64,000 nucleotides of DNA from NCBI RefSeq assembly GCF_032854445.1, contig NC_088297.1, forward strand, positions 25,183,127 through 25,247,126, in the 5' to 3' direction. A model generated the notes under the pieces. The model was given only the letters and a program-made list of their open reading frames with translations. It searched no databases and was not told where the DNA came from. A program made the translations under genes and the position numbers. The DNA is from Liolophura sinensis (lineage: Eukaryota > Mollusca > Polyplacophora > Chitonida > Chitonidae). Positions within the stretch are counted from its first letter, which is position 1; each line of letters starts with the position of its first letter. Below are positions 1-64,000 of this stretch, piece after piece.

Positions 1-3000
1 TGCTTTCCAAAACATGAGGCAAAAATGGAATTAAATGCTCACAGCAAGGCCATCTAAAATACAACAATGGTTTTCCAACACAAATGCAAATGTTCTGTAT
101 TTTCACCAACATCCACATATTTTAGCAAGATATGTAACAGCCATTTCTTAAACGGTTAAATTCAATTATTCTTTATCCACTAATCTTAACACACATATGT
201 ACAAGACAACCAAATGACCATCAAGGAGAAAACAACTACCAGGTTATATTAAAAAAATTCTTTTTTCAATGTTTTATTCTTTTCTATCAAAAATCTGAAA
301 TACGAAAGGATATACCGAAACATACTAATATCTTCAACAGAAACTTGCAGTACTTGCTATGGGGAACCTAACAGAGCCCATACGTGTAAATGATAAATAC
401 ATGATATTGAAAATAAATGATAAATGGGTGCACTGAACAGCTAATTTGACTTTGAAAAGACCGGTCAAAGCAGGTGTCAAAATGTCTGGCTCTATTAGTA
501 GAGATGTGTTTTCCAAAACATGAGGCAAAAATGGAATTAAATGCTCACAGCAAGGCCATCTAAAATACAACAATGGTTTTCCAACACAAATGCAAATGTT
601 CTGTATTTTCACCAACATCCACATATTTTAGCAAGATATGTAACAGCCACTTCTTAAACGGTTAAATTCAATTATTCTTTATCCACTAATCTTAACACAC
701 ATATATACAAGACAACCAAATGACCATGAAGGAGAAAACAACTACCAGGTTATATTAAAAAAATTCTTTTTTCAATGTTTTATTCTTTTCTATCAAAAAT
801 CTGAAATACGAAAGGATATACCGAAACATACTAATATCTTCAACAGAAACTTGCAGTACTTGCTATGGGGAACCTAACAGAGCCCATACGTGTAAATGAT
901 AAATACATGATGTTGAAAATAAATGATAAATGGATGCACTGAACAGCTAATTTGACTTTGAAAAGACCGGTCAAAGCAGGTGTCAAAATGTCTGGCTCTA
1001 TTAGTAGAGATGTGTTTTCCAAAACATGAGGCAAAAATGGAATTAAATGCTCACAGCAAGGCCATCTAAAATACAACAATGGTTTTCCAACACAAATGCA
1101 AATGTTCTGTATTTTCACCAACATCCACATATTTTAGCAAGATATGTAACAGCCATTTCTTAAACGGTTAAATTCAATTATTCTTTATCCACTAATCTTA
1201 ACACACATATGTACAAGACAACCAAATGACCATGAAGGAGAAAACAACTACCAGGTTATATTAAAAAAATTCTTTTTTCAATGTTTTATTCTTTTCTATC
1301 AAAAATCTGAAATACGAAAGGATATACCGAAACATACTAATATCTTCAACAGAAACTTGCAGTACTTGCTATGGGGAACCTAACAGAGCCCATACGTGTA
1401 AATGATAAATACATGATATTGAAAATAAATGATAAATGGGTGCACTGAACAGCTAATTTGACTTTGAAAAGACCGGTCAAAGCAGGTGTCAAAATGTCTG
1501 GCTCTATTAGTAGAGATGTGCTTTCCAAAACATGAGGCAAAAATGGAATTAAATGCTCACAGCAAGGCCATCTAAAATACAACAATGGTTTTCCAACACA
1601 AATGCAAATGTTCTGTATTTTCACCAACATCCACATATTTTAGCAAGATATGTAACAGCCATTTCTTAAACGGTTAAATTCAATTATTCTTTATCCACTA
1701 ATCTTAACACACATATATACAAGACAACCAAATGACCATGAAGGAGAAAACAACTACCAGGTTATATTAAAAAAATTCTTTTTTCAATGTTTTATTCTTT
1801 TCTATCAAAAATCTGAAATACGAAAGGATATACCGAAACATACTAATATCTTCAACAGAAACTTGCAGTACTTGCTATGGGGAACCTAACAGAGCCCATA
1901 CGTGTAAATGATAAATACATGATATTGAAAATAAATGATAAATGGGTGCACTGAACAGCTAATTTGACTTTGAAAAGACTGGTCAAAGCAGGTGTCAAAA
2001 TGTCTGGCTCTATTAGTAGAGATGTGCTTTCCAAAACATGAGGCAAAAATGGAATTAAATGCTCACAGCAAGGCCATCTAAAATACAACAATGGTTTTCC
2101 AACACAAATGCAAATGTTCTGTATTTTCACCAACATCCACATATTTTAGCAAGATATGTAACAGCCACTTCTTAAACGGTTAAATTCAATTATTCTTTAT
2201 CCACTAATCTTAACACACATATATACAAGACAACCAAATGACCATGAAGGAGAAAACAACTACCAGGTTATATTAAAAAAATTCTTTTTTCAATGTTTTA
2301 TTCTTTTCTATCAAAAATCTGAAATACGAAAGGATATACCGAAACATACTAATATCTTCAACAGAAACTTGCAGTACTTGCTATGGGGAACCTAACAGAG
2401 CCCATACGTGTAAATGATAAATACATGATATTGAAAATAAATGATAAATGGGTGCACTGAACAGCTAATTTGACTTTGAAAAGACCGGTCAAAGCAGGTG
2501 TCAAAATGTCTGGCTCTATTAGTAGAGATGTGCTTTCCAAAACATGAGGCAAAAATGGAATTAAATGCTCACAGCAAGGCCATCTAAAATACAACAATGG
2601 TTTTCCAACACAAATGCAAATGTTCTGTATTTTCACCAACATCCACATATTTTAGCAAGATATGTAACAGCCATTTCTTAAACGCTTAAATTCAATTATT
2701 CTTTATCCACTAATCTTAACACACATATATACAAGACAACCAAATGACCATGAAGGAGAAAACAACTACCAGGTTATATTAAAAAAATTCTTTTTTCAAT
2801 GTTTTATTCTTTTCTATCAAAAATCTGAAATACGAAAGGATATACCGAAACATACTAATATCTTCAACAGAAACTTGCAGTACTTGCTATGGGGAACCTA
2901 ACAGAGCCCATACGTGTAAATGATAAATACATGATATTGAAAATAAATGATAAATGGGTGCACTGAACAGCTAATTTGACTTTGAAAAGACCGGTCAAAG

Positions 3001-6000
3001 CAGGTGTCAAAATGTCTGGCTCTATTAGTAGAGATGTGCTTTCCAAAACATGAGGCAAAAATGGAATTAAATGCTCACAGCAAGGCCATCTAAAATACAA
3101 CAATGGTTTTCCAACACAAATGCAAATGTTCTGTATTTTCACCAACATCCACATATTTTAGCAAGATATGTAACAGCCATTTCTTAAACGGTTAAATTCA
3201 ATTATTCTTTATCCACTAATCTTAACACACATATATACAAGACAACCAAATGACCATCAAGGAGAAAACAACTACCAGGTTATATTAAAAAAATTCTTTT
3301 TTCAATGTTTTATTCTTTTCTATCAAAAATCTGAAATACGAAAGGATATACCGAAACATACTAATATCTTCAACAGAAACTTGCAGTACTTGCTATGGGG
3401 AACCTAACAGAGCCCATACGTGTAAATGATAAATACATGATATTGAAAATAAATGATAAATGGGTGCACTGAACAGCTAATTTGACTTTGAAAAGACCGG
3501 TCAAAGCAGGTGTCAAAATGTCTGGCTCTATTAGTAGAGATGTGCTTTCCAAAACATGAGGCAAAAATGGAATTAAATGCTCACAGCAAGGCCATCTAAA
3601 ATACAACAATGGTTTTCCAACACAAATGCAAATGTTCTGTATTTTCACCAACATCCACATATTTTAGCAAGATATGTAACAGCCATTTCTTAAACGGTTA
3701 AATTCAATTATTCTTTATCCACTAATCTTAACACACATATGTACAAGACAACCAAATGACCATCAAGGAGAAAACAGCTACCAGGTTATATTAAAAAAAT
3801 TCTTTTTTCAATGTTTTATTCTTTTCTATCAAAAATCTGAAATACGAAAGGATATAACGAAACATACTAATATCTTCAACAGAAACTTGCAGTACTTGCT
3901 ATGGGGAACCTAACAGAGCCCATACGTGTAAATGATAAATACATGATATTGAAAATAAATGATAAATGGGTGCACTGAACAGCTAATTTGACTTTGAAAA
4001 GACCGGTCAAAGCAGGTGTCAAAATGTCTGGCTCTATTAGTAGAGATGTGCTTTCCAAAACATGAGGCAAAAATGGAATTAAATGCTCACAGCAAGGCCA
4101 TCTAAAATACAACAATGGTTTTCCAACACAAATGCAAATGTTCTGTATTTTCACCAACATCCACATATTTTAGCAAGATATGTAACAGCCATTTCTTAAA
4201 CGGTTAAATTCAATTATTCTTTATCCACTAATCTTAACACACATATGTACAAGACAACCAAATGACCATGAAGGAGAAAACAACTACCAGGTTATATTAA
4301 AAAAATTCTTTTTTCAATGTTTTATTCTTTTCTATCAAAAATCTGAAATACGAAAGGATATACCGAAACATACTAATATCTTCAACAGAAACTTGCAGTA
4401 CTTGCTATGGGGAACCTAACAGAGCCCATACGTGTAAATGATAAATACATGATATTGAAAATAAATGATAAATGGGTGCACTGAACAGCTAATTTGACTT
4501 TGAAAAGACCGGTCAAAGCAGGTGTCAAAATGTCTGGCTCTATTAGTAGAGATGTGCTTTCCAAAACATGAGGCAAAAATGGAATTAAATGCTCACAGCA
4601 AGGCCATCTAAAATACAACAATGGTTTTCCAACACAAATGCAAATGTTCTGTATTTTCACCAACATCCACATATTTTAGCAAGATATGTAACAGCCATTT
4701 CTTAAACGGTTAAATTCAATTATTCTTTATCCACTAATCTTAACACACATATGTACAAGACAACCAAATGACCATCAAGGAGAAAACAGCTACCAGGTTA
4801 TATTAAAAAAATTCTTTTTTCAATGTTTTATTCTTTTCTATCAAAAATCTGAAATACGAAAGGATATAACGAAACATACTAATATCTTCAACAGAAACTT
4901 GCAGTACTTGCTATGGGGAACCTAACAGAGCCCATACGTGTAAATGATAAATACATGATATTGAAAATAAATGATAAATGGGTGCACTGAACAGCTAATT
5001 TGACTTTGAAAAGACCGGTCAAAGCAGGTGTCAAAATGTCTGGCTCTATTAGTAGAGATGTGCTTTCCAAAACATGAGGCAAAAATGGAATTAAATGCTC
5101 ACAGCAAGGCCATCTAAAATACAACAATGGTTTTCCAACACAAATGCAAATGTTCTGTATTTTCACCAACATCCACATATTTTAGCAAGATATGTAACAG
5201 CCATTTCTTAAACGGTTAAATTCAATTATTCTTTATCCACTAATCTTAACACACATATATACAAGACCACCAAATGACCATCAAGGAGAAAACAACTAAC
5301 AGGTTATATTAAAAAAATTCTTTTTTCAATGTTTTATTCTTTTCTATCAAAAATCTGAAATACGAAAGGATATACCGAAACATACTATCTTCAACAGAAA
5401 CTTGCAGTATTTGCTATGGGGAACCTAACAGAGCCCATACGTGTAAATGATAAATACATGATATTGAAAATAAATGATAAATGGGTGCACTGAACAGCTA
5501 ATTTGACTTTGAAAAGACCGGTCAAAGCAGGTGTCAAAATGTCTGGCTCTATTAGTAGAGATGTGCTTTCCAAAACATGAGGCAAAAATGGAATTAAATG
5601 CTCACAGCAAGGCCATCTAAAATACAACAATGGTTTTCCAACACAAATGCAAATGTTCTGTATTTTCACCAACATCCACATATGTTAGCAAGATATGTAA
5701 CAGCCATTTCTTACACGGTTAAATTCAATTATTCTTTATCCACTAATCTTAACACACATATACACAAGACAACCAAATGACCATGAAGGAGAAAACGACA
5801 ACTACCAGTTATATTAAAAAATTCTTTTTTTCAATGTTTTATTCTTTTCTATCAAAAATCTGAAATACAAAAGGATATACCGAAACATAAACTTGCAGTA
5901 CTTGCTATGGGGAACCTAACAGAGCCCATACGTGTAAATGATAAAAATGATATTGAAAATAAATGATAAATGGGTGCACTGAACAGCTAATTTGACTTTG

Positions 6001-6105
6001 AAAAGACCGGTCAAAGCAGGTGTCAAAATGTCTGGCTCTATTAGTAGAGATTGCCAAATGACCATCGAAGAGAAAACGACAACTACCAGGAGGTCATCCA
6101 TGGCT
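1..6105. repeat. 506-bp satellite array, about 12 copies
   Basis: A tandem array with a period of exactly 506 bp; the same motif recurs at 1, 507, 1013, 1519 and so on to 5061. The next unit starts at 5564 because its predecessor lost 3 bp. The copies differ by only a few substitutions. The last two units (from about 5560) carry more changes and the array decays into unique DNA near 6050-6105. The left end is cut by the window. A 96-codon minus-strand open frame recurs in every full copy but has no recognisable domain and is best read as a by-product of copy identity. Two copies (near 3770-3860 and 4780-4870) share a private pair of variants that the copy between them lacks, which suggests duplication in 1012-bp dimers. 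Confidence 0.97.
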
Positions 6106-6690
6106 TTTCACATGATCTGTTGGAAGCATTCCACAGGTGGGTCGGGGTGGTTGGCATAGCTCGGCTGGGTGTAAGGACATGGTGGGCTAATGTACTCTAG
6201 GGCTGCAGCACAAAACAATAAACTCTGACAATTCTAGTTATGCAAATAGTTACTTTCCTGGCTAATATTCATTCAAAATATACTTGGGTAACCGCATGCA
6301 TGTATGTATGTGAGTATTTAACCATTCATTCTTCAAACGAGTTGCTAACACACAGAATACCTGATGCATGTCACAAGTGCTTACATAACGGCAAACAGCT
6401 CAGCTATGAATAGTAATTTTCAGCAATTAAGTTTTTTGCAGCATGTCTTATTACATATTATCCAGTAAAGAAGTTTTTTTTATACTTTTCATATACTGTT
6501 ACAAACATGTAAAATGAGATAGCTTTTACTTTCTTAAATCAAGAAGCAAAGCTGGTTCAGGAAAGAAAGAAGAAATCAAAGCATACAATGGCCACTTATT
6601 CAATGATGTATCATAAGTGAAAAAGGGTAGAGCTTGGGCGGTGAAGCATTTGTTTGTCTTTCCTTTTTTATCTGGACACTAACTTTACCT
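6106..6690. other. Non-coding 3' flank of the A1CF/RBM46-like gene
   Basis: Unique AT-rich sequence between the satellite and the stop codon of the minus-strand RNA-binding gene. It probably includes that gene's 3' UTR. I see no second gene and cannot place a polyadenylation signal with confidence. Confidence 0.5.
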
Positions 6691-6822
6691 TCAAGGCACA
6701 CCTAACTGCATCAAAGTGTACTCTGCTGCAAAAACCTTTGCCCCCTCAACAGTAGAACACAGTTTATTTGGGGTAAATGGGTTACAATTTGGAAACTGAG
6801 TACCGAGAGCTGGTATGGTGAT
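6691..6822 (-). CDS. A1CF/RBM46-like: last coding exon (dsRBD C-terminal half)
   Basis: Phase 0 exon after an acceptor at 6823-6825 (tttcag). It encodes 43 residues and TGA. It starts [10 protein letters not shown] and ends [13 protein letters not shown], closely matching the end of the A1CF double-stranded-RNA-binding domain (ITIPAL...FTPPKL...AAEYTLQTLG). The stop directly after the domain is shorter than in vertebrate A1CF, which has a longer tail. Confidence 0.93.
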   Translation of the reverse strand: MTIPALGTQFPNCNPFTPNKLCSTVEGAKVFAAEYTLMQLGVP

Positions 6823-9800
6823 CTGAAAGACAAATGTACTTTACCATAGATTAACAATGTAAATGCCTAACATCAACTTCTACATATACTTATACATGTA
6901 TAAATCCCACCACGACATTCTTTTTTCGATTTACTTCAGATCAATTATTTTTATAAGATAATTTACTTCTTATTCTTTCTGGTACACATGGACATGATTA
7001 ATTGTATAAATAAATAATAAAAAAAAGTTACATTCCAGCAAAAGAACTTGATTCTTATCTCTTCAAACAAGTTTCTTATCAACATTTTGTTGAAACCTAT
7101 GGTAGTACCTTGTACAAAAAGAGCTCTAAGAGCTGTTGGGCACCACTTCCATCCCTTCCCATGAGAGAATGAAGCTGGTATACAGGACTTCCCCATCCAT
7201 TCTTCTGGCAAAGGTCATTGAGCACCTATAGTGAACATCGTTACATGCATGACACTCTTGATTTACTGAAGCCTCACTAGGGCAATCGGACTATAAATTA
7301 AAGGTAATTAGTAAAACAAAAAATTCTTCCACAAAACAAAATCATGGTCAAAGGTTAAACACAGAGCCTTGCATTATGACAACTTTCAATGATAACAAAA
7401 CAGCCAATTTTTTTTTTTTTTTAGCTATTAACACACCTGATTAACGAAATTTAATTCAAAACTCATTACATGTATAGGAAATATTAGATAAGAATTAGTT
7501 TCTAAGTATGTTACCTGTTACTTCAAAGTTTAAACAAACACCCATCTTCAACGAAACTGAACTAACTCACCTTCTGGTTAATTGCACAATCGGTTCATGT
7601 CTTTTAGTACGGCGTAGGCAGATTATAGATTTTAAGACTGCGTAATCCTTTAAGCGTGCTCCAGAATAAGTTGCAATGCGCAACTTTTTTAATGGGATAT
7701 GGGACCGGAAACCTTCTGCATTGACAACGATACACACCTCTGCTGGATGTTTCCTAAAGCCCCACCCCCTCATCACCCCTCGGCCTCGCACAGGGCTTCT
7801 GATGCCCATGGGACCTCGCTCTGCCAACGCCCTGCTAACAGTACAAAAAGCACAAATATTCAAGCTATTTCATGGTAAAAATTATGTGACTGAGCCTTCT
7901 TAAAGTTTCTTCTTCCTGCTTTTCCTCCTGAGATGTTCACATAAAATCAAATATATTGAGCTATTCAGGTTTGGTTGATGAAACTTAATGCTTCTTTGTA
8001 TACTTACATGTAAGAAGCTCATAAAACGTTTTTTTTGAGGACATTGCATGGATAACACATAAATGCAACTTCTTTCACGTCAAATGACTCTATCAACCAC
8101 AATGGCAAAACCACTAAATATGGTAGTGTACCTTTCCTACATGTATGCTGTTGAATGGAAAGCTACAGAGTGACAATTAAAGAATATAGGTCACAGGTGG
8201 TACGAAGTTCACATTAATTCTTGGCAAAAAGCAAGCCCCTACCATTCAATAAAATCGCCTGTTTTCAATAAAGCTATGCCTTGCACATTCTTGCAAATAT
8301 TTCTGCTCCATGTGAAGCACCTTCCAACTGAAATCCGTCATTACCTCATTTTGGATTTCAGTTGCCAAAGTAGACTTACCCATGTCATTTTTCTAGTTCT
8401 CACTCTGTACTCTGTATCCATTAGCATATCAGCAGGAGAGCTACAATACTGTACTTTGTAAAACCCACTTACATATGCTTATTTACAGTTACAGTTATTA
8501 CAGACAAATCATAAGGTAAAATTTAATCTTAGGTTATCTAAGATTTCATCTTAGATGATCACAACTGAAATGATTTAAAACCAAAGACAAATATCCTGTT
8601 CCTGGTCTGAAGCACACAAATGACAGAGCATCTGACACTTCTGAGAACCCTGATATTAAACAGACAAACTGGACACACACGGTGGAATATGACAACCTAT
8701 GCTCTTAATTCCGCAAATATTGTTCTAAGATAACAGATTTTTTATAAAAATTCCAAGAATACAACTCTATTCTGACTGCAAGATCATCTGCTGTGCTGGA
8801 TTCTCATCGGTATTCTTATATTGGGTGAACAGAGTTGTGGATTTCAGGCCAAAATAGTTCTTACCTTGCGGGTGGTGGAGACATCGGGTTGTAATACAAT
8901 GGAGGCGAGTAACTAGGATCATTGCCATAGCCCTGAAAAATTTGTCACAGTATCAAGTACACTTGTCATACAACCAAAGCATGCATAACCCCCTACCTTA
9001 ACATACGAGGAACTCTTACTCTGACATAACATAGCCCACTACCCTGACATATGAGGAACTCTTACCCTGACATATGAGAACCTCCTACCCAGATATATGA
9101 GAACCCCCTACCTTAACATACGAGGAACTCTTACCCTGACGTAACAGAGCCCACTACCCTAACATACGAGGAACTCTTACCCTGACATAACAGATCCCAC
9201 TACCCTGACATATGAGGAACTCTTACCCTGACATATGAGAAACTCCTACCCAGATATCAGACATGATTGTGGTGAACCAAGAAAATAGCTGAAATTTACT
9301 ATCATAGCCCAAAAAGGCCGGGGTCCAGTGGCCGCCTAGGCCCCGGAAGCTAGAAAAATCTGCGTGGCTGAAAATGGATTCTGGGACGTTTTTGGCTATT
9401 AAAATCAAACTAGAATCCTGTAAAATATGAAGAAAACCAACACTGTTTTCTGACTTACAGATTTTCCCATCTGCTTTGCCCCCACAGAAATCTAATCTTC
9501 TGGACAGAGAGAAGAATGCATTTTTGTACCAAAGCCAAAATTTAATGCATGTAACAGATTTTTTCTGGTTCAGACATTGTTAGTAGTGTACAGGTCATTT
9601 TCAGCATTTTCAGTCAAATGTTTAGATTGGCATGTTATGGCACAGAATACAACTGTCCAGTTTTTCATTCAATGGCACCATGGTGTTCCACTCTGGCTTT
9701 CTTGGCTGCCTTTTGACACAACTCCTTGGCTTTCCTTTTCGTCAAAGTGCTCTGTGCCCTAATGTCCAGCTGTTTCTGTTTTTCTGTGGCAACTGATTTC

Positions 9801-12800
9801 TTCTCTTCAAGAATGGCCTTATACTGGCTGAATGATCGCTTGACATTCCTCACAAGAGTGTGATCAACCTTATCATGGAGATGGTCCCTCTTCTTGAAAT
9901 ACTCCACAGCAGATTTACCAGAAGCTTTCAAACCATATTTTATGTTTTGTATGGCTTGGTAGGTTTCAATGTTGAGTCTCCCAGATTTGGCATCAATGAC
10001 GTCATTCATTACATTGAAGGAAGATTCAACCTGGGGTCCATGGAAACAGGACAGAACAGCCTTAGCCATCTTGGAAAGGCACGGATATTTCAGACATATC
10101 TCTTCTTTCCCCCACCACTCATCAATACGAGACCCTTCTGGGAAATCAGGATGTTGATCTGTCTGGTATTTTCTGATATTTAACTCATAAAGTTCCTCTT
10201 CTGTCTCTGTCAGGACATTAGGCGCCAGTGCTGGTAACTTCTGGAGCAAAGAAAGAGTAAGTGTGTGACCACTTGCATGAGGGTGAAGGGCAGAAACAGC
10301 CTTCAAAAACTTGTTACTTAGTGCTAATTTCTTCTGCAGGGTATCCCCACAGGCGATGTAGGCTTCCTTGACCTGAAATGACAATCAAACATAAGTCTTT
10401 CTAAAAAATTCAAATGGTTTCTTTTTCAGATTATATCAGACTTCAGCTGTAAAATTCAGAGGCAAAGGCATACAGAAAATATGTCCAAAATGCTTTGAAT
10501 ATTTGATGTAAAATTAGCATTTTGTAAACACACATAGATTAATAATAGTTTGCAATAAATCTAATGATTTATGCTTAACAGATTTGGACATTTTGACAAA
10601 GAAAGAATGAGATGAATCTTTACACCACTTTTGTGGTAGCTTTCCTTCACCTGTTTTAGAAATGAAGTAACCATGTAGGTCGGCGTTGAAGGACTCTGGA
10701 TCAGTTTCAATGCTTTACTTCCCATGAACATCTGCTTCGGTTTCATAATAGCTTGCTTCAGATCCAGCTTCTTCAATTGAGCTCCGGTTGATGCTGTGTT
10801 GATGACTTCTGCTTTGACATATCATCCTAGGAAGTCCTTAAACAGCTTTAACTGTTAAATTAATAAAACAAATATTGAAATCTCAAATTAGTCTCATGCA
10901 TATTTTTTCAAGATTTTGAAGTAACTCCTGAATGGGAGCAGCTGTGAAAAACAACACATTTTACTCATATCACTCCATCCTGGAATTATGACATTATCAC
11001 AGTTACTAGTTTAATGGTTTCAAGCCAATAAAATCAACACTGAATTGTTCCGTTAATAAGAAAATTAGCACTGGCTTAAATGACATATGTTCAATATCCC
11101 ATTTAAATTGACTTTTTGCCATGTGAAATATACGCAACAATTTACTTTCAGTTCACCATACATATATTCTTAGACATTTTCTTATATCCACCTTCTATAA
11201 TCATTTTTGTGGACAATGTAGAGTGTACAGTACCTGTGATTCATGAAGTTGGTGGATGAGTGGCTCTTTCATCTCAAACAGTAGTACAAAGTGTTTGAGG
11301 AGAGGGAAGACTGAACAGTACAAGCCCATCACCATTTTTGTCTGTTTTCTCTGTGTAAAAATCCGTGTGACGATGCGGTCTTTCCTCTCCCTGCCTTCCT
11401 TTGTCAATTTTTTTTGACCAAGTTCCTGGCAAATTCCACCAGAAATGTAAGTAACTATTAATACCAGGTAAAATATCATTTCAGAAAAAATAACATACAT
11501 TGTCAGACTGATTACAACAGGCTGGAAATCAAGATACATGGCCTGCAGTACTTGATAACAATTATGGTAAAGCTCTATGGTAATGCGTATACAAAAAATG
11601 CTGTAGTTATAAACCTTACAGGTATTCAGTATAAAATTATTAATTTACTGACATATAAATATATCTGACTTATTATGTCAATATACAACACAGTAATAAA
11701 TGTATCTTACCAGTCAATGTCCATTGAGAGCCCATCTTTAGTCAACATCAAACAGCAAAACTCCATGGATATACTGTACATACAATGAACCAAAGTGCAA
11801 AATTAAACAAAACACTGGAACAGGGTTAGAACTTCAAACTCATGCCACGCAAAGAACAACAACAGAAGAATACAAATGCTGAAAGAATGTCATGCTTAAT
11901 TCATAAAGGAAAATTAATAACATTGGCAAACAACAGGTCAAATTAATGTCAATATATGTATTAAAGTCTACCTTGTGTATTTCCCGTATCCGTTCCTTGG
12001 ATGCTTCAGATACGTTTAATCTTTTGTAGATTTCTACCACTGTCGGCAGATGTTGTCTGTGTTCCTCTTTCATCAACATGGGGAAACAGAAAACAGTTGA
12101 TGCATCAAACAGCCGATTGGTGTCCACAGTCACATCATACACAGACAACCACCTGTGGCTGACAAACCTCTGTGATATACTGTACTTTATTCACAGAATT
12201 TCACACATTTCCTGGTACATCTCCCTCAAATCAGGAGACCACTTCATGTCATTGACCAAATCATTCAACAGCTGTTCTAAGAACCAGTCAAAGGGCTTAC
12301 AGAATGCCTTTGTGGCATTGTGGATATGGTGGCAAATGTCACCATCAACATCCAACAGGTGCCCAGCTTTTTTTCTCCCGAATTTGAATTTCCAGTCCTG
12401 ACTTTGATCCCCTCATAACATGACAAGAATCCATGAGTATGGACATAAGATTACTCCAGGGCACTTCATTGGTTTCAAACAAAGTCACTATTTTCTGATA
12501 GAGAGACTCACTTGTAACTTTGATGCAGGTCAGAGAGGCAAAATGTTGCACAACTACCTTATTTAAATCTGGACTGAAGTAACTTGCAAGAACTGTGAGA
12601 ACTTTTTGGTAGTTTGAACTCGTGCTTTCATCGATGTTTAGTGAGAGGTGAACGGACCTCAGGTTTTCCAACAGTTTGTCCTCAAACATTTTTCCAACAC
12701 CAAACCTGGTTTTGTAGGAAGCAGTTGTGCGTGACATTTCTAGATGTTCCAGTGCCCTTTTATCTTGAGATAAGGTTTTCGCCAACTGAATGAGATTAGG

Positions 12801-15800
12801 AACAATGGCAAATGATAAGGAATATTCAGCCGTGAATGCCAAAAGCATTGCTTCTTGATTGACGATTCTGTCCTTTAATGGTGTGGCAATTTCAGCAGAA
12901 GCTCCTTCAGGGGCCTTTGCAGCAGCAGCTTTAAACATTGGGTGTATACCATAAGGAGCCTTGGAATCTGTTGACTTTTGTCCAAAAGCAGCTACAACAA
13001 ACGAAAATGAGAGTGATTATAAAGTTAGTCCTTTAAATTAATATACCAAGTAGGTTTCAAAACAGGACTCGAACTTCTGCGCTGTGGTTTACAAAATGCT
13101 AAAAGCACAACCTTTAATTTGTATACAATTAATATAGGCTATGTGTCGCCATTAATGCATTATTTGCTTAATATAATTTGGTAGCATCCCTCTGTCTAAT
13201 GTAAACAAAAATCATTTAGTATGCTAGTTGGTGGCAATGTCATTATTTTAATTTATTTTTGACGAACATGTCTTTATTTCAATTTTTATATAGGCCTATC
13301 TTTTTAAGCCTTGATCAATTTATTTATTTTAATATTTAGCAAACTCTAACAGTCTAATGGGTAAATAAAATAAATGCCTAATAATCTCATCTGTCTTCAT
13401 ATAATGCCGTATGAACCATAGCGAGTTATCAACTGATATTTAACGGAAAGTTCAAAAAGCTGACCAACAAGCAGAATATAAGAGCGGGGAGTTACCTCCC
13501 TTACTACGTGATCATCTCTGCACAGGTGGAACTGGTAAAGAATAACGGTCCGTGGGTCCTCTACGTCACTCCATTCATTCAAGTCCGCCTCTATTGTCCG
13601 ACTACAATGGGCTTACTGGAGGACCCCTAAACCTTACTCCACCCTGAATGTTGATAAGGGAACAGAACTTACCAGATAGACTGTAGTTAGACGACCGTAA
13701 TTTCAGGTTATCTCTGTGAATTTTCTGGCCGATGTGCTGTGCTAGCGCCTTCCATCCGCGACCCCCATAATGCACATCTTTGTGGCACAACTCGCAGAAA
13801 GCCAAACCGGCGGATGTTATCTTCCTCATGAATTTTCCCACGTATTCCCCTTCGACCTTCCGTTCAAGCCAATCCCACCTCCAGATGTTTTTCAACCCCT
13901 TGTCCACTGTACGCGCATCAAAATCTTTATCTGATCGATCCACGATACTCCGAGACGTTGCCGCCATTTTTGACCGGGCTGGCTCTGCTTCTGCCTTCGA
14001 ATAATGGTATCTTGTTCCCGATTGGTTGAAACAGTTCGGCTTAATGAAACACACGATCTGACTGGACAATAGACTCCATTCAGATAACATTATAACCTCC
14101 GGCAATGCCAGATTTCGGTAGCCATGCATCGGCAAATTGACAGAATCTTCGACTTTATTTTGAGGAAATAAATCGGAACTTTACAAAATGTTACTACACA
14201 GAAAAAAAAAACGGAAAACAGGTAAATTAATCGAAACTGAACAAAGAAAAAGCGGAATTCCGCTAAAAAGCGGAAAAAAATCATGTCTGAGATATATGAG
14301 AACTCCCTACAGATATATGAGAACCCCCTACCTTAACATACGAGGAACTCTAACCCTGACATAACAGAACCCCCTATCCTACCACATGAGGAACTCTTAC
14401 CCTGACATATGATACTTCTTTCTGCTTCCAAGATTCCAACGCTTCCTGGCCTCTGTTGTATGCTCTATCAACCTCACCCAAGTGGCAGTCCTGATTAGCC
14501 TGCAATAAAGAATTTTCATCAGTAGTAAAATTCAATTATTTACCTGATATAAATATATATAAATAATTTGGTTTTTATATGCAAAGCTTACTTCACACAT
14601 ACCTGACATATGAGAACCTCCTACCCAGATATATGAGAACCCCCTACCTTAACATACGAGGAACTCTTACCCTGACGTAACAGAGCCCACAACCCTAACA
14701 TACGAGGAACTCTTACCCTGACATAACAGAGCCCACTACCCTGACATATGAGGAACTCTTACCCTGACATAACAGAACCCCCTATCCTACCACATGAGGA
14801 ACTCTTACCCTGACAGATGATACTTCTTTCTGCTTCCAAGATCCCAACGCTTCCTGGCCTCTGTTGTATGCTCTATCAACCTCACCCAAGTGGCAGTCCT
14901 GATTAGCCTGCAATAAAGAATTTTCATCAGTGGCAAAATTCAATTATTTACCTGATATAAATATATATAAATAATTTAACTAGGATCAAAATCATAGCCA
15001 TAGCCCTGAAAAATTTGTCACAGTATCAAGTACACTTGTCATACAACCAAAGCATGCATGAAAGCAGATTCGCTCAAAGGGTTGAACAGCTGACTTGCTT
15101 CCACTGTAGGTACTTGACCTATAAATTCATGTACAAATCCAGCCAGATATATGAGAACCCCCTACCTTAACATATGAGGAACTCTTACCCTGACGTAACA
15201 GAGCCCACAACCCTAACATACGAGGAACTCTTACCCTGATATAACAGAGCCCACTACCCTGACATATGAGGAACTCTTACCCTGACATAACAGAACCCCC
15301 TATCCTACCACATGAGGAACTCTTACCCTGACAGATGATACTTCTTTCTGCTTCCAAGATTCCAACGCTTCTTGGCCTCTGTTGTATGCTCTATCAACCT
15401 CACCCAAGGGGCAGTCCTGATTAGCCTGCAATAAAGAATTTTCATCAGTAGTAAAATTCAATTATTTACCTGATATAAATATATATAAATAATTTAACTA
15501 GGATCAAAATCATAGCTATAGCCCTGAAAAATTTGTCACAGTATCAAGTACACTTGTCATACAACCAAAGCATGCATGAAAGCAGATTCGCTCAAAGGGT
15601 TGAACAGCTGACTTGCTTCCACTGTAGTTACTTGACCTATAAATTCATGTACAAATCCAGGTCTTACTCCAATTTCCTCCATCCATAAACCTGATCGTGG
15701 TGGAATAATGTGACAATTCTTGAATATAGTATTATACACTGATTAAAAAAAAGTTATTATTAAAGATTTTTAGCATGTAGTTCTAATCATTTTTTAATCA

Positions 15801-18800
15801 ACGGCCTGAAAGGCTAAGGCATTATACTACACATATGAGGCCTTCAATATTTCTACACACTGGAAAATTTCAACATCATAAGCCATCAGTGGCATTCCCT
15901 ACCCTTGCATACCGGATCTGAAACCCCTATGCTTACATACCAGAAACTCTTATGCTGACATATGAGAACCCCTTACCCTAACATATGAGGAACTTTTACC
16001 CTGACATGTGGGAACCCCCTACCCAGGTATATGAGAACCCCCTACCTTAACATACGAGGAACTCTTACTCTGATATAACAGAGCCCACTACCTTAACATA
16101 CCAGGAACTCTTACCCTGACGTAACAGAGCCCACTACCCTAACATACGAGGAACTCTTACCCTGACATAACAGAGCCCACTACCCTGACATATGAGGAAC
16201 TCTTACCCTGACATAACAGAACCCCCTATCCTACCACATGAGGAACTCTTACCTTGACAGATGATACTTCTTTCTGCTTCCAAGATTCCAACGCTTCCTG
16301 GCCTCTGTTGTATGCTCTATCAACCTCACCCAAGTGGCAGTCCTGATTAGCCTGCAATAAAGAATTTTCATCAGTGGTAAAATTCAATTATTTACCTGAT
16401 ATAAATATATATAAATAATTTGGTTTTTATATGCAAAGCTTACTTCACACCTATCCTACCACATGAGGAACTCTTACCTTGACATATGATACTTCTTTCT
16501 GCTTCCAAGATTCCAACGCTTCCGGGCCTCTGTTGTATGCTCTATCAACCTCACCCAAGTGGCAGTCCTGATTAGCCTGCAATAAAGAATTTTCATCAGT
16601 AGTAAAATTCAATTATTTACCTGATATAAATATATATAAATAATTTGGTTTTTATATGCAAAGCTTACTTCACACACACCTGACATATGAGAACCTCCTA
16701 CCCAGATATATGAGAACCCCCTACCTTAACATATGAGGAACTCTTACCCTGATGTAACAGAGCCCACTACCCTAACATACGAGGAACTCTTACCCTGACA
16801 TAACAGAGCCCACTACCCTGACATATGAGGAACTCTTACCCTGACATATGAGAACCTCCTACCCAGATATATGAGAACCCCCTACAGATATATGAGAACC
16901 CCCTACCTTAACATACGAGGAACTCTAACCCTGACATAACAGAACCCCCTATCCTACCATATGAGGAACTCTTACCCTGACAGATGATACTTCTTTCTGC
17001 TTCCAAGATTCCAACACTTCCTGGCCTCTGTTGTATGCTCTATCAACCTCACCCAAGTCCCAGTCCTGATTAACCTGCAATAAAGAATTTTCATCAGTAG
17101 TAAAATTCAATTATTTACCTGATATAAATATATATAAATAATTTTGTTATTCCTAATACCTTCCACAAACTCTCAATTTGAAAACATTTGAACTCTTCCA
17201 ACTTAACACAGTTTACTTCACATACTATGTTACAGACAAACTTAACCTATGGGAGAGGATGATCGCTGGGCTGTCCTGAATTACACATTTGAGATGACTT
17301 TCACGATGTGACAGCAACATTGACCAAATGATTTCTTACCTGCTCTCTTCCTTTTGCCCATACAACCTCAATGTAAGCACCTTCAACATTCATTCCTAGA
17401 GAGAAATATACATGACTTATTATATAATGCCTTCCCACCTTGATCTTCCTTTAATTTTATTTCTTGAAAGAATGAGGACGTAGTACAAATGCTACACATC
17501 AGTTAAAAAGTGTTCCAGATACAGTCTACCTAGAGTTTCTCCCAAAGAAAACTTCTTATTTTCTCAAAAAATTCCTGGGAAAATGGTCCTGGGAGCTTGG
17601 GTTCAATATTCAGCCCATTACATGTAACTGTTGAAACAACTTCCCTCTTTTAAACATTTGATCATTTAATGTTCAACAGCTTCTTTTCATGCTGAATGAT
17701 TTATTGATTGGCGCGTTTTTAGGCTGTACTCAAGAATATTTCACTTATACGACAGTGACCAGCATTATAGCATGAGGAAACCAGGCAGAGCCTAATGGAA
17801 ACCCACAACCATTCACAGGTTGCTGGCAGACCTTCCCATCCATGTTGAATGAGGGGTGATATTAAGTTAATAATAAGCTACCATAAAATCCAATTTATAC
17901 AGAAATTTATCCAAACAAATATTCTAGAGAATGCCCACACCTTATGTTTTGAAGTGTGAATTTATGCTGTATGTGCTCTTCTGTAAATATATGTAAGTCT
18001 GTCCCATAATTGTGAGCCATTTCCTGTACGTAGTTGAAGTATCAAACATCCTATAGGCAAGCGATGCGTCAGTTATTCACTGCTTCATCTTAATTACTTG
18101 AGTTAGCATGTTTTCCAAATACTCTCCCTTAGATGTTGGTGGATATTCTATCATGTAATTTTTCTGTAAACATCAATCAAGTGAAAAACTAGTTAAAAAA
18201 TAATAATGTGCCACATGCGACTGACATACGAAAATGAACTTTTACTTATCAGAAACAGAACTATCCGAATGGAAATATATCACACTCTATAAATGCACAC
18301 AAAAACTACATTCACCTAACGATAGAAAAAATATACTTCCGTTAATGCATTTGTATTTATCCAAAACCAATCAACACAACTCCAAAATAAATAATTTTTC
18401 TCACCATTAAGTTTAGTCATGGCCATGATAGCAGCATCTCTGTCTCTAAAATGAATGAATGCATAATCTCTTATCTTCTCTACTCTTTCCACAGCATTGT
18501 CTCTTCCCACAACTTGACTGCACAGCTTTCTAATTTTGTCTTCTGTAGTTGTCGACATAGGCCTAAGGTTCCCCACGTGCAAAACTCCCCTCTGTAATAC
18601 AAATATGCACAACATAAATATTATTCCAGTCATACAAATATGCACAATATTAATGTACAAAATGACGATGCATCAGTGCTTTTCAGCCATAAGTGACTAT
18701 ATTAATTATCACCGCAGCCTCCCATACAAAAGAAATCACTTGTTGCAAGAAGTGTTGCGCGCGCGCGCGCACACCACCCTCTCATGACAGAAAATGCAAC

Positions 18801-19629
18801 AAATGCTGCACGCGCGCACACCACCTTCTCATGACGGAAAATGAAAGAGCAGACGATAAGAAATTTCAAGAAGTTACGCGACATTTTACACATATCCACC
18901 CACACAAAATACCCCTCTGATACAAAAAATTTTAGTTCAATTATAACTTTTCAAATAACGGCTTACATAACGGTCAAATTTGTTTGGACTGTGATACCTA
19001 CTCGTGAATTTTACAACTAACCAACCGATATTTCCGACGTCTGGTGCTGTCTACATTGGCAATTAAATGTGTTTTAATTTGCAACGAAGAGACAACCAAA
19101 AAAGCTTCTATAGTGGAAATTACATGACTTACAGGAGAGTTGCGAACACCCAAGAACTGGTCTTTACGAATTTCGTAGTTGTGAAGCTCCTTTACCGCTT
19201 GATTCGCGTGTTCTTTGTTAGTGTATTTAACGAATCCATATCCTCTATGGAGTCCAGAGCGGGCTTCCATTACGAATCTTCCCTATCTTCTCAAATACTG
19301 GAACGAGCTCGTCTTCGTAACAGTCTTTTGGAATAGGGTTAGGGTTAGGGTTAGGACGAAAATTTCGCAACCTTTAAAGGAGCCGAGCTTTCCCAGTCGG
19401 GAAGTGGACCGCCGTACTTTCTTTGCCATTTTTCTTGCCGTAAGGGTTAGGACGAAAATTTCGCAACCTTTAAAGGAGCCGAGCTTTCCCAGTCGGGAAG
19501 TGGACCGCCGTACTTTCTTTGCCATTTTTCTTGCCGTATGGTGTATCCTGTTCTTGCCATAAGTTTCAGCGAGGCTTCGTTTAGCTCCCGGGTCACACGA
19601 CGCGGCAAAGCCTCCTCCGCGGACGCCAT
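6691..19629 (-). CDS. A1CF/RBM46-like RNA-binding protein gene (multi-exon)
   Basis: A minus-strand gene whose recognisable exons run from ATG at 19629 to TGA at 6691-6693. In order it encodes an N-terminal segment (RTGYTIRQE), RRM1 ([17 protein letters not shown]), an RRM3-type domain ([15 protein letters not shown]), a linker, an RG-rich piece ([11 protein letters not shown]) and a C-terminal DND1/A1CF-type dsRNA-binding domain ([26 protein letters not shown]). This order is typical of A1CF and RBM46, which bind mRNA 3' UTRs or act in RNA editing or germ-cell control in vertebrates. RRM2, normally between RRM1 and RRM3, is missing: only a 541-bp intron separates the two domains. Intron phases agree from RRM3 to the stop. 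Exon 1 is disrupted. A hAT transposon sits in one intron. The C-terminus resembles A1CF more and the N-terminus RBM46 more, so I give no symbol. The gene may be functional with an assembly-damaged first exon, or a decaying paralogue. Confidence 0.85.
7109..7225 (-). CDS. A1CF/RBM46-like: dsRBD first-half exon
   Basis: A 117-nt phase 0-0 exon bounded by ctatag and gtactacc. It encodes 39 residues including [19 protein letters not shown] and ends LFLYK. It aligns with the A1CF stretch EEICQKNNWGQPVYQLHS...LFLYK and carries a few extra residues before LFLYK. Confidence 0.93.
7738..7831 (-). CDS. A1CF/RBM46-like: Arg-Gly-rich linker exon
   Basis: A 94-nt exon, acceptor tgttagcag and donor gtgtgta. 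It enters at phase 2 of the previous exon and leaves at phase 0. It encodes [19 protein letters not shown] followed by a Trp-Gly-Phe segment. An RG-rich linker before the dsRBD is usual in A1CF. Confidence 0.8.
8865..8932 (-). CDS. A1CF/RBM46-like: Tyr/Pro-rich linker exon
   Basis: A 68-nt exon (acceptor tttttcag, donor gtaagaac) encoding [20 protein letters not shown] and a few more residues. It enters at phase 0 and leaves at phase 2, which fits both neighbours. Truncated copies of its 5' half and upstream intron recur near 14984-15060 and 15495-15570. Confidence 0.8.
8990..9257. repeat. Donor-motif minisatellite, left block
   Basis: Imperfect units of about 47 bp or fractions of it, read on the minus strand as TATGTCAGGGTAAGAGTTCC plus variants (ACGTCAGG, TAGGGGGTTCT). 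This is the same minisatellite that continues from 14290 onward. The array is split by the hAT insertion at 9257/14290. Confidence 0.85.
9258..14289 (-). mobile_element. hAT-type DNA transposon, 5.03 kb, with 11-bp TIRs
   Basis: Both ends carry a perfect 11-bp terminal inverted repeat: CAGACATGATT at 9258-9268 and its complement at 14279-14289. TIRs beginning CAG are usual for hAT elements. The flanks repeat AGATAT on both sides (9252-9257 and 14290-14295). hAT elements normally duplicate 8 bp, so either the duplication has mutated or this group differs. The element lies inside the intronic minisatellite of the A1CF/RBM46-like gene, in the same orientation as that gene. It contains a five-exon transposase gene with a zinc-finger exon. 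The clear ends suggest a fairly recent insertion. Confidence 0.88.
9665..13967 (-). pseudogene. hAT transposase gene, five exons, lightly broken
   Basis: Exon 1 (13673-13967) starts [14 protein letters not shown] and has a C2H2/BED-like finger ([13 protein letters not shown], then two His in QHIGQKIH). Exon 2 (11972-12991) carries the transposase core ([30 protein letters not shown], then the [12 protein letters not shown] motif in another frame). Exons 3 (11234-11425) and 4 (10651-10851) are helical linker. Exon 5 (9665-10372) holds the C-terminal dimerisation-like region ([19 protein letters not shown]) and ends at TGA 9665. Splice sites and phases agree across exons. Breaks seen: one extra A in the seven-base run at 12368-12374, an in-frame TGA at 12191-12193 and an in-frame TGA at 10822-10824. 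The protein is therefore probably dead, though only recently. Confidence 0.82.
14401..14499 (-). CDS. Cassette exon copy a (99 nt)
   Basis: Acceptor attgcag, donor gtaagag, phase 0-0, 33 codons. It encodes [20 protein letters not shown] and then [13 protein letters not shown]. It is one of six tandem versions of a post-RRM3 exon and the last before the hAT insertion. Confidence 0.75.
14809..14907 (-). CDS. Cassette exon copy b (99 nt)
   Basis: Same splice sites and phase as copy a. It differs by an E-to-G change in the LESWKQ segment and ends in SSVR-type residues. The frame is open throughout. Confidence 0.75.
14984..15141 (-). repeat. Partial duplicate of linker exon plus upstream segment
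   Basis: Contains the acceptor and first codons of the GYGNDPSY exon (here GYGYDFDPS and then a stop) with about 140 bp of upstream sequence. The second, longer copy is at 15495-15740. These pieces show that the local duplications involved more than the 99-nt cassette. Confidence 0.7.
15327..15425 (-). CDS. Cassette exon copy c (99 nt)
   Basis: Open, phase 0-0, with the same acceptor and donor. His is replaced by Pro in the segment [11 protein letters not shown]. Confidence 0.75.
15632..15738 (-). CDS. Possible extra exon or duplicated coding remnant
   Basis: A 107-nt segment after a strong acceptor (tttttttaatcag) and before a plausible donor (gtaact). It would encode [20 protein letters not shown] among 35 codons. 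Entry phase would have to be 1, which does not fit splicing from any 99-nt cassette but would fit the RRM3 exon. The 3' part of this segment is duplicated at 15100-15141. I do not recognise the peptide. Confidence 0.3.
16253..16351 (-). CDS. Cassette exon copy d (99 nt)
   Basis: Open, phase 0-0. The last codon is AAG instead of AGG before gtaagag, so the donor context is slightly weaker. Otherwise it is nearly identical to copy a. Confidence 0.75.
16478..16576 (-). CDS. Cassette exon copy e (99 nt)
   Basis: Open, phase 0-0, with an AAG last codon and a Q-to-P change in the NRGPEA segment. Copies d and e lie only 126 bp apart, the tightest spacing in the array. Confidence 0.75.
16976..17074 (-). 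CDS. Cassette exon copy f (99 nt), probably the original
   Basis: The first copy in transcriptional order and the most divergent: [20 protein letters not shown] then [13 protein letters not shown]. The Trp-Asp pair replaces Cys-His of the other copies. The acceptor follows a T-rich tract (ttctttattgcag). It joins in phase to the upstream exon ending GREQ. Confidence 0.85.
17340..17395 (-). CDS. A1CF/RBM46-like: end of RRM3 exon
   Basis: A 56-nt exon (acceptor tctag, donor gtaagaa) completing a Gly codon and encoding [18 protein letters not shown]. It corresponds to the last beta strand of RRM3 (A1CF: VLDGSPIEVTLAKPVDKD). It enters at phase 1 and leaves at phase 0. Confidence 0.9.
17698..17850 (+). 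repeat. SINE-like dispersed repeat copy
   Basis: Carries the family motifs ggctgtactcaagaatatt, cacttatacgacagtgacc and gttgctggcagaccttccc. Related copies occur near 38800, 39920-40100, 43440, 45770 and 55670. Confidence 0.7.
18405..18591 (-). CDS. A1CF/RBM46-like: RRM3 exon
   Basis: A 187-nt exon (acceptor tattacag, donor gtgagaaa), entering at phase 0 and leaving at phase 1. RNP2-like strand [11 protein letters not shown]1-like strand [14 protein letters not shown]; helix and turn [10 protein letters not shown]. It matches A1CF/RBM46 RRM3 (VLYVRNL, AVERVKKIRDYAFVHF). Here it follows the RRM1 exon directly. Confidence 0.93.
18756..18820. repeat. Alternating GC tract and flanking short duplication
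   Basis: tgcgcgcgcgcgcgcaca near 18756-18773, then a related cgcgcgcacacc some 50 bp on. Both are followed by acaccacc and ctcatgac. Alternating purine-pyrimidine DNA of this kind can adopt Z-form. It lies in the intron where RRM2 exons would be expected. Confidence 0.75.
19334..19355. repeat. Interstitial telomere-like tract
   Basis: TAGGGTTAGGGTTAGGGTTA plus GG: about 3.7 units of the animal telomere repeat, inside an RRM-coding exon. A shorter agggttagg recurs at 19443-19451 at the junction of the 96-bp duplication. Confidence 0.9.
19347..19538. repeat. 96-bp perfect tandem duplication
   Basis: 19347-19442 and 19443-19538 appear identical. Each copy begins with agggttagg and ends with cttgccgta. 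96 is a multiple of three, so the duplication alone would not shift the frame. Confidence 0.92.
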
Positions 19630-19709
19630 ACCTACACCTTGCTGCTGGTCTCACTGCTGACGAACTAGAAGTAGGCAAACTGGACTTTACCACGCACGTG
19701 CGTGGGCTT

Positions 19710-19989
19710 AGAAGAGCCCTACAGCGCCATCTATGATGTCCAATAATTATTGTTTTATTCCAATTTACATAGAAAAGGCACCAAATCCAGAGAATAGGAC
19801 CACAGAAACGTGTAAGGCAACATATAGGTAAAAAAATAAGCTGATAACTTGGAGGCATACGGTTATGTAGCACTCGCTGTGCCACTGCGAAAGCAGTTCA
19901 CCCGTGAGTCTCAAGTATCGAAAATTGAACCGTTCATAGTACGAAATGTGAGAAGAGCCCTACAGCGCCATCTGTGATGTCCAATAATT
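19710..19989. repeat. 39-bp direct repeat pair flanking 202 bp
   Basis: agaagagccctacagcgcca and the following 19 bases occur at 19710-19748 and 19951-19989 with one mismatch. The second copy abuts the left edge of the Polinton-derived block. Confidence 0.8.
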
Positions 19990-19993
19990 GATG

Positions 19994-20500
19994 CTAGGTA
20001 TTGGTGTGGTGGGGTGAGTAGGGCCGGGTGCGTGAAGGGGGTGAGGAATTTGAGGAGTTTGAGGAGAGTGGGTGCCGTCGGTGTAGTGTGGTTGTGGTGG
20101 GTGTGGAGGGTTGTGACGTGGGAGTTCGATCCCAGCTCGGGGTAATGGCGCTAGTGGCAGTGTCGGCGTTCTCGGTATTGTCAAACCGACGGGCAATTGA
20201 CGGTGGTTGAGGTGGGGATACAGGTGTCCCAATCCAGCGGAAACGCGTCTTGTTCAATTGTCCTCGTAGATATTGCAGGGTTGACTGGTCTTGGAGCAGT
20301 TGTAGGCTGAGTTCCGCAGCCAATCCACCCACTAAAGCACCGATGTACAAGAGAACGCCCAGTACGGCTGCTACGGTCCCTTTATTCTCGCGCAAGCCTT
20401 GTATACACCGATCCATCCCTTGAGGCAGGTCAGTCGGAAGTGGTAGCGAACCCGTTAGCCTCGGGTTTAAATACGTTTCACGTCCGTGGCCGGCACCCAA
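19994..20500 (-). CDS. Polinton-associated short open frame (fossil)
   Basis: A 168-residue open frame just downstream of the first integrase copy. It has one hydrophobic segment (AAVLGVLLYIGALVGGLAAE) followed by a Pro/Ser/Thr-rich low-complexity tail, so it could be a membrane-anchored protein. I do not recognise a family, and the low-complexity half may not be real coding sequence. Confidence 0.35.
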   Translation of the reverse strand: MGAGHGRETYLNPRLTGSLPLPTDLPQGMDRCIQGLRENKGTVAAVLGVLLYIGALVGGLAAELSLQLLQDQSTLQYLRGQLNKTRFRWIGTPVSPPQPPSIARRFDNTENADTATSAITPSWDRTPTSQPSTPTTTTLHRRHPLSSNSSNSSPPSRTRPYSPHHTNT

Positions 20501-21654
20501 GAATTAAAGCTGGGTGGATAACCGACCCACTTCACCCAATAGTACAGTTTCCCTCGCCGCCGCTCCCTTTTTAAGATCTTCTCCACCTGATAAAACTTAT
20601 CCACCGCGGCTGTCACCGGTTGGAGTTCGGTTTCGTAAAACGTCCCTAGCAATTGGTCCCCGTTCAAATCCTCCAGTGTGTACACAGCAGGCTGTCGAGG
20701 GTGGGAGCGGACGATGCGGAACATTTCCGTGCTCCAATTCGGCAGGTATGATTTTTCAAATTTCCCTTTCACTTTACTGATACGCCCGAGATCATCGGCC
20801 TGATACCGGTGGACCGAACGTTTGGCTGTGGGTGGACTGTACAAGACTTGCCGGACTTCCTTCTGGTTCTGGGGGGTGACGTCGATAGGGGCTCGTCGTA
20901 TGCTTCGGTGGTAGGCTTGATTGTAACCGCAAACCAGCGCCGGTGAGGCATCCAGGTAGCGCCGAGTGTTGTGAGCGGTGAAACATTTGTACATGCGACC
21001 TTTCAAAGTGCGGTTGAACCGTTCTACCACGGACGCTTTGGTTTCGTTAAACGTGTGAAAGAAAAACACCCCTTTGTCCTTTAAAAAGGCTTGAAACGGT
21101 CTGTTCAGAAACTCTTTCCCCTCGTCCGTTTGCAGGTACAACGGTCGGCGACCCGTCTTGAAAATCTGTTGAAATGCCTCGATAAAACGAGCCCCGGTTT
21201 TGGCCCGGAGTGGCATCACCCAGGCATACTTGGAGAGCACATCGATGCAGGTCAGTAGGTAACGGTTGTTGTCATTCTCTTTGGCGAACGCTGTCATGTC
21301 GACCAGGTCCGCCTGCCACTGACTCATACCCCCAACCACCACTCGGTTACGCGGGTAATTGCGGCGTGCAGGCCGGTGGAGTGTGTACGTGTCCTGCTGA
21401 GCCAGCCAAGCCGACACGTGGGTTCGACTAACTTTGAGTCCCTGTTGTCGAGCTGCCTTGAGCAGGGGTTGAACCCCGCTGTAAGCCGCTGGACTGTCCG
21501 GGTTATAATACAAAGCATGGAGAGCGGTATCGATCGGGTTTGAACCACGGCCCGGCGTGACTGATTTTTTTTTCCGCCGTGGGTTGAGGCGAGGCATAGT
21601 CCGCCACGTCGTCCTTGCTGCTTGGTGTCTGTTGTGTGTAATGAGTGAACCCAC
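20467..21654 (-). CDS. Polinton integrase with chromodomain, copy 1 (fossil)
   Basis: A 395-residue open frame. It has a helical N-terminal segment, the DDE integrase core (QWQADLVDM, YLQTDEGKEF, ASVVERFNRTLKGRMYK), an SH3-like region (YLPNWSTEMFRIV) and a C-terminal chromodomain (VEKILKRERRRGKLYYWVKW). In Polintons this enzyme integrates the element DNA; a chromodomain can target modified histones. The frame looks uninterrupted. Confidence 0.93.
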   Translation of the reverse strand: MGSLITHNRHQAARTTWRTMPRLNPRRKKKSVTPGRGSNPIDTALHALYYNPDSPAAYSGVQPLLKAARQQGLKVSRTHVSAWLAQQDTYTLHRPARRNYPRNRVVVGGMSQWQADLVDMTAFAKENDNNRYLLTCIDVLSKYAWVMPLRAKTGARFIEAFQQIFKTGRRPLYLQTDEGKEFLNRPFQAFLKDKGVFFFHTFNETKASVVERFNRTLKGRMYKCFTAHNTRRYLDASPALVCGYNQAYHRSIRRAPIDVTPQNQKEVRQVLYSPPTAKRSVHRYQADDLGRISKVKGKFEKSYLPNWSTEMFRIVRSHPRQPAVYTLEDLNGDQLLGTFYETELQPVTAAVDKFYQVEKILKRERRRGKLYYWVKWVGYPPSFNSWVPATDVKRI

Positions 21655-21669
21655 CTCAGACCGCCTATA

Positions 21670-21815
21670 TATAGTATAGAGTGGAGTGGAGTGGAGTGGG
21701 GTATAGTATAGTATAGTAGAGTGTAGTATAGTATAGTATAGTATAGTATAGTATGGTATAGTATAGTTTAGTCTAGTCTAGTATAGTAGAGTAGAGTAGA
21801 GTAGAGTAGAGTCTC
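21670..21815. repeat. Pentanucleotide microsatellite (GTATA/GAGTG/GAGTA)
   Basis: Runs of gagtg, then gtata, then gagta units upstream of integrase copy 1. The same tract recurs at about 23562-23710 and 25459-25602 with different numbers of gagta units. Confidence 0.9.
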
Positions 21816-22358
21816 CAGTGTGCATGTATGTTTGGGTGGGGTGTCGATCCAGCCATCCCTACCACAACCCACAGGTAGCCAGACAGGGAAATCCCACCGA
21901 CAGGCTCTACGGCTCATAACACCAACCCTCTGCCTGCAGCAGTGAGCCTTCCTGGGCGAACAGTGTTGCAAAGACACGCTGAGCGATCCTACCCACCAGC
22001 CAGCCTGCAGTCAGGCCAACAATGTTGTCAGCTGTGCTTTGTTTTGACACGTGGTTTTTGTTTGGACACGTGGTTTTTTTTGCTCGGCTGCGCCTTGTAT
22101 ACATTGTATACATTGTTGCCAGCCAGCCAGCCAGCTAGCTGGTGCGTCCATACATAATACATAGGAGCTATCGGGATAGATATCAACCCTAGCCTGACAC
22201 ACTGACCCAGTCCATATAAAAACAAAAAGAAAACACAAAAACCGGCTTTGCAGTCGGCTCTCGTTCACCCTACCATCCGCAAACATACTACGAAGTACCC
22301 TGGTGTAGCTTTGCAGGTCGGTGACGACAGCTGCCCAGTCAATCCGTTAGCCTCGGGT

Positions 22359-23546
22359 TTAAATACGTTTCACGTCCGTGGCCGGCACCCAAGAATTAAA
22401 GCTGGGTGGATAACCGACCCACTTCACCCAATAGTACAGTTTCCCTCGCCGCCGCTCCCTTTTTAAGATCTTCTCCACCTGATAAAACTTATCCACCGCG
22501 GCTGTCACCGGTTGGAGTTCGGTTTCGTAAAACGTCCCTAGCAATTGGTCCCCGTTCAAATCCTCCAGTGTGTACACAGCAGGCTGTCGAGGGTGGGAGC
22601 GGACGATGCGGAACATTTCCGTGCTCCAATTCGGCAGGTATGATTTTTCAAATTTCCCTTTCACTTTACTGATACGCCCGAGATCATCGGCCCGATACCG
22701 GTGGACCGAACGTTTGGCTGTGGGTGGACTGTACAAGACTTGCCGGACTTCCTTCTGGTTCTGGGGGGTGACGTCGATAGGGGCTCGTCGTATGCTTCGG
22801 TGGTAGGCTTGATTGTAACCGCAAACCAGCGCCGGTGAGGCATCCAGGTAGCGCCGAGTGTTGTGAGCGGTGAAACATTTGTACATGCGACCTTTCAAAG
22901 TGCGGTTGAACCGTTCTACCACGGACGCTTTGGTTTCGTTAAACGTGTGAAAGAAAAACACCCCTTTGTCCTTTAAAAAGGCTTGAAACGGTCTGTTCAG
23001 AAACTCTTTCCCCTCGTCCGTTTGCAGGTACAACGGTCGGCGACCCGTCTTGAAAATCTGTTGAAATGCCTCGATAAAACGAGCCCCGGTTTTGGCCCGG
23101 AGTGGCATCACCCAGGCATACTTGGAGAGCACATCGATGCAGGTCAGTAGGTAACGGTTGTTGTCATTCTCTTTGGCGAACGCTGTCATGTCGACCAGGT
23201 CCGCCTGCCACTGACTCATACCCCCAACCACCACTCGGTTACGCGGGTAATTGCGGCGTGCAGGCCGGTGGAGTGTGTACGTGTCCTGCTGAGCCAGCCA
23301 AGCCGACACGTGGGTTCGACTAACTTTGAGTCCCTGTTGTCGAGCTGCCTTGAGCAGGGGTTGAACCCCGCTGTAAGCCGCTGGACTGTCCGGGTTATAA
23401 TACAAAGCATGGAGAGCGGTATCGATCGGGTTTGAACCACGGCCCGGCGTGACTGATTTTTTTTTCCGCCGTGGGTTGAGGCGAGGCATAGTCCGCCACG
23501 TCGTCCTTGCTGCTTGGTGTCTGTTGTGTGTAATGAGTGAACCCAC
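22359..23546 (-). CDS. Polinton integrase with chromodomain, copy 2 (fossil)
   Basis: The same 395-residue open frame as copy 1. One Gln-to-Arg difference is visible in the region after the core. All three DDE positions are present and the frame is uninterrupted. Confidence 0.93.
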   Translation of the reverse strand: MGSLITHNRHQAARTTWRTMPRLNPRRKKKSVTPGRGSNPIDTALHALYYNPDSPAAYSGVQPLLKAARQQGLKVSRTHVSAWLAQQDTYTLHRPARRNYPRNRVVVGGMSQWQADLVDMTAFAKENDNNRYLLTCIDVLSKYAWVMPLRAKTGARFIEAFQQIFKTGRRPLYLQTDEGKEFLNRPFQAFLKDKGVFFFHTFNETKASVVERFNRTLKGRMYKCFTAHNTRRYLDASPALVCGYNQAYHRSIRRAPIDVTPQNQKEVRQVLYSPPTAKRSVHRYRADDLGRISKVKGKFEKSYLPNWSTEMFRIVRSHPRQPAVYTLEDLNGDQLLGTFYETELQPVTAAVDKFYQVEKILKRERRRGKLYYWVKWVGYPPSFNSWVPATDVKRI

Positions 23547-24255
23547 CTCAGACCGCCTATATATAGTATAGAGTGGAGTGGAGTGGAGTGGGGTATAGTA
23601 TAGTATAGTAGAGTGTAGTATAGTATAGTATAGTATAGTATGGTATAGTATAGTTTAGTCTAGTCTAGTATAGTAGAGTAGAGTAGAGTAGAGTAGAGTA
23701 GAGTAGAGTCTCCAGTGTGCATGTATGTTTGGGTGGGGTGTCGATCCAGCCATCCCTACCACAACCCACAGGTAGCCAGACAGGGAAATCCCACCGACAG
23801 GCTCTACGGCTCATAACACCAACCCTCTGCCTGCAGCAGTGAGCCTTCCTGGGCGAACAGTGTTGCAAAGACACGCTGAGCGATCCTACCCACCAGCCAG
23901 CCTGCAGTCAGGCCAACAATGTTGTCAGCTGTGCTTTGTTTTGACACGTGGTTTTTGTTTGGACACGTGGTTTTTTTTGCTCGGCTGCGCCTTGTATACA
24001 TTGTATACATTGTTGCCAGCCAGCCAGCCAGCTAGCTGGTGCGTCCATACATAATACATAGGAGCTATCGGGATAGATATCAACCCTAGCCTGACACACT
24101 GACCCAGTCCATATAAAAACAAAAAGAAAACACAAAAACCGGCTTTGCAGTCGGCTCTCGTTCACCCTACCATCCGCAAACATACTACGAAGTACCCTGG
24201 TGTAGCTTTGCAGGTCGGTGACGACAGCTGCCCAGTCAATCCGTTAGCCTCGGGT

Positions 24256-25443
24256 TTAAATACGTTTCACGTCCGTGGCCGGCACCCAAGAATTAAAGCT
24301 GGGTGGATAACCGACCCACTTCACCCAATAGTACAGTTTCCCTCGCCGCCGCTCCCTTTTTAAGATCTTCTCCACCTGATAAAACTTATCCACCGCGGCT
24401 GTCACCGGTTGGAGTTCGGTTTCGTAAAACGTCCCTAGCAATTGGTCCCCGTTCAAATCCTCCAGTGTGTACACAGCAGGCTGTCGAGGGTGGGAGCGGA
24501 CGATGCGGAACATTTCCGTGCTCCAATTCGGCAGGTATGATTTTTCAAATTTCCCTTTCACTTTACTGATACGCCCGAGATCATCGGCCCGATACCGGTG
24601 GACCGAACGTTTGGCTGTGGGTGGACTGTACAAGACTTGCCGGACTTCCTTCTGGTTCTGGGGGGTGACGTCGATAGGGGCTCGTCGTATGCTTCGGTGG
24701 TAGGCTTGATTGTAACCGCAAACCAGCGCCGGTGAGGCATCCAGGTAGCGCCGAGTGTTGTGAGCGGTGAAACATTTGTACATGCGACCTTTCAAAGTGC
24801 GGTTGAACCGTTCTACCACGGACGCTTTGGTTTCGTTAAACGTGTGAAAGAAAAACACCCCTTTGTCCTTTAAAAAGGCTTGAAACGGTCTGTTCAGAAA
24901 CTCTTTCCCCTCGTCCGTTTGCAGGTACAACGGTCGGCGACCCGTCTTGAAAATCTGTTGAAATGCCTCGATAAAACGAGCCCCGGTTTTGGCCCGGAGT
25001 GGCATCACCCAGGCATACTTGGAGAGCACATCGATGCAGGTCAGTAGGTAACGGTTGTTGTCATTCTCTTTGGCGAACGCTGTCATGTCGACCAGGTCCG
25101 CCTGCCACTGACTCATACCCCCAACCACCACTCGGTTACGCGGGTAATTGCGGCGTGCAGGCCGGTGGAGTGTGTACGTGTCCTGCTGAGCCAGCCAAGC
25201 CGACACGTGGGTTCGACTAACTTTGAGTCCCTGTTGTCGAGCTGCCTTGAGCAGGGGTTGAACCCCGCTGTAAGCCGCTGGACTGTCCGGGTTATAATAC
25301 AAAGCATGGAGAGCGGTATCGATCGGGTTTGAACCACGGCCCGGCGTGACTGATTTTTTTTTCCGCCGTGGGTTGAGGCGAGGCATAGTCCGCCACGTCG
25401 TCCTTGCTGCTTGGTGTCTGTTGTGTGTAATGAGTGAACCCAC
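24256..25443 (-). CDS. Polinton integrase with chromodomain, copy 3 (fossil)
   Basis: The same as copy 2 in translated sequence and open throughout. This copy lies nearest the unique CCAAT-rich block at 26.25-26.37 kb and is the only one whose upstream sequence is not another unit. Confidence 0.93.
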   Translation of the reverse strand: MGSLITHNRHQAARTTWRTMPRLNPRRKKKSVTPGRGSNPIDTALHALYYNPDSPAAYSGVQPLLKAARQQGLKVSRTHVSAWLAQQDTYTLHRPARRNYPRNRVVVGGMSQWQADLVDMTAFAKENDNNRYLLTCIDVLSKYAWVMPLRAKTGARFIEAFQQIFKTGRRPLYLQTDEGKEFLNRPFQAFLKDKGVFFFHTFNETKASVVERFNRTLKGRMYKCFTAHNTRRYLDASPALVCGYNQAYHRSIRRAPIDVTPQNQKEVRQVLYSPPTAKRSVHRYRADDLGRISKVKGKFEKSYLPNWSTEMFRIVRSHPRQPAVYTLEDLNGDQLLGTFYETELQPVTAAVDKFYQVEKILKRERRRGKLYYWVKWVGYPPSFNSWVPATDVKRI

Positions 25444-26256
25444 CTCAGACCGCCTATATATAGTATAGAGTGGAGTGGAGTGGAGTGGGGTATAGTATAG
25501 TATAGTAGAGTGTAGTATAGTATAGTATAGTATAGTATGGTATAGTATAGTTTAGTCTAGTCTAGTATAGTAGAGTAGAGTAGAGTAGAGTAGAGTAGAG
25601 TCTCCAGTGTGCATGTATGTTTGGGTGGGGTGTCGATCCAGCCATCCCTACCACAACCCACAGGTAGCCAGACAGGGAAATCCCACCGACAGGCTCTACG
25701 GCTCATAACACCAACCCTCTGCCTGCAGCAGTGAGCCTTCCTGGGCGAACAGTGTTGCAAAGACACGCTGAGCGATCCTACCCACCAGCCAGCCTGCAGT
25801 CAGGCCAACAATGTTGTCAGCTGTGCTTTGTTTTGACACGTGGTTTTTGTTTGGACACGTGGTTTTTTTTGCTCGGCTGCGCCTTGTATACATTGTATAC
25901 ATTGTTGCCAGCCAGCCAGCCAGCTAGCTGGTGCGTCCATACATAATACATAGGAGCTATCGGGATAGATATCAACCCTAGCCTGACACACTGACCCAGT
26001 CCATATAAAAACAAAAAGAAAACACAAAAACCGGCTTTGCAGTCGGCTCTCGTTCACCCTACCATCCGCAAACATACTACGAAGTACCCTGGTGTAGCTT
26101 TGCAGGTCGGTGACGACAGCTGCCCAGTCTTTCCATTGCGGCGTTGTACGGAGCTTCACCAGGCTAGAAAAGACATAAAGAAGACACCGTCGTCATTCTA
26201 ATGCCGCTGTCTCCACCGGCTTTTATCCTATCCAAGCGGAAATTAACCACACGCTG

Positions 26257-26365
26257 ATTGGTTCGTTTTTTCTTACGTAACCCCTTCTCGCACGCCGATT
26301 GGTCCGTTTTGCGGGCCCCCCCCCCCCATTGGGTAGTTTTGGGGCAAATCCGGCTCACCCATTGG
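26257..26365 (-). promoter_or_regulatory. Four CCAAT boxes, promoter-like block
   Basis: ATTGG on the plus strand (CCAAT on the minus) occurs at 26257, 26298, 26328 and 26361, three of them within cattggtccgttttg-like contexts. The orientation suits minus-strand transcription into the integrase repeats. No clear TATA box was seen. Confidence 0.5.
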
Positions 26366-26553
26366 TCCGTTTTGGCGCCAGGGAGCTCTTTTCGAGCTGT
26401 CCCACTCGACTTTACAAGCCGACGTTTTGCCTCTTTTTTTCTGTCTTTTTTCCCTATACTGTTATACGCTAGTCTACTAGACACTAGTCTATACACATAC
26501 GCCCCGCGGCGTGGAAAAAACCCACCAAACTTCCCCAGCGAATGTTTGGAAGG

Positions 26554-26620
26554 GGTGACGTCACACCTGCAACATTTGCAACATCCGCCAGCCCTTCGGG
26601 CTGGTAGGTGTGACGTCACC
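26554..26620. promoter_or_regulatory. Nested inverted repeat with two CRE palindromes
   Basis: GGTGACGTCACACCT at 26554-26568 is perfectly inverted at 26606-26620. Inside is a second stem, CCAGCCC ttc GGGCTGG, at 26588-26604. Each outer arm contains TGACGTCA, the consensus CRE/ATF site. Confidence 0.85.
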
Positions 26621-26769
26621 ACCAACCTGCCCAGCCTGCCCCAGCCGGGGCATCACCACAAAAAAAAACGGCTCCTCAAAACGACACCAAAACGACACCA
26701 AACGTACATTCCCAACTACTGGCGAGGTCTTCATGTGTATAATTTTATTCACTGGTCCCGTGAATAACC

Positions 26770-27525
26770 CTATGAACATAAACACAGAATGTGACATAAG
26801 TAATGTTACACAGATACGTTCATTTCAAACATATGCAATAAACAATTCGTGTAGATTTGAGAATAATGCATATTTAAGTATCTTTACTTATAAATAGCGA
26901 TGGTTATTAGTTATTATCGTATATACAGTTACTAGTATACACAGTCTCATATACAAAGTTATACACAGCAAACGCTTGGCAAAGTGCGCACCATTATATT
27001 TTCTCCACGCTAACTATAAAGCCGAACACATCAAACTGTAACAATATTGATGCAAACGATATGATAAAGAAATTATTAGACTAATCCTGATAAACTTAAT
27101 TACCCCTGTTGACAAAGGAACACACCAGGGGATACACGGTGTGTCCAGCCCAGAATACCGGTACATCACAGTCAACACATCTATGTCTACCTTAATACAC
27201 AAACATTAATTGTGTAAAGCAAAGTAACCATTAAATGATACTAGAGACAAGAAATCCTAATCGGCCAATTTTGATATGAATCACGACAGCCAAATTAACA
27301 GATATATCGAAGTCTTGTACAATTGTACGACAATTCAGTGAAACATATCGTCACATAGCTGCATTGAAAACTACATGTACAATAGTGGTAATATCAAGTC
27401 ATAACAAAATTCAACATAGAACGAACCATTTATCTCGCTGAAAGCAGTAGAAAAGTCTATAGAATAGCATAACGTTGTGATGCAGAAATAGGTAAATGAC
27501 ATTGGACATGTGATGATCACCTGTA
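26770..27525. other. AT-rich intergenic DNA, nothing recognised
   Basis: No open frame, repeat family or splice structure that I can support between the Polinton block and the LTR element. Confidence 0.5.
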
Positions 27526-27834
27526 CAACTTGCGCACCGGTTTGAACTTTCCGCTAGCTGTAGCCATGTTATTCGGTGGCAGCCATCTTGGCCTATCACA
27601 AGCGAAACGTCGTCACTGCTCACAGTGCATCACAAGAACGGTTAGCCTTAGCTGGTTTTGCAGATCCATCAATAATCACGATGATACGTGAAGGTATTAA
27701 AACAGGTTTCCTTCCGACAACTGACTCTACTGATCGCATCAGGTTGTTCCGTAACACCAGTTTCATTACACATGGCAACAACGCTTGCCCACTCAGAGTT
27801 GTTTCCACGTGACATCACTTGCAAAAAGTTCGTC

Positions 27835-28320
27835 CCAACTTACGCACCGGTTTGAACTTTCCGCTAGCTGTAGCCATGTTATCCGGTGGCAGCCATCTTT
27901 ACCTAGCACAAGCGAAACGTCGTTACACTAACGGTTATAAATAGCACACAAATGCAGCTTATTAGGGAGTGAGTGAGTGAGTGCTTGGGGTTTAACGTCG
28001 TACTCAACAATTTTTCAGTCATATGACGGCGAAGGAATCATTAGGGTGTATGTACGTGTAATGTGCCTCCTTGTTGCAGGAGGACTATATATAAACGCTA
28101 ACGAACGATAACTAAAGCTCATTATTATATGTACAGAATCGTAAACAATATGGTTTCGGCTTACGAGATATCGCTTAGAACTCGGCAGTAAAATGATATA
28201 AAGCACTCCTTTCAGGATAGCTGCAGATGATAGAGTGGCGAGGAGTGACGTCATACAAACAGCATCATAACATGACGTATCCCAAGCGCGTCATAGTTAA
28301 CACATACTCCCCAGCTAACT
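27835..28320 (-). repeat. Left terminal repeat of the LTR element, with SINE inside
   Basis: Shares gcaccggtttgaactttccg, agcgaaacgtcgttacacta and cttacgagatatcgcttaga with 31790-32118. Upstream of it, 27528-27834 partly repeats 31565-31800, so the terminal repeat may be longer or locally duplicated. Confidence 0.8.
27966..28083 (+). repeat. Truncated SINE (gtgagtgagtg family) inside the LTR
   Basis: Begins gtgagtgagtgagtgcttgg and runs through gtcatatgacggcgaaggaa to cctccttgttgcagg. The right terminal repeat has an uninterrupted site (ttaggactatata), so this copy jumped in after the LTR element arrived. A longer copy of the same family is at 54260-54640. Confidence 0.85.
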
Positions 28321-31300
28321 AGTTGTCGCCTCTACAACTCTAAGAAAGTTTCCAACAATAAACAATGCAATACTCTTAGTGTTGTTACAAGTGAGTCTTT
28401 GACAGCATTTGCATTAAAAGAAGTTGTGTCTCACTTACATTTGTCAAAACGTTATTTATATCGAAGGCACAAGCTTCTTGGTTCAAGACAGATCTAGGCT
28501 CATGATGTACATTGGAATGAGCCCCAGCATTAGAACGTGTTGTTCGACGAGGGATTGCGCTTATGAGCCTTGAAAAGGGCTCGAGGTAGATGGAGTGTCG
28601 TGAATATGTGGCACTAAAAGTCTGGCATCTAGAATGTCCTGTCTGCTCACCGTCTTTGTAGATCCATCTCCAACTAACGGAAGAACCATGTAAAAATGCA
28701 ACTGTGATCTGGACGACCAACAATCTTATAAGGCATGTCATTCCACACATCCTGAATCTGTTGACGATCCCGGGGTCCCCTATTCTGAAGGAGTGCACTG
28801 GTTCCAATAGGCAGGTCGGTATTCGAAGCCTTGCGGTGGTGTAACTTTTTCCTACGATGTGCTTCTTTCTCTGTTCGCGTTGCAGTAAGGTTAAAGGCCT
28901 CCATCAGTCTAGAACAGTGCTCAGTTACCCACTTCTCTATGCTGTTGTATGACTCGTCTTCGTTCGATCACAACAGACTGTTTACAGGTAGTTTCGGCTT
29001 TCGGCCGAAGAAGAGGTAAAAAGGTGAGTAGTTGGTTGACGAGTGCGGAGTGCTGTTACAGGCGTACACCACTTCTGGTAGATACATTGGCCACAGATGT
29101 TTCTTTTCAGGCGGCAGGGACCGCAACAAATCGTGCATGGTACGACTGAATCTTTCACACTGCCAGTGTCCTTGCGGATGATATGGCGTAGTCCTGCTTT
29201 CTGTGACGTCATAAACTACACAACCTCACTTTCGAAGTTTCTGCATTGGTCACTGTGAATCCTTCATGGTACGCCGAACCAAACAAACCAGTCCTTCACC
29301 AGTACTTCGGCAACTGTTTTAGCTTTTTGGTCACAAGTGGGAACCGCTTGTGTGAACTTGGTAAAAACGTCAGTCATTACCAAGACGTTCCCAACACCAA
29401 AGGACTTCTCGAGGACAGTGAAGTCCATTGCCGGGACTTCTAAGGGCCTTTTCGCAATGAGTGACCTCATTGTAGATCTTACAGTCTTACCAGCTTTAGA
29501 TAGAATGCATCTTTCACATGCACCAACATGGAGAGCTACATCTCGGGTCATTCCAACCCAGTAGCACCTTGTGCACAGCAGTCCGAGAACTCGCTCCATC
29601 CCTTGATGACCTGACTTGTCATGCGCCTCTACCAGTACTCGCTCCTTTAAAGACTGTGGTAGGATCAGCAATTCATCTGTTTGGCTCATCATCTGTTCAT
29701 CTGATAAATCATCACTTTACGATAGAGGACGCCATCCTTCTCCAAGACTGTTCTCCATGAACATGACAGTTTTCGCACTTCCTTCGGCTCCCTTTTCATT
29801 TCAGCTGGCGTGGGGAAATACTTATGATCCCAGTAGTAGTGCAAACGACCAATAGTCGAGTCACATCGCTGTAACCTCTTGAGTTCGCTCTGTAGAATAG
29901 ATGGAAGTGAAGATATGGCAGGAGGGGATACCTTGCGGACCTGAATTTCCTCACACGACGTCTCTTCTATGGTGTCTTTAAGCCAAGACCGCGGCACAGC
30001 AGGTAGAACTGAAAAAGGAGTCATCGTGAGAATTTACTACCTCTTCAATCCGCTCTTCTTCATTGCGTTCACGCTTCCTACCTAGAACGTCAGCGTTTTT
30101 GTTCAGCCTACCGGACTTGTACTTGACCGTAAAGCGAAACTGTGCTAGTCCAGCAACCCACCCAACTCAGTGGCTCCTAACTTTGCTGTGGTGTTGATGT
30201 AACTGAGTGGATTACTGTTTGTGAAAAGGCCGTTTGTTTGTGAGCGTGCAAAGGCCCCGCAATCTTGGCGTAGCTAGGTATGAAGGGCCGGAGCTCTGTT
30301 TAACTTTGAGGTATCCTACATTCTCTTACAGCCCGAGCTTTCTCGTCATCAGGTTCGATACCATCCTTGTTGACGATGTGACCAAGATAACGCAGACTTT
30401 CCTTAACAGGAAGCACTTCTGTGGCTTAGCCTTTAAGTTGAATTTCCTCAGCTGGCTAAGGACCATGTCGAGACGCTCCGGAGTTTCCTGGAATGTAGCC
30501 CCAAATACGAGGATGTCATCCAGGTAGATGAGTAAGGTCTGGAAGTTTTCGTCGCCAAACACCTAGTCAATGAAGCGCATAAAGGTTGCCGGCGCATTAC
30601 AAAGCCCGAATGGCACGCGGGGGAATTCATATAAACCACCGATTCCGACTCTGAAGGCTATTTTTTTCTATGTCTTCCTTGTCCAGCGAAGCTTGGTGGA
30701 AACCCCGTGGCAAATCCAAACTGCAGAAATACCTCGCTCCCCCAAATACCTGCAGCGCCTCCTCTATTCTCGGAAGGTGATAGGCATCTTTGTGTGTCTT
30801 AGAATTCAGCTGCCTATAGTCTACACAAAGTCTTAAGATTTTGTCCTTCCTTCCTTGCGAGGACAACGGGCGATGCATAAGAGCTTATTGATTCTCGAGC
30901 TATCCCTTTGTCCAAAGTTTGTTTCAAATAAACGCGTACCTCCCCCCATTGGTGCGGAGGAACTCTCCTGTGAGGCACCCTGACTTGAACATTGTCCTTC
31001 AAAACAATTCTATGAGAAATGTCTTCACAACAGCCAATTTCATTATCTGGGAAGCTGAATACATCAACATGTTTCGAAAGCAAAGTTTCTACTGCACTAC
31101 GCTCATTAACATCGAGTCCTTCTCCAATGTTTATTTTGCTTATTAAGTTCCGAACTAGTCCTGACGTTTCACCACCAGCTTGAATTTCGTTAACATGAAC
31201 TTTACATTCGTTGATGACATCCACAACTTGGATCCCTGAATCCTCTAAAGTACAACTTCTCAGGATGCCAACCACAGTTCTGGGTCTAAGGTACACATCA

Positions 31301-31348
31301 ACATCAAAAAAATTGGCAATTTGTACCGGGATCCTTCCAGTACTAGTC

Positions 31349-31564
31349 ACAGTTACATGTGCTGTAAGCAGTGCTATTCCCCTTTGGAAGAGGTCCACAA
31401 TGACAGTTACATGTGCTGTAAGCAGTGCTATTCCCCTTTGGAAGAGGTCCACAATGACAGTTACATGTGCTGTAAGCAGTGCTATTCCCCTTTGGAAGAG
31501 GTCCACAATGACAGTTACATGTGCTGTAAGCAGTGCTATTCCCCTTTGGAAGAGGTCCACAATG
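31349..31564. repeat. Four copies of a 54-bp tandem repeat in the LTR element
   Basis: Unit acagttacatgtgctgtaag plus 34 more bases, repeated at 31349, 31403, 31457 and 31511 without visible change. 54 bp is 18 codons, giving a repeated VDLFQRGIALLTAHVTV-type peptide on the minus strand. Confidence 0.93.
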
Positions 31565-31789
31565 CTGCTCACAGTGCATCATAAGAACGGTCAGCCTTTG
31601 CTGGTTTTGCAGATCCATCAATAATCACGATGATACGTGAAGGTATTAAAACAGGTTTCCTTCCGACAACTGACTCTACTGATCGCATCAAGTTGTTCCG
31701 TAACACCAGTTTCATTACACATGACAATAACGCTTGCCCACTCAGAGTTGTTTCCACGTGAGACCACTGGCAAAAAGTTCGTCCCAACT

Positions 31790-32118
31790 TACGCACCGGT
31801 TTGAACTTTCCGCTAGCTGTAGTCATGTTATTCGGTGGCAGCCATCTTTACCTAGCACAAGCGAAACGTCGTTACACTAACGGTTATAAATAACACACAA
31901 ATGCAGCTTATTAGGACTATATATAAACGCTAACGAACACTAACTAAAGCTCATTGCTATATGGACAGAATCCTGTAAACAATATGGTTTCTACTTACGA
32001 GATATCGCTTAGAGGTCGGCAGTAAAATGATATAAAGCACTCCTTTCAGGAGAGCTGCAGACGATAGAGTGACGCGCAGTGACAGCAGCATAACATGGCG
32101 TGTCTCAATCACGTCATA
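31790..32118 (-). repeat. Right terminal repeat of the LTR element
   Basis: Matches the left terminal repeat apart from scattered substitutions and the SINE. It contains gactatatataaacgctaac, a TATA-like motif. Its outer end abuts the MITE at 32119. Confidence 0.8.
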
Positions 32119-32573
32119 GCTGGACACAGACCCCCATTACAACTTCCGTTTTTCAGTAGGGACGATTGTAGTTCTGTGTATTTTAGGGTGTAAAATCTTT
32201 TTTTGCTGCCAGCCTGCCGTTTTTGGTGTACAAGTGCATGCTTGGTATCAAAATGATGGAAATTGTCTAAGCTTTGGGCAGGTATGAGTTTTAATGGTGA
32301 AAGTTTGAAATTCTGGGCGAGAGGACACAAGGAGGTGGTGATTAGGCTGCGAGTGACGTCCCCTTGGCGTTGCCAGGCACGCCTCCCAGCTGCCGGCATG
32401 TAAAGGTCCAGATTTTGACGGTCAACCTATGTCAAGATTTTTACAGCTTCTTTCTCTCAGGCTGGGCCAGGTATGCACCAAAGCTTATTGGCCTCGGAAT
32501 GTTTGGGACTGAGCTACAGCGCTAAACGTTAACATTGTCGCTTATGGAAAACTAATGGGGGTCTGTGGCCAGC
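32119..32573. mobile_element. MITE-like element, 455 bp, 21-bp TIRs, TA duplication
   Basis: GCTGGACACAGACCCCCATT(A) at 32119-32139 is inverted at 32553-32573 with one mismatch (20/21). TA dinucleotides flank both ends (32117-32118 and 32574-32575), as for Tc1/mariner-type insertions. There is no transposase inside, so it is non-autonomous. Confidence 0.75.
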
Positions 32574-32575
32574 TA

Positions 32576-33480
32576 ACCTGTACCGGGGGCGATCAGGGAC
32601 AGGGGATGTCCGTTATATGGATAAGCAGTATAAACAACAACAACAAAAAACCCAAATGGCAGTAACAACTCTGTCACAGAAATAAGTACTGGGTTGTCAC
32701 ACTTAATCTCCACAGAGTTTTGTCTCAAATACTCATTTATCACAAACTAACGATAATTAATATAACAACGAACCTGTTGTGAAGTTGATGTACTAATATT
32801 ATAATGATTAAACCTGAGGAAAATATGGAACTGTTGGTGGTGAAGTCCGAGTAGAGACTAACTGTGAAGCGTGAGTGTGTTTATTTCTTTCTTCAACTGT
32901 CATTATAATTCCCTGACTACCCCTGAGGCTCTCCCGCGGCACGCAGTCAGTAACAACCACAACCAACGCAATGAATCCTGGGATACACTTTCCGGGCCCC
33001 ATGACGAAACTCCAGGTCATTTACCGTCACAAGAGTTCACCACCGACCTTTGCCAATCACCCGACAAACCTCCTCATCTAAAGCTGCAGCCAAACCAGTG
33101 AGAACTGGATTCAAGGAAGCAATCAAGGAAGCAACGAAGTTAAGGGCCTGATAGTTTAAGGTACACGTATTGAGGCCTCCACAACTGATTAAACAGAAAT
33201 AGTTTCACAAACGTCGTTGGCACAACAGAACACAGGACAAGCCGAAAACTGCTTAGCATCCTTGTTGTCGTTGTTCAGCAAATTCCAGACATGAAAACTA
33301 TGTATCAATTCTTGGAGTCTTTATATTTGTTTTGAACTTTTGTCTGACAGTATACATGTACGCCTTTGAAAGTCTTGAAAGAAGAAAATTTAAATATCCA
33401 TCAAATACCACTGAAAAGAGTATGTATTTCCTCGCAGGTGCATGCCATAAAAAATTCTAATACGTACCTCAAACTGATAA
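32576..33480. other. Intergenic DNA, nothing recognised
   Basis: No supported gene. It contains short purine-rich and AT-rich stretches only. Confidence 0.4.
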
Positions 33481-33900
33481 ACTATAAATAAAGTCAGCGC
33501 CAACATCCGCTGTGGGCGACTCCATTTTGCCCTAGTCGTGAAGTCTTGTGTGTTAGCAGGATAATTGCCATCGGAAACCGCCGAAGTTCGGTTCGTACAT
33601 TTCCGGTAGAACTCTTCTTCACCAGCAGGTAGCCAACAGTTCGTTTTCCGCTTGACGATCGGGAAACCGGAATGTTGGACGTAAGTTCCGAGTTCACACG
33701 AACAAGCCGGCAGTTTTAAGGACTCTCATTGCCTGAGAGGCAAAACACCCCTTGCATAAATTACAGGCCATTAAAGATGGAGGACGCGATGGATTCAGCG
33801 ATATCTGCCAGCTTTACCGTTCTCAGGCTTTACGTGTATGGCGAGGAAAAATCGTAAAATTATGCAGCAGGCACCACCTGATAAAAAAAGGTACTCTTTT
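33481..33900 (+). other. CpG-containing segment with possible first exon
   Basis: Locally richer in CG dinucleotides than the surroundings. An ATG at 33839 opens a short frame MARKNRKIMQQAPPDKK that runs into a GT donor-like gtactctt. No downstream plus-strand exon was recognised, so this is only a candidate promoter or first exon. Confidence 0.2.
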
Positions 33901-36900
33901 CAGCCTATGAAGTCATATTTTTCAGTTTTCCTCTCCTTTAAGTTGTATTTATTTGATGTTAATTCAACGTTTTGAGCTCGCTAGCCCTGACTTTAGTCAG
34001 AATCTGAAATATGATCTAAAAGTCTGTTCATGTGCTTTAGAAATTGATTTTCTCCCCCTAATCAATGTCTTCAAATAAATGTGTCCAAATTTCTACTTCC
34101 CAAACCCAAAACTACACATTGTAAAGATGTTTAAAATTTTGACTTAAGTCAGAATTGGCTGTGTGGAATCTGCCCCAGTAGCTGATGTCAGCATTCCAAA
34201 CCGCACTGGACAAAACAGTCTACAAAAAACATGAAGAAGAACAAACCAACGTGGACTGAATTTAAAATATTTACTTCCATGACATGATGCCACCACATGA
34301 TAAAATAAATTACATTCATGATTTGCCAGTAATAGAAAAGGGATTGTGGGAACAAATTGTACCATATTCAAATACATTAAAATGTAGACTGATTGAAAAG
34401 CAGACGTAGTTCAAATGAGTTTTCTAAGGCCATTAAATGTTTGCGTTTATTTTTTGAGACCATTCACCACTTTGACCACAGAATGAGCATCTCCAAAGGG
34501 AAGTAACTGTTGATGTTATCAATCTTTCGTGATCAAACGCACACCCAATGTTTCTATTCCGCGGCAGTTTTTAGATCCACAGAGACTAAAACATCACTTT
34601 ACCAATTAAAAAATCCTCGAATCTCAAAACTAACAGCCTATTAAATAGAACTACTGAAACAGATTCAACGATTTTCAAAAATGTCGATGTAGATTATTTG
34701 CTATTAGTCAAACTGGCGCAAAAATAATCAAACATGTATAAAATATACTCTACGTGTACACTTTCAAACCATTCACCATTATAACAAGGAACATAAACTT
34801 ACAATTTATAAATAACTTGGCTTTCATGCACAGCTCGATGCGCAAATAACACACTTGATTGAAACCAAGGGTTAAGGGCAATTCAGTGAGTGTGGCATAG
34901 TTCCAAAGCCTCAGATAAACACACAAAAACTTTCTCTCTGATGGCATACACAAGACAAATATATAAAATAAAGTAAAACATAGAGGGTGAAGACGTGAAA
35001 AACGAAACTCTCGCTCGCTCACACAGCATTCATAATCCATTCTCACAGGGTTAAAAACTACAAAATAAGATTTAAAGTTCATTTGTTAAGATTCCCGGCA
35101 TTTGACATAATCATTTTTTATATAACATGACAGATTAGGTAATTTCCCCACCCACATCAATGCTTTACTCTTGTATTCACAGCCATGCTTGACAATAAAA
35201 ACATCATTGCGACCATCTGCTCTATACCACAAAACTCTCTTCTCTGCACAAAAACTGTACGTCAATGCATTTTTTTAAATATTTCTTTGCACGCAAAACA
35301 AAATGGAAGCCTTGTGCAATTACAACATTTGTAGATCGCTTCACCATGCACAAGGCTTCGCATTAAGGGGGAAAGAACAATTCAACCAGAGTTATCTGCC
35401 CTTGATCAACGCTTGCACTTCATGATACTTGGATTGAGGAACAGATATCTACTATGATACAACGCAATTCATTATTAAAGTCCTGGTGCTAACAATTCTT
35501 CCGATATATAGATATTTACTATGTAAGTATTTACAGCATGACCGTTACCCAAATTCATTGTAATAAACAAAATCTTGCACGAAAAAAAAAAATGACATGG
35601 TCTCCAATCCGGGAGCTTTTCCCAGTTTAAGAAAGAAAAAAAAATGTTCAAAAAAAGCCATTTTGATCTAAATCAGCATGATTACTAATGTGTTTCTATT
35701 TTTAATACAAAGTATTTGTTTCGGCTCAGATATTTGCTTAAACACTCATCAACATGTCTGTAAGCAAAATTCTTGTAACATTTTGCAGATGAGACGATTA
35801 TTTGTTTATTATTTTTCTTTTCTATTTGCCGCCTGTTAAAATTTAAATTTGTTTGATCATTCAATGGCAGTAATCCTGAAAGTTTGATCTTGAGTGTTTT
35901 GTTGATTTTAATAGGCCCTACACTACGGTACACCAAATCAGCAGAATGTAAAAGTTTACTGCTTTGGTTTCAAAACCACATATCAATTCGGTTTCCTTTT
36001 GGTTATGAACGTTTCACACGTCATTTACAGTACACCACATAAATAAAACTTGTTTCTCACATGTGCATTTCTTTTGTGTTTTCTTTTACACGGTTTTTAA
36101 AGAAAACTAAATTTATATATTCACTATTACCTGAAACCAACCTATTTCTCAAAAGGAGAGGTGGGGTGTAAGTTCACATCAACTATGGGGGACACAGGTG
36201 GGGAAAGGTTTTATAGTGCCAAGGTGAGTCAGGGTTGGTAGATTGGTGTGACACCTTAGGAAAACATTGATGAGCTAGACAGAGGGCCATAACACTGGTG
36301 GGATGACTCCATTTTTCCCATGAGGGGTGATGGGAGGTGGGTTCAGTCAAATGCTGACATTTTGCTGTTGGACGTCCCCAAAAATTATTTCGACTTTCAA
36401 AAATTTAGAACCACAGGAAGGATTTTTGTTTCGTTTTGTTTTATATTTGCCCTTGACATGAAAATATGTAAAGTTTTATAGAACTGTTAAAACAAAATAA
36501 ACCGATAAAAACATCTGGCATTTGTCCATAAAACAAGATTTCTGCCATGCATGTGCTTTGTTCAGACAGGTTCATTTGATGCACTGGGGGTGGAAAGGAC
36601 AAGGGTAGTTTTGGGCCCAGTTCTATTGATTTTTTTTTTTTTGCTATTTTGTTTGTAACGTTTTGCTGCACCAGGCTCTGAACAAAAAACCTGCCAGCTG
36701 TAAAACAGACATCAGACTTTTACAACTGAAACTGTAGCCAGGCTTCTTGTGTCAACTCGGTAAACTTCCTGATTTGGAAAAAGCTTGGTCTTGAATGGGC
36801 TCTTTTTTTCTGTTCTAGCAAATTTACGGTGTAACTCGATTCAAACAGTACTTTTGTCGTTATGAAAATTTCATTGAGAAGCAAAGTATTTAAGTTTCCA

Positions 36901-38085
36901 TGTAAAATTCATCTTACAGCCAAACGAACTCAAGTATACATATTTGCACAATGAAATGTCTTCATTAAAGGATGAAGTAAAATATAAAAAAAAAAAAGTG
37001 TATAAAACAGAATATTGCTAAAACCTTTCAGTGTATGAGAAAACAAACCCACTAATCAAGGACACATTGTATGAGTGCCATGCTGCTTTCAGTTAATTAA
37101 AACGTCCTCGGTGCTCACTAAAATGCACTTCAGAAGAGCAATGTAATGTGTAATTTCATAAAGCAATGCACCATGCGCCAACAGTCCATTAAGTTCATCC
37201 AAATTGTTTTTTTCTTTTTTGTCGTGCAAATTTCCACACTTAAACTTGGATACCTGTAATATTACACGGAAGCCACTGTGTTGGTCAATTAGTAACAGTG
37301 TCATTCAGTCAGCGATTCTCCTCTATTGGGTGTCACAAGATCCACTCAGCCTGGAATGTGAGCTAGGCCGTTATAGCTGCCAGCTAGCGCCAAATGCGAC
37401 GCCAAGGTATCTTACGCAAAAAGTCATGTGACAAGAAAAGCGCTTCATGATGAAAGATAAATACAAGCAAAAGACCACAAACAAATGGAAGAAAAGGAGA
37501 AAAAAATGAAAAAACCAATGACCAAATGCATCCAAATGCAGTATAAACGGTTGGTCAGCAATTGCTTAATGTAAATGATAATTTGAAAATGTAATGGTCA
37601 ATGATTGCTGACAGAAATGACCTCCCCTAGATAGAGCTACCCCTATACTGCAGAGGAAGTTAGCTGGAGCCTTCACAAGCCATTTCAAAGCCTTCCTCCC
37701 AAAACTGCAAAGTAGGATTCTGCAAAAATCCTGGAAGGATAAATCCTGCGAGGAGTCAGTAATGTTTTTCAGAGATTTAAGTAACTGAAGGCTTTTCCAG
37801 TCATCTTGCACAGCCAGCTTTCCAGGGGCAGAAGTTCCATCCTGGGAGCTTTGCTGAAGTCTCCATCAACTCCAGTACAGAAGATCACTGCAAAATGTCT
37901 ACACTCATGCCTTTAACAAGAGGGAAATTCTGTCAGAAGAAACCCTCTCAAGGATTCCTCAAGTAAATAACTGGAATCACATTCCCGTCATCAAAACTGT
38001 GTCTGTTCCTGTCACACGTGAAGACCGATACCAATTTCTACAAGGTTTCGTCGCACAGATCTGCTTGTTTCCATTGTAACAGCCG
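33901..38085 (-). other. Downstream of AGO stop; possible long 3' UTR
   Basis: About 4.2 kb without supported coding sequence, T-rich on the plus strand (A-rich in transcript sense). Part of it is likely the Argonaute 3' UTR, which is long in many animals. I cannot set its end. Confidence 0.4.
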
Positions 38086-38194
38086 CTAAGCAAAGTACAT
38101 GACTTTGACAGTGTCAGGGTGAACGGTTACGGCCCGTGCCATGGCTGTCGGAGTGCGATCCTCGCTGTTACCTGACTGATGACTGCCTTCACCG
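38086..38194 (-). CDS. AGO: AGO last coding exon
   Basis: Acceptor tgtccacag. Encodes [20 protein letters not shown] and on to VKVMYFA then TAG. The Ser/Gly-rich segment and MYFA end match the AGO C-terminus. Confidence 0.95.
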
Positions 38195-41100
38195 CTGTGG
38201 ACACCAGTAACAGAACATTTACATGTTAGTCACCCAAAAGATATTGTCAACTCTAAACTTCTATACGAACTATAAATTTTCATTGCATTGGATGAGTCTT
38301 TTGTGGAAATAATTTTTACTCGAGGCATATTTCGTATTTCATAATTATAATTAATTTTTGAGATTGCACAAAAAAAGTATGTATCCATACAGCACAACTT
38401 CCTCAAGCCTTGTCTAATCAGGCAAGCAAATGAACGATTGATCGTATGTTTCTATTCTTACCTGTCATGTTCTTTCTCCACCAGATGGTAACGAGCTCTG
38501 AAAGCTACCAGGTGAGCGTAGTATGCAGGTGCGGGTATGGAGACACTGCGCGTGCAGCGCACATATGTATGGCACAACTGATACGTCAGCGTCTGCAACT
38601 CGTCAGCGTTGAACCGGTTGTCATCCCAGAGGACATGGTAGTGGGAAGGTCGACTCGTCCCCTGAAGCACAAAGGTCAACAGTAAAGGATAACATATTGG
38701 TGTTCACACGGTGAAGAACTTAACAATTAATGTCGAGTAGAGGTTAGGGGGAAAAACAAAAAACAAAAACAAAAAAACACATTATGGTGAAGGTAAAACC
38801 AGGTAGGGCCTCTGGCACAACCCACGCCCACCCTCTGGTTGCTGCAGACCTTCCCACGTACAACAGGAGAGAGGAAGCCAGCATGAGCTGGACAAACTCA
38901 CAGTGACTACATTTGTGGCAGGCTCTCTGGACCCTGAGCTATGTTAACGCCCTAACCACTGGGCCTCAGAGACCCTAAGTAGACATACGACTTACCTGTA
39001 TACCAGCATGACTGCAGAGGTAGAAGTCAAACTCGGTGGGGTGAGTGATGCCCACATCGACGGTGGTGCCTGGTGGGATATTACCACTCCGTCCAATCTG
39101 CAAGTCATCAACAAGATAGCCATTTTAAATATGGGAATAGAAAACTATGCCAAAGTTTAAAAAAAGAAACAAAGAAAATTTCGCTGGCAATTTGTCGAAA
39201 AGAGGCTGCGTAATGTCACATTCAGTTTTCTTATATATATTACTAACCCCATGCATGAAGACACAATGACCTCTACTTTTTAGTTAATGTCTTCTTTTAT
39301 TCATTTATTTATCCTTTGTCAGCAGTATTTTATAACAGTTAAATTAATGCTCCAAAAACCGAAAAATATTCAACTTAATATATCTGAATAACTAAGACTG
39401 ATCAAAAATGAGGCAATCTTTCATCAACTACAGTTTCGACTAATGTATTATCGAAATTCAATCTTGGGCATAACACTCATTTTCTGGATTTTACAGGAAT
39501 ACAAAACACGACCATGTCAATATGACAACCTTCTCAGAAAATGTCAAAAAGGGGGGAAAAAAAAAATCAAATACTTGATTTACCCGAAAGTACCAGATAT
39601 CAAAATGATTTGTTTTTTGTTTTCTGAAAGTTCAGATAATATGAAATGAGATTTTTACCTGATCTTTCTTGTCCGAGCAGAATAGCCTGGTATGGTGTCG
39701 CTTCTGCACTACGATAAAGGTAATCCCTGGCTGGTATCCCACCTCAAGCTTCATGCATGCCTCACGGACAGCCCGCAACTCATGGGTTAGCACCTAACCA
39801 CGGGACACAGCCACAGGTAAATTATCCTCCATACAAACATTACTAACTCAACACACTGACTAACCAAATAATACTAAACATTTTGATTTCTCCGACTTCT
39901 TCACCTCTAATGGTTTATTTTATTTGTGCTTTAGGCTGTTTTTCTGTGCTTGAAGAATATGTCGCTTATGCTAACATGGCAGTACTCACAGTTATGAGAG
40001 GAGGAAATTAATGCACTTGGCTACAAGTACAGGTATTTATTTATTTGACTGGTGTTTTACGACATACTCCAGAATATTTCACTTATGTGACGGAGGCTTG
40101 GTTACAAGTAGATCGACTAAGAAGCTGTTTCCACTACAGATGCAGCATGTCTATTTTTTCATGAATCCCTAACCATCTACATCACTACAATAACATTACA
40201 TTTTGTAACGTCACAAGCTATGCTATGTGTCAATTATACAGACACCATTGTGTTTCTCCACCCACATTTGTTGTCTTCAAAATGTAGGTTAACCAAGTCA
40301 TGCCAACACAAAGAATTTCCAGCTCAAGGAAAATCCTCCAATCCAAAAGGTGACTTACATTAACCTGCTGGAACTGTCCCTCGCTCACACCGTCACGGTA
40401 AAATATGATCCTGGTTGGCTTGAAGCGGGTGGATTTGTAGAATTGGATGAGTAGTTCCCGCACCATGTTGGAAAGCTCAGCTATTATCTCCTGGCGGTGC
40501 TGCTGCACTCTCACGGTGGCTGAGTAGCGACTAGGATGTGCGTCCATACTCCCCACCACCTGTAACCATGACAACAGTAACATGTAAAGATGGTGCTCCG
40601 CTAACCAAAACCCCTCAGTTCTGGGGCTTCAGGGGTCAAAATGTTTGATATTTTCAGCTCTGCAAATTGATGACCTTGACAAAACTGAGGTCATCAAATT
40701 TTATTTAAAGGTATGAAATGTATTAAATTTTATCGATATAGTGTAAAATGATATGAAAAAGAATAAAATACGACAAATAATCATTTACGAGTCTAGTATT
40801 ATAAATATTTGCATAGTAAAAGTCATCTATTAATTTTATGACCTTGACTCATCGTTTTTATTTTGAGGTCTTAAACAAGAGCGAATGACATTTTGACCAC
40901 TGGGCTCACTGCAATGGGGATACCACATGGCATTACACTTACGTGTTTGAAGCCAAAAGTTTGACCTATGACCTGCAGAAGGGTTTACAAACATTTTTAG
41001 TACGAAATTTAATCATATTTTATGTTAGACGCATGAAGTTTTACGGGATTTGGGCCATTCAGACCGTGTATGAAGTTTTAAGAGATTTAGGCCATTTAGA

Positions 41101-44100
41101 CCGTGTATGAAGTTTTAAGAGATTTAGGCCATACAGACCGTGTATGAAGTTTTAAGAGATTTAGGCTATTCAGACCGTGTATGAAGCTTTAAGAGATTTA
41201 GGCTATTCAGACCGTGTATGAAGTTTTAAGAGATTTGGGCCATACAGACCGTGTATGAAGTTTTAAGAGATTTAGGCTATTCAGACCGTGTATGAAGTTT
41301 TAAGAGATTTAGGCCATTCAGACCATGTATGAAGTTTTAAGAGATTTAGGCCATACAGACCGTGTATGAAGTTTTAAGAGATTTAGGCTATTCAGATCAT
41401 GTATGAAGTTTTACAGGAATTGGGCCATTCAGACTGTGTATGAAGTTTTAAGAGATTTGGGCCATACAGACCGTGTATGAAGTTTTAAGAGATTTAGGCC
41501 ATTCAGACCATGTATGAAGTTTTACGGGATCTGGGCCATTCAGACCGTGTATGAAGTTTTAAGAGATTTGGGCCATACAGACCGTGTATGAAGTTTTAAG
41601 AGATTTAGGCTATTCAGACCGTGTATGAAGTTTTAAGAGATTTAGGCCATTCAGACCGTGTATGAAGTTTTAAGAGATTTAGGCCATTCAGACCGTGTAT
41701 GAAGTTTTACAGGATTTGGGCCATTCAGACCGTGTATGAAGTTTTAAGAGATTTAGGCCATTCAGACCGTGTATGAAGTTTTACAGGATTTGGGCCATTC
41801 AGACCGTGTATGAAGTTTTAAGAGATTTAGGCCATTCAGACCGTGTATGAAGTTTTACAGGAATTGGGCCATTCAGACCGTGTATGAAGTTTTAAGAGAT
41901 TTAGGCCATTCAGACCGTGTATGAAGTTTTACAGGATTTAGGCCATTCAGACCGTGTATGAAGTTTTAAGAGATTTAGGCCATTCAGACCGTGTATGAAG
42001 TTTTAAGAGATTTGGGCCATACAGACCGTGTATGAAGTTTTCAGAGATTTAGGCCATACAGACCGTGTATGAAGTTTTAAGAGATTTAGGCCATTCAGAC
42101 CGTGTATGAAGTTTTACAGGATTTGGGCCATTCAGACCGTGTATGAAGTTTTAAGAGATTTAGGCCATTCAGACCGTGTATGAAGTTTTACAGGATTTGG
42201 GCCATTCAGACCGTGTATGAAGTTTTAAGAGATTTAGGCCATCCAGACCGTGTATGAAGTTTTACAGGAATTGGGCCATTCAGACCGTGTATGAAGTTTT
42301 AAGAGATTTAGGCCATTCAGACCGTGTATGAAGTTTTAAGAGATTTAGGCCATCCAGACCGTGTATGAAGTTTTACAGGAATTGGGCCATTCAGACCGTG
42401 TATGAAGTTTTAAGAGATTTAGGCCATTCAGACCGTGTATGAAGTTTTAAGAGATTTAGGCCATACAGACCGTGTATGAAGTTTTAAGAGATTTAGGCTA
42501 TTCAGACCATGTATGAAGTTTTAAGAGATTTAGGCCATTCAGACCGTGTATGAAGTTTTACGGGATTTGGGCCATTCAGACCATGTATGAAGTTTTAAGA
42601 GATTTAGGCCATTCAGACCGTGTATGAAGTTTTAAGAGATTTAGGCCATTCAGACCGTGTATGAAGTTTTAAGAGATTTAGGCCATCCAGACCGTGTATG
42701 AGGTTTTACAGGAATTGGGCCATTCAGACCGTGTATGAAGTTTTAAGAGATTTAGGCCATTCAGACCGTGTATGAAGTTTTAAGAGATTTAGGCCATACA
42801 GACCGTGTATGAAGTTTTACAGGAATTGGGCCATTCAGACTGTGTATGACGTTTTACAGGAATTGGGCAATTCAGACTGTGTATGACGTTTTACGATGTA
42901 CGCAGTTTGGCTGGACCTGGGCCCAGTTGTGTGATGTGTTTGCTGACGAGAGATTTTTATAGATAAATCGTAAGTGTTACTGAAAATATGAATCCATTTT
43001 GTTGTTTGTGGAAACATACAGCAGCAATGGAGGGTTTGGCTTTGTCACCAGCTGGAGGATGTGTGACATCAGCACCGAGGAAAATGACGGGTTCACGGAA
43101 GACAGCTGGCCTGCAAAACAGAGAATAAATACGAGAGATTTTAGATCAATGGAAGGAAAATAACGGGTTGAAGGACGAGAGTTGGCTTGGGAAGAGACAG
43201 ATGAGAATATGCATCAACTGTTAACACTTACCGGATGCTTGGAAGCAGGATATTGTTGATTCCACCCAGTTTGACATTGATCTGAGGCACAGATTGGACA
43301 GCGTCTGCGGAGAGGTCTTGTTCACGTTTTTCGCTTGTACACACTGTGTTGCCAAACCAAAACATATGTCACCCACTCTCTTCACTTCAGCTAGAATTAT
43401 AAAGGATATGTGTGATTAGTTGTAGATTAATCATTTTATTTATCAGATTGGTGCTATATGCAATACTCAAGAATATTTTTCTTATGGGACGACAACCAGC
43501 AATATTGTGGGACAAAACTGTGCAGAGGCCTGGGTAAACCCACGACCATGCATTGGCACTTTGCAGCCAGACCTTCACAAGTACGAACAAAGAGGAATTA
43601 TTTTTGTTGTACGCTCGAATATATCACTCATCCTACATCGACCTGTGGAGGAAACCGCATTAAACAGGTGACCACAAAAGTTCAGGGCTTGAACAGCTGG
43701 TCAAACTTCAACACTAACATAGGCATTTGTAACATAACGTGATCTTTTAAACACTGATCAAACAACACTAAAACCTCCAATACCCCACACTTCACTAAGG
43801 ACAATAAACAAAAAAAGAAATCTCAAATTAACTATGGTCTCTTTATATGCCATTTCATTTAATCATTAGAAAAGAGTTTTTTTTAGAACATGCTTTTGAT
43901 CTCTTTATACAGGTAGAAATCTTGAAGTAAGAAAATTACTGTCTCCATATCGTTAAATGAAAAAGTAATATTATAGCAACAGTCTCATGAAGCAATGTAC
44001 CAGTACTCACCATAAACTGGTGTCTTGCCAGGCAGCACGACCACAATGAGTTGCAGCCCTTGATAGGTATTCTTCAGATAACGAAACATGGGCTCCACTT

Positions 44101-47100
44101 GGTCTGGCCCCGTGGCGTACTTACAGAAACAGGGCTGACCCATTATTGGCATCCCAGCATCATTAGAAATCCTCTGCAACTGCTGAGTGAAATTTCTGAA
44201 AAAGTAATAACAAAAGATTAATAATACAAGTAACTTTGCATTCTAATGAATTGCAAAGTGTGATGTATTGGACAGATTGCTGATTTATTCACTTAGCGGC
44301 CATACTGAAGATTTCTGGGAAAAACAAATCAATCAAATTTTCATTATCATTTTAGATTAGTCTAATTAATCACTGTTCACAAAATATCAGCCTCGTCTCT
44401 GCATGTGTTCATCAAGTTTCTAATATTTACAAAGAGGGCCGCATTTTAACTTTTTTTTTTAAACTTTAGAATCCTTGTAAGCCAATAAATGGTACAGGTA
44501 CAGATCTGATATTTGCGGAAAGGTACTAATTTGAGTCCTCTACATAATTGTAGAAAATTTGATTGAATTAGCAAATATGGCCAAAGCTGTCAACAAACTT
44601 CATGTACTTAAAAGGCCAAAGATGAGCAAAAAAAGGTGGGCAATGGATATTACAGGATGATGTTGATTACAGTAGAACCTCAGTCCTAGACCTTCCAAAC
44701 TGCATATCGATGCTTTTATGTTCCCTGAATCCATTCCTATCATTTAATATGGAAGATAAACAATACAATTAGGTGATCAAACAAGAGAGACACTGTTCAT
44801 CTCGTCACTCACAATCAGCTGGCCCACCTGCATGGGGCATCGTGTCGCTAGCTGGTAGGCCTATCGCTTGACTTGGCTATAAAAAATAATATTATACCTA
44901 AATTCTTCACGGGTATTACCATAACTCCATTAATGGCCAATTTGTGTCAGGCAAACCAGACGAAACGTGTCTGCGTCATCTACAGTGGCCCGTTATGTGA
45001 GCAAAAATAGGTCATCTTGTCGCCTAGTTGCTATGCTGTTCACGCTTTTTCAGACGCTAATATAACTCTGATATCTTTCAAAATATTTACTGTGAAATTG
45101 TTTTACTTGCATGATTTTCAGGGTGCTAATTAAGAGGTGTATACGCAGGGGTTTATAGATTCAGTCATACGATGGCTTCAGGAATGCACACAGTGGGCGG
45201 GGCCGAATGCATGGACTTGTCACTGCTTTGCAAGGCTTTTCAATACATAATCCCGGCAGATCTTTACTGTATGACGTCGCCCGACCAGGGCTTCACGGCC
45301 GTCAGTGGAACTAGTTAAAATAATATTTTGAAAATACAGTTTACATACTAACACAGCAAAATAATGTGCCCTAGGCATGAGTATGAAAATATAAGCACTG
45401 GGGTTCTCCTTTGTGGTTGATTAAAATACCTCCCTGTGCTTGTTTTTTCATATCTCACCTGAGAGCATCCTCGCGGACGGTCCTCTGCGGCGCGAAGCAG
45501 GCGATGGCCCATACGCGGATCTCGATTCCGCTGTAGAACTGCTTGCCCCTCATGTCCCACACGCCCTGGTTAGGCACAGCCTGGGCCTTGGTCTGGTGCG
45601 ATGGGGACAGTGACAAGAATTAGAAAACAGCAGAAATAATAGCCCCGTCATCGAGACATCGTCAATACGCCACACCCCCCACCTCAAAACTTCCACCACT
45701 CACTCAACAGAATAGATAGAGACCCTATGGAGACGTCTGTACACCACTCACCCCATCTCACATTTCTATTTATTTATTTGATTGGTGTTTTTATGCCATA
45801 CTCTGTATTCTACTTATACACAGCCTGACCATCCGCAGGTTGCTGCCAGACCTACCCATGTATGGCCGGACAAGAAGCCAGCATAAGTTGTCTCAGGCTT
45901 CTAAGACTCGGTCACTGCTGGACAGAGCGATATTTTTCACAGTATTACTTCTTTACCCTGTTGTTTATATCTTTGCTACAGCTAACTAATCTTTCCTCAG
46001 ACAGAAAATAATTTTGCCCTACTCTTGATTGATTTAGTGAACTTTGTAACCACACAATACATTCTTGCCCTAGAAATACATATTTTCAAAATTGCAGATA
46101 AAACACTTCCCATAATGGAGGAAACTTTCTAAATGTGCAGCAAACATCATTACACATTATCATTTGTTGACAAATTTTTGGGTTTCAATTTTGTCAGAAA
46201 GTGATATTCCAATCCTGCTGAAAAATCTTGCCTTGTAAAGAGTACACACTGGATAAACCTCTCTCAGGACATCCACTGCACTTAATACACTTGGATCAAT
46301 TTGCTATTCTAAATCTCCTGCTTTTTTCTAAAGTGGGATCATTTTAGTCAATTAAAGTAGCTGTTCATAGCTATCACTTGAATTACTTGGAATACAACAA
46401 CAGTTTCAGAGTGAAAGATTGCTACAATTTGATTTTTCATTATTATTTCATCTCGAGGGAGTCTTTATTTAACCTGAAGAATACTTGTCATCTTTATGAG
46501 TGGGGTTACCGTGGAGTTTCATATGTGAAAGGAAAAAACCGCACTCATAGCAAATCACCACCGTTTATAGGAATATCCAAAATTCTGATTTAAAACAGTA
46601 ATCCATATTCATTCAACTTCAACACATTTTCACATCAGCAACAGCCAGATGTTTTCAGTAAAAAAAAAGACTGGATTTGTTGTATGGCATGTGTGAAGTG
46701 CAATTGTGATGAGTCACGAGTCACCTTTTCTAAAATGTTAATCTGTGTGAATTTGTCACCACTTGGCAGAAACTGTCAAAATAAGGCAGGGTTTTCCTGT
46801 CACCCACCAGCTGATAACTGAATAGTAATCATCATACAGCTTTCACCGTGTGGGTCGAATACAGGTAAATCTTTCTTCCAATAATTCCTTATGTTTCACA
46901 CATAACAAATAGCACTCTATACTTTACTGAAAACATCTGGATGCATACATATAAATGTGGTCAAATTAATTCATCAACATTTCATTTAAAGCAAAAGCAC
47001 AATCATAACAAAGGATCTTATTTAAAAAAAAAAAACATTTATAAAATGACCATCACCAAAAAGTAGAACCACTTCTTGACTAATAAGCAGAATAGCAAGC

Positions 47101-50100
47101 TTCAAGTGCCAAATTTTAAGCAGAGAATAATAAAATTGCCAATAAGTGTACTTAAAGTGTTAAGTATAGTCAATTTAAGAAGAATACAAGCACAGAATAG
47201 AACTATAAATAGCTGAATACAAGTAATATAATACTGAATAAAAAAAACTTTCTCCAGCTTGGGGGTCACAAATAGACCAATCAAAGAATAGGAAAAAAAT
47301 GGCTGCCATTCTTACGGCCAGGATGAGCAGAAGCATGTCACGATGGCTCTCACTGGCCAATAACACTGCAGGAAAGCTGTATGAAAGAGCAGTTTCTATT
47401 GGACAAAAAGGGAACAGCTGGCAAATTTGGGCCATACAGGATAAAAAACATTCTCACATGATGTGCCATATATTTTTTTCTCTTTTTTTTTTTGACATCG
47501 GTATCCAAAATTCATGGAGAGAAAACATAGTTACCATGGATACCGCATTCTTACCCTGCCTCCATATTGAATTTTGGGTGCATTGAGTACCCGCCCTTGT
47601 ACCTCTGTCATCTGACTACTTATACTGATGCCGAACGTTTGCAGGAAGGGGTCCCCATTGAAATTAGCTTTCCGAACCTGGTGTCAAAAGTGGGTTATAA
47701 CAACAGAATCAGAAGTAAGTCTCTGGAATCATTGACTTTGGGCAGCCTTTTGGGGCGAGGGATGTTTTGGCACACCCAAAACAAAAAACCCGGACAACTT
47801 TGTGGGATCTAGTACACGACCAGCCCTCTCCGCTTTCTGGGAGATTCTAGTCGCATGGGGAAAAACAGGTGAAGAAAAAAAAGATTAATAATAATAATAA
47901 TACGGATGAGAGTGATTAGTGACCAATCAAAACAGAGAAACAAAATGTAATCGTAGCCTACCCGGCCGCCATATTGCAGCTTCGGTGCCGTCAGCACTCG
48001 GCCGCGAACTTCAGTCATCTTGTTAGAAACATTGATCCCAAAAGTTTGCAGATATGGGTCATTGTTGAAGTCAGCTTTGGTGACCTAGTGCATTGAAGTT
48101 TTGTTAGATGAGAGACGATTGGATAACAGCACCACAGCTCGCACCAATGAACACTCTCCTTGCTTCCTCTTATATTCTGTTGTAAGACTTTGCAGTATAA
48201 CTTACAAGCACTTTGAATCATTCCCTGACCTCTGTTTGACTTTGAAACAAATTTGACCTTGAACTCAACCTTGAAATTTGGGTAAATATGGGATGCATGA
48301 ACTAAGTTGTAAATTGAGATCTAGTTTTCCTTTCAGATATCTTCTTTTTCCTATGTTTTGACTCGCACGGTGAAACAACTTTTATTACCAACTGTACAAA
48401 ATTACAACATTACAAAAAGTAATGTTTTGAGCCCCAAAATTAACCACATGACTGCATCTGAAGACGGTGCATCAGAAATGACCTTTCAAATACAAGATGT
48501 CAAAATAATTATAACCATCTGGGGTGGAAGGTGAAAATGTCAGTAAAGAAGTGGATCAAAGGAGGATAAAAGCTATGGTGATCAATTTTAAAATATACAA
48601 CAGGGAAATTTTTAGATTTGATGAATGTAATAAATATTCCTATTCACATCAAATTTCAAAAGCAACATTTAAATCTACATTTCATTTTCTGACCTCATAA
48701 TTTTGAGGACTTATTGTAATCTTAATCTGAATCTTTACTTACTTTTTTCTGATTAATGACGTACATTGATTTTGCACCAATATCACATTGGTAAAGTTTG
48801 TTATAAAACACCTTTAAAATATCAAGGTCAAAATGGTGAAAGGTCAAGGTCAAGCAGAGGTCGTTTCATGGGCAAATGGTATCCCACAATGCCACACTCA
48901 ATCAGCCTATCAGCATCATTCAACAGCTACTCTTGTATAGTCTGACTGCTGAGTTGATTCAAACCACCATCTTCACATCATATGTTCAGTAAAAACACAA
49001 AAAAGAAGTCATTTCCCATGACAAGCTTTTCCGGAGCAGTATTTTCAGATTTTTTTTTTCCATCACAGAAATACCATTGTCATAACAGCTACAGCGTTGA
49101 TTTTTTTCTAAGCAGACCAGTTTTTCATGGCATATATTTTTTATATCAATAAAGACTGTTTACATCAAAATGATCTTGGTTCTCTAATGTTTTCAGAGGA
49201 CAATCAACAAGCGAAAAAAAATTTTCATAGATAGTCAAAATTTCCCAAACAATTCCAATATTTTCTTGCCTTGGGAATTAGCATTACAAATATTGACGTC
49301 TCACTATGACAAAAAGTTACCTCCAAAATTTTAATGTTTTTACAACACAAGTCCTGTTCTTGAGGAAGTTCAAGCTTTGAGCTACTCAGAATACAGCCAC
49401 GAATAGTTTTTTAGTTTAGAGCATTAGTCAGTCTGGCTGGCAGTCACAATGGTAAATTTGGATGAAAAAATTCAATGATTTCATAATGTGACAATCACAC
49501 TCCTGTAAGGTCAAAAACCGAAGCGGCAATTTTGAAGTCATTGTTTCAAATTACATGGTGACCTGCTGGCATTTGATAAGGAGAAAACTTTTACAACCAG
49601 TGCCAAAATTTTGTTCATGTACTCTTGTTTGGCATAATATAAACTCCAGAAGAGCTACATCATTGGTTAATGTCAACAACAACAACACTTATCAATTTAT
49701 TACACATTACCAACAGGATAACAATAAAATGTTACTTTTCAACTGAAAACAGATTCTTTATGAAGTTTTGTGGTGGTAGCCTTCGTTCCATACAGTTCAC
49801 AGACAAACATGTCAAATATCTAGACACTTCTTAAACTTAATCATATTTCTAGAATGGCCCACCAATGGTGTTTTACTTCTGTAATGACTACATATAAAGG
49901 TATGTATCCTTTTCTTTCTTTGTTAATAATACACTTTTTATTTCTTCTTTGAAATTAAAAAATTTTGACTTAAAAATTTAGGAGGAATCGTGTTGCTATT
50001 CAAATCTTCAGGACTATAAACTCCCGAAAAGGACAAGTATCAAAAAGATCTGAAGAAAATCAACAGAAATTTTCTTCAATGTTTTAAATTTCGCGGGACA

Positions 50101-53100
50101 TTTAAAGCCGGGATACAATATACCACCATAAAGCTGTCCACCATTCAAACATCATGGTTTTTACACAACATACACATGTTAATTGAAGAGAGTAAAACAA
50201 ACAATATCATGATAAGACAATGTCAACCAAGTACAGCATGAATCTCAATGAAAATCAGTGAGGAATTTTTTCCGCATCAATGTACCGGTATCCATATATT
50301 TTGTAATGAGCTTTATATGGTTTGAAGGAATATGAAGTATACACCTGAATGACTTCAAAATTCAATACAATTAATTTCACCAATGTAAATTTGCACATTA
50401 ACAAAAGATGGCTTAAACGAATAATCAATATATATTTTAAGATGAAACGACGACAGACTAGGCTGTTAAAAATACTGTATGGGTCACAAGAATTCTTAGA
50501 AAAAGATTTTATACAATTTTAAACCAGCCTAGTTTTCCAGTAGTAGAGGGGTCAAACTTCCCCATCAAAAGAAAGCAAATCTTGTACGTTAATGTCAAGC
50601 AGAGACCCTTTATGTCTCTCTGACAGACAAATTTAGATTATGTCCTTTCATTGCTGATCTTCACTCAGAGGGATCTCTGCTGTTCCAGGCGCTACAAGAT
50701 TTACCTCTCTTGTCAAAGGTGGGATTGACCTCTGTACTACTGTATTTAATCAGTAATCCCATAACAAATACTTCACAAAAAACCCACCAGGTTGTTGATT
50801 TCTCTTTCCCGATCAGGTGCGGATCTCGCCGTTGCCTGAAAAAGATCATTTGATTGTGTTAGTAAATCTGCCAAAGCTTCTATAACAACCTTAGTACTAT
50901 CTCTTGTTAATGAACTAGGGATGAATACTAAATCTGATCCTAACTACTACTAACTACTTAAATTGTTTAAACGGCAATTACAATTTAAGTATTTATTTCT
51001 TCAGCTACAGAAAATTTGGAAAACGTAACTTTGGCAACTAGTGATGCACATTTTTCTACAAATAATTCACACAAACTGTAACTTGTACAATTAGTACTTT
51101 TCAAACAACCACAACATGTATCGAGCTCACTGATAAAGGTTTGATAACTTCTACACCACTATTTGCACTACTGAGCTTCCTAGTACCTACAGAATAAATG
51201 ATATCTGTTTTACATTTCAAATTATTGGAGGCACTGTTGTTTGGGTTTCTTTTTTTTCTTTCAGACAAAAACATGCAGCATATCTTCCAAGCTTTTACAT
51301 AACCATTACAATTCATGCAACCAGTTTTTGAAAATTCTGAACACAAAAATTCTTTGAACAAAAACCAAACAAGCTCGTGTTCTTCTAACCTTTTTCAACA
51401 TAAGTTGTTCTTCCAAAAATATCTTTTCACTTTATTGGCTATCAGAGCTAATACTAAATCCAGTCACAAGTTATTTTCTGCTCAATGGATCACTTACTGG
51501 AGTGAGACTCTGAACTGTCAAAAGACAAAGCCTCTATTTCTGAATGCTGATATAACCGTTTTCATTATAACCGATAACAACCTTTACATGAACACTGATA
51601 TACACAAAGGCTAGAGTACAGTCAGTAAATATAAAGAAAATCTAGGTGCTAAACCTAAGGGTCGGTTAAATATCTAACACGCAGCTTGTTATAGCAAAGC
51701 ACAGAAGACAGAAAATAAGATTAAAGAACAGACAACACAATGAAAAGCTTAAAGTTCAAACTTTTCCAGGGCAAAAGCTTATATATGAAAGAGCACTTGT
51801 GCCCTATAAGGTTTTAAAATGAAACTTAAGAGTAAGGATCAGTCAAGTCAGTTAGTCAGGTCAAAATTTGTACGGTACACTGCCTCGTATACTTATCTGT
51901 TACACATTGTCAATGGAAAAAGAACAATTGCGAAGCAAAAGCCATATAATTTCCTTCTCTTTATCATAAGTAATACTGAAAGAGTATTAGAAATGCTTTG
52001 TCATTACTTAACTATAAATGTAACAGCATCAGAAAAATTCCTTTGTCACTTAGTCTTCTCTAGATCTGCTAAAAGCACCATCTGAACTATACTGTGCCCC
52101 TTCAACTAAACAGCAGCAGTCCTACTGGTTAATTTTGTGCGCTTACATTTTTTAATAAGCTCTTTCTATGATTCTAATTCCAGAATTAAGGCTCAATGAA
52201 ATGCAAGAGTAACTTCTGTCCCTCAAGTATGTTATGGCAAGGGCGTAGCAGGCTTGTGGAGACAAGATGCCTATGAACATCAGCTTTGGTTCCTTCCCTT
52301 ATCTCTTACAGTTTGACCTTGATGAAGGTCATAACATTTATTTTACTGTCTTTGCTCGCCTCTGAGTGTTTGACCATGGTAAATGTCACTGCCTGACTGA
52401 CTGGATTTTCTAATCATAATTCTTTATTTTCTTCCCTAGCCTCTTACAGTTTGACCTTGATGAAGGTCATAACATTTATTCTGAGTGTTTGACCATGGTA
52501 AATGTCACTGTCTCATTGACTGGATTTTCTAATCATAATTCTTTATTTTCTTCCCTAGCCTCTTATGGTTTGACCTTGATGAAGGTCATAACATTTATTC
52601 TGAGTGTTTGACCATGGTAAATGTCACTGCCTGATTGACTGGATTTTCTAATCATAATTCTTTATTTTCTTCCCTAGCCTCTTACAGTTTGACCTTGATG
52701 AAGGTCATAACATTTATTCTGAGTGTTTGACCATGGTAAATGTCACCACCTGATTGACTGGATTTTCTAATCATAATTCTTTATTTTCTTCCCTAGCCTC
52801 TTACAGTTTGACCTTGATCAAGGTCATCACAAACCAATACTGATTCTCTTTCATAACCTTTTTATATTTGACTTTGCTCAATCATCATACCATCAACTTG
52901 GTTTTCCAACCATTATTCTTGATTTTTGTCCCCTTCACTGTTCTCAAATGTTGAACTTTAAATTTGACCTTGGTCAAGGTCATCACCAACATTAGCTTTC
53001 CAGTCATAATTCTTCATCCATGGCCATTATTTTTTTTTGCTTTACCTCAAAGTTTAATCTTGCTAAAGGTCATCACCAGACAGATTTGGGTTTCAAACCA

Positions 53101-56100
53101 AAATTCCTGAGCTTTGTTTTCTTGTCTAAACATCCTGAACATTGACCTTCGTGAAGGTTCCTTAACACATAAAAATTGGTTTTCCTGTCATATTTCTTGA
53201 GATTTGCTTTTTCCTCTAATCTCTGAAGTTGCAAGGTTAAAGTCATCACCAGGTAATGTTTGGGTGTGCAATCAGACTTTTGTATATTTTTACACTTAAG
53301 GTACAATTTTTGCGCACCTACTGTAATTTCAGAAAACAGACAATCACATGCTTTTTTTCTGAAATGATCCGTTTTAGATTCCAGGTGTAGATATTTTTGC
53401 CTGAGATATGTATAGCTTGTTTTCAGTTTGGGACAAATTTCAACGTCTTGAATCTTATGTGCAAATCAGTTACGATCCAAACAACACAGATACATATATT
53501 TCACAGTACAACACCAACAACATCTCCAGCACTCCAATCAAACAAGCTAAAAGTAGGTCAGGGTGGAGAGGTCAAGGTTACAAGGTCATTTGTGGGATGG
53601 GAAGAGAGTCAGGGTCGGGAAGCAAAGGTGTGAAGGGGAGATAATTCTAAACAAATCTGGAGACCAAAATTAAACAGAGGCAGAGGAAATTAAAGCTGAA
53701 GATTTTCAATGGACACATAAGTCCTTCCAGCTAAGTTTTATTTAGTTGAAAACATGAAAATTGGAATCCTTATTGTTCGCAAGATTTACAAGAAATGTTT
53801 GAGACGCTGACACAGTTTAGAATGGGGTTAATAGCATAACAAAACATTCTATACTGTACAAAAAACTAATATGTACATTGACACAGGTTAGCATATTTTA
53901 CAACAAATGACAAACATGCATCATTCATCTCCGTTTTATTTTGGTTTGACCTTTTCCAGGATTCCGACACAGAAACATGAAAAAGACCCAAGAATTATCT
54001 CCCTTGGCAACGAACATGACAATGATAAAACCAAGAATAGTGCCTCCACCACACATGCAAACGTAGCCTTAACCAGTAACGTATTTGGGAAACCTTGATC
54101 ATAGTAGATGTCTGCATGTCCGTTAGTTTCTTAATGCATCGCTGGCCCCCTACAATGTTACAGACCTAAAACAAGAAGAAGGGAGACAAATTGTGATACA
54201 ATTACAATATCGAGAGACCAGCAGGGAATCAATGAATGAATGCGTAAAAATTTAAACAGCTTTGATAACAGATGTATGTAAATATGCTGGTTTGAGGCTT
54301 AACATCATAGTTAACAAGTTTTCAGTCACATGACGACAAGGAGTCATCAGGTGTATGTGTGTGCATGCTGTGTCTTGTGGTAGATCGAGTCTACACCACA
54401 GCCACTGAAGTATCATGCCAAAAACACCAGACATGATACACAACAAGTCATGTTACACTGACACCAGGGTCAACCAGTCCTATTTCCTTGCTTTAAACTC
54501 TCCGTGCTGAGCGCCATGCGAGGTAGCAACAAGTGCCATTTTTAGTTTTTGTTACGGCTCAAACCAGGTTTGATCCCGGGTCTCCAAAATTCGAGGCAGA
54601 CGCTCTAACCATTAGGCCACCAAAGTGGTTCCGAGACCAGAAACGAGATGAAGGGAGAAAACAATTCATCATTGGAGGTATTAATTTACTTATCTGATTG
54701 TTGTTTGCCACCAAACCCAAGAATTCAACATAATATGGAAAATGTGCTCCAAGTAGATATAATTCAGCTAGTCCTCATATAATTTTAAACAACATATTTT
54801 AATAGTTTAATCACTCAAACTCTGGAGTTTTCCATTCCCCTGAAAAAGTTGGATGTATGGAAAATGAGTTCAGAAAATAGTTGAAAATTGTCAGCCCAGC
54901 TGAGTTTACCAAGAGTCTTTCAAAAATAAACTTCTTAAAATATCAGTAATTTTTTTGGCCAAGTATTTGTTGTCGACCAGAGGTATTTCCGCCTCTAACA
55001 CAATCATGTATGGACCAGTACTTACTTCTAATGGTAGATATGTGTGTTTCTGTTCTTGACCCACTTGTAGACATGGCAAGTGTGGGTACCTGGAATGGAC
55101 AAAAGACACAAAACACGGTTTGCTCAGATCAAAAGTATAACACAAAACACAGTTTGCTCACAACAGAAGAATGACACAAACCACAGTTTGCTCAGAACAG
55201 AAGTATGACACAAAACAGTTTGCTCAGAACAGAAGTATGACACAAAACAGTTTACTCAGGACAGAAGTATGACACAAACCAGTTTGCTCAGGACAGAAGT
55301 ATGACACAAACCAGTTTGCTCAGAACAGAAGTATGACACAAAACAGTTTGCTCAGGACAGAAGCATGACACAAACCACAGTTTGCTCACAGCAGAAGTAT
55401 GACACAAACCACAGTTTGCTCAGAACAGAAGCATGACACAAACCACAGTTTGCTCACAACAGAAGTATGACACAAAACAGTTTACTCAGGACAGAAGTAT
55501 GACACAAACCACAGTTTGCTCACAACAGAAGTATGACACAAAACAGTTTACTCAGGACAGAAGTATGACACAAACACAGTTTACTCAGGACAGAAGTATG
55601 ACACAAACACAGTTTGCTCACAGCAGAAGAATATCGGCACTTTTTCCCAAACTTCACTGTGTTTGTTGATTTATTTCCTTATTCGATTGGTGTTTTATGC
55701 TGCACTCAAGGCTATTTCACTTATACATCAGGGGCCAGCATTATGGTGGGAGGAAACCAGGTTGATTTACTTGATTTACTTGATTGCCCACGAAAGAATT
55801 TTTAATTTATATGATGATAGCCCATGGCAATGGAGAGCCCAGCGTAAAGTCCCCAGACAAAGCAAAACTAGCTAGATCTGGATTTGAACCTGCGGCCTCA
55901 GTGGCCTGGGGCTGATCAATTGTGCAAAGATTAGCACATTATGCCACTGAGCCAGCGAGTGTCAAACAACAATGTTCGCTTTGTGGGTCAGTGGGTTTTT
56001 ACTTACTGTAACTTCATCTTGTAACGCTCCAGGAAGTATCTTGCAACTGTACACTCCACGGTCTGCCCCGAATCCAGCTGAAGTGGGAACCTGGAGAGTG

Positions 56101-59100
56101 TGGGGGGGAAAAAGACATGGTTGAGTTGATGAGAGGGTGAAGGATGGTGGAGGGGGTTGATTCAGTCGGGCAAGCACATGAAGAACAAGTCAACATGACT
56201 GGACAAGGATCAATCAATTTGATTTCCAGCCAATGAGCTTGACTACGAGATTCCCTTGAACCTATCACACGTCCAATTTTGTTCTATGTCAGCTTATCTC
56301 CTGAGGATAGACAGACGCTGATGAGAACAGTAAAACCTGGAGGCTGTGAGGTAAAACCAGAAACATGGTATGAACTTACGACTGCGTCTGTGCTGGCCTT
56401 CTGGTTACGTTGCAGACACGATACTTTCGCTTCATTGTACCGCAATGGGTTATCTCCACTTTCAGTCCTACAATCAAATTAAAAACTTCACTTAAAATTA
56501 TTATTCCCACTGTCACTACTAGTCAAAATGGTTTTCAATATAACATGAGACAAATAGTCTCAAGGGGAATTATTTCAACACAGCACACAAACCAAACGTA
56601 AACAAGACCGCTACAAAAAAAAAAGTCAAATCCTTAAATAAAACACACAAAGAGATGAACTCGAAAAAATAATTCAGTGAAAACTTAACAGAGATGACAT
56701 TTAACGCAGATCTCAGTGCTGAGAGCAAGTTGCATTGTAGCGCACATTAATTAACAGTGGTCAGAACAATTTCCAATCCATTTTCAGCAGATGTGAAGAT
56801 CCTGGCATGGACCGTAAATTAATGAAAAATCTTTTGAAAATAATCCTTTCAAAACCCAAGTTTTCAAGGTCATCCCCTTCCCACAGACCAGATTTTAAGG
56901 TCATTTCTTCAAAAGATCACTTTATCATCATTCTCAAGAAAATTGGTTTTCTGGTCACTTCGTCAATCCGTTTTTAACGACATTCCGTCAAAGAGAGTTT
57001 TCAAGCAAATCTCTGAAAGGTTCAGTTTAAGGACCTTCTCACAAAAGGTCATTTTTCAATAAGCAAATACAAGAAGGTCCACACTAAAACTGGGAAGCAA
57101 TGTGTGAACATAGCTAAAATAAAAATCAAATTTATAAAGAAAACATTTCTTTATGCTGAACTTATTCATTCTAGGCAAGGAAAAAGCAAGGCAGAAGGAA
57201 GCTTTCCAAACAGGTCCACTGCAAAGCACAAAATGCAAGCAAAGCAGAAACAAGAGGCAAAGTAAAACAAGCCAGTCAGGGTAATACAACAACTAGGTGA
57301 GACTACATGCATGCTCGATTGCACCGGTGTTCTGTTTCGCTCGTACCAACATAAAGCGAACAGTGCAATGAAACCACAGCATTCATTTTACCAGTTGTTA
57401 CACTAAATGCTTTATAACCTAATCAATTTCTCCTAAACGACTCGGGTCAATACATCTGGTCGATCCCTACTGAGGACAATATCAATGGTCAGGTGTATGG
57501 GTTGAGCAAAAATCATCTTAAAAGCCAAATGGCAATTAAACCAGGCTTTTTATCAGCTAATTCATCAACAGACAGTTTGGCAGAAATGTGGCAACTGTTT
57601 ATACGAGATCAGAACTCCATCACTGCTAGGGGCATCGTTTTTTTTTTCTTCGCTTCCTCTTTTTTGTTCGACATTTGTAAAGACATAGATTTCCCAGCAT
57701 TTTGAAGATATAGCACAATAATAGAGTATGACATGAGGTTACCAAATCCACCCAGGCATGCACTGAAGCCACCTGGTGGAGAGAAAGAGTGAGCACTCTC
57801 ATTCACAATTCTGTTGCTTTTCTCTTTCGCGCACGAATACAATCCAATCTCTAAGCCATAACACTTCTTCTATACTTCAACAACAATACTGTAATCAGCC
57901 AACATGCACTTTACAGATACTCTTCACAGGAATTGATGTAGATCTATCAGAGATAGCTCCGCAATCACTGAGCCAAGCAAATTAACTATCCACTTTCTAC
58001 AGCCAATATGGTTATTTGATACAGTAAGCAAGAACAATTTGTGTAACAGCTACTACTCCACAACTGTGCTTATGAAAAAAACTAATCCATCTACACAGAC
58101 ATCTTTGTGAAAGAAAGAGGGCATAGCCCATTCATTTTAGATGAAATGTCCCTAGAGCCATATAAAAAAAGATGGAATCGCGCCTTCAGCACTAATGGGT
58201 ATTCACAGCAGACATTTTCCATTCTGGAATCGACATCACACAAGTTTGAGTGATTAACACCATTTGTTTTGATTAGTCTTTTTCGTCCTCACCCAGAAAG
58301 TTTCACTTGTAAGAATGTTACCATTTTGCAATGAGAAAAAAATGTTGAAAAAAAGATAATCATATTTTGATCTTCACAAACTTAATATGTCAATATTTCC
58401 TCATCACATTTCTTAGGACTACCATTTACCCATGGCTTGCTGTATAGAAGACTTAAAATGCCTTTAAAACACTTTCAAAATCTTGTTTTTTTTTAAAGCG
58501 CATTAGTTCACAACTCTCTGCATTACTTCTTGAAAGCCAGAGGGAGGTTATGAATCCAAAAAAAAAATATATACACCTGCTATTGTTAACACTATCACAG
58601 GATGTGTCGCAAACTGAGACAGGCCTCTTAACTCAGACGGTTTTTCATCACAAGCGCATTTGTTAAATCAAAATAAGAACAAAAGTCAAAGGTTAAGTTC
58701 TCTGATATGTGATGATTTTGGAGTTAAATTCTTAAGATATTTTTCTGAGCAAAATATCTTCGCAAATGTCTTCCATGCCTGCATAGTTTATCTTTACTGA
58801 TTTCCGCCATTTTTATCCTTCACGTTGCCAAGCTGACGTCCCCGGTACATCTCCTGAACACGTGTACATACAAAAAGAATTACAAGACTCTTGCAGTCTA
58901 CGATCTACAGAGTTGTGTCCCCTTGGGAGAATACTAGCATTGTGTAACAACTGTCCAATGAATGAGCATAGGTATGGAGAGATATAGAGTGCAGGGTTAT
59001 CAGTTTGCTGAGGGAAAGAGAGGGACTTTGTCAGCCATGTTGTGACACCGACGGCCACGACAAATACACCGACAACAACGTCCTCGTTGCTGCCCTCTCT

Positions 59101-62100
59101 CTCGCTCGTCAAGGATGTAATAAGCCATGAAAAAGTCAAGAAACATTCCTACTAACCTGATGAACAATTCTGATCGGAGTATGCCGAACCTATGATCAAA
59201 AAACAGCGTATTAGTCAGGGAGGGTCCTCGAGACGAAGTCTGTGCGCCTGCCCGCCCGCCCACACAGTCAAGTAACGAGGCGGTCAAATGAACGGACAAA
59301 CCAAAGAGAACCTCAAGCATGTGGTGGAATTAAGGCTTTCAGCTTAACAATGGCAAAATCCAAACCTATCACTGGAAATATTTGTTGTTGTTTGTTGTTA
59401 ACATGAAGACTGCAATCCAATTTCATCTTAGTTTTCTATTTCAAAAGCTTATCTTAAGCTTTCATAGTCAGGAAAAAAAAATAAAAATTTCCTTGGTCAC
59501 CATGGCAACATACATTTTTTTTTTTGGATTCTGTTTTTTTTTTTTTGTTCAAAACATACATTTTATGAGTGAGTGATGAAGTATTTATGGGTGTATTTTG
59601 AACATACGGTGTTTTGCTGATCATGGAATAGAAGGTACAGAAAGAAAACATTTTAGATGTTAACAATTCAAATAATCCTTCAGTGCAAGCTATTTTTCTT
59701 TTAGCAGATATGGATTAACAAAGCAATATAAAGCAGGTTAAGACACAATGAAATTTCATGAAATCTCATCAAAACAATATTACACGGGAAATCCATGATT
59801 TTCCTCGTTCTCCTTTAATCCGTGTACTGAAGGTTAAATTTGTTTGGTAATTTAACATTTTGCAGAATTGCATGACAAGGGCTTATCTGATAAAATAATG
59901 GTGTGGAGTTGTATGTTAACTGAAAGTCCCATGTATTTATCATTTCTGTCTTAAGTCAGCATTGCGCAACAAGAAACCTTGTTGATTTGAGCTCTCCCTC
60001 CCCCCAACCCTCCCCTCACAGAGTTAGCCAGATGCTGTTCTCTACAGAGCTGAAGAATCCACATGAATAACGGTACAAGTGTACTTGCCACAAAAAGCCT
60101 TTTGTACAACTTTGAATGAATTTTTCTTGCATGATTACAGCAAATCATAGCATGTACCTTCTGGAAAATGTCAAATGCCTTTTGAATAACATCAAACGCC
60201 TTTTGAACAATATGAAATCTCTCTGGCACATCGACGAGAGAGGCAAAACCACTGGCTAGTATTCAAAGTCTTACTTATTATTGAAATCAAATACTGATCT
60301 CTCCTTAGATCATCTGGGTAACACTGACACGACTTTTAAAATCAAAATTAAAACCAATGCCCTAAATTTTATGTGTATAATAAAAAATCCACAGTTAATA
60401 GTCCTTTAATCTTACATCAGAGAAAAACACCAAGATTTTGTACAAATCAAACACAGCGTCACATGGCTTATTACATCCTTACTGCTTCATTTGCATAAAT
60501 CAACAAAAATAAAGGATAAATAAAAAAGTAACAGGATTACATATTTCCACTGGAGGATTTCTAACAAGATAACATGTTAATGGTACACTGAACAATGAAC
60601 GAACGTTGTGTGAAAATCTATCGTCAAAAAATCCATGACTGCCATGTGTCCACTTCCATACACCCTAGATCAATGTCTCCAAAATACTTAATAAAATTTA
60701 CACTCATAAGATTCAGAAAATCTGAACAACAAAGTTTCAAAAGCTGTTTTACACACCAAAGATTGGCCAAATCTCAATTTTCCCTCAAATATGGTCAAGA
60801 AAACTTTCAAATCCACCAAAAAATCTCTACCAACATTTTTTTGAGTTTAATAACTTGCCCCACACATTTACCACACCAGATCTTGATCCACCTTTCCACT
60901 TGAAAGTATTCAACTATTTGAATAACACGAACAACATATTAGTTTTTTGTTTTTAGGATAAGGGAGAAATTTTTGATCATGAGCACTGACCTTTGATTTC
61001 TTTCGTGAATTTCACCCGCTGAGAATCGGTAAGCGGCCGTTTCTGCTCATGTACATCACGGATATCCAGCACTTCACACATAAACTCGATCACAGGCTGA
61101 GCTTTATAAAACGCAGTCGCAGACACTGTGGACAGAAAGTAACAGTTTACACAAGATTTAGGTAGCTGAAGAGAGGCTGAGACAAAATATTATGTTGGTG
61201 CAAAAAGTGGAACCGACTTACAAAATGGCTGGATAGACAACCGTTTTTAGACTCAATAATACAATGTGGACACAGCTGTGTATCAATGCACATTTCATTC
61301 TAAAGTCGGATGATTCTACACATTTACACACTGCCATGCTTATTTTTTAGTTTAATGCCATTTCACAACAGTTAATGTAAATTGGTGGTGGAAGCCAGAG
61401 AAAGCCACCACACTTTGTCAGGTACCTAAAAAGCCTTCTCACCTGACATACCCAGGAGAAAGCCATCACACTTTGTCAGGTATCTAACGAGCCTTCTTGT
61501 GGGAGCCAGAGAAAGCCACCACACTTTGTCAGGTACCTAACAAGCCTTCTCACCTGACATACCCAGGAGAAAGCCATCACACTTTGTCAGGTACCTAACG
61601 AGCCTTCTTGTGGGAGCCAACAGAAAGCCACCACACCTTGTCAGGTACCTAACGAGCCTTCTCACCTAACCACCCAGAAGAAAGCCACCACACTTTGTCA
61701 GGTACCTAAAGAGCCTTCTCACCTGACATACCCAGGAGAAAGCCATCACACTTTGTCAGGTATCTAACGAGCCTTCTTGTGGGAGCCAGCAGAAAGCCAC
61801 CACACTTTGTCAGGTACCTAACGAACCTTCTCACCTAACACACCCAGGAGAAAGCCACCACACTTTGTCCGGTACCTAACAAGCCTTCTGGTGGAAGCCA
61901 GAGAAAGCCACCACACTTTGTCAGGTACCTAACGAGCCTTCTCACCTAACATACCCAGGAGAAAGCCACCACACTTTGTCCAGTGCCTAACAAGCCTTCT
62001 GGTGGAAGCCAGAGAAAGCCACCACACTTTGTCAGGTACCTAATGAGCCTTCTGTCCTGACACACCCAGGAAAAAGCTATCACATTAGCCAGGTGCTCAA

Positions 62101-64000
62101 CAAGCCTTCTGAACTAAAGACAAACTACCATGAGCTGGATTAAAATCTGCCTAGCAATACAGACAATTACAGTCACTTTATTTATTTGAATTGGTAAGAG
62201 GCATCTGGGTCATTGTGCCGTGCTGGTGTTCTGGTCTGGGTGTCAATATACACAGTATAAATTTCAAGGCATCTTAATAATTTTCTTTTGGTGCATATGT
62301 TAAATATACCCCTTTAAAATGAAAGTGTTATTTTAGATTATTCAAGTTGTATTCACAATATTGCAATGTTGTCAAACACTCTAAAATAAGACATCTTGTG
62401 AAGGCAATGAAAAGCCTCCACTGTGTAATTCTACATCAACAGGTAAGTATTTAAACAGAATACCTGGTAGCCAGACTTACCATCTATATTTAACATCATC
62501 TTCCAGTGAGATGGCCGAACACTCTGGTGAAATCCAAACCACACTTCCCGTCCACCACCTAGCGGGTGTTCGTAGCCCTCTGGTGGTGAAAAGAAGGATC
62601 GCCCAACAGGCGTGTACCTAGAAAAAGTGAGGTAGATCTAATCAGTGGGATGATTAGTATTATTTGTAGTATTTTCTACAGCCACAAAAAACATCCTTTA
62701 TGTAATAAATTACTGCACAAAACTGGTCTCGCTGTATGGACGAAGGAGACAACAGTGCATGGAATAATCACCCTTAGACCAGACAAAAGTTCTGACTTAC
62801 AACATTCAAAGATGCAAGAGCTGGATTTGAACCCATGGCCTCATTTGTAACTTCCACTGTATTATTTTTTGGAGCTAGATGCCAGACTCAAGAATTATTC
62901 ACCGGTATGACAGCCGTTAAACTTATGGTTGTAGGAAACAAAGAGTGCCTGGAAAAAACCTTGGACCTTTGTCTGGTAACTGATAACCTCAGTTGTGTAA
63001 TTCACAAACTTAGCCCAGATAAAAAGACAAGAAATAATTGTATCAGTCGGCTACACTTACGTCATACTTGGCAGATGTCTGAGCACTACGTCCAGCGCCT
63101 GTATAGCCTCAAATGGAATGGTCTGGGTGCGACCTTCAAGAGCCTCCTCAAGAGCAAACAGGCTGACCTGGGCCACCCATTTGATAGCTACCTTGAACAC
63201 TCGGTCTTTGCCCTCGCCAGGAAGTGTCACTTCCAGCTCCACCTACAGAGTAAGACATCACGAGTTACCATGGTAACCAAGAAGAACAGTATCCATCTAA
63301 CACAGAAGGTGACACATTAAGATAGCACTATGTTTAATTTCAGATGTAAGAGCACTAAGATTTGTTTCAGATACTAGAGCACTAAGATTTATTTCAGATG
63401 TAAGAGCACTAAGATTTGTTTCAGATACTAGAGCACTAAGATTTGTTTCAGATGTTAGAGCACTAAGATTTGTTTCAGATACTAGAGCACTAAGATTTAT
63501 TTCAGATGTAAGAGCACTAAGATTTGTTTCAGATACTAGAGCACTAAGATTTATTTCAGATGTAAGAGCACTAAGATTTGTTTCAGATACTAGAGCACTA
63601 AGATTTGTTTCAGATGTTAGAGCACTAAGATTTGTTTCAGATACTAGAGCACTAAGATTTATTTCAGATATTAGAGCACTAAGATTTATTTGTTACAGCA
63701 TTTTTACTTCAATACTACACTGAGTGCTCACTAATATGGACCTTTGGCCCAGAACAGAATTCATTTATTTCTCACAAATTAAAAACTGTTGTTCTTTCTC
63801 CAAGAATTTAATAATCACTGTTTGGCTAACAGTAAAGTACCCTCACACAAAGCCTGTGGATTATGTTCTGTTAGTGCTGTCACCTACCTTGTCTCGGCCA
63901 ATTGGTAAAGGATCTCGACTATAGAGGTTTTTCCGCCCATCAAACACTGGTTTCTGTCCCGCAAAGACTTTCTGCCCATACGCCTGAACCATCGTCTCGA
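38086..64000 (-). CDS. AGO: Argonaute (AGO1/2 class) gene, 5' end outside window
   Basis: A small-RNA-guided effector of miRNA/siRNA silencing. Nineteen consecutive coding exons, one of them present in two alternative versions, cover N, L1, PAZ, L2, MID and PIWI domains and end at TAG 38086-38088 with the usual MYFA terminus. Diagnostic stretches are [70 protein letters not shown] and [14 protein letters not shown]. The catalytic tetrad equivalent to human AGO2 D597, E637, D669 and H807 is complete, so slicing is plausible. Splice phases agree at every junction. Introns carry several minisatellites and SINE-like repeats. Two features are unusual: a duplicated L2 exon at 47.6-48.1 kb and one missing base in the exon at 43232-43390. 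The protein belongs to the AGO rather than the PIWI clade. The first Met and start of the N domain lie beyond 64000. Confidence 0.97.
38462..38661 (-). CDS. AGO: AGO PIWI exon with catalytic His
   Basis: A 200-nt exon encoding [17 protein letters not shown] and [20 protein letters not shown]. The His in YYAHLV is equivalent to human AGO2 H807. Donor gtaagaat. Confidence 0.97.
38790..38980. repeat. SINE-like dispersed repeat, 3' part
   Basis: Contains gttgctgcagaccttcccac, aagccagcatgagctggac and ctaaccactgggcctcagag, the latter a tRNA-like or gene-tail motif. It lies in an AGO intron. Confidence 0.65.
38996..39097 (-). CDS. AGO: AGO PIWI exon
   Basis: 102 nt, phase 0-0, encoding [20 protein letters not shown] then [14 protein letters not shown]. 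Confidence 0.96.
39659..39793 (-). CDS. AGO: AGO PIWI exon
   Basis: 135 nt, phase 0-0, encoding [17 protein letters not shown] and [17 protein letters not shown]. Confidence 0.96.
39915..40105 (+). repeat. SINE-like repeat fragments
   Basis: Two partial 5' ends of the dispersed family, tttaggctgtttttctgtgc and gtgttttacgacatactcca, lie side by side in an AGO intron. Confidence 0.5.
40365..40559 (-). CDS. AGO: AGO PIWI exon with catalytic Glu and second Asp
   Basis: 195 nt, phase 0-0. [18 protein letters not shown] holds the Glu finger (E637 equivalent) and [12 protein letters not shown] holds the Asp equivalent to D669. Donor gttaatg is weak but has GT. Confidence 0.97.
41028..42895. repeat. 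37-bp intronic minisatellite, about 50 copies
   Basis: Unit gtatgaagttttaagagatt plus 17 bases. Two main types alternate: ttaagagatttaggccat and ttacaggatttgggccat. It fills most of the intron between two PIWI exons of AGO. Confidence 0.95.
43020..43110 (-). CDS. AGO: AGO PIWI exon with first catalytic Asp
   Basis: 91 nt, entering at phase 2 and leaving at phase 0. Encodes [20 protein letters not shown] then [10 protein letters not shown]. The Asp of GADVTHP is equivalent to D597. Donor gtatgttt. Confidence 0.97.
43232..43390 (-). CDS. AGO: AGO MID exon with one missing base
   Basis: Acceptor aattctag, donor gtaagtgt. The first part reads [20 protein letters not shown] and [11 protein letters not shown]. 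The second part, in another frame, reads [15 protein letters not shown]. The exon is 159 nt where neighbour phases need 160. The break falls at about 43282-43284, where the Lys codon of CLKINVK should be AAG but only two of its bases remain. Other guide 5'-phosphate contacts (Tyr, Lys, Gln equivalents of Y529, K533, Q545, K570) are present. This may be an assembly base loss or a true null allele. Confidence 0.95.
43435..43650 (+). repeat. SINE-like dispersed repeat copy
   Basis: Contains caatactcaagaatattttt, tgggacgacaaccagcaata and cccacgaccatgcattggca. It lies immediately beside an AGO acceptor. Confidence 0.7.
44011..44195 (-). CDS. AGO: AGO MID exon
   Basis: 185 nt. Encodes [40 protein letters not shown] and GKTPVY. 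The final Tyr corresponds to human AGO2 Y529, which stacks on the guide 5' base. Confidence 0.96.
45459..45592 (-). CDS. AGO: AGO L2/MID exon
   Basis: 134 nt after acceptor gcaccag. Encodes [20 protein letters not shown] then [19 protein letters not shown]. It follows either version of the duplicated L2 exon in phase. Confidence 0.95.
45765..45930 (+). repeat. SINE-like dispersed repeat copy
   Basis: Contains tatttatttatttgattggt, gttgctgccagacctaccca and agaagccagcataag. Confidence 0.65.
47555..47677 (-). CDS. AGO: AGO alternative L2 exon B (123 nt)
   Basis: Acceptor gacaccag, donor gtaagaat, phase 0-0. Encodes [20 protein letters not shown] then [21 protein letters not shown]. It is open, conserved at the positions typical of this AGO segment (DP, FGI, MTE, GRVL, APK, YGGR) and the same length as version A. 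Confidence 0.93.
47962..48084 (-). CDS. AGO: AGO alternative L2 exon A (123 nt)
   Basis: Acceptor cactag, donor gtaggcta, phase 0-0. Encodes [20 protein letters not shown] then [21 protein letters not shown]. It lies 284 bp upstream of version B in transcript order. 30 of 41 residues are identical between the two. Confidence 0.93.
50788..50835 (-). CDS. AGO: AGO short L2 exon (48 nt)
   Basis: Phase 0-0, encoding [16 protein letters not shown]. Acceptor tttttcag, donor gtgggttt. It directly precedes the duplicated exon pair. Confidence 0.92.
52300..52835. repeat. 119-bp intronic tandem repeat with nuclear-receptor-like palindrome
   Basis: tctgagtgtttgaccatggt recurs at 52361, 52480, 52599 and 52718. 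Each unit contains TGACCTTGATGAAGGTCA, an everted pair of AGGTCA half-sites with a 6-bp spacer. Decayed relatives continue to about 53240. Confidence 0.9.
54094..54165 (-). CDS. AGO: AGO PAZ-end exon
   Basis: 72 nt, phase 0-0, encoding [20 protein letters not shown] then TMIK. Donor gtttccca. Confidence 0.94.
54260..54640 (+). repeat. Old full-length SINE (gtgagtgagtg family)
   Basis: Contains gttttcagtcacatgacgac, aaggagtcatcaggtgtatg, gtcaaccagtcctatttcct, a B-box-like gtttgatcccggg and a tail gcagacgctctaaccattag. It resembles a SINE family that I recall from bivalves. Confidence 0.7.
55026..55089 (-). CDS. AGO: AGO PAZ exon
   Basis: 64 nt completing a Gln codon and encoding [19 protein letters not shown] then LE. 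Donor gtaagtac. Confidence 0.96.
55100..55635. repeat. About 32-36-bp intronic minisatellite
   Basis: Unit agaagtatgacacaaa plus acagtttgctcac or acagtttactcagg, roughly 16 copies with length variants. It begins within 20 bp of an AGO exon acceptor. Confidence 0.92.
55668..55960 (+). repeat. SINE-like dispersed repeat with tRNA-like tail
   Basis: Starts gattggtgttttatgctgca and passes through gccagcattatggtgggagg. It then has a different 3' part with gatttgaacctgcggcctca and a tail cattatgccactgagccagc. Confidence 0.65.
56007..56090 (-). CDS. AGO: AGO PAZ exon
   Basis: 84 nt encoding [20 protein letters not shown] then ERYKMKL. Acceptor ctccag, donor gtaagtaa. Confidence 0.95.
56380..56467 (-). 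CDS. AGO: AGO PAZ exon
   Basis: 88 nt encoding [20 protein letters not shown] then TRRPAQTQ. Acceptor gattgtag, donor gtaagttc. Confidence 0.96.
56468..60990. other. Long AGO intron (4.5 kb)
   Basis: No supported exon. 58800-59250 is locally CpG-richer and contains a minus-strand ATG in good context ([12 protein letters not shown] then stop); see findings. The rest is AT-rich. Confidence 0.6.
60991..61125 (-). CDS. AGO: AGO L1/PAZ exon
   Basis: 135 nt encoding [20 protein letters not shown] and [15 protein letters not shown]. Acceptor gtccacag, donor gtcagtgc. Confidence 0.96.
61390..62110. repeat. Dimeric intronic minisatellite (about 110 bp per pair)
   Basis: agccaccacactttgtcagg with tacctaacgagccttct is repeated about 13 times. 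The tails acctgacatacccaggag and tgtgggagccagag alternate between neighbours. Confidence 0.92.
62481..62617 (-). CDS. AGO: AGO L1 exon
   Basis: 137 nt encoding [20 protein letters not shown] and [19 protein letters not shown], ending MMLNIDG. Acceptor tttctag, donor gtaagtct. Confidence 0.97.
63061..63242 (-). CDS. AGO: AGO N-domain exon
   Basis: 182 nt encoding [20 protein letters not shown] and [14 protein letters not shown]. Acceptor ctctgtag, donor gtaagtgt. Confidence 0.97.
63335..63695. repeat. 27-bp intronic minisatellite, about 13 copies
   Basis: Unit agagcactaagatttgtttc plus agatact or agatgta. The two variants largely alternate, giving a 54-bp higher-order period. Confidence 0.93.
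63888..64000 (-). CDS. AGO: AGO N-domain exon, cut by window edge
   Basis: Encodes [20 protein letters not shown] and DPLPIGRDK, ending at donor gtaggtga. The 5' part of the exon and the start codon lie beyond 64000. Confidence 0.93.

Follow-up and report, generated by a model that had tools for sequence, protein, structure and literature searches.

A tandem pair of alternative L2-linker exons in a chiton Argonaute gene and a possible splicing-coded charge choice at the counterpart of human AGO2 S387

Results

The AGO gene and its two L2 exons

The window, i.e., the whole 64,000-nt stretch of Liolophura sinensis DNA analyzed here, contains part of an Argonaute (AGO) gene (Table 1), and a further coding exon upstream was located in the 10 kb spanning the end of the window. 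The translated exons hold the Argonaute slicer residues D, E, D, and H. With the L2 exon described below masked, the protein shares 84–89% identity with the listed AGO rows of molluscs. In a tree of the masked protein (a short search that took in no PIWI rows), the gene stands beside gastropods plus bivalves, with SH-aLRT values of 88 and 80 at two forks. By these features the gene is assigned to the AGO clade, not to PIWI. A Piwi-domain search of the genome, which scored the best candidates only, gave nine matches, all of them in this AGO gene and in one gene on C10. The C10 matches compared are 25–48% identical to this AGO. As the C10 gene is probably a PIWI gene, AGO is apparently single-copy and the only AGO-clade gene detected in the animal.

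Table 1 Features of the AGO gene and of its exon pair (positions within the window)
Feature	Position	Strand	Details
AGO gene, part within the window	38086..64000	minus	continues past the window end
Upstream flanking exon	50788..50835	minus	16 residues, ends INNL, donor CTG/gtgggt
Exon copy A	48084-47962	minus	41 codons, D-type; exon model and genome-wide search
Codon 5 of A	48070..48072	minus	Asp (GAC), counterpart of human AGO2 S387
Intron between A and B	47961-47678	minus	284 nt, GT-AG
Exon copy B	47677-47555	minus	41 codons, N-type; exon model and genome-wide search
Codon 5 of B	47663..47665	minus	Asn (AAT), counterpart of human AGO2 S387
Downstream flanking exon	45459..45592	minus	begins TKAQAV, acceptor accag/ACC

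The slot between INNL (exon end 50788) and TKAQAV (exon start 45592) is occupied by two homologous exons, A and B, each 123 nt long, open and of phase 0-0, with AG before and GT after it. The preliminary description of this DNA had reported two such exons 284 nt apart, identical at 30 of 41 residues, and our coordinates and translation agree with it; 82 of the 123 nucleotides are identical. The residue exchanges had been described as mostly N/S, K/Q, R/Q, and T/N. Those exchanges do occur, but D/N, T/R, N/G, and V/I are found as well. The 41 nucleotide differences are distributed over codon positions 1, 2, and 3 as 8, 8, and 25, and because of this excess at third positions (binomial p = 2.6e-4), both copies look constrained. 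The dN between A and B is 0.21, and dS was not estimable.

When the whole 609-Mb genome was searched with copy A, copy B was matched at E = 1.1e-14, which excludes chance similarity. No third copy of the exon was found in the whole genome with A and B as queries at E values up to 10. In the window, tblastn with an AGO probe found the L2 exon twice and no second copy of any other AGO exon, chance matches with E of at least 0.7 aside. Use of the acceptor CACCAG/ACC at 45592 might leave either TKAQ or, with an extra Q, QTKAQ, and Ylistrum isoforms exist both with and without that Q.

Another AGO exon, 43389-43232 (minus strand), contains a one-base frame break near 43280, in a conserved NLCLKINVKLGG stretch. 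The HiFi coverage reported for the published Liolophura japonica assembly is 14x (PMC11068029), and the break may be either an assembly error at this coverage or a disabled allele. A 37-nt tandem repeat of about 50 copies lies at 41033-42893 inside an AGO intron, and other minisatellite arrays occupy 52361-52831, 55105-55629, 61398-62110, and 63324-63691. By eye, phrases of a SINE-like family are common to 45930-45760, 43700-43430, 40070-40030, and 38980-38800, and some of these stretches end in variants of '...caccaatcaaataaataaata'.

Splice sites and possible control of the choice

Both copies had been credited with good splice sites. The AG and GT are indeed present at both, but A is the weaker of the two in its donor and its acceptor tract. 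The donor scores, based on a donor frequency table, are 6.46 for A and 8.52 for B, and 3 of the 17 donors scored in the gene are lower than that of A. Of the 21 positions before the acceptor of A, 10 are pyrimidines, the lowest value among the 14 acceptors scored. The weaker donor and the poorest pyrimidine tract suggest that B is the default exon and A the regulated one, in which case the use of A would depend on an activator or on the lifting of repression. A U-rich stretch lies directly after A. A TIA-like factor acting via a U-rich stretch can help a weak donor, and the stretch could aid the donor of A in this way.

For simple steric exclusion, a spacing of 284 nt appears too large. Stretches after A (47948-47922) and after B (47301-47267) are 70–71% complementary to a stretch at 45760-45795, and docking/selector RNA pairing was considered on this basis. 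We do not put it forward, because the target at 45760-45795 looks by eye like a SINE tail and shuffled sequences scored as low. In the duplex test over the introns, the strongest pairings were equalled by 1/15, 6/15, and 1/15 shuffles, and no enforcing RNA structure was found. UGCAUG, GCAUG, UGUGUG, and CUCUCU were absent from the four flanks scanned. These flanks contain one ACUAAU, 42 nt after the donor of A, which we do not claim as a regulatory motif.

Isoforms of relatives and exclusive use of the exons

Adjacent homologous exons of the same length and phase are the usual signature of mutually exclusive splicing. The reading frame of the chiton pair does not enforce exclusivity; A and B together (41 + 41 codons) remain in frame. 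The relatives were collected by three region searches of proteins (the best 120 of 657, 120 of 661, and 120 of 425), and 225 proteins were compared. The isoforms of the relatives are database models.

The proposal that one gene makes two isoforms is borne out in relatives: in Aplysia, Babylonia, and Lineus (a nemertean), the isoform models are identical outside the exon and have 13–15 differences inside it. X1 and X2 of Aplysia are each 932 residues long, and their 15 differences all fall within residues 450-481, in the exon; X4 and X5 show the same pattern. Every one of the 13 residue differences of Babylonia X1/X2, X3/X4, and X6/X7, and of the 14 of Lineus X7/X6 and X9/X11, is in the exon. 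Ylistrum X3 and X2 have 13 differences in the L2 exon and 17 more at residues 149-199.

Looking for the pair in related genomes had been recommended, and counterparts of A and B are present in snails and bivalves. These counterparts also bear on the idea that one of the chiton copies is a nonfunctional relic or was duplicated by the assembly. The frame broken by one base near 43280 in the same gene and the 14x HiFi coverage could be read in its favor, but 41 of the 123 nucleotides differ, mostly at third positions, both copies are open with splice sites, and both have counterparts in relatives. We consider this explanation extremely unlikely, and its assembly-duplicate form is already refuted.

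Both homologous copies stand in tandem in 3 of the 225 proteins (Batillaria, Physella X8, and Priapulus X3). Their in-frame models would fit a gene in which both exons are usually joined, giving Argonaute an 82-residue segment. Against this, the isoforms of Aplysia, Babylonia, Ylistrum, and Lineus whose segment was inspected hold a single copy, and one-copy open reading frames also occur on short contigs: P0020 (958 aa, longest contig 3184 nt) and P0027 (905 aa, 3329 nt) with B, and P0092 (881 aa, 3009 nt) with A. Contigs of ~3 kb leave little room for introns, which suggests that these three are spliced transcripts with a single copy. Moreover, each of the 30 solved sequences matched has a single aligned stretch. 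Habitual double inclusion is therefore very unlikely. The earlier proposal of mutually exclusive splicing agrees with the one-copy isoforms of Aplysia, Babylonia, and Lineus but not with the models of Physella, Batillaria, and Priapulus that hold both copies; given the pair and the swap, it is the best reading of A and B, and we regard it as very probable. Sequence and the isoform models of relatives strongly support the existence of the pair, the swap, and the age discussed below.

Several other candidates were set aside. The repeat in Tupaia AGO4 is an exact duplicate, and the vertebrate entries P0003 and P0005, with two AGO stretches each, were read as two genes run together. Lineus X2 derives from a second, divergent AGO sequence; it was dropped from the pair count and kept in the exon tree. 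A search for a deuterostome pair from the hemichordate P0052 gave no second exon type for that species, the best 120 of 425 being mostly arthropods.

Residues that distinguish the two copies

In the alignment, the exon corresponds to residues 383-423 of human AGO2, and exon residue 5 to S387. The segment lies in the L2 linker, and 41 residues are swapped. Four positions fully separate mollusc A from mollusc B, with labels set partly by eye: 2 (R in B), 5 (D in A and N in B), 8 (N/K/Q/H in A and A/G/S in B), and 19 (V in A and I in B). Eight same-gene pairs were available (window, Aplysia, Physella, Babylonia, Batillaria, Ylistrum, Lineus, and Priapulus). In all eight, position 5 is D in one copy, and the other copy has N (seven pairs) or Q (one pair). 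It is the sole exon position with an acid in exactly one copy of every pair; positions 2, 8, and 18 likewise differ in all eight.

Six of these pairs go back to a common origin. In a scatter test over 28 variable positions, at least one position differed in all eight pairs in 1821 of 20,000 random draws (four such positions were observed). With the window, Lineus, and Priapulus alone, this was the case in 19,666 of 20,000 draws (five observed). The contrast at position 5 is thus not statistically special by itself. In both Lineus and Priapulus, the copy that lacks D is acidic at position 8 and so may not be "null." Animals represented by one exon type have either D (most arthropods shown) or N (flatworms and the ostracod Cyprideis).

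Loss of the residue corresponding to Y393 was rejected as the main switch: chiton B has F and A has Y, but the B copies of Aplysia, Babylonia, and Ylistrum retain Y. An AlphaFold model of Babylonia X2 had a mean pLDDT of 43.7 and was not used.

Age and origin of the pair

The exons compared were 14 of type A and 15 of type B from molluscs, including the copies of the window. Mean identities over the 41 residues are 30.4 (A–A), 33.0 (B–B), and 26.0 (A–B). The A of the window shares on average 31.0 of 41 residues with the other A exons and 27.9 with the other B exons; its B shares 32.0 with the other B and 26.9 with the other A exons. For species with one exon shown, the labels were assigned visually, from sequences in which residue 5 could be seen. 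When residue 5 was left out, 26 of 27 rows were still nearer the right window copy, with one tie, but just 18 of 27 were when the four separating positions (2, 5, 8, and 19) were removed, which indicates that those four carry much of the A/B signal.

In an unrooted exon tree of 41 columns, the B side holds 15/15 mollusc B exons with those of Tubulanus (a nemertean), a leech, a bryozoan, and two flatworms; the A side holds 14/14 mollusc A exons with an annelid exon, the Lineus exons, both Priapulus exons, arthropods, and deuterostomes. The support for this split is weak (77/84), and neither A nor B as one clade was demonstrated or rejected (p-AU 0.36 and 0.23). Among molluscs, the pair is probably ancient. 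Since it has members in chiton, gastropod, and bivalve, it most simply predates the split of these classes.

Beyond the molluscs, the origin of the pairs is evenly balanced between one old pair and separate duplications in molluscs, nemerteans, and priapulids that converged. The D-type copy comes first in the window, Batillaria, and Physella, but the N-type does in Priapulus. This reversed order, with both Lineus and both Priapulus copies on the A side, speaks for independent duplications in these two animals, and other AGO exons have been duplicated in molluscs too (Ylistrum and Mytilus). On the other hand, within Mollusca A clusters with A and B with B, and the N-type exons of Tubulanus, the leech, the bryozoan, and the flatworms fall on the B side, if with weak support. 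Since the leech, flatworms, and bryozoan (P0065, P0040, P0117, and P0039) have an N-type exon and most arthropods shown and the annelid Ridgeia a D-type, the two types may have been sorted by loss among lineages.

Discussion

S387 of human AGO2 is reported as an Akt3 site that controls the binding of LIMD1 and GW182 (TNRC6) (PMC5507773, PMC5983126). In human cells, binding of LIMD1, TNRC6A, and DDX6 is reduced by S387A and rescued by S387E, and AGO3 binds without Akt through the adjacent glutamate E390 (PMC5507773). In rat neurons, S387D binds GW182 much more than the wild type does, and it strengthened repression of one reporter and not of another (PMC5983126). In the natural A sequence (KADFN), the corresponding residue is that of this laboratory mutant. 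The preliminary description had guessed that the isoforms might differ in loading or partner binding. Our analysis lends no support to the former; the latter can be made specific, in that the exon holds the site that in humans governs LIMD1/TNRC6 binding.

Here, we propose how the pair may work, based on the D/N contrast and the human and rat S387 mutants. Each mRNA would carry one of the two exons, the two resulting Argonautes would be alike except for 41 residues in the L2 linker, and the exon choice would set the charge at the S387 position. With Asp, A would mimic the Akt3-phosphorylated form, binding Ajuba/LIMD1 and GW182 constitutively and favoring miRNA repression. With Asn, B would mimic the unphosphorylated form, an Argonaute less tied to GW182 and free, for example, for slicing. 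As an overall explanation of the locus, a tandem-duplicated, mutually exclusive pair that offers a choice of charge at an S387-like position is likely. That the swap has an S387-like functional role is possible but somewhat doubtful. Slightly more tentative is the full proposal of an ancient splicing-coded S387 phospho-switch, in which exon choice yields a charged, GW182-engaging form or an uncharged one in molluscs, and in nemerteans and priapulids either in parallel or by common descent.

The exclusive splicing could be real while its function lies elsewhere, in another contact tuned by positions 2, 8, and 19 or in tissue expression only. Positions 2, 8, and 18 also differ in all eight pairs, 2, 8, and 19 fully separate the mollusc copies, and one-type animals with D or N suggest that either residue is viable alone. 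Position 5, however, is alone in its consistent contrast between acid and no acid, and it falls on an L2 site whose regulatory role is well studied (PMC5507773, PMC5983126). We give a function apart from S387 slightly less than an even chance.

SNAP25 exon 5, U2AF1 exons 3/Ab, OGDH 4a/4b, and insect Dscam are described as homologous exons used one per transcript, so that a single segment is exchanged in a protein that is the same elsewhere, as proposed here; none of the genes in these descriptions is an Argonaute. The chiton pair also differs from them in that inclusion of both exons keeps the frame and RNA pairing gave no outstanding docking structure. Another parallel is the human AGO2 switch, with the same linker and residue, where an acid promotes LIMD1/GW182 binding (PMC5507773, PMC5983126). 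AGO3 with E390 is a vertebrate built-in phospho-mimic that needs no Akt signal (PMC5507773). The charge contrast is coded by alternative exons of one gene in the chiton, whereas vertebrates use a kinase or a paralogue.

Argonaute isoforms of a single gene are known from shrimp, where Ago1A/B/C differ by a 27-residue PIWI insert and a 9-nt insert (PMC3510085), and from Drosophila, where a short AGO2 isoform lacks the glutamine-rich N-terminal domain (PMC3002974). As described in these sources, neither involves a homologous exon swap. Same-length homologous swaps like that of the chiton, but of other exons, occur in the AGO of Ylistrum (residues 149-199) and Mytilus (456-498). Ylistrum balloti P0159 has 17 differences from P0037 and P0023 in the swap at residues 149-199. 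In Mytilus californianus (P0054/P0086) and M. coruscus (P0050/P0080), the swapped pair directly follows the L2 exon (SKSQAM... versus IKSAAV...), and the M. coruscus model P0051 holds parts of both versions. Searched by tblastn, the window contains no second copy of either the Ylistrum-type or the Mytilus-type exon.

Among the titles and abstract openings listed from the open-access literature, none describes an Argonaute exon pair; subscription journals lay mostly outside this scope, and an earlier description is possible. The passages concerned with shrimp Ago1, Biomphalaria AGO2, and slug AGO make no mention of one. What appears new here is the residue-5 contrast, D versus N or Q at the S387 position, between swappable exons.

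The diversity of Argonautes is commonly attributed to gene duplication and phosphorylation. With a conserved swap, splicing would retune a small-RNA effector itself across several classes of molluscs, among them Aplysia, in which neural plasticity is studied as a model. In practice, one of the two forms would escape any work that regards mollusc AGO as a single protein. The role of S387 would become testable in nature, with animals that carry the "phosphomimic" and the "null" as natural isoforms. If the proposal is true, splicing does in molluscs what Akt and the AGO paralogues do in vertebrates.
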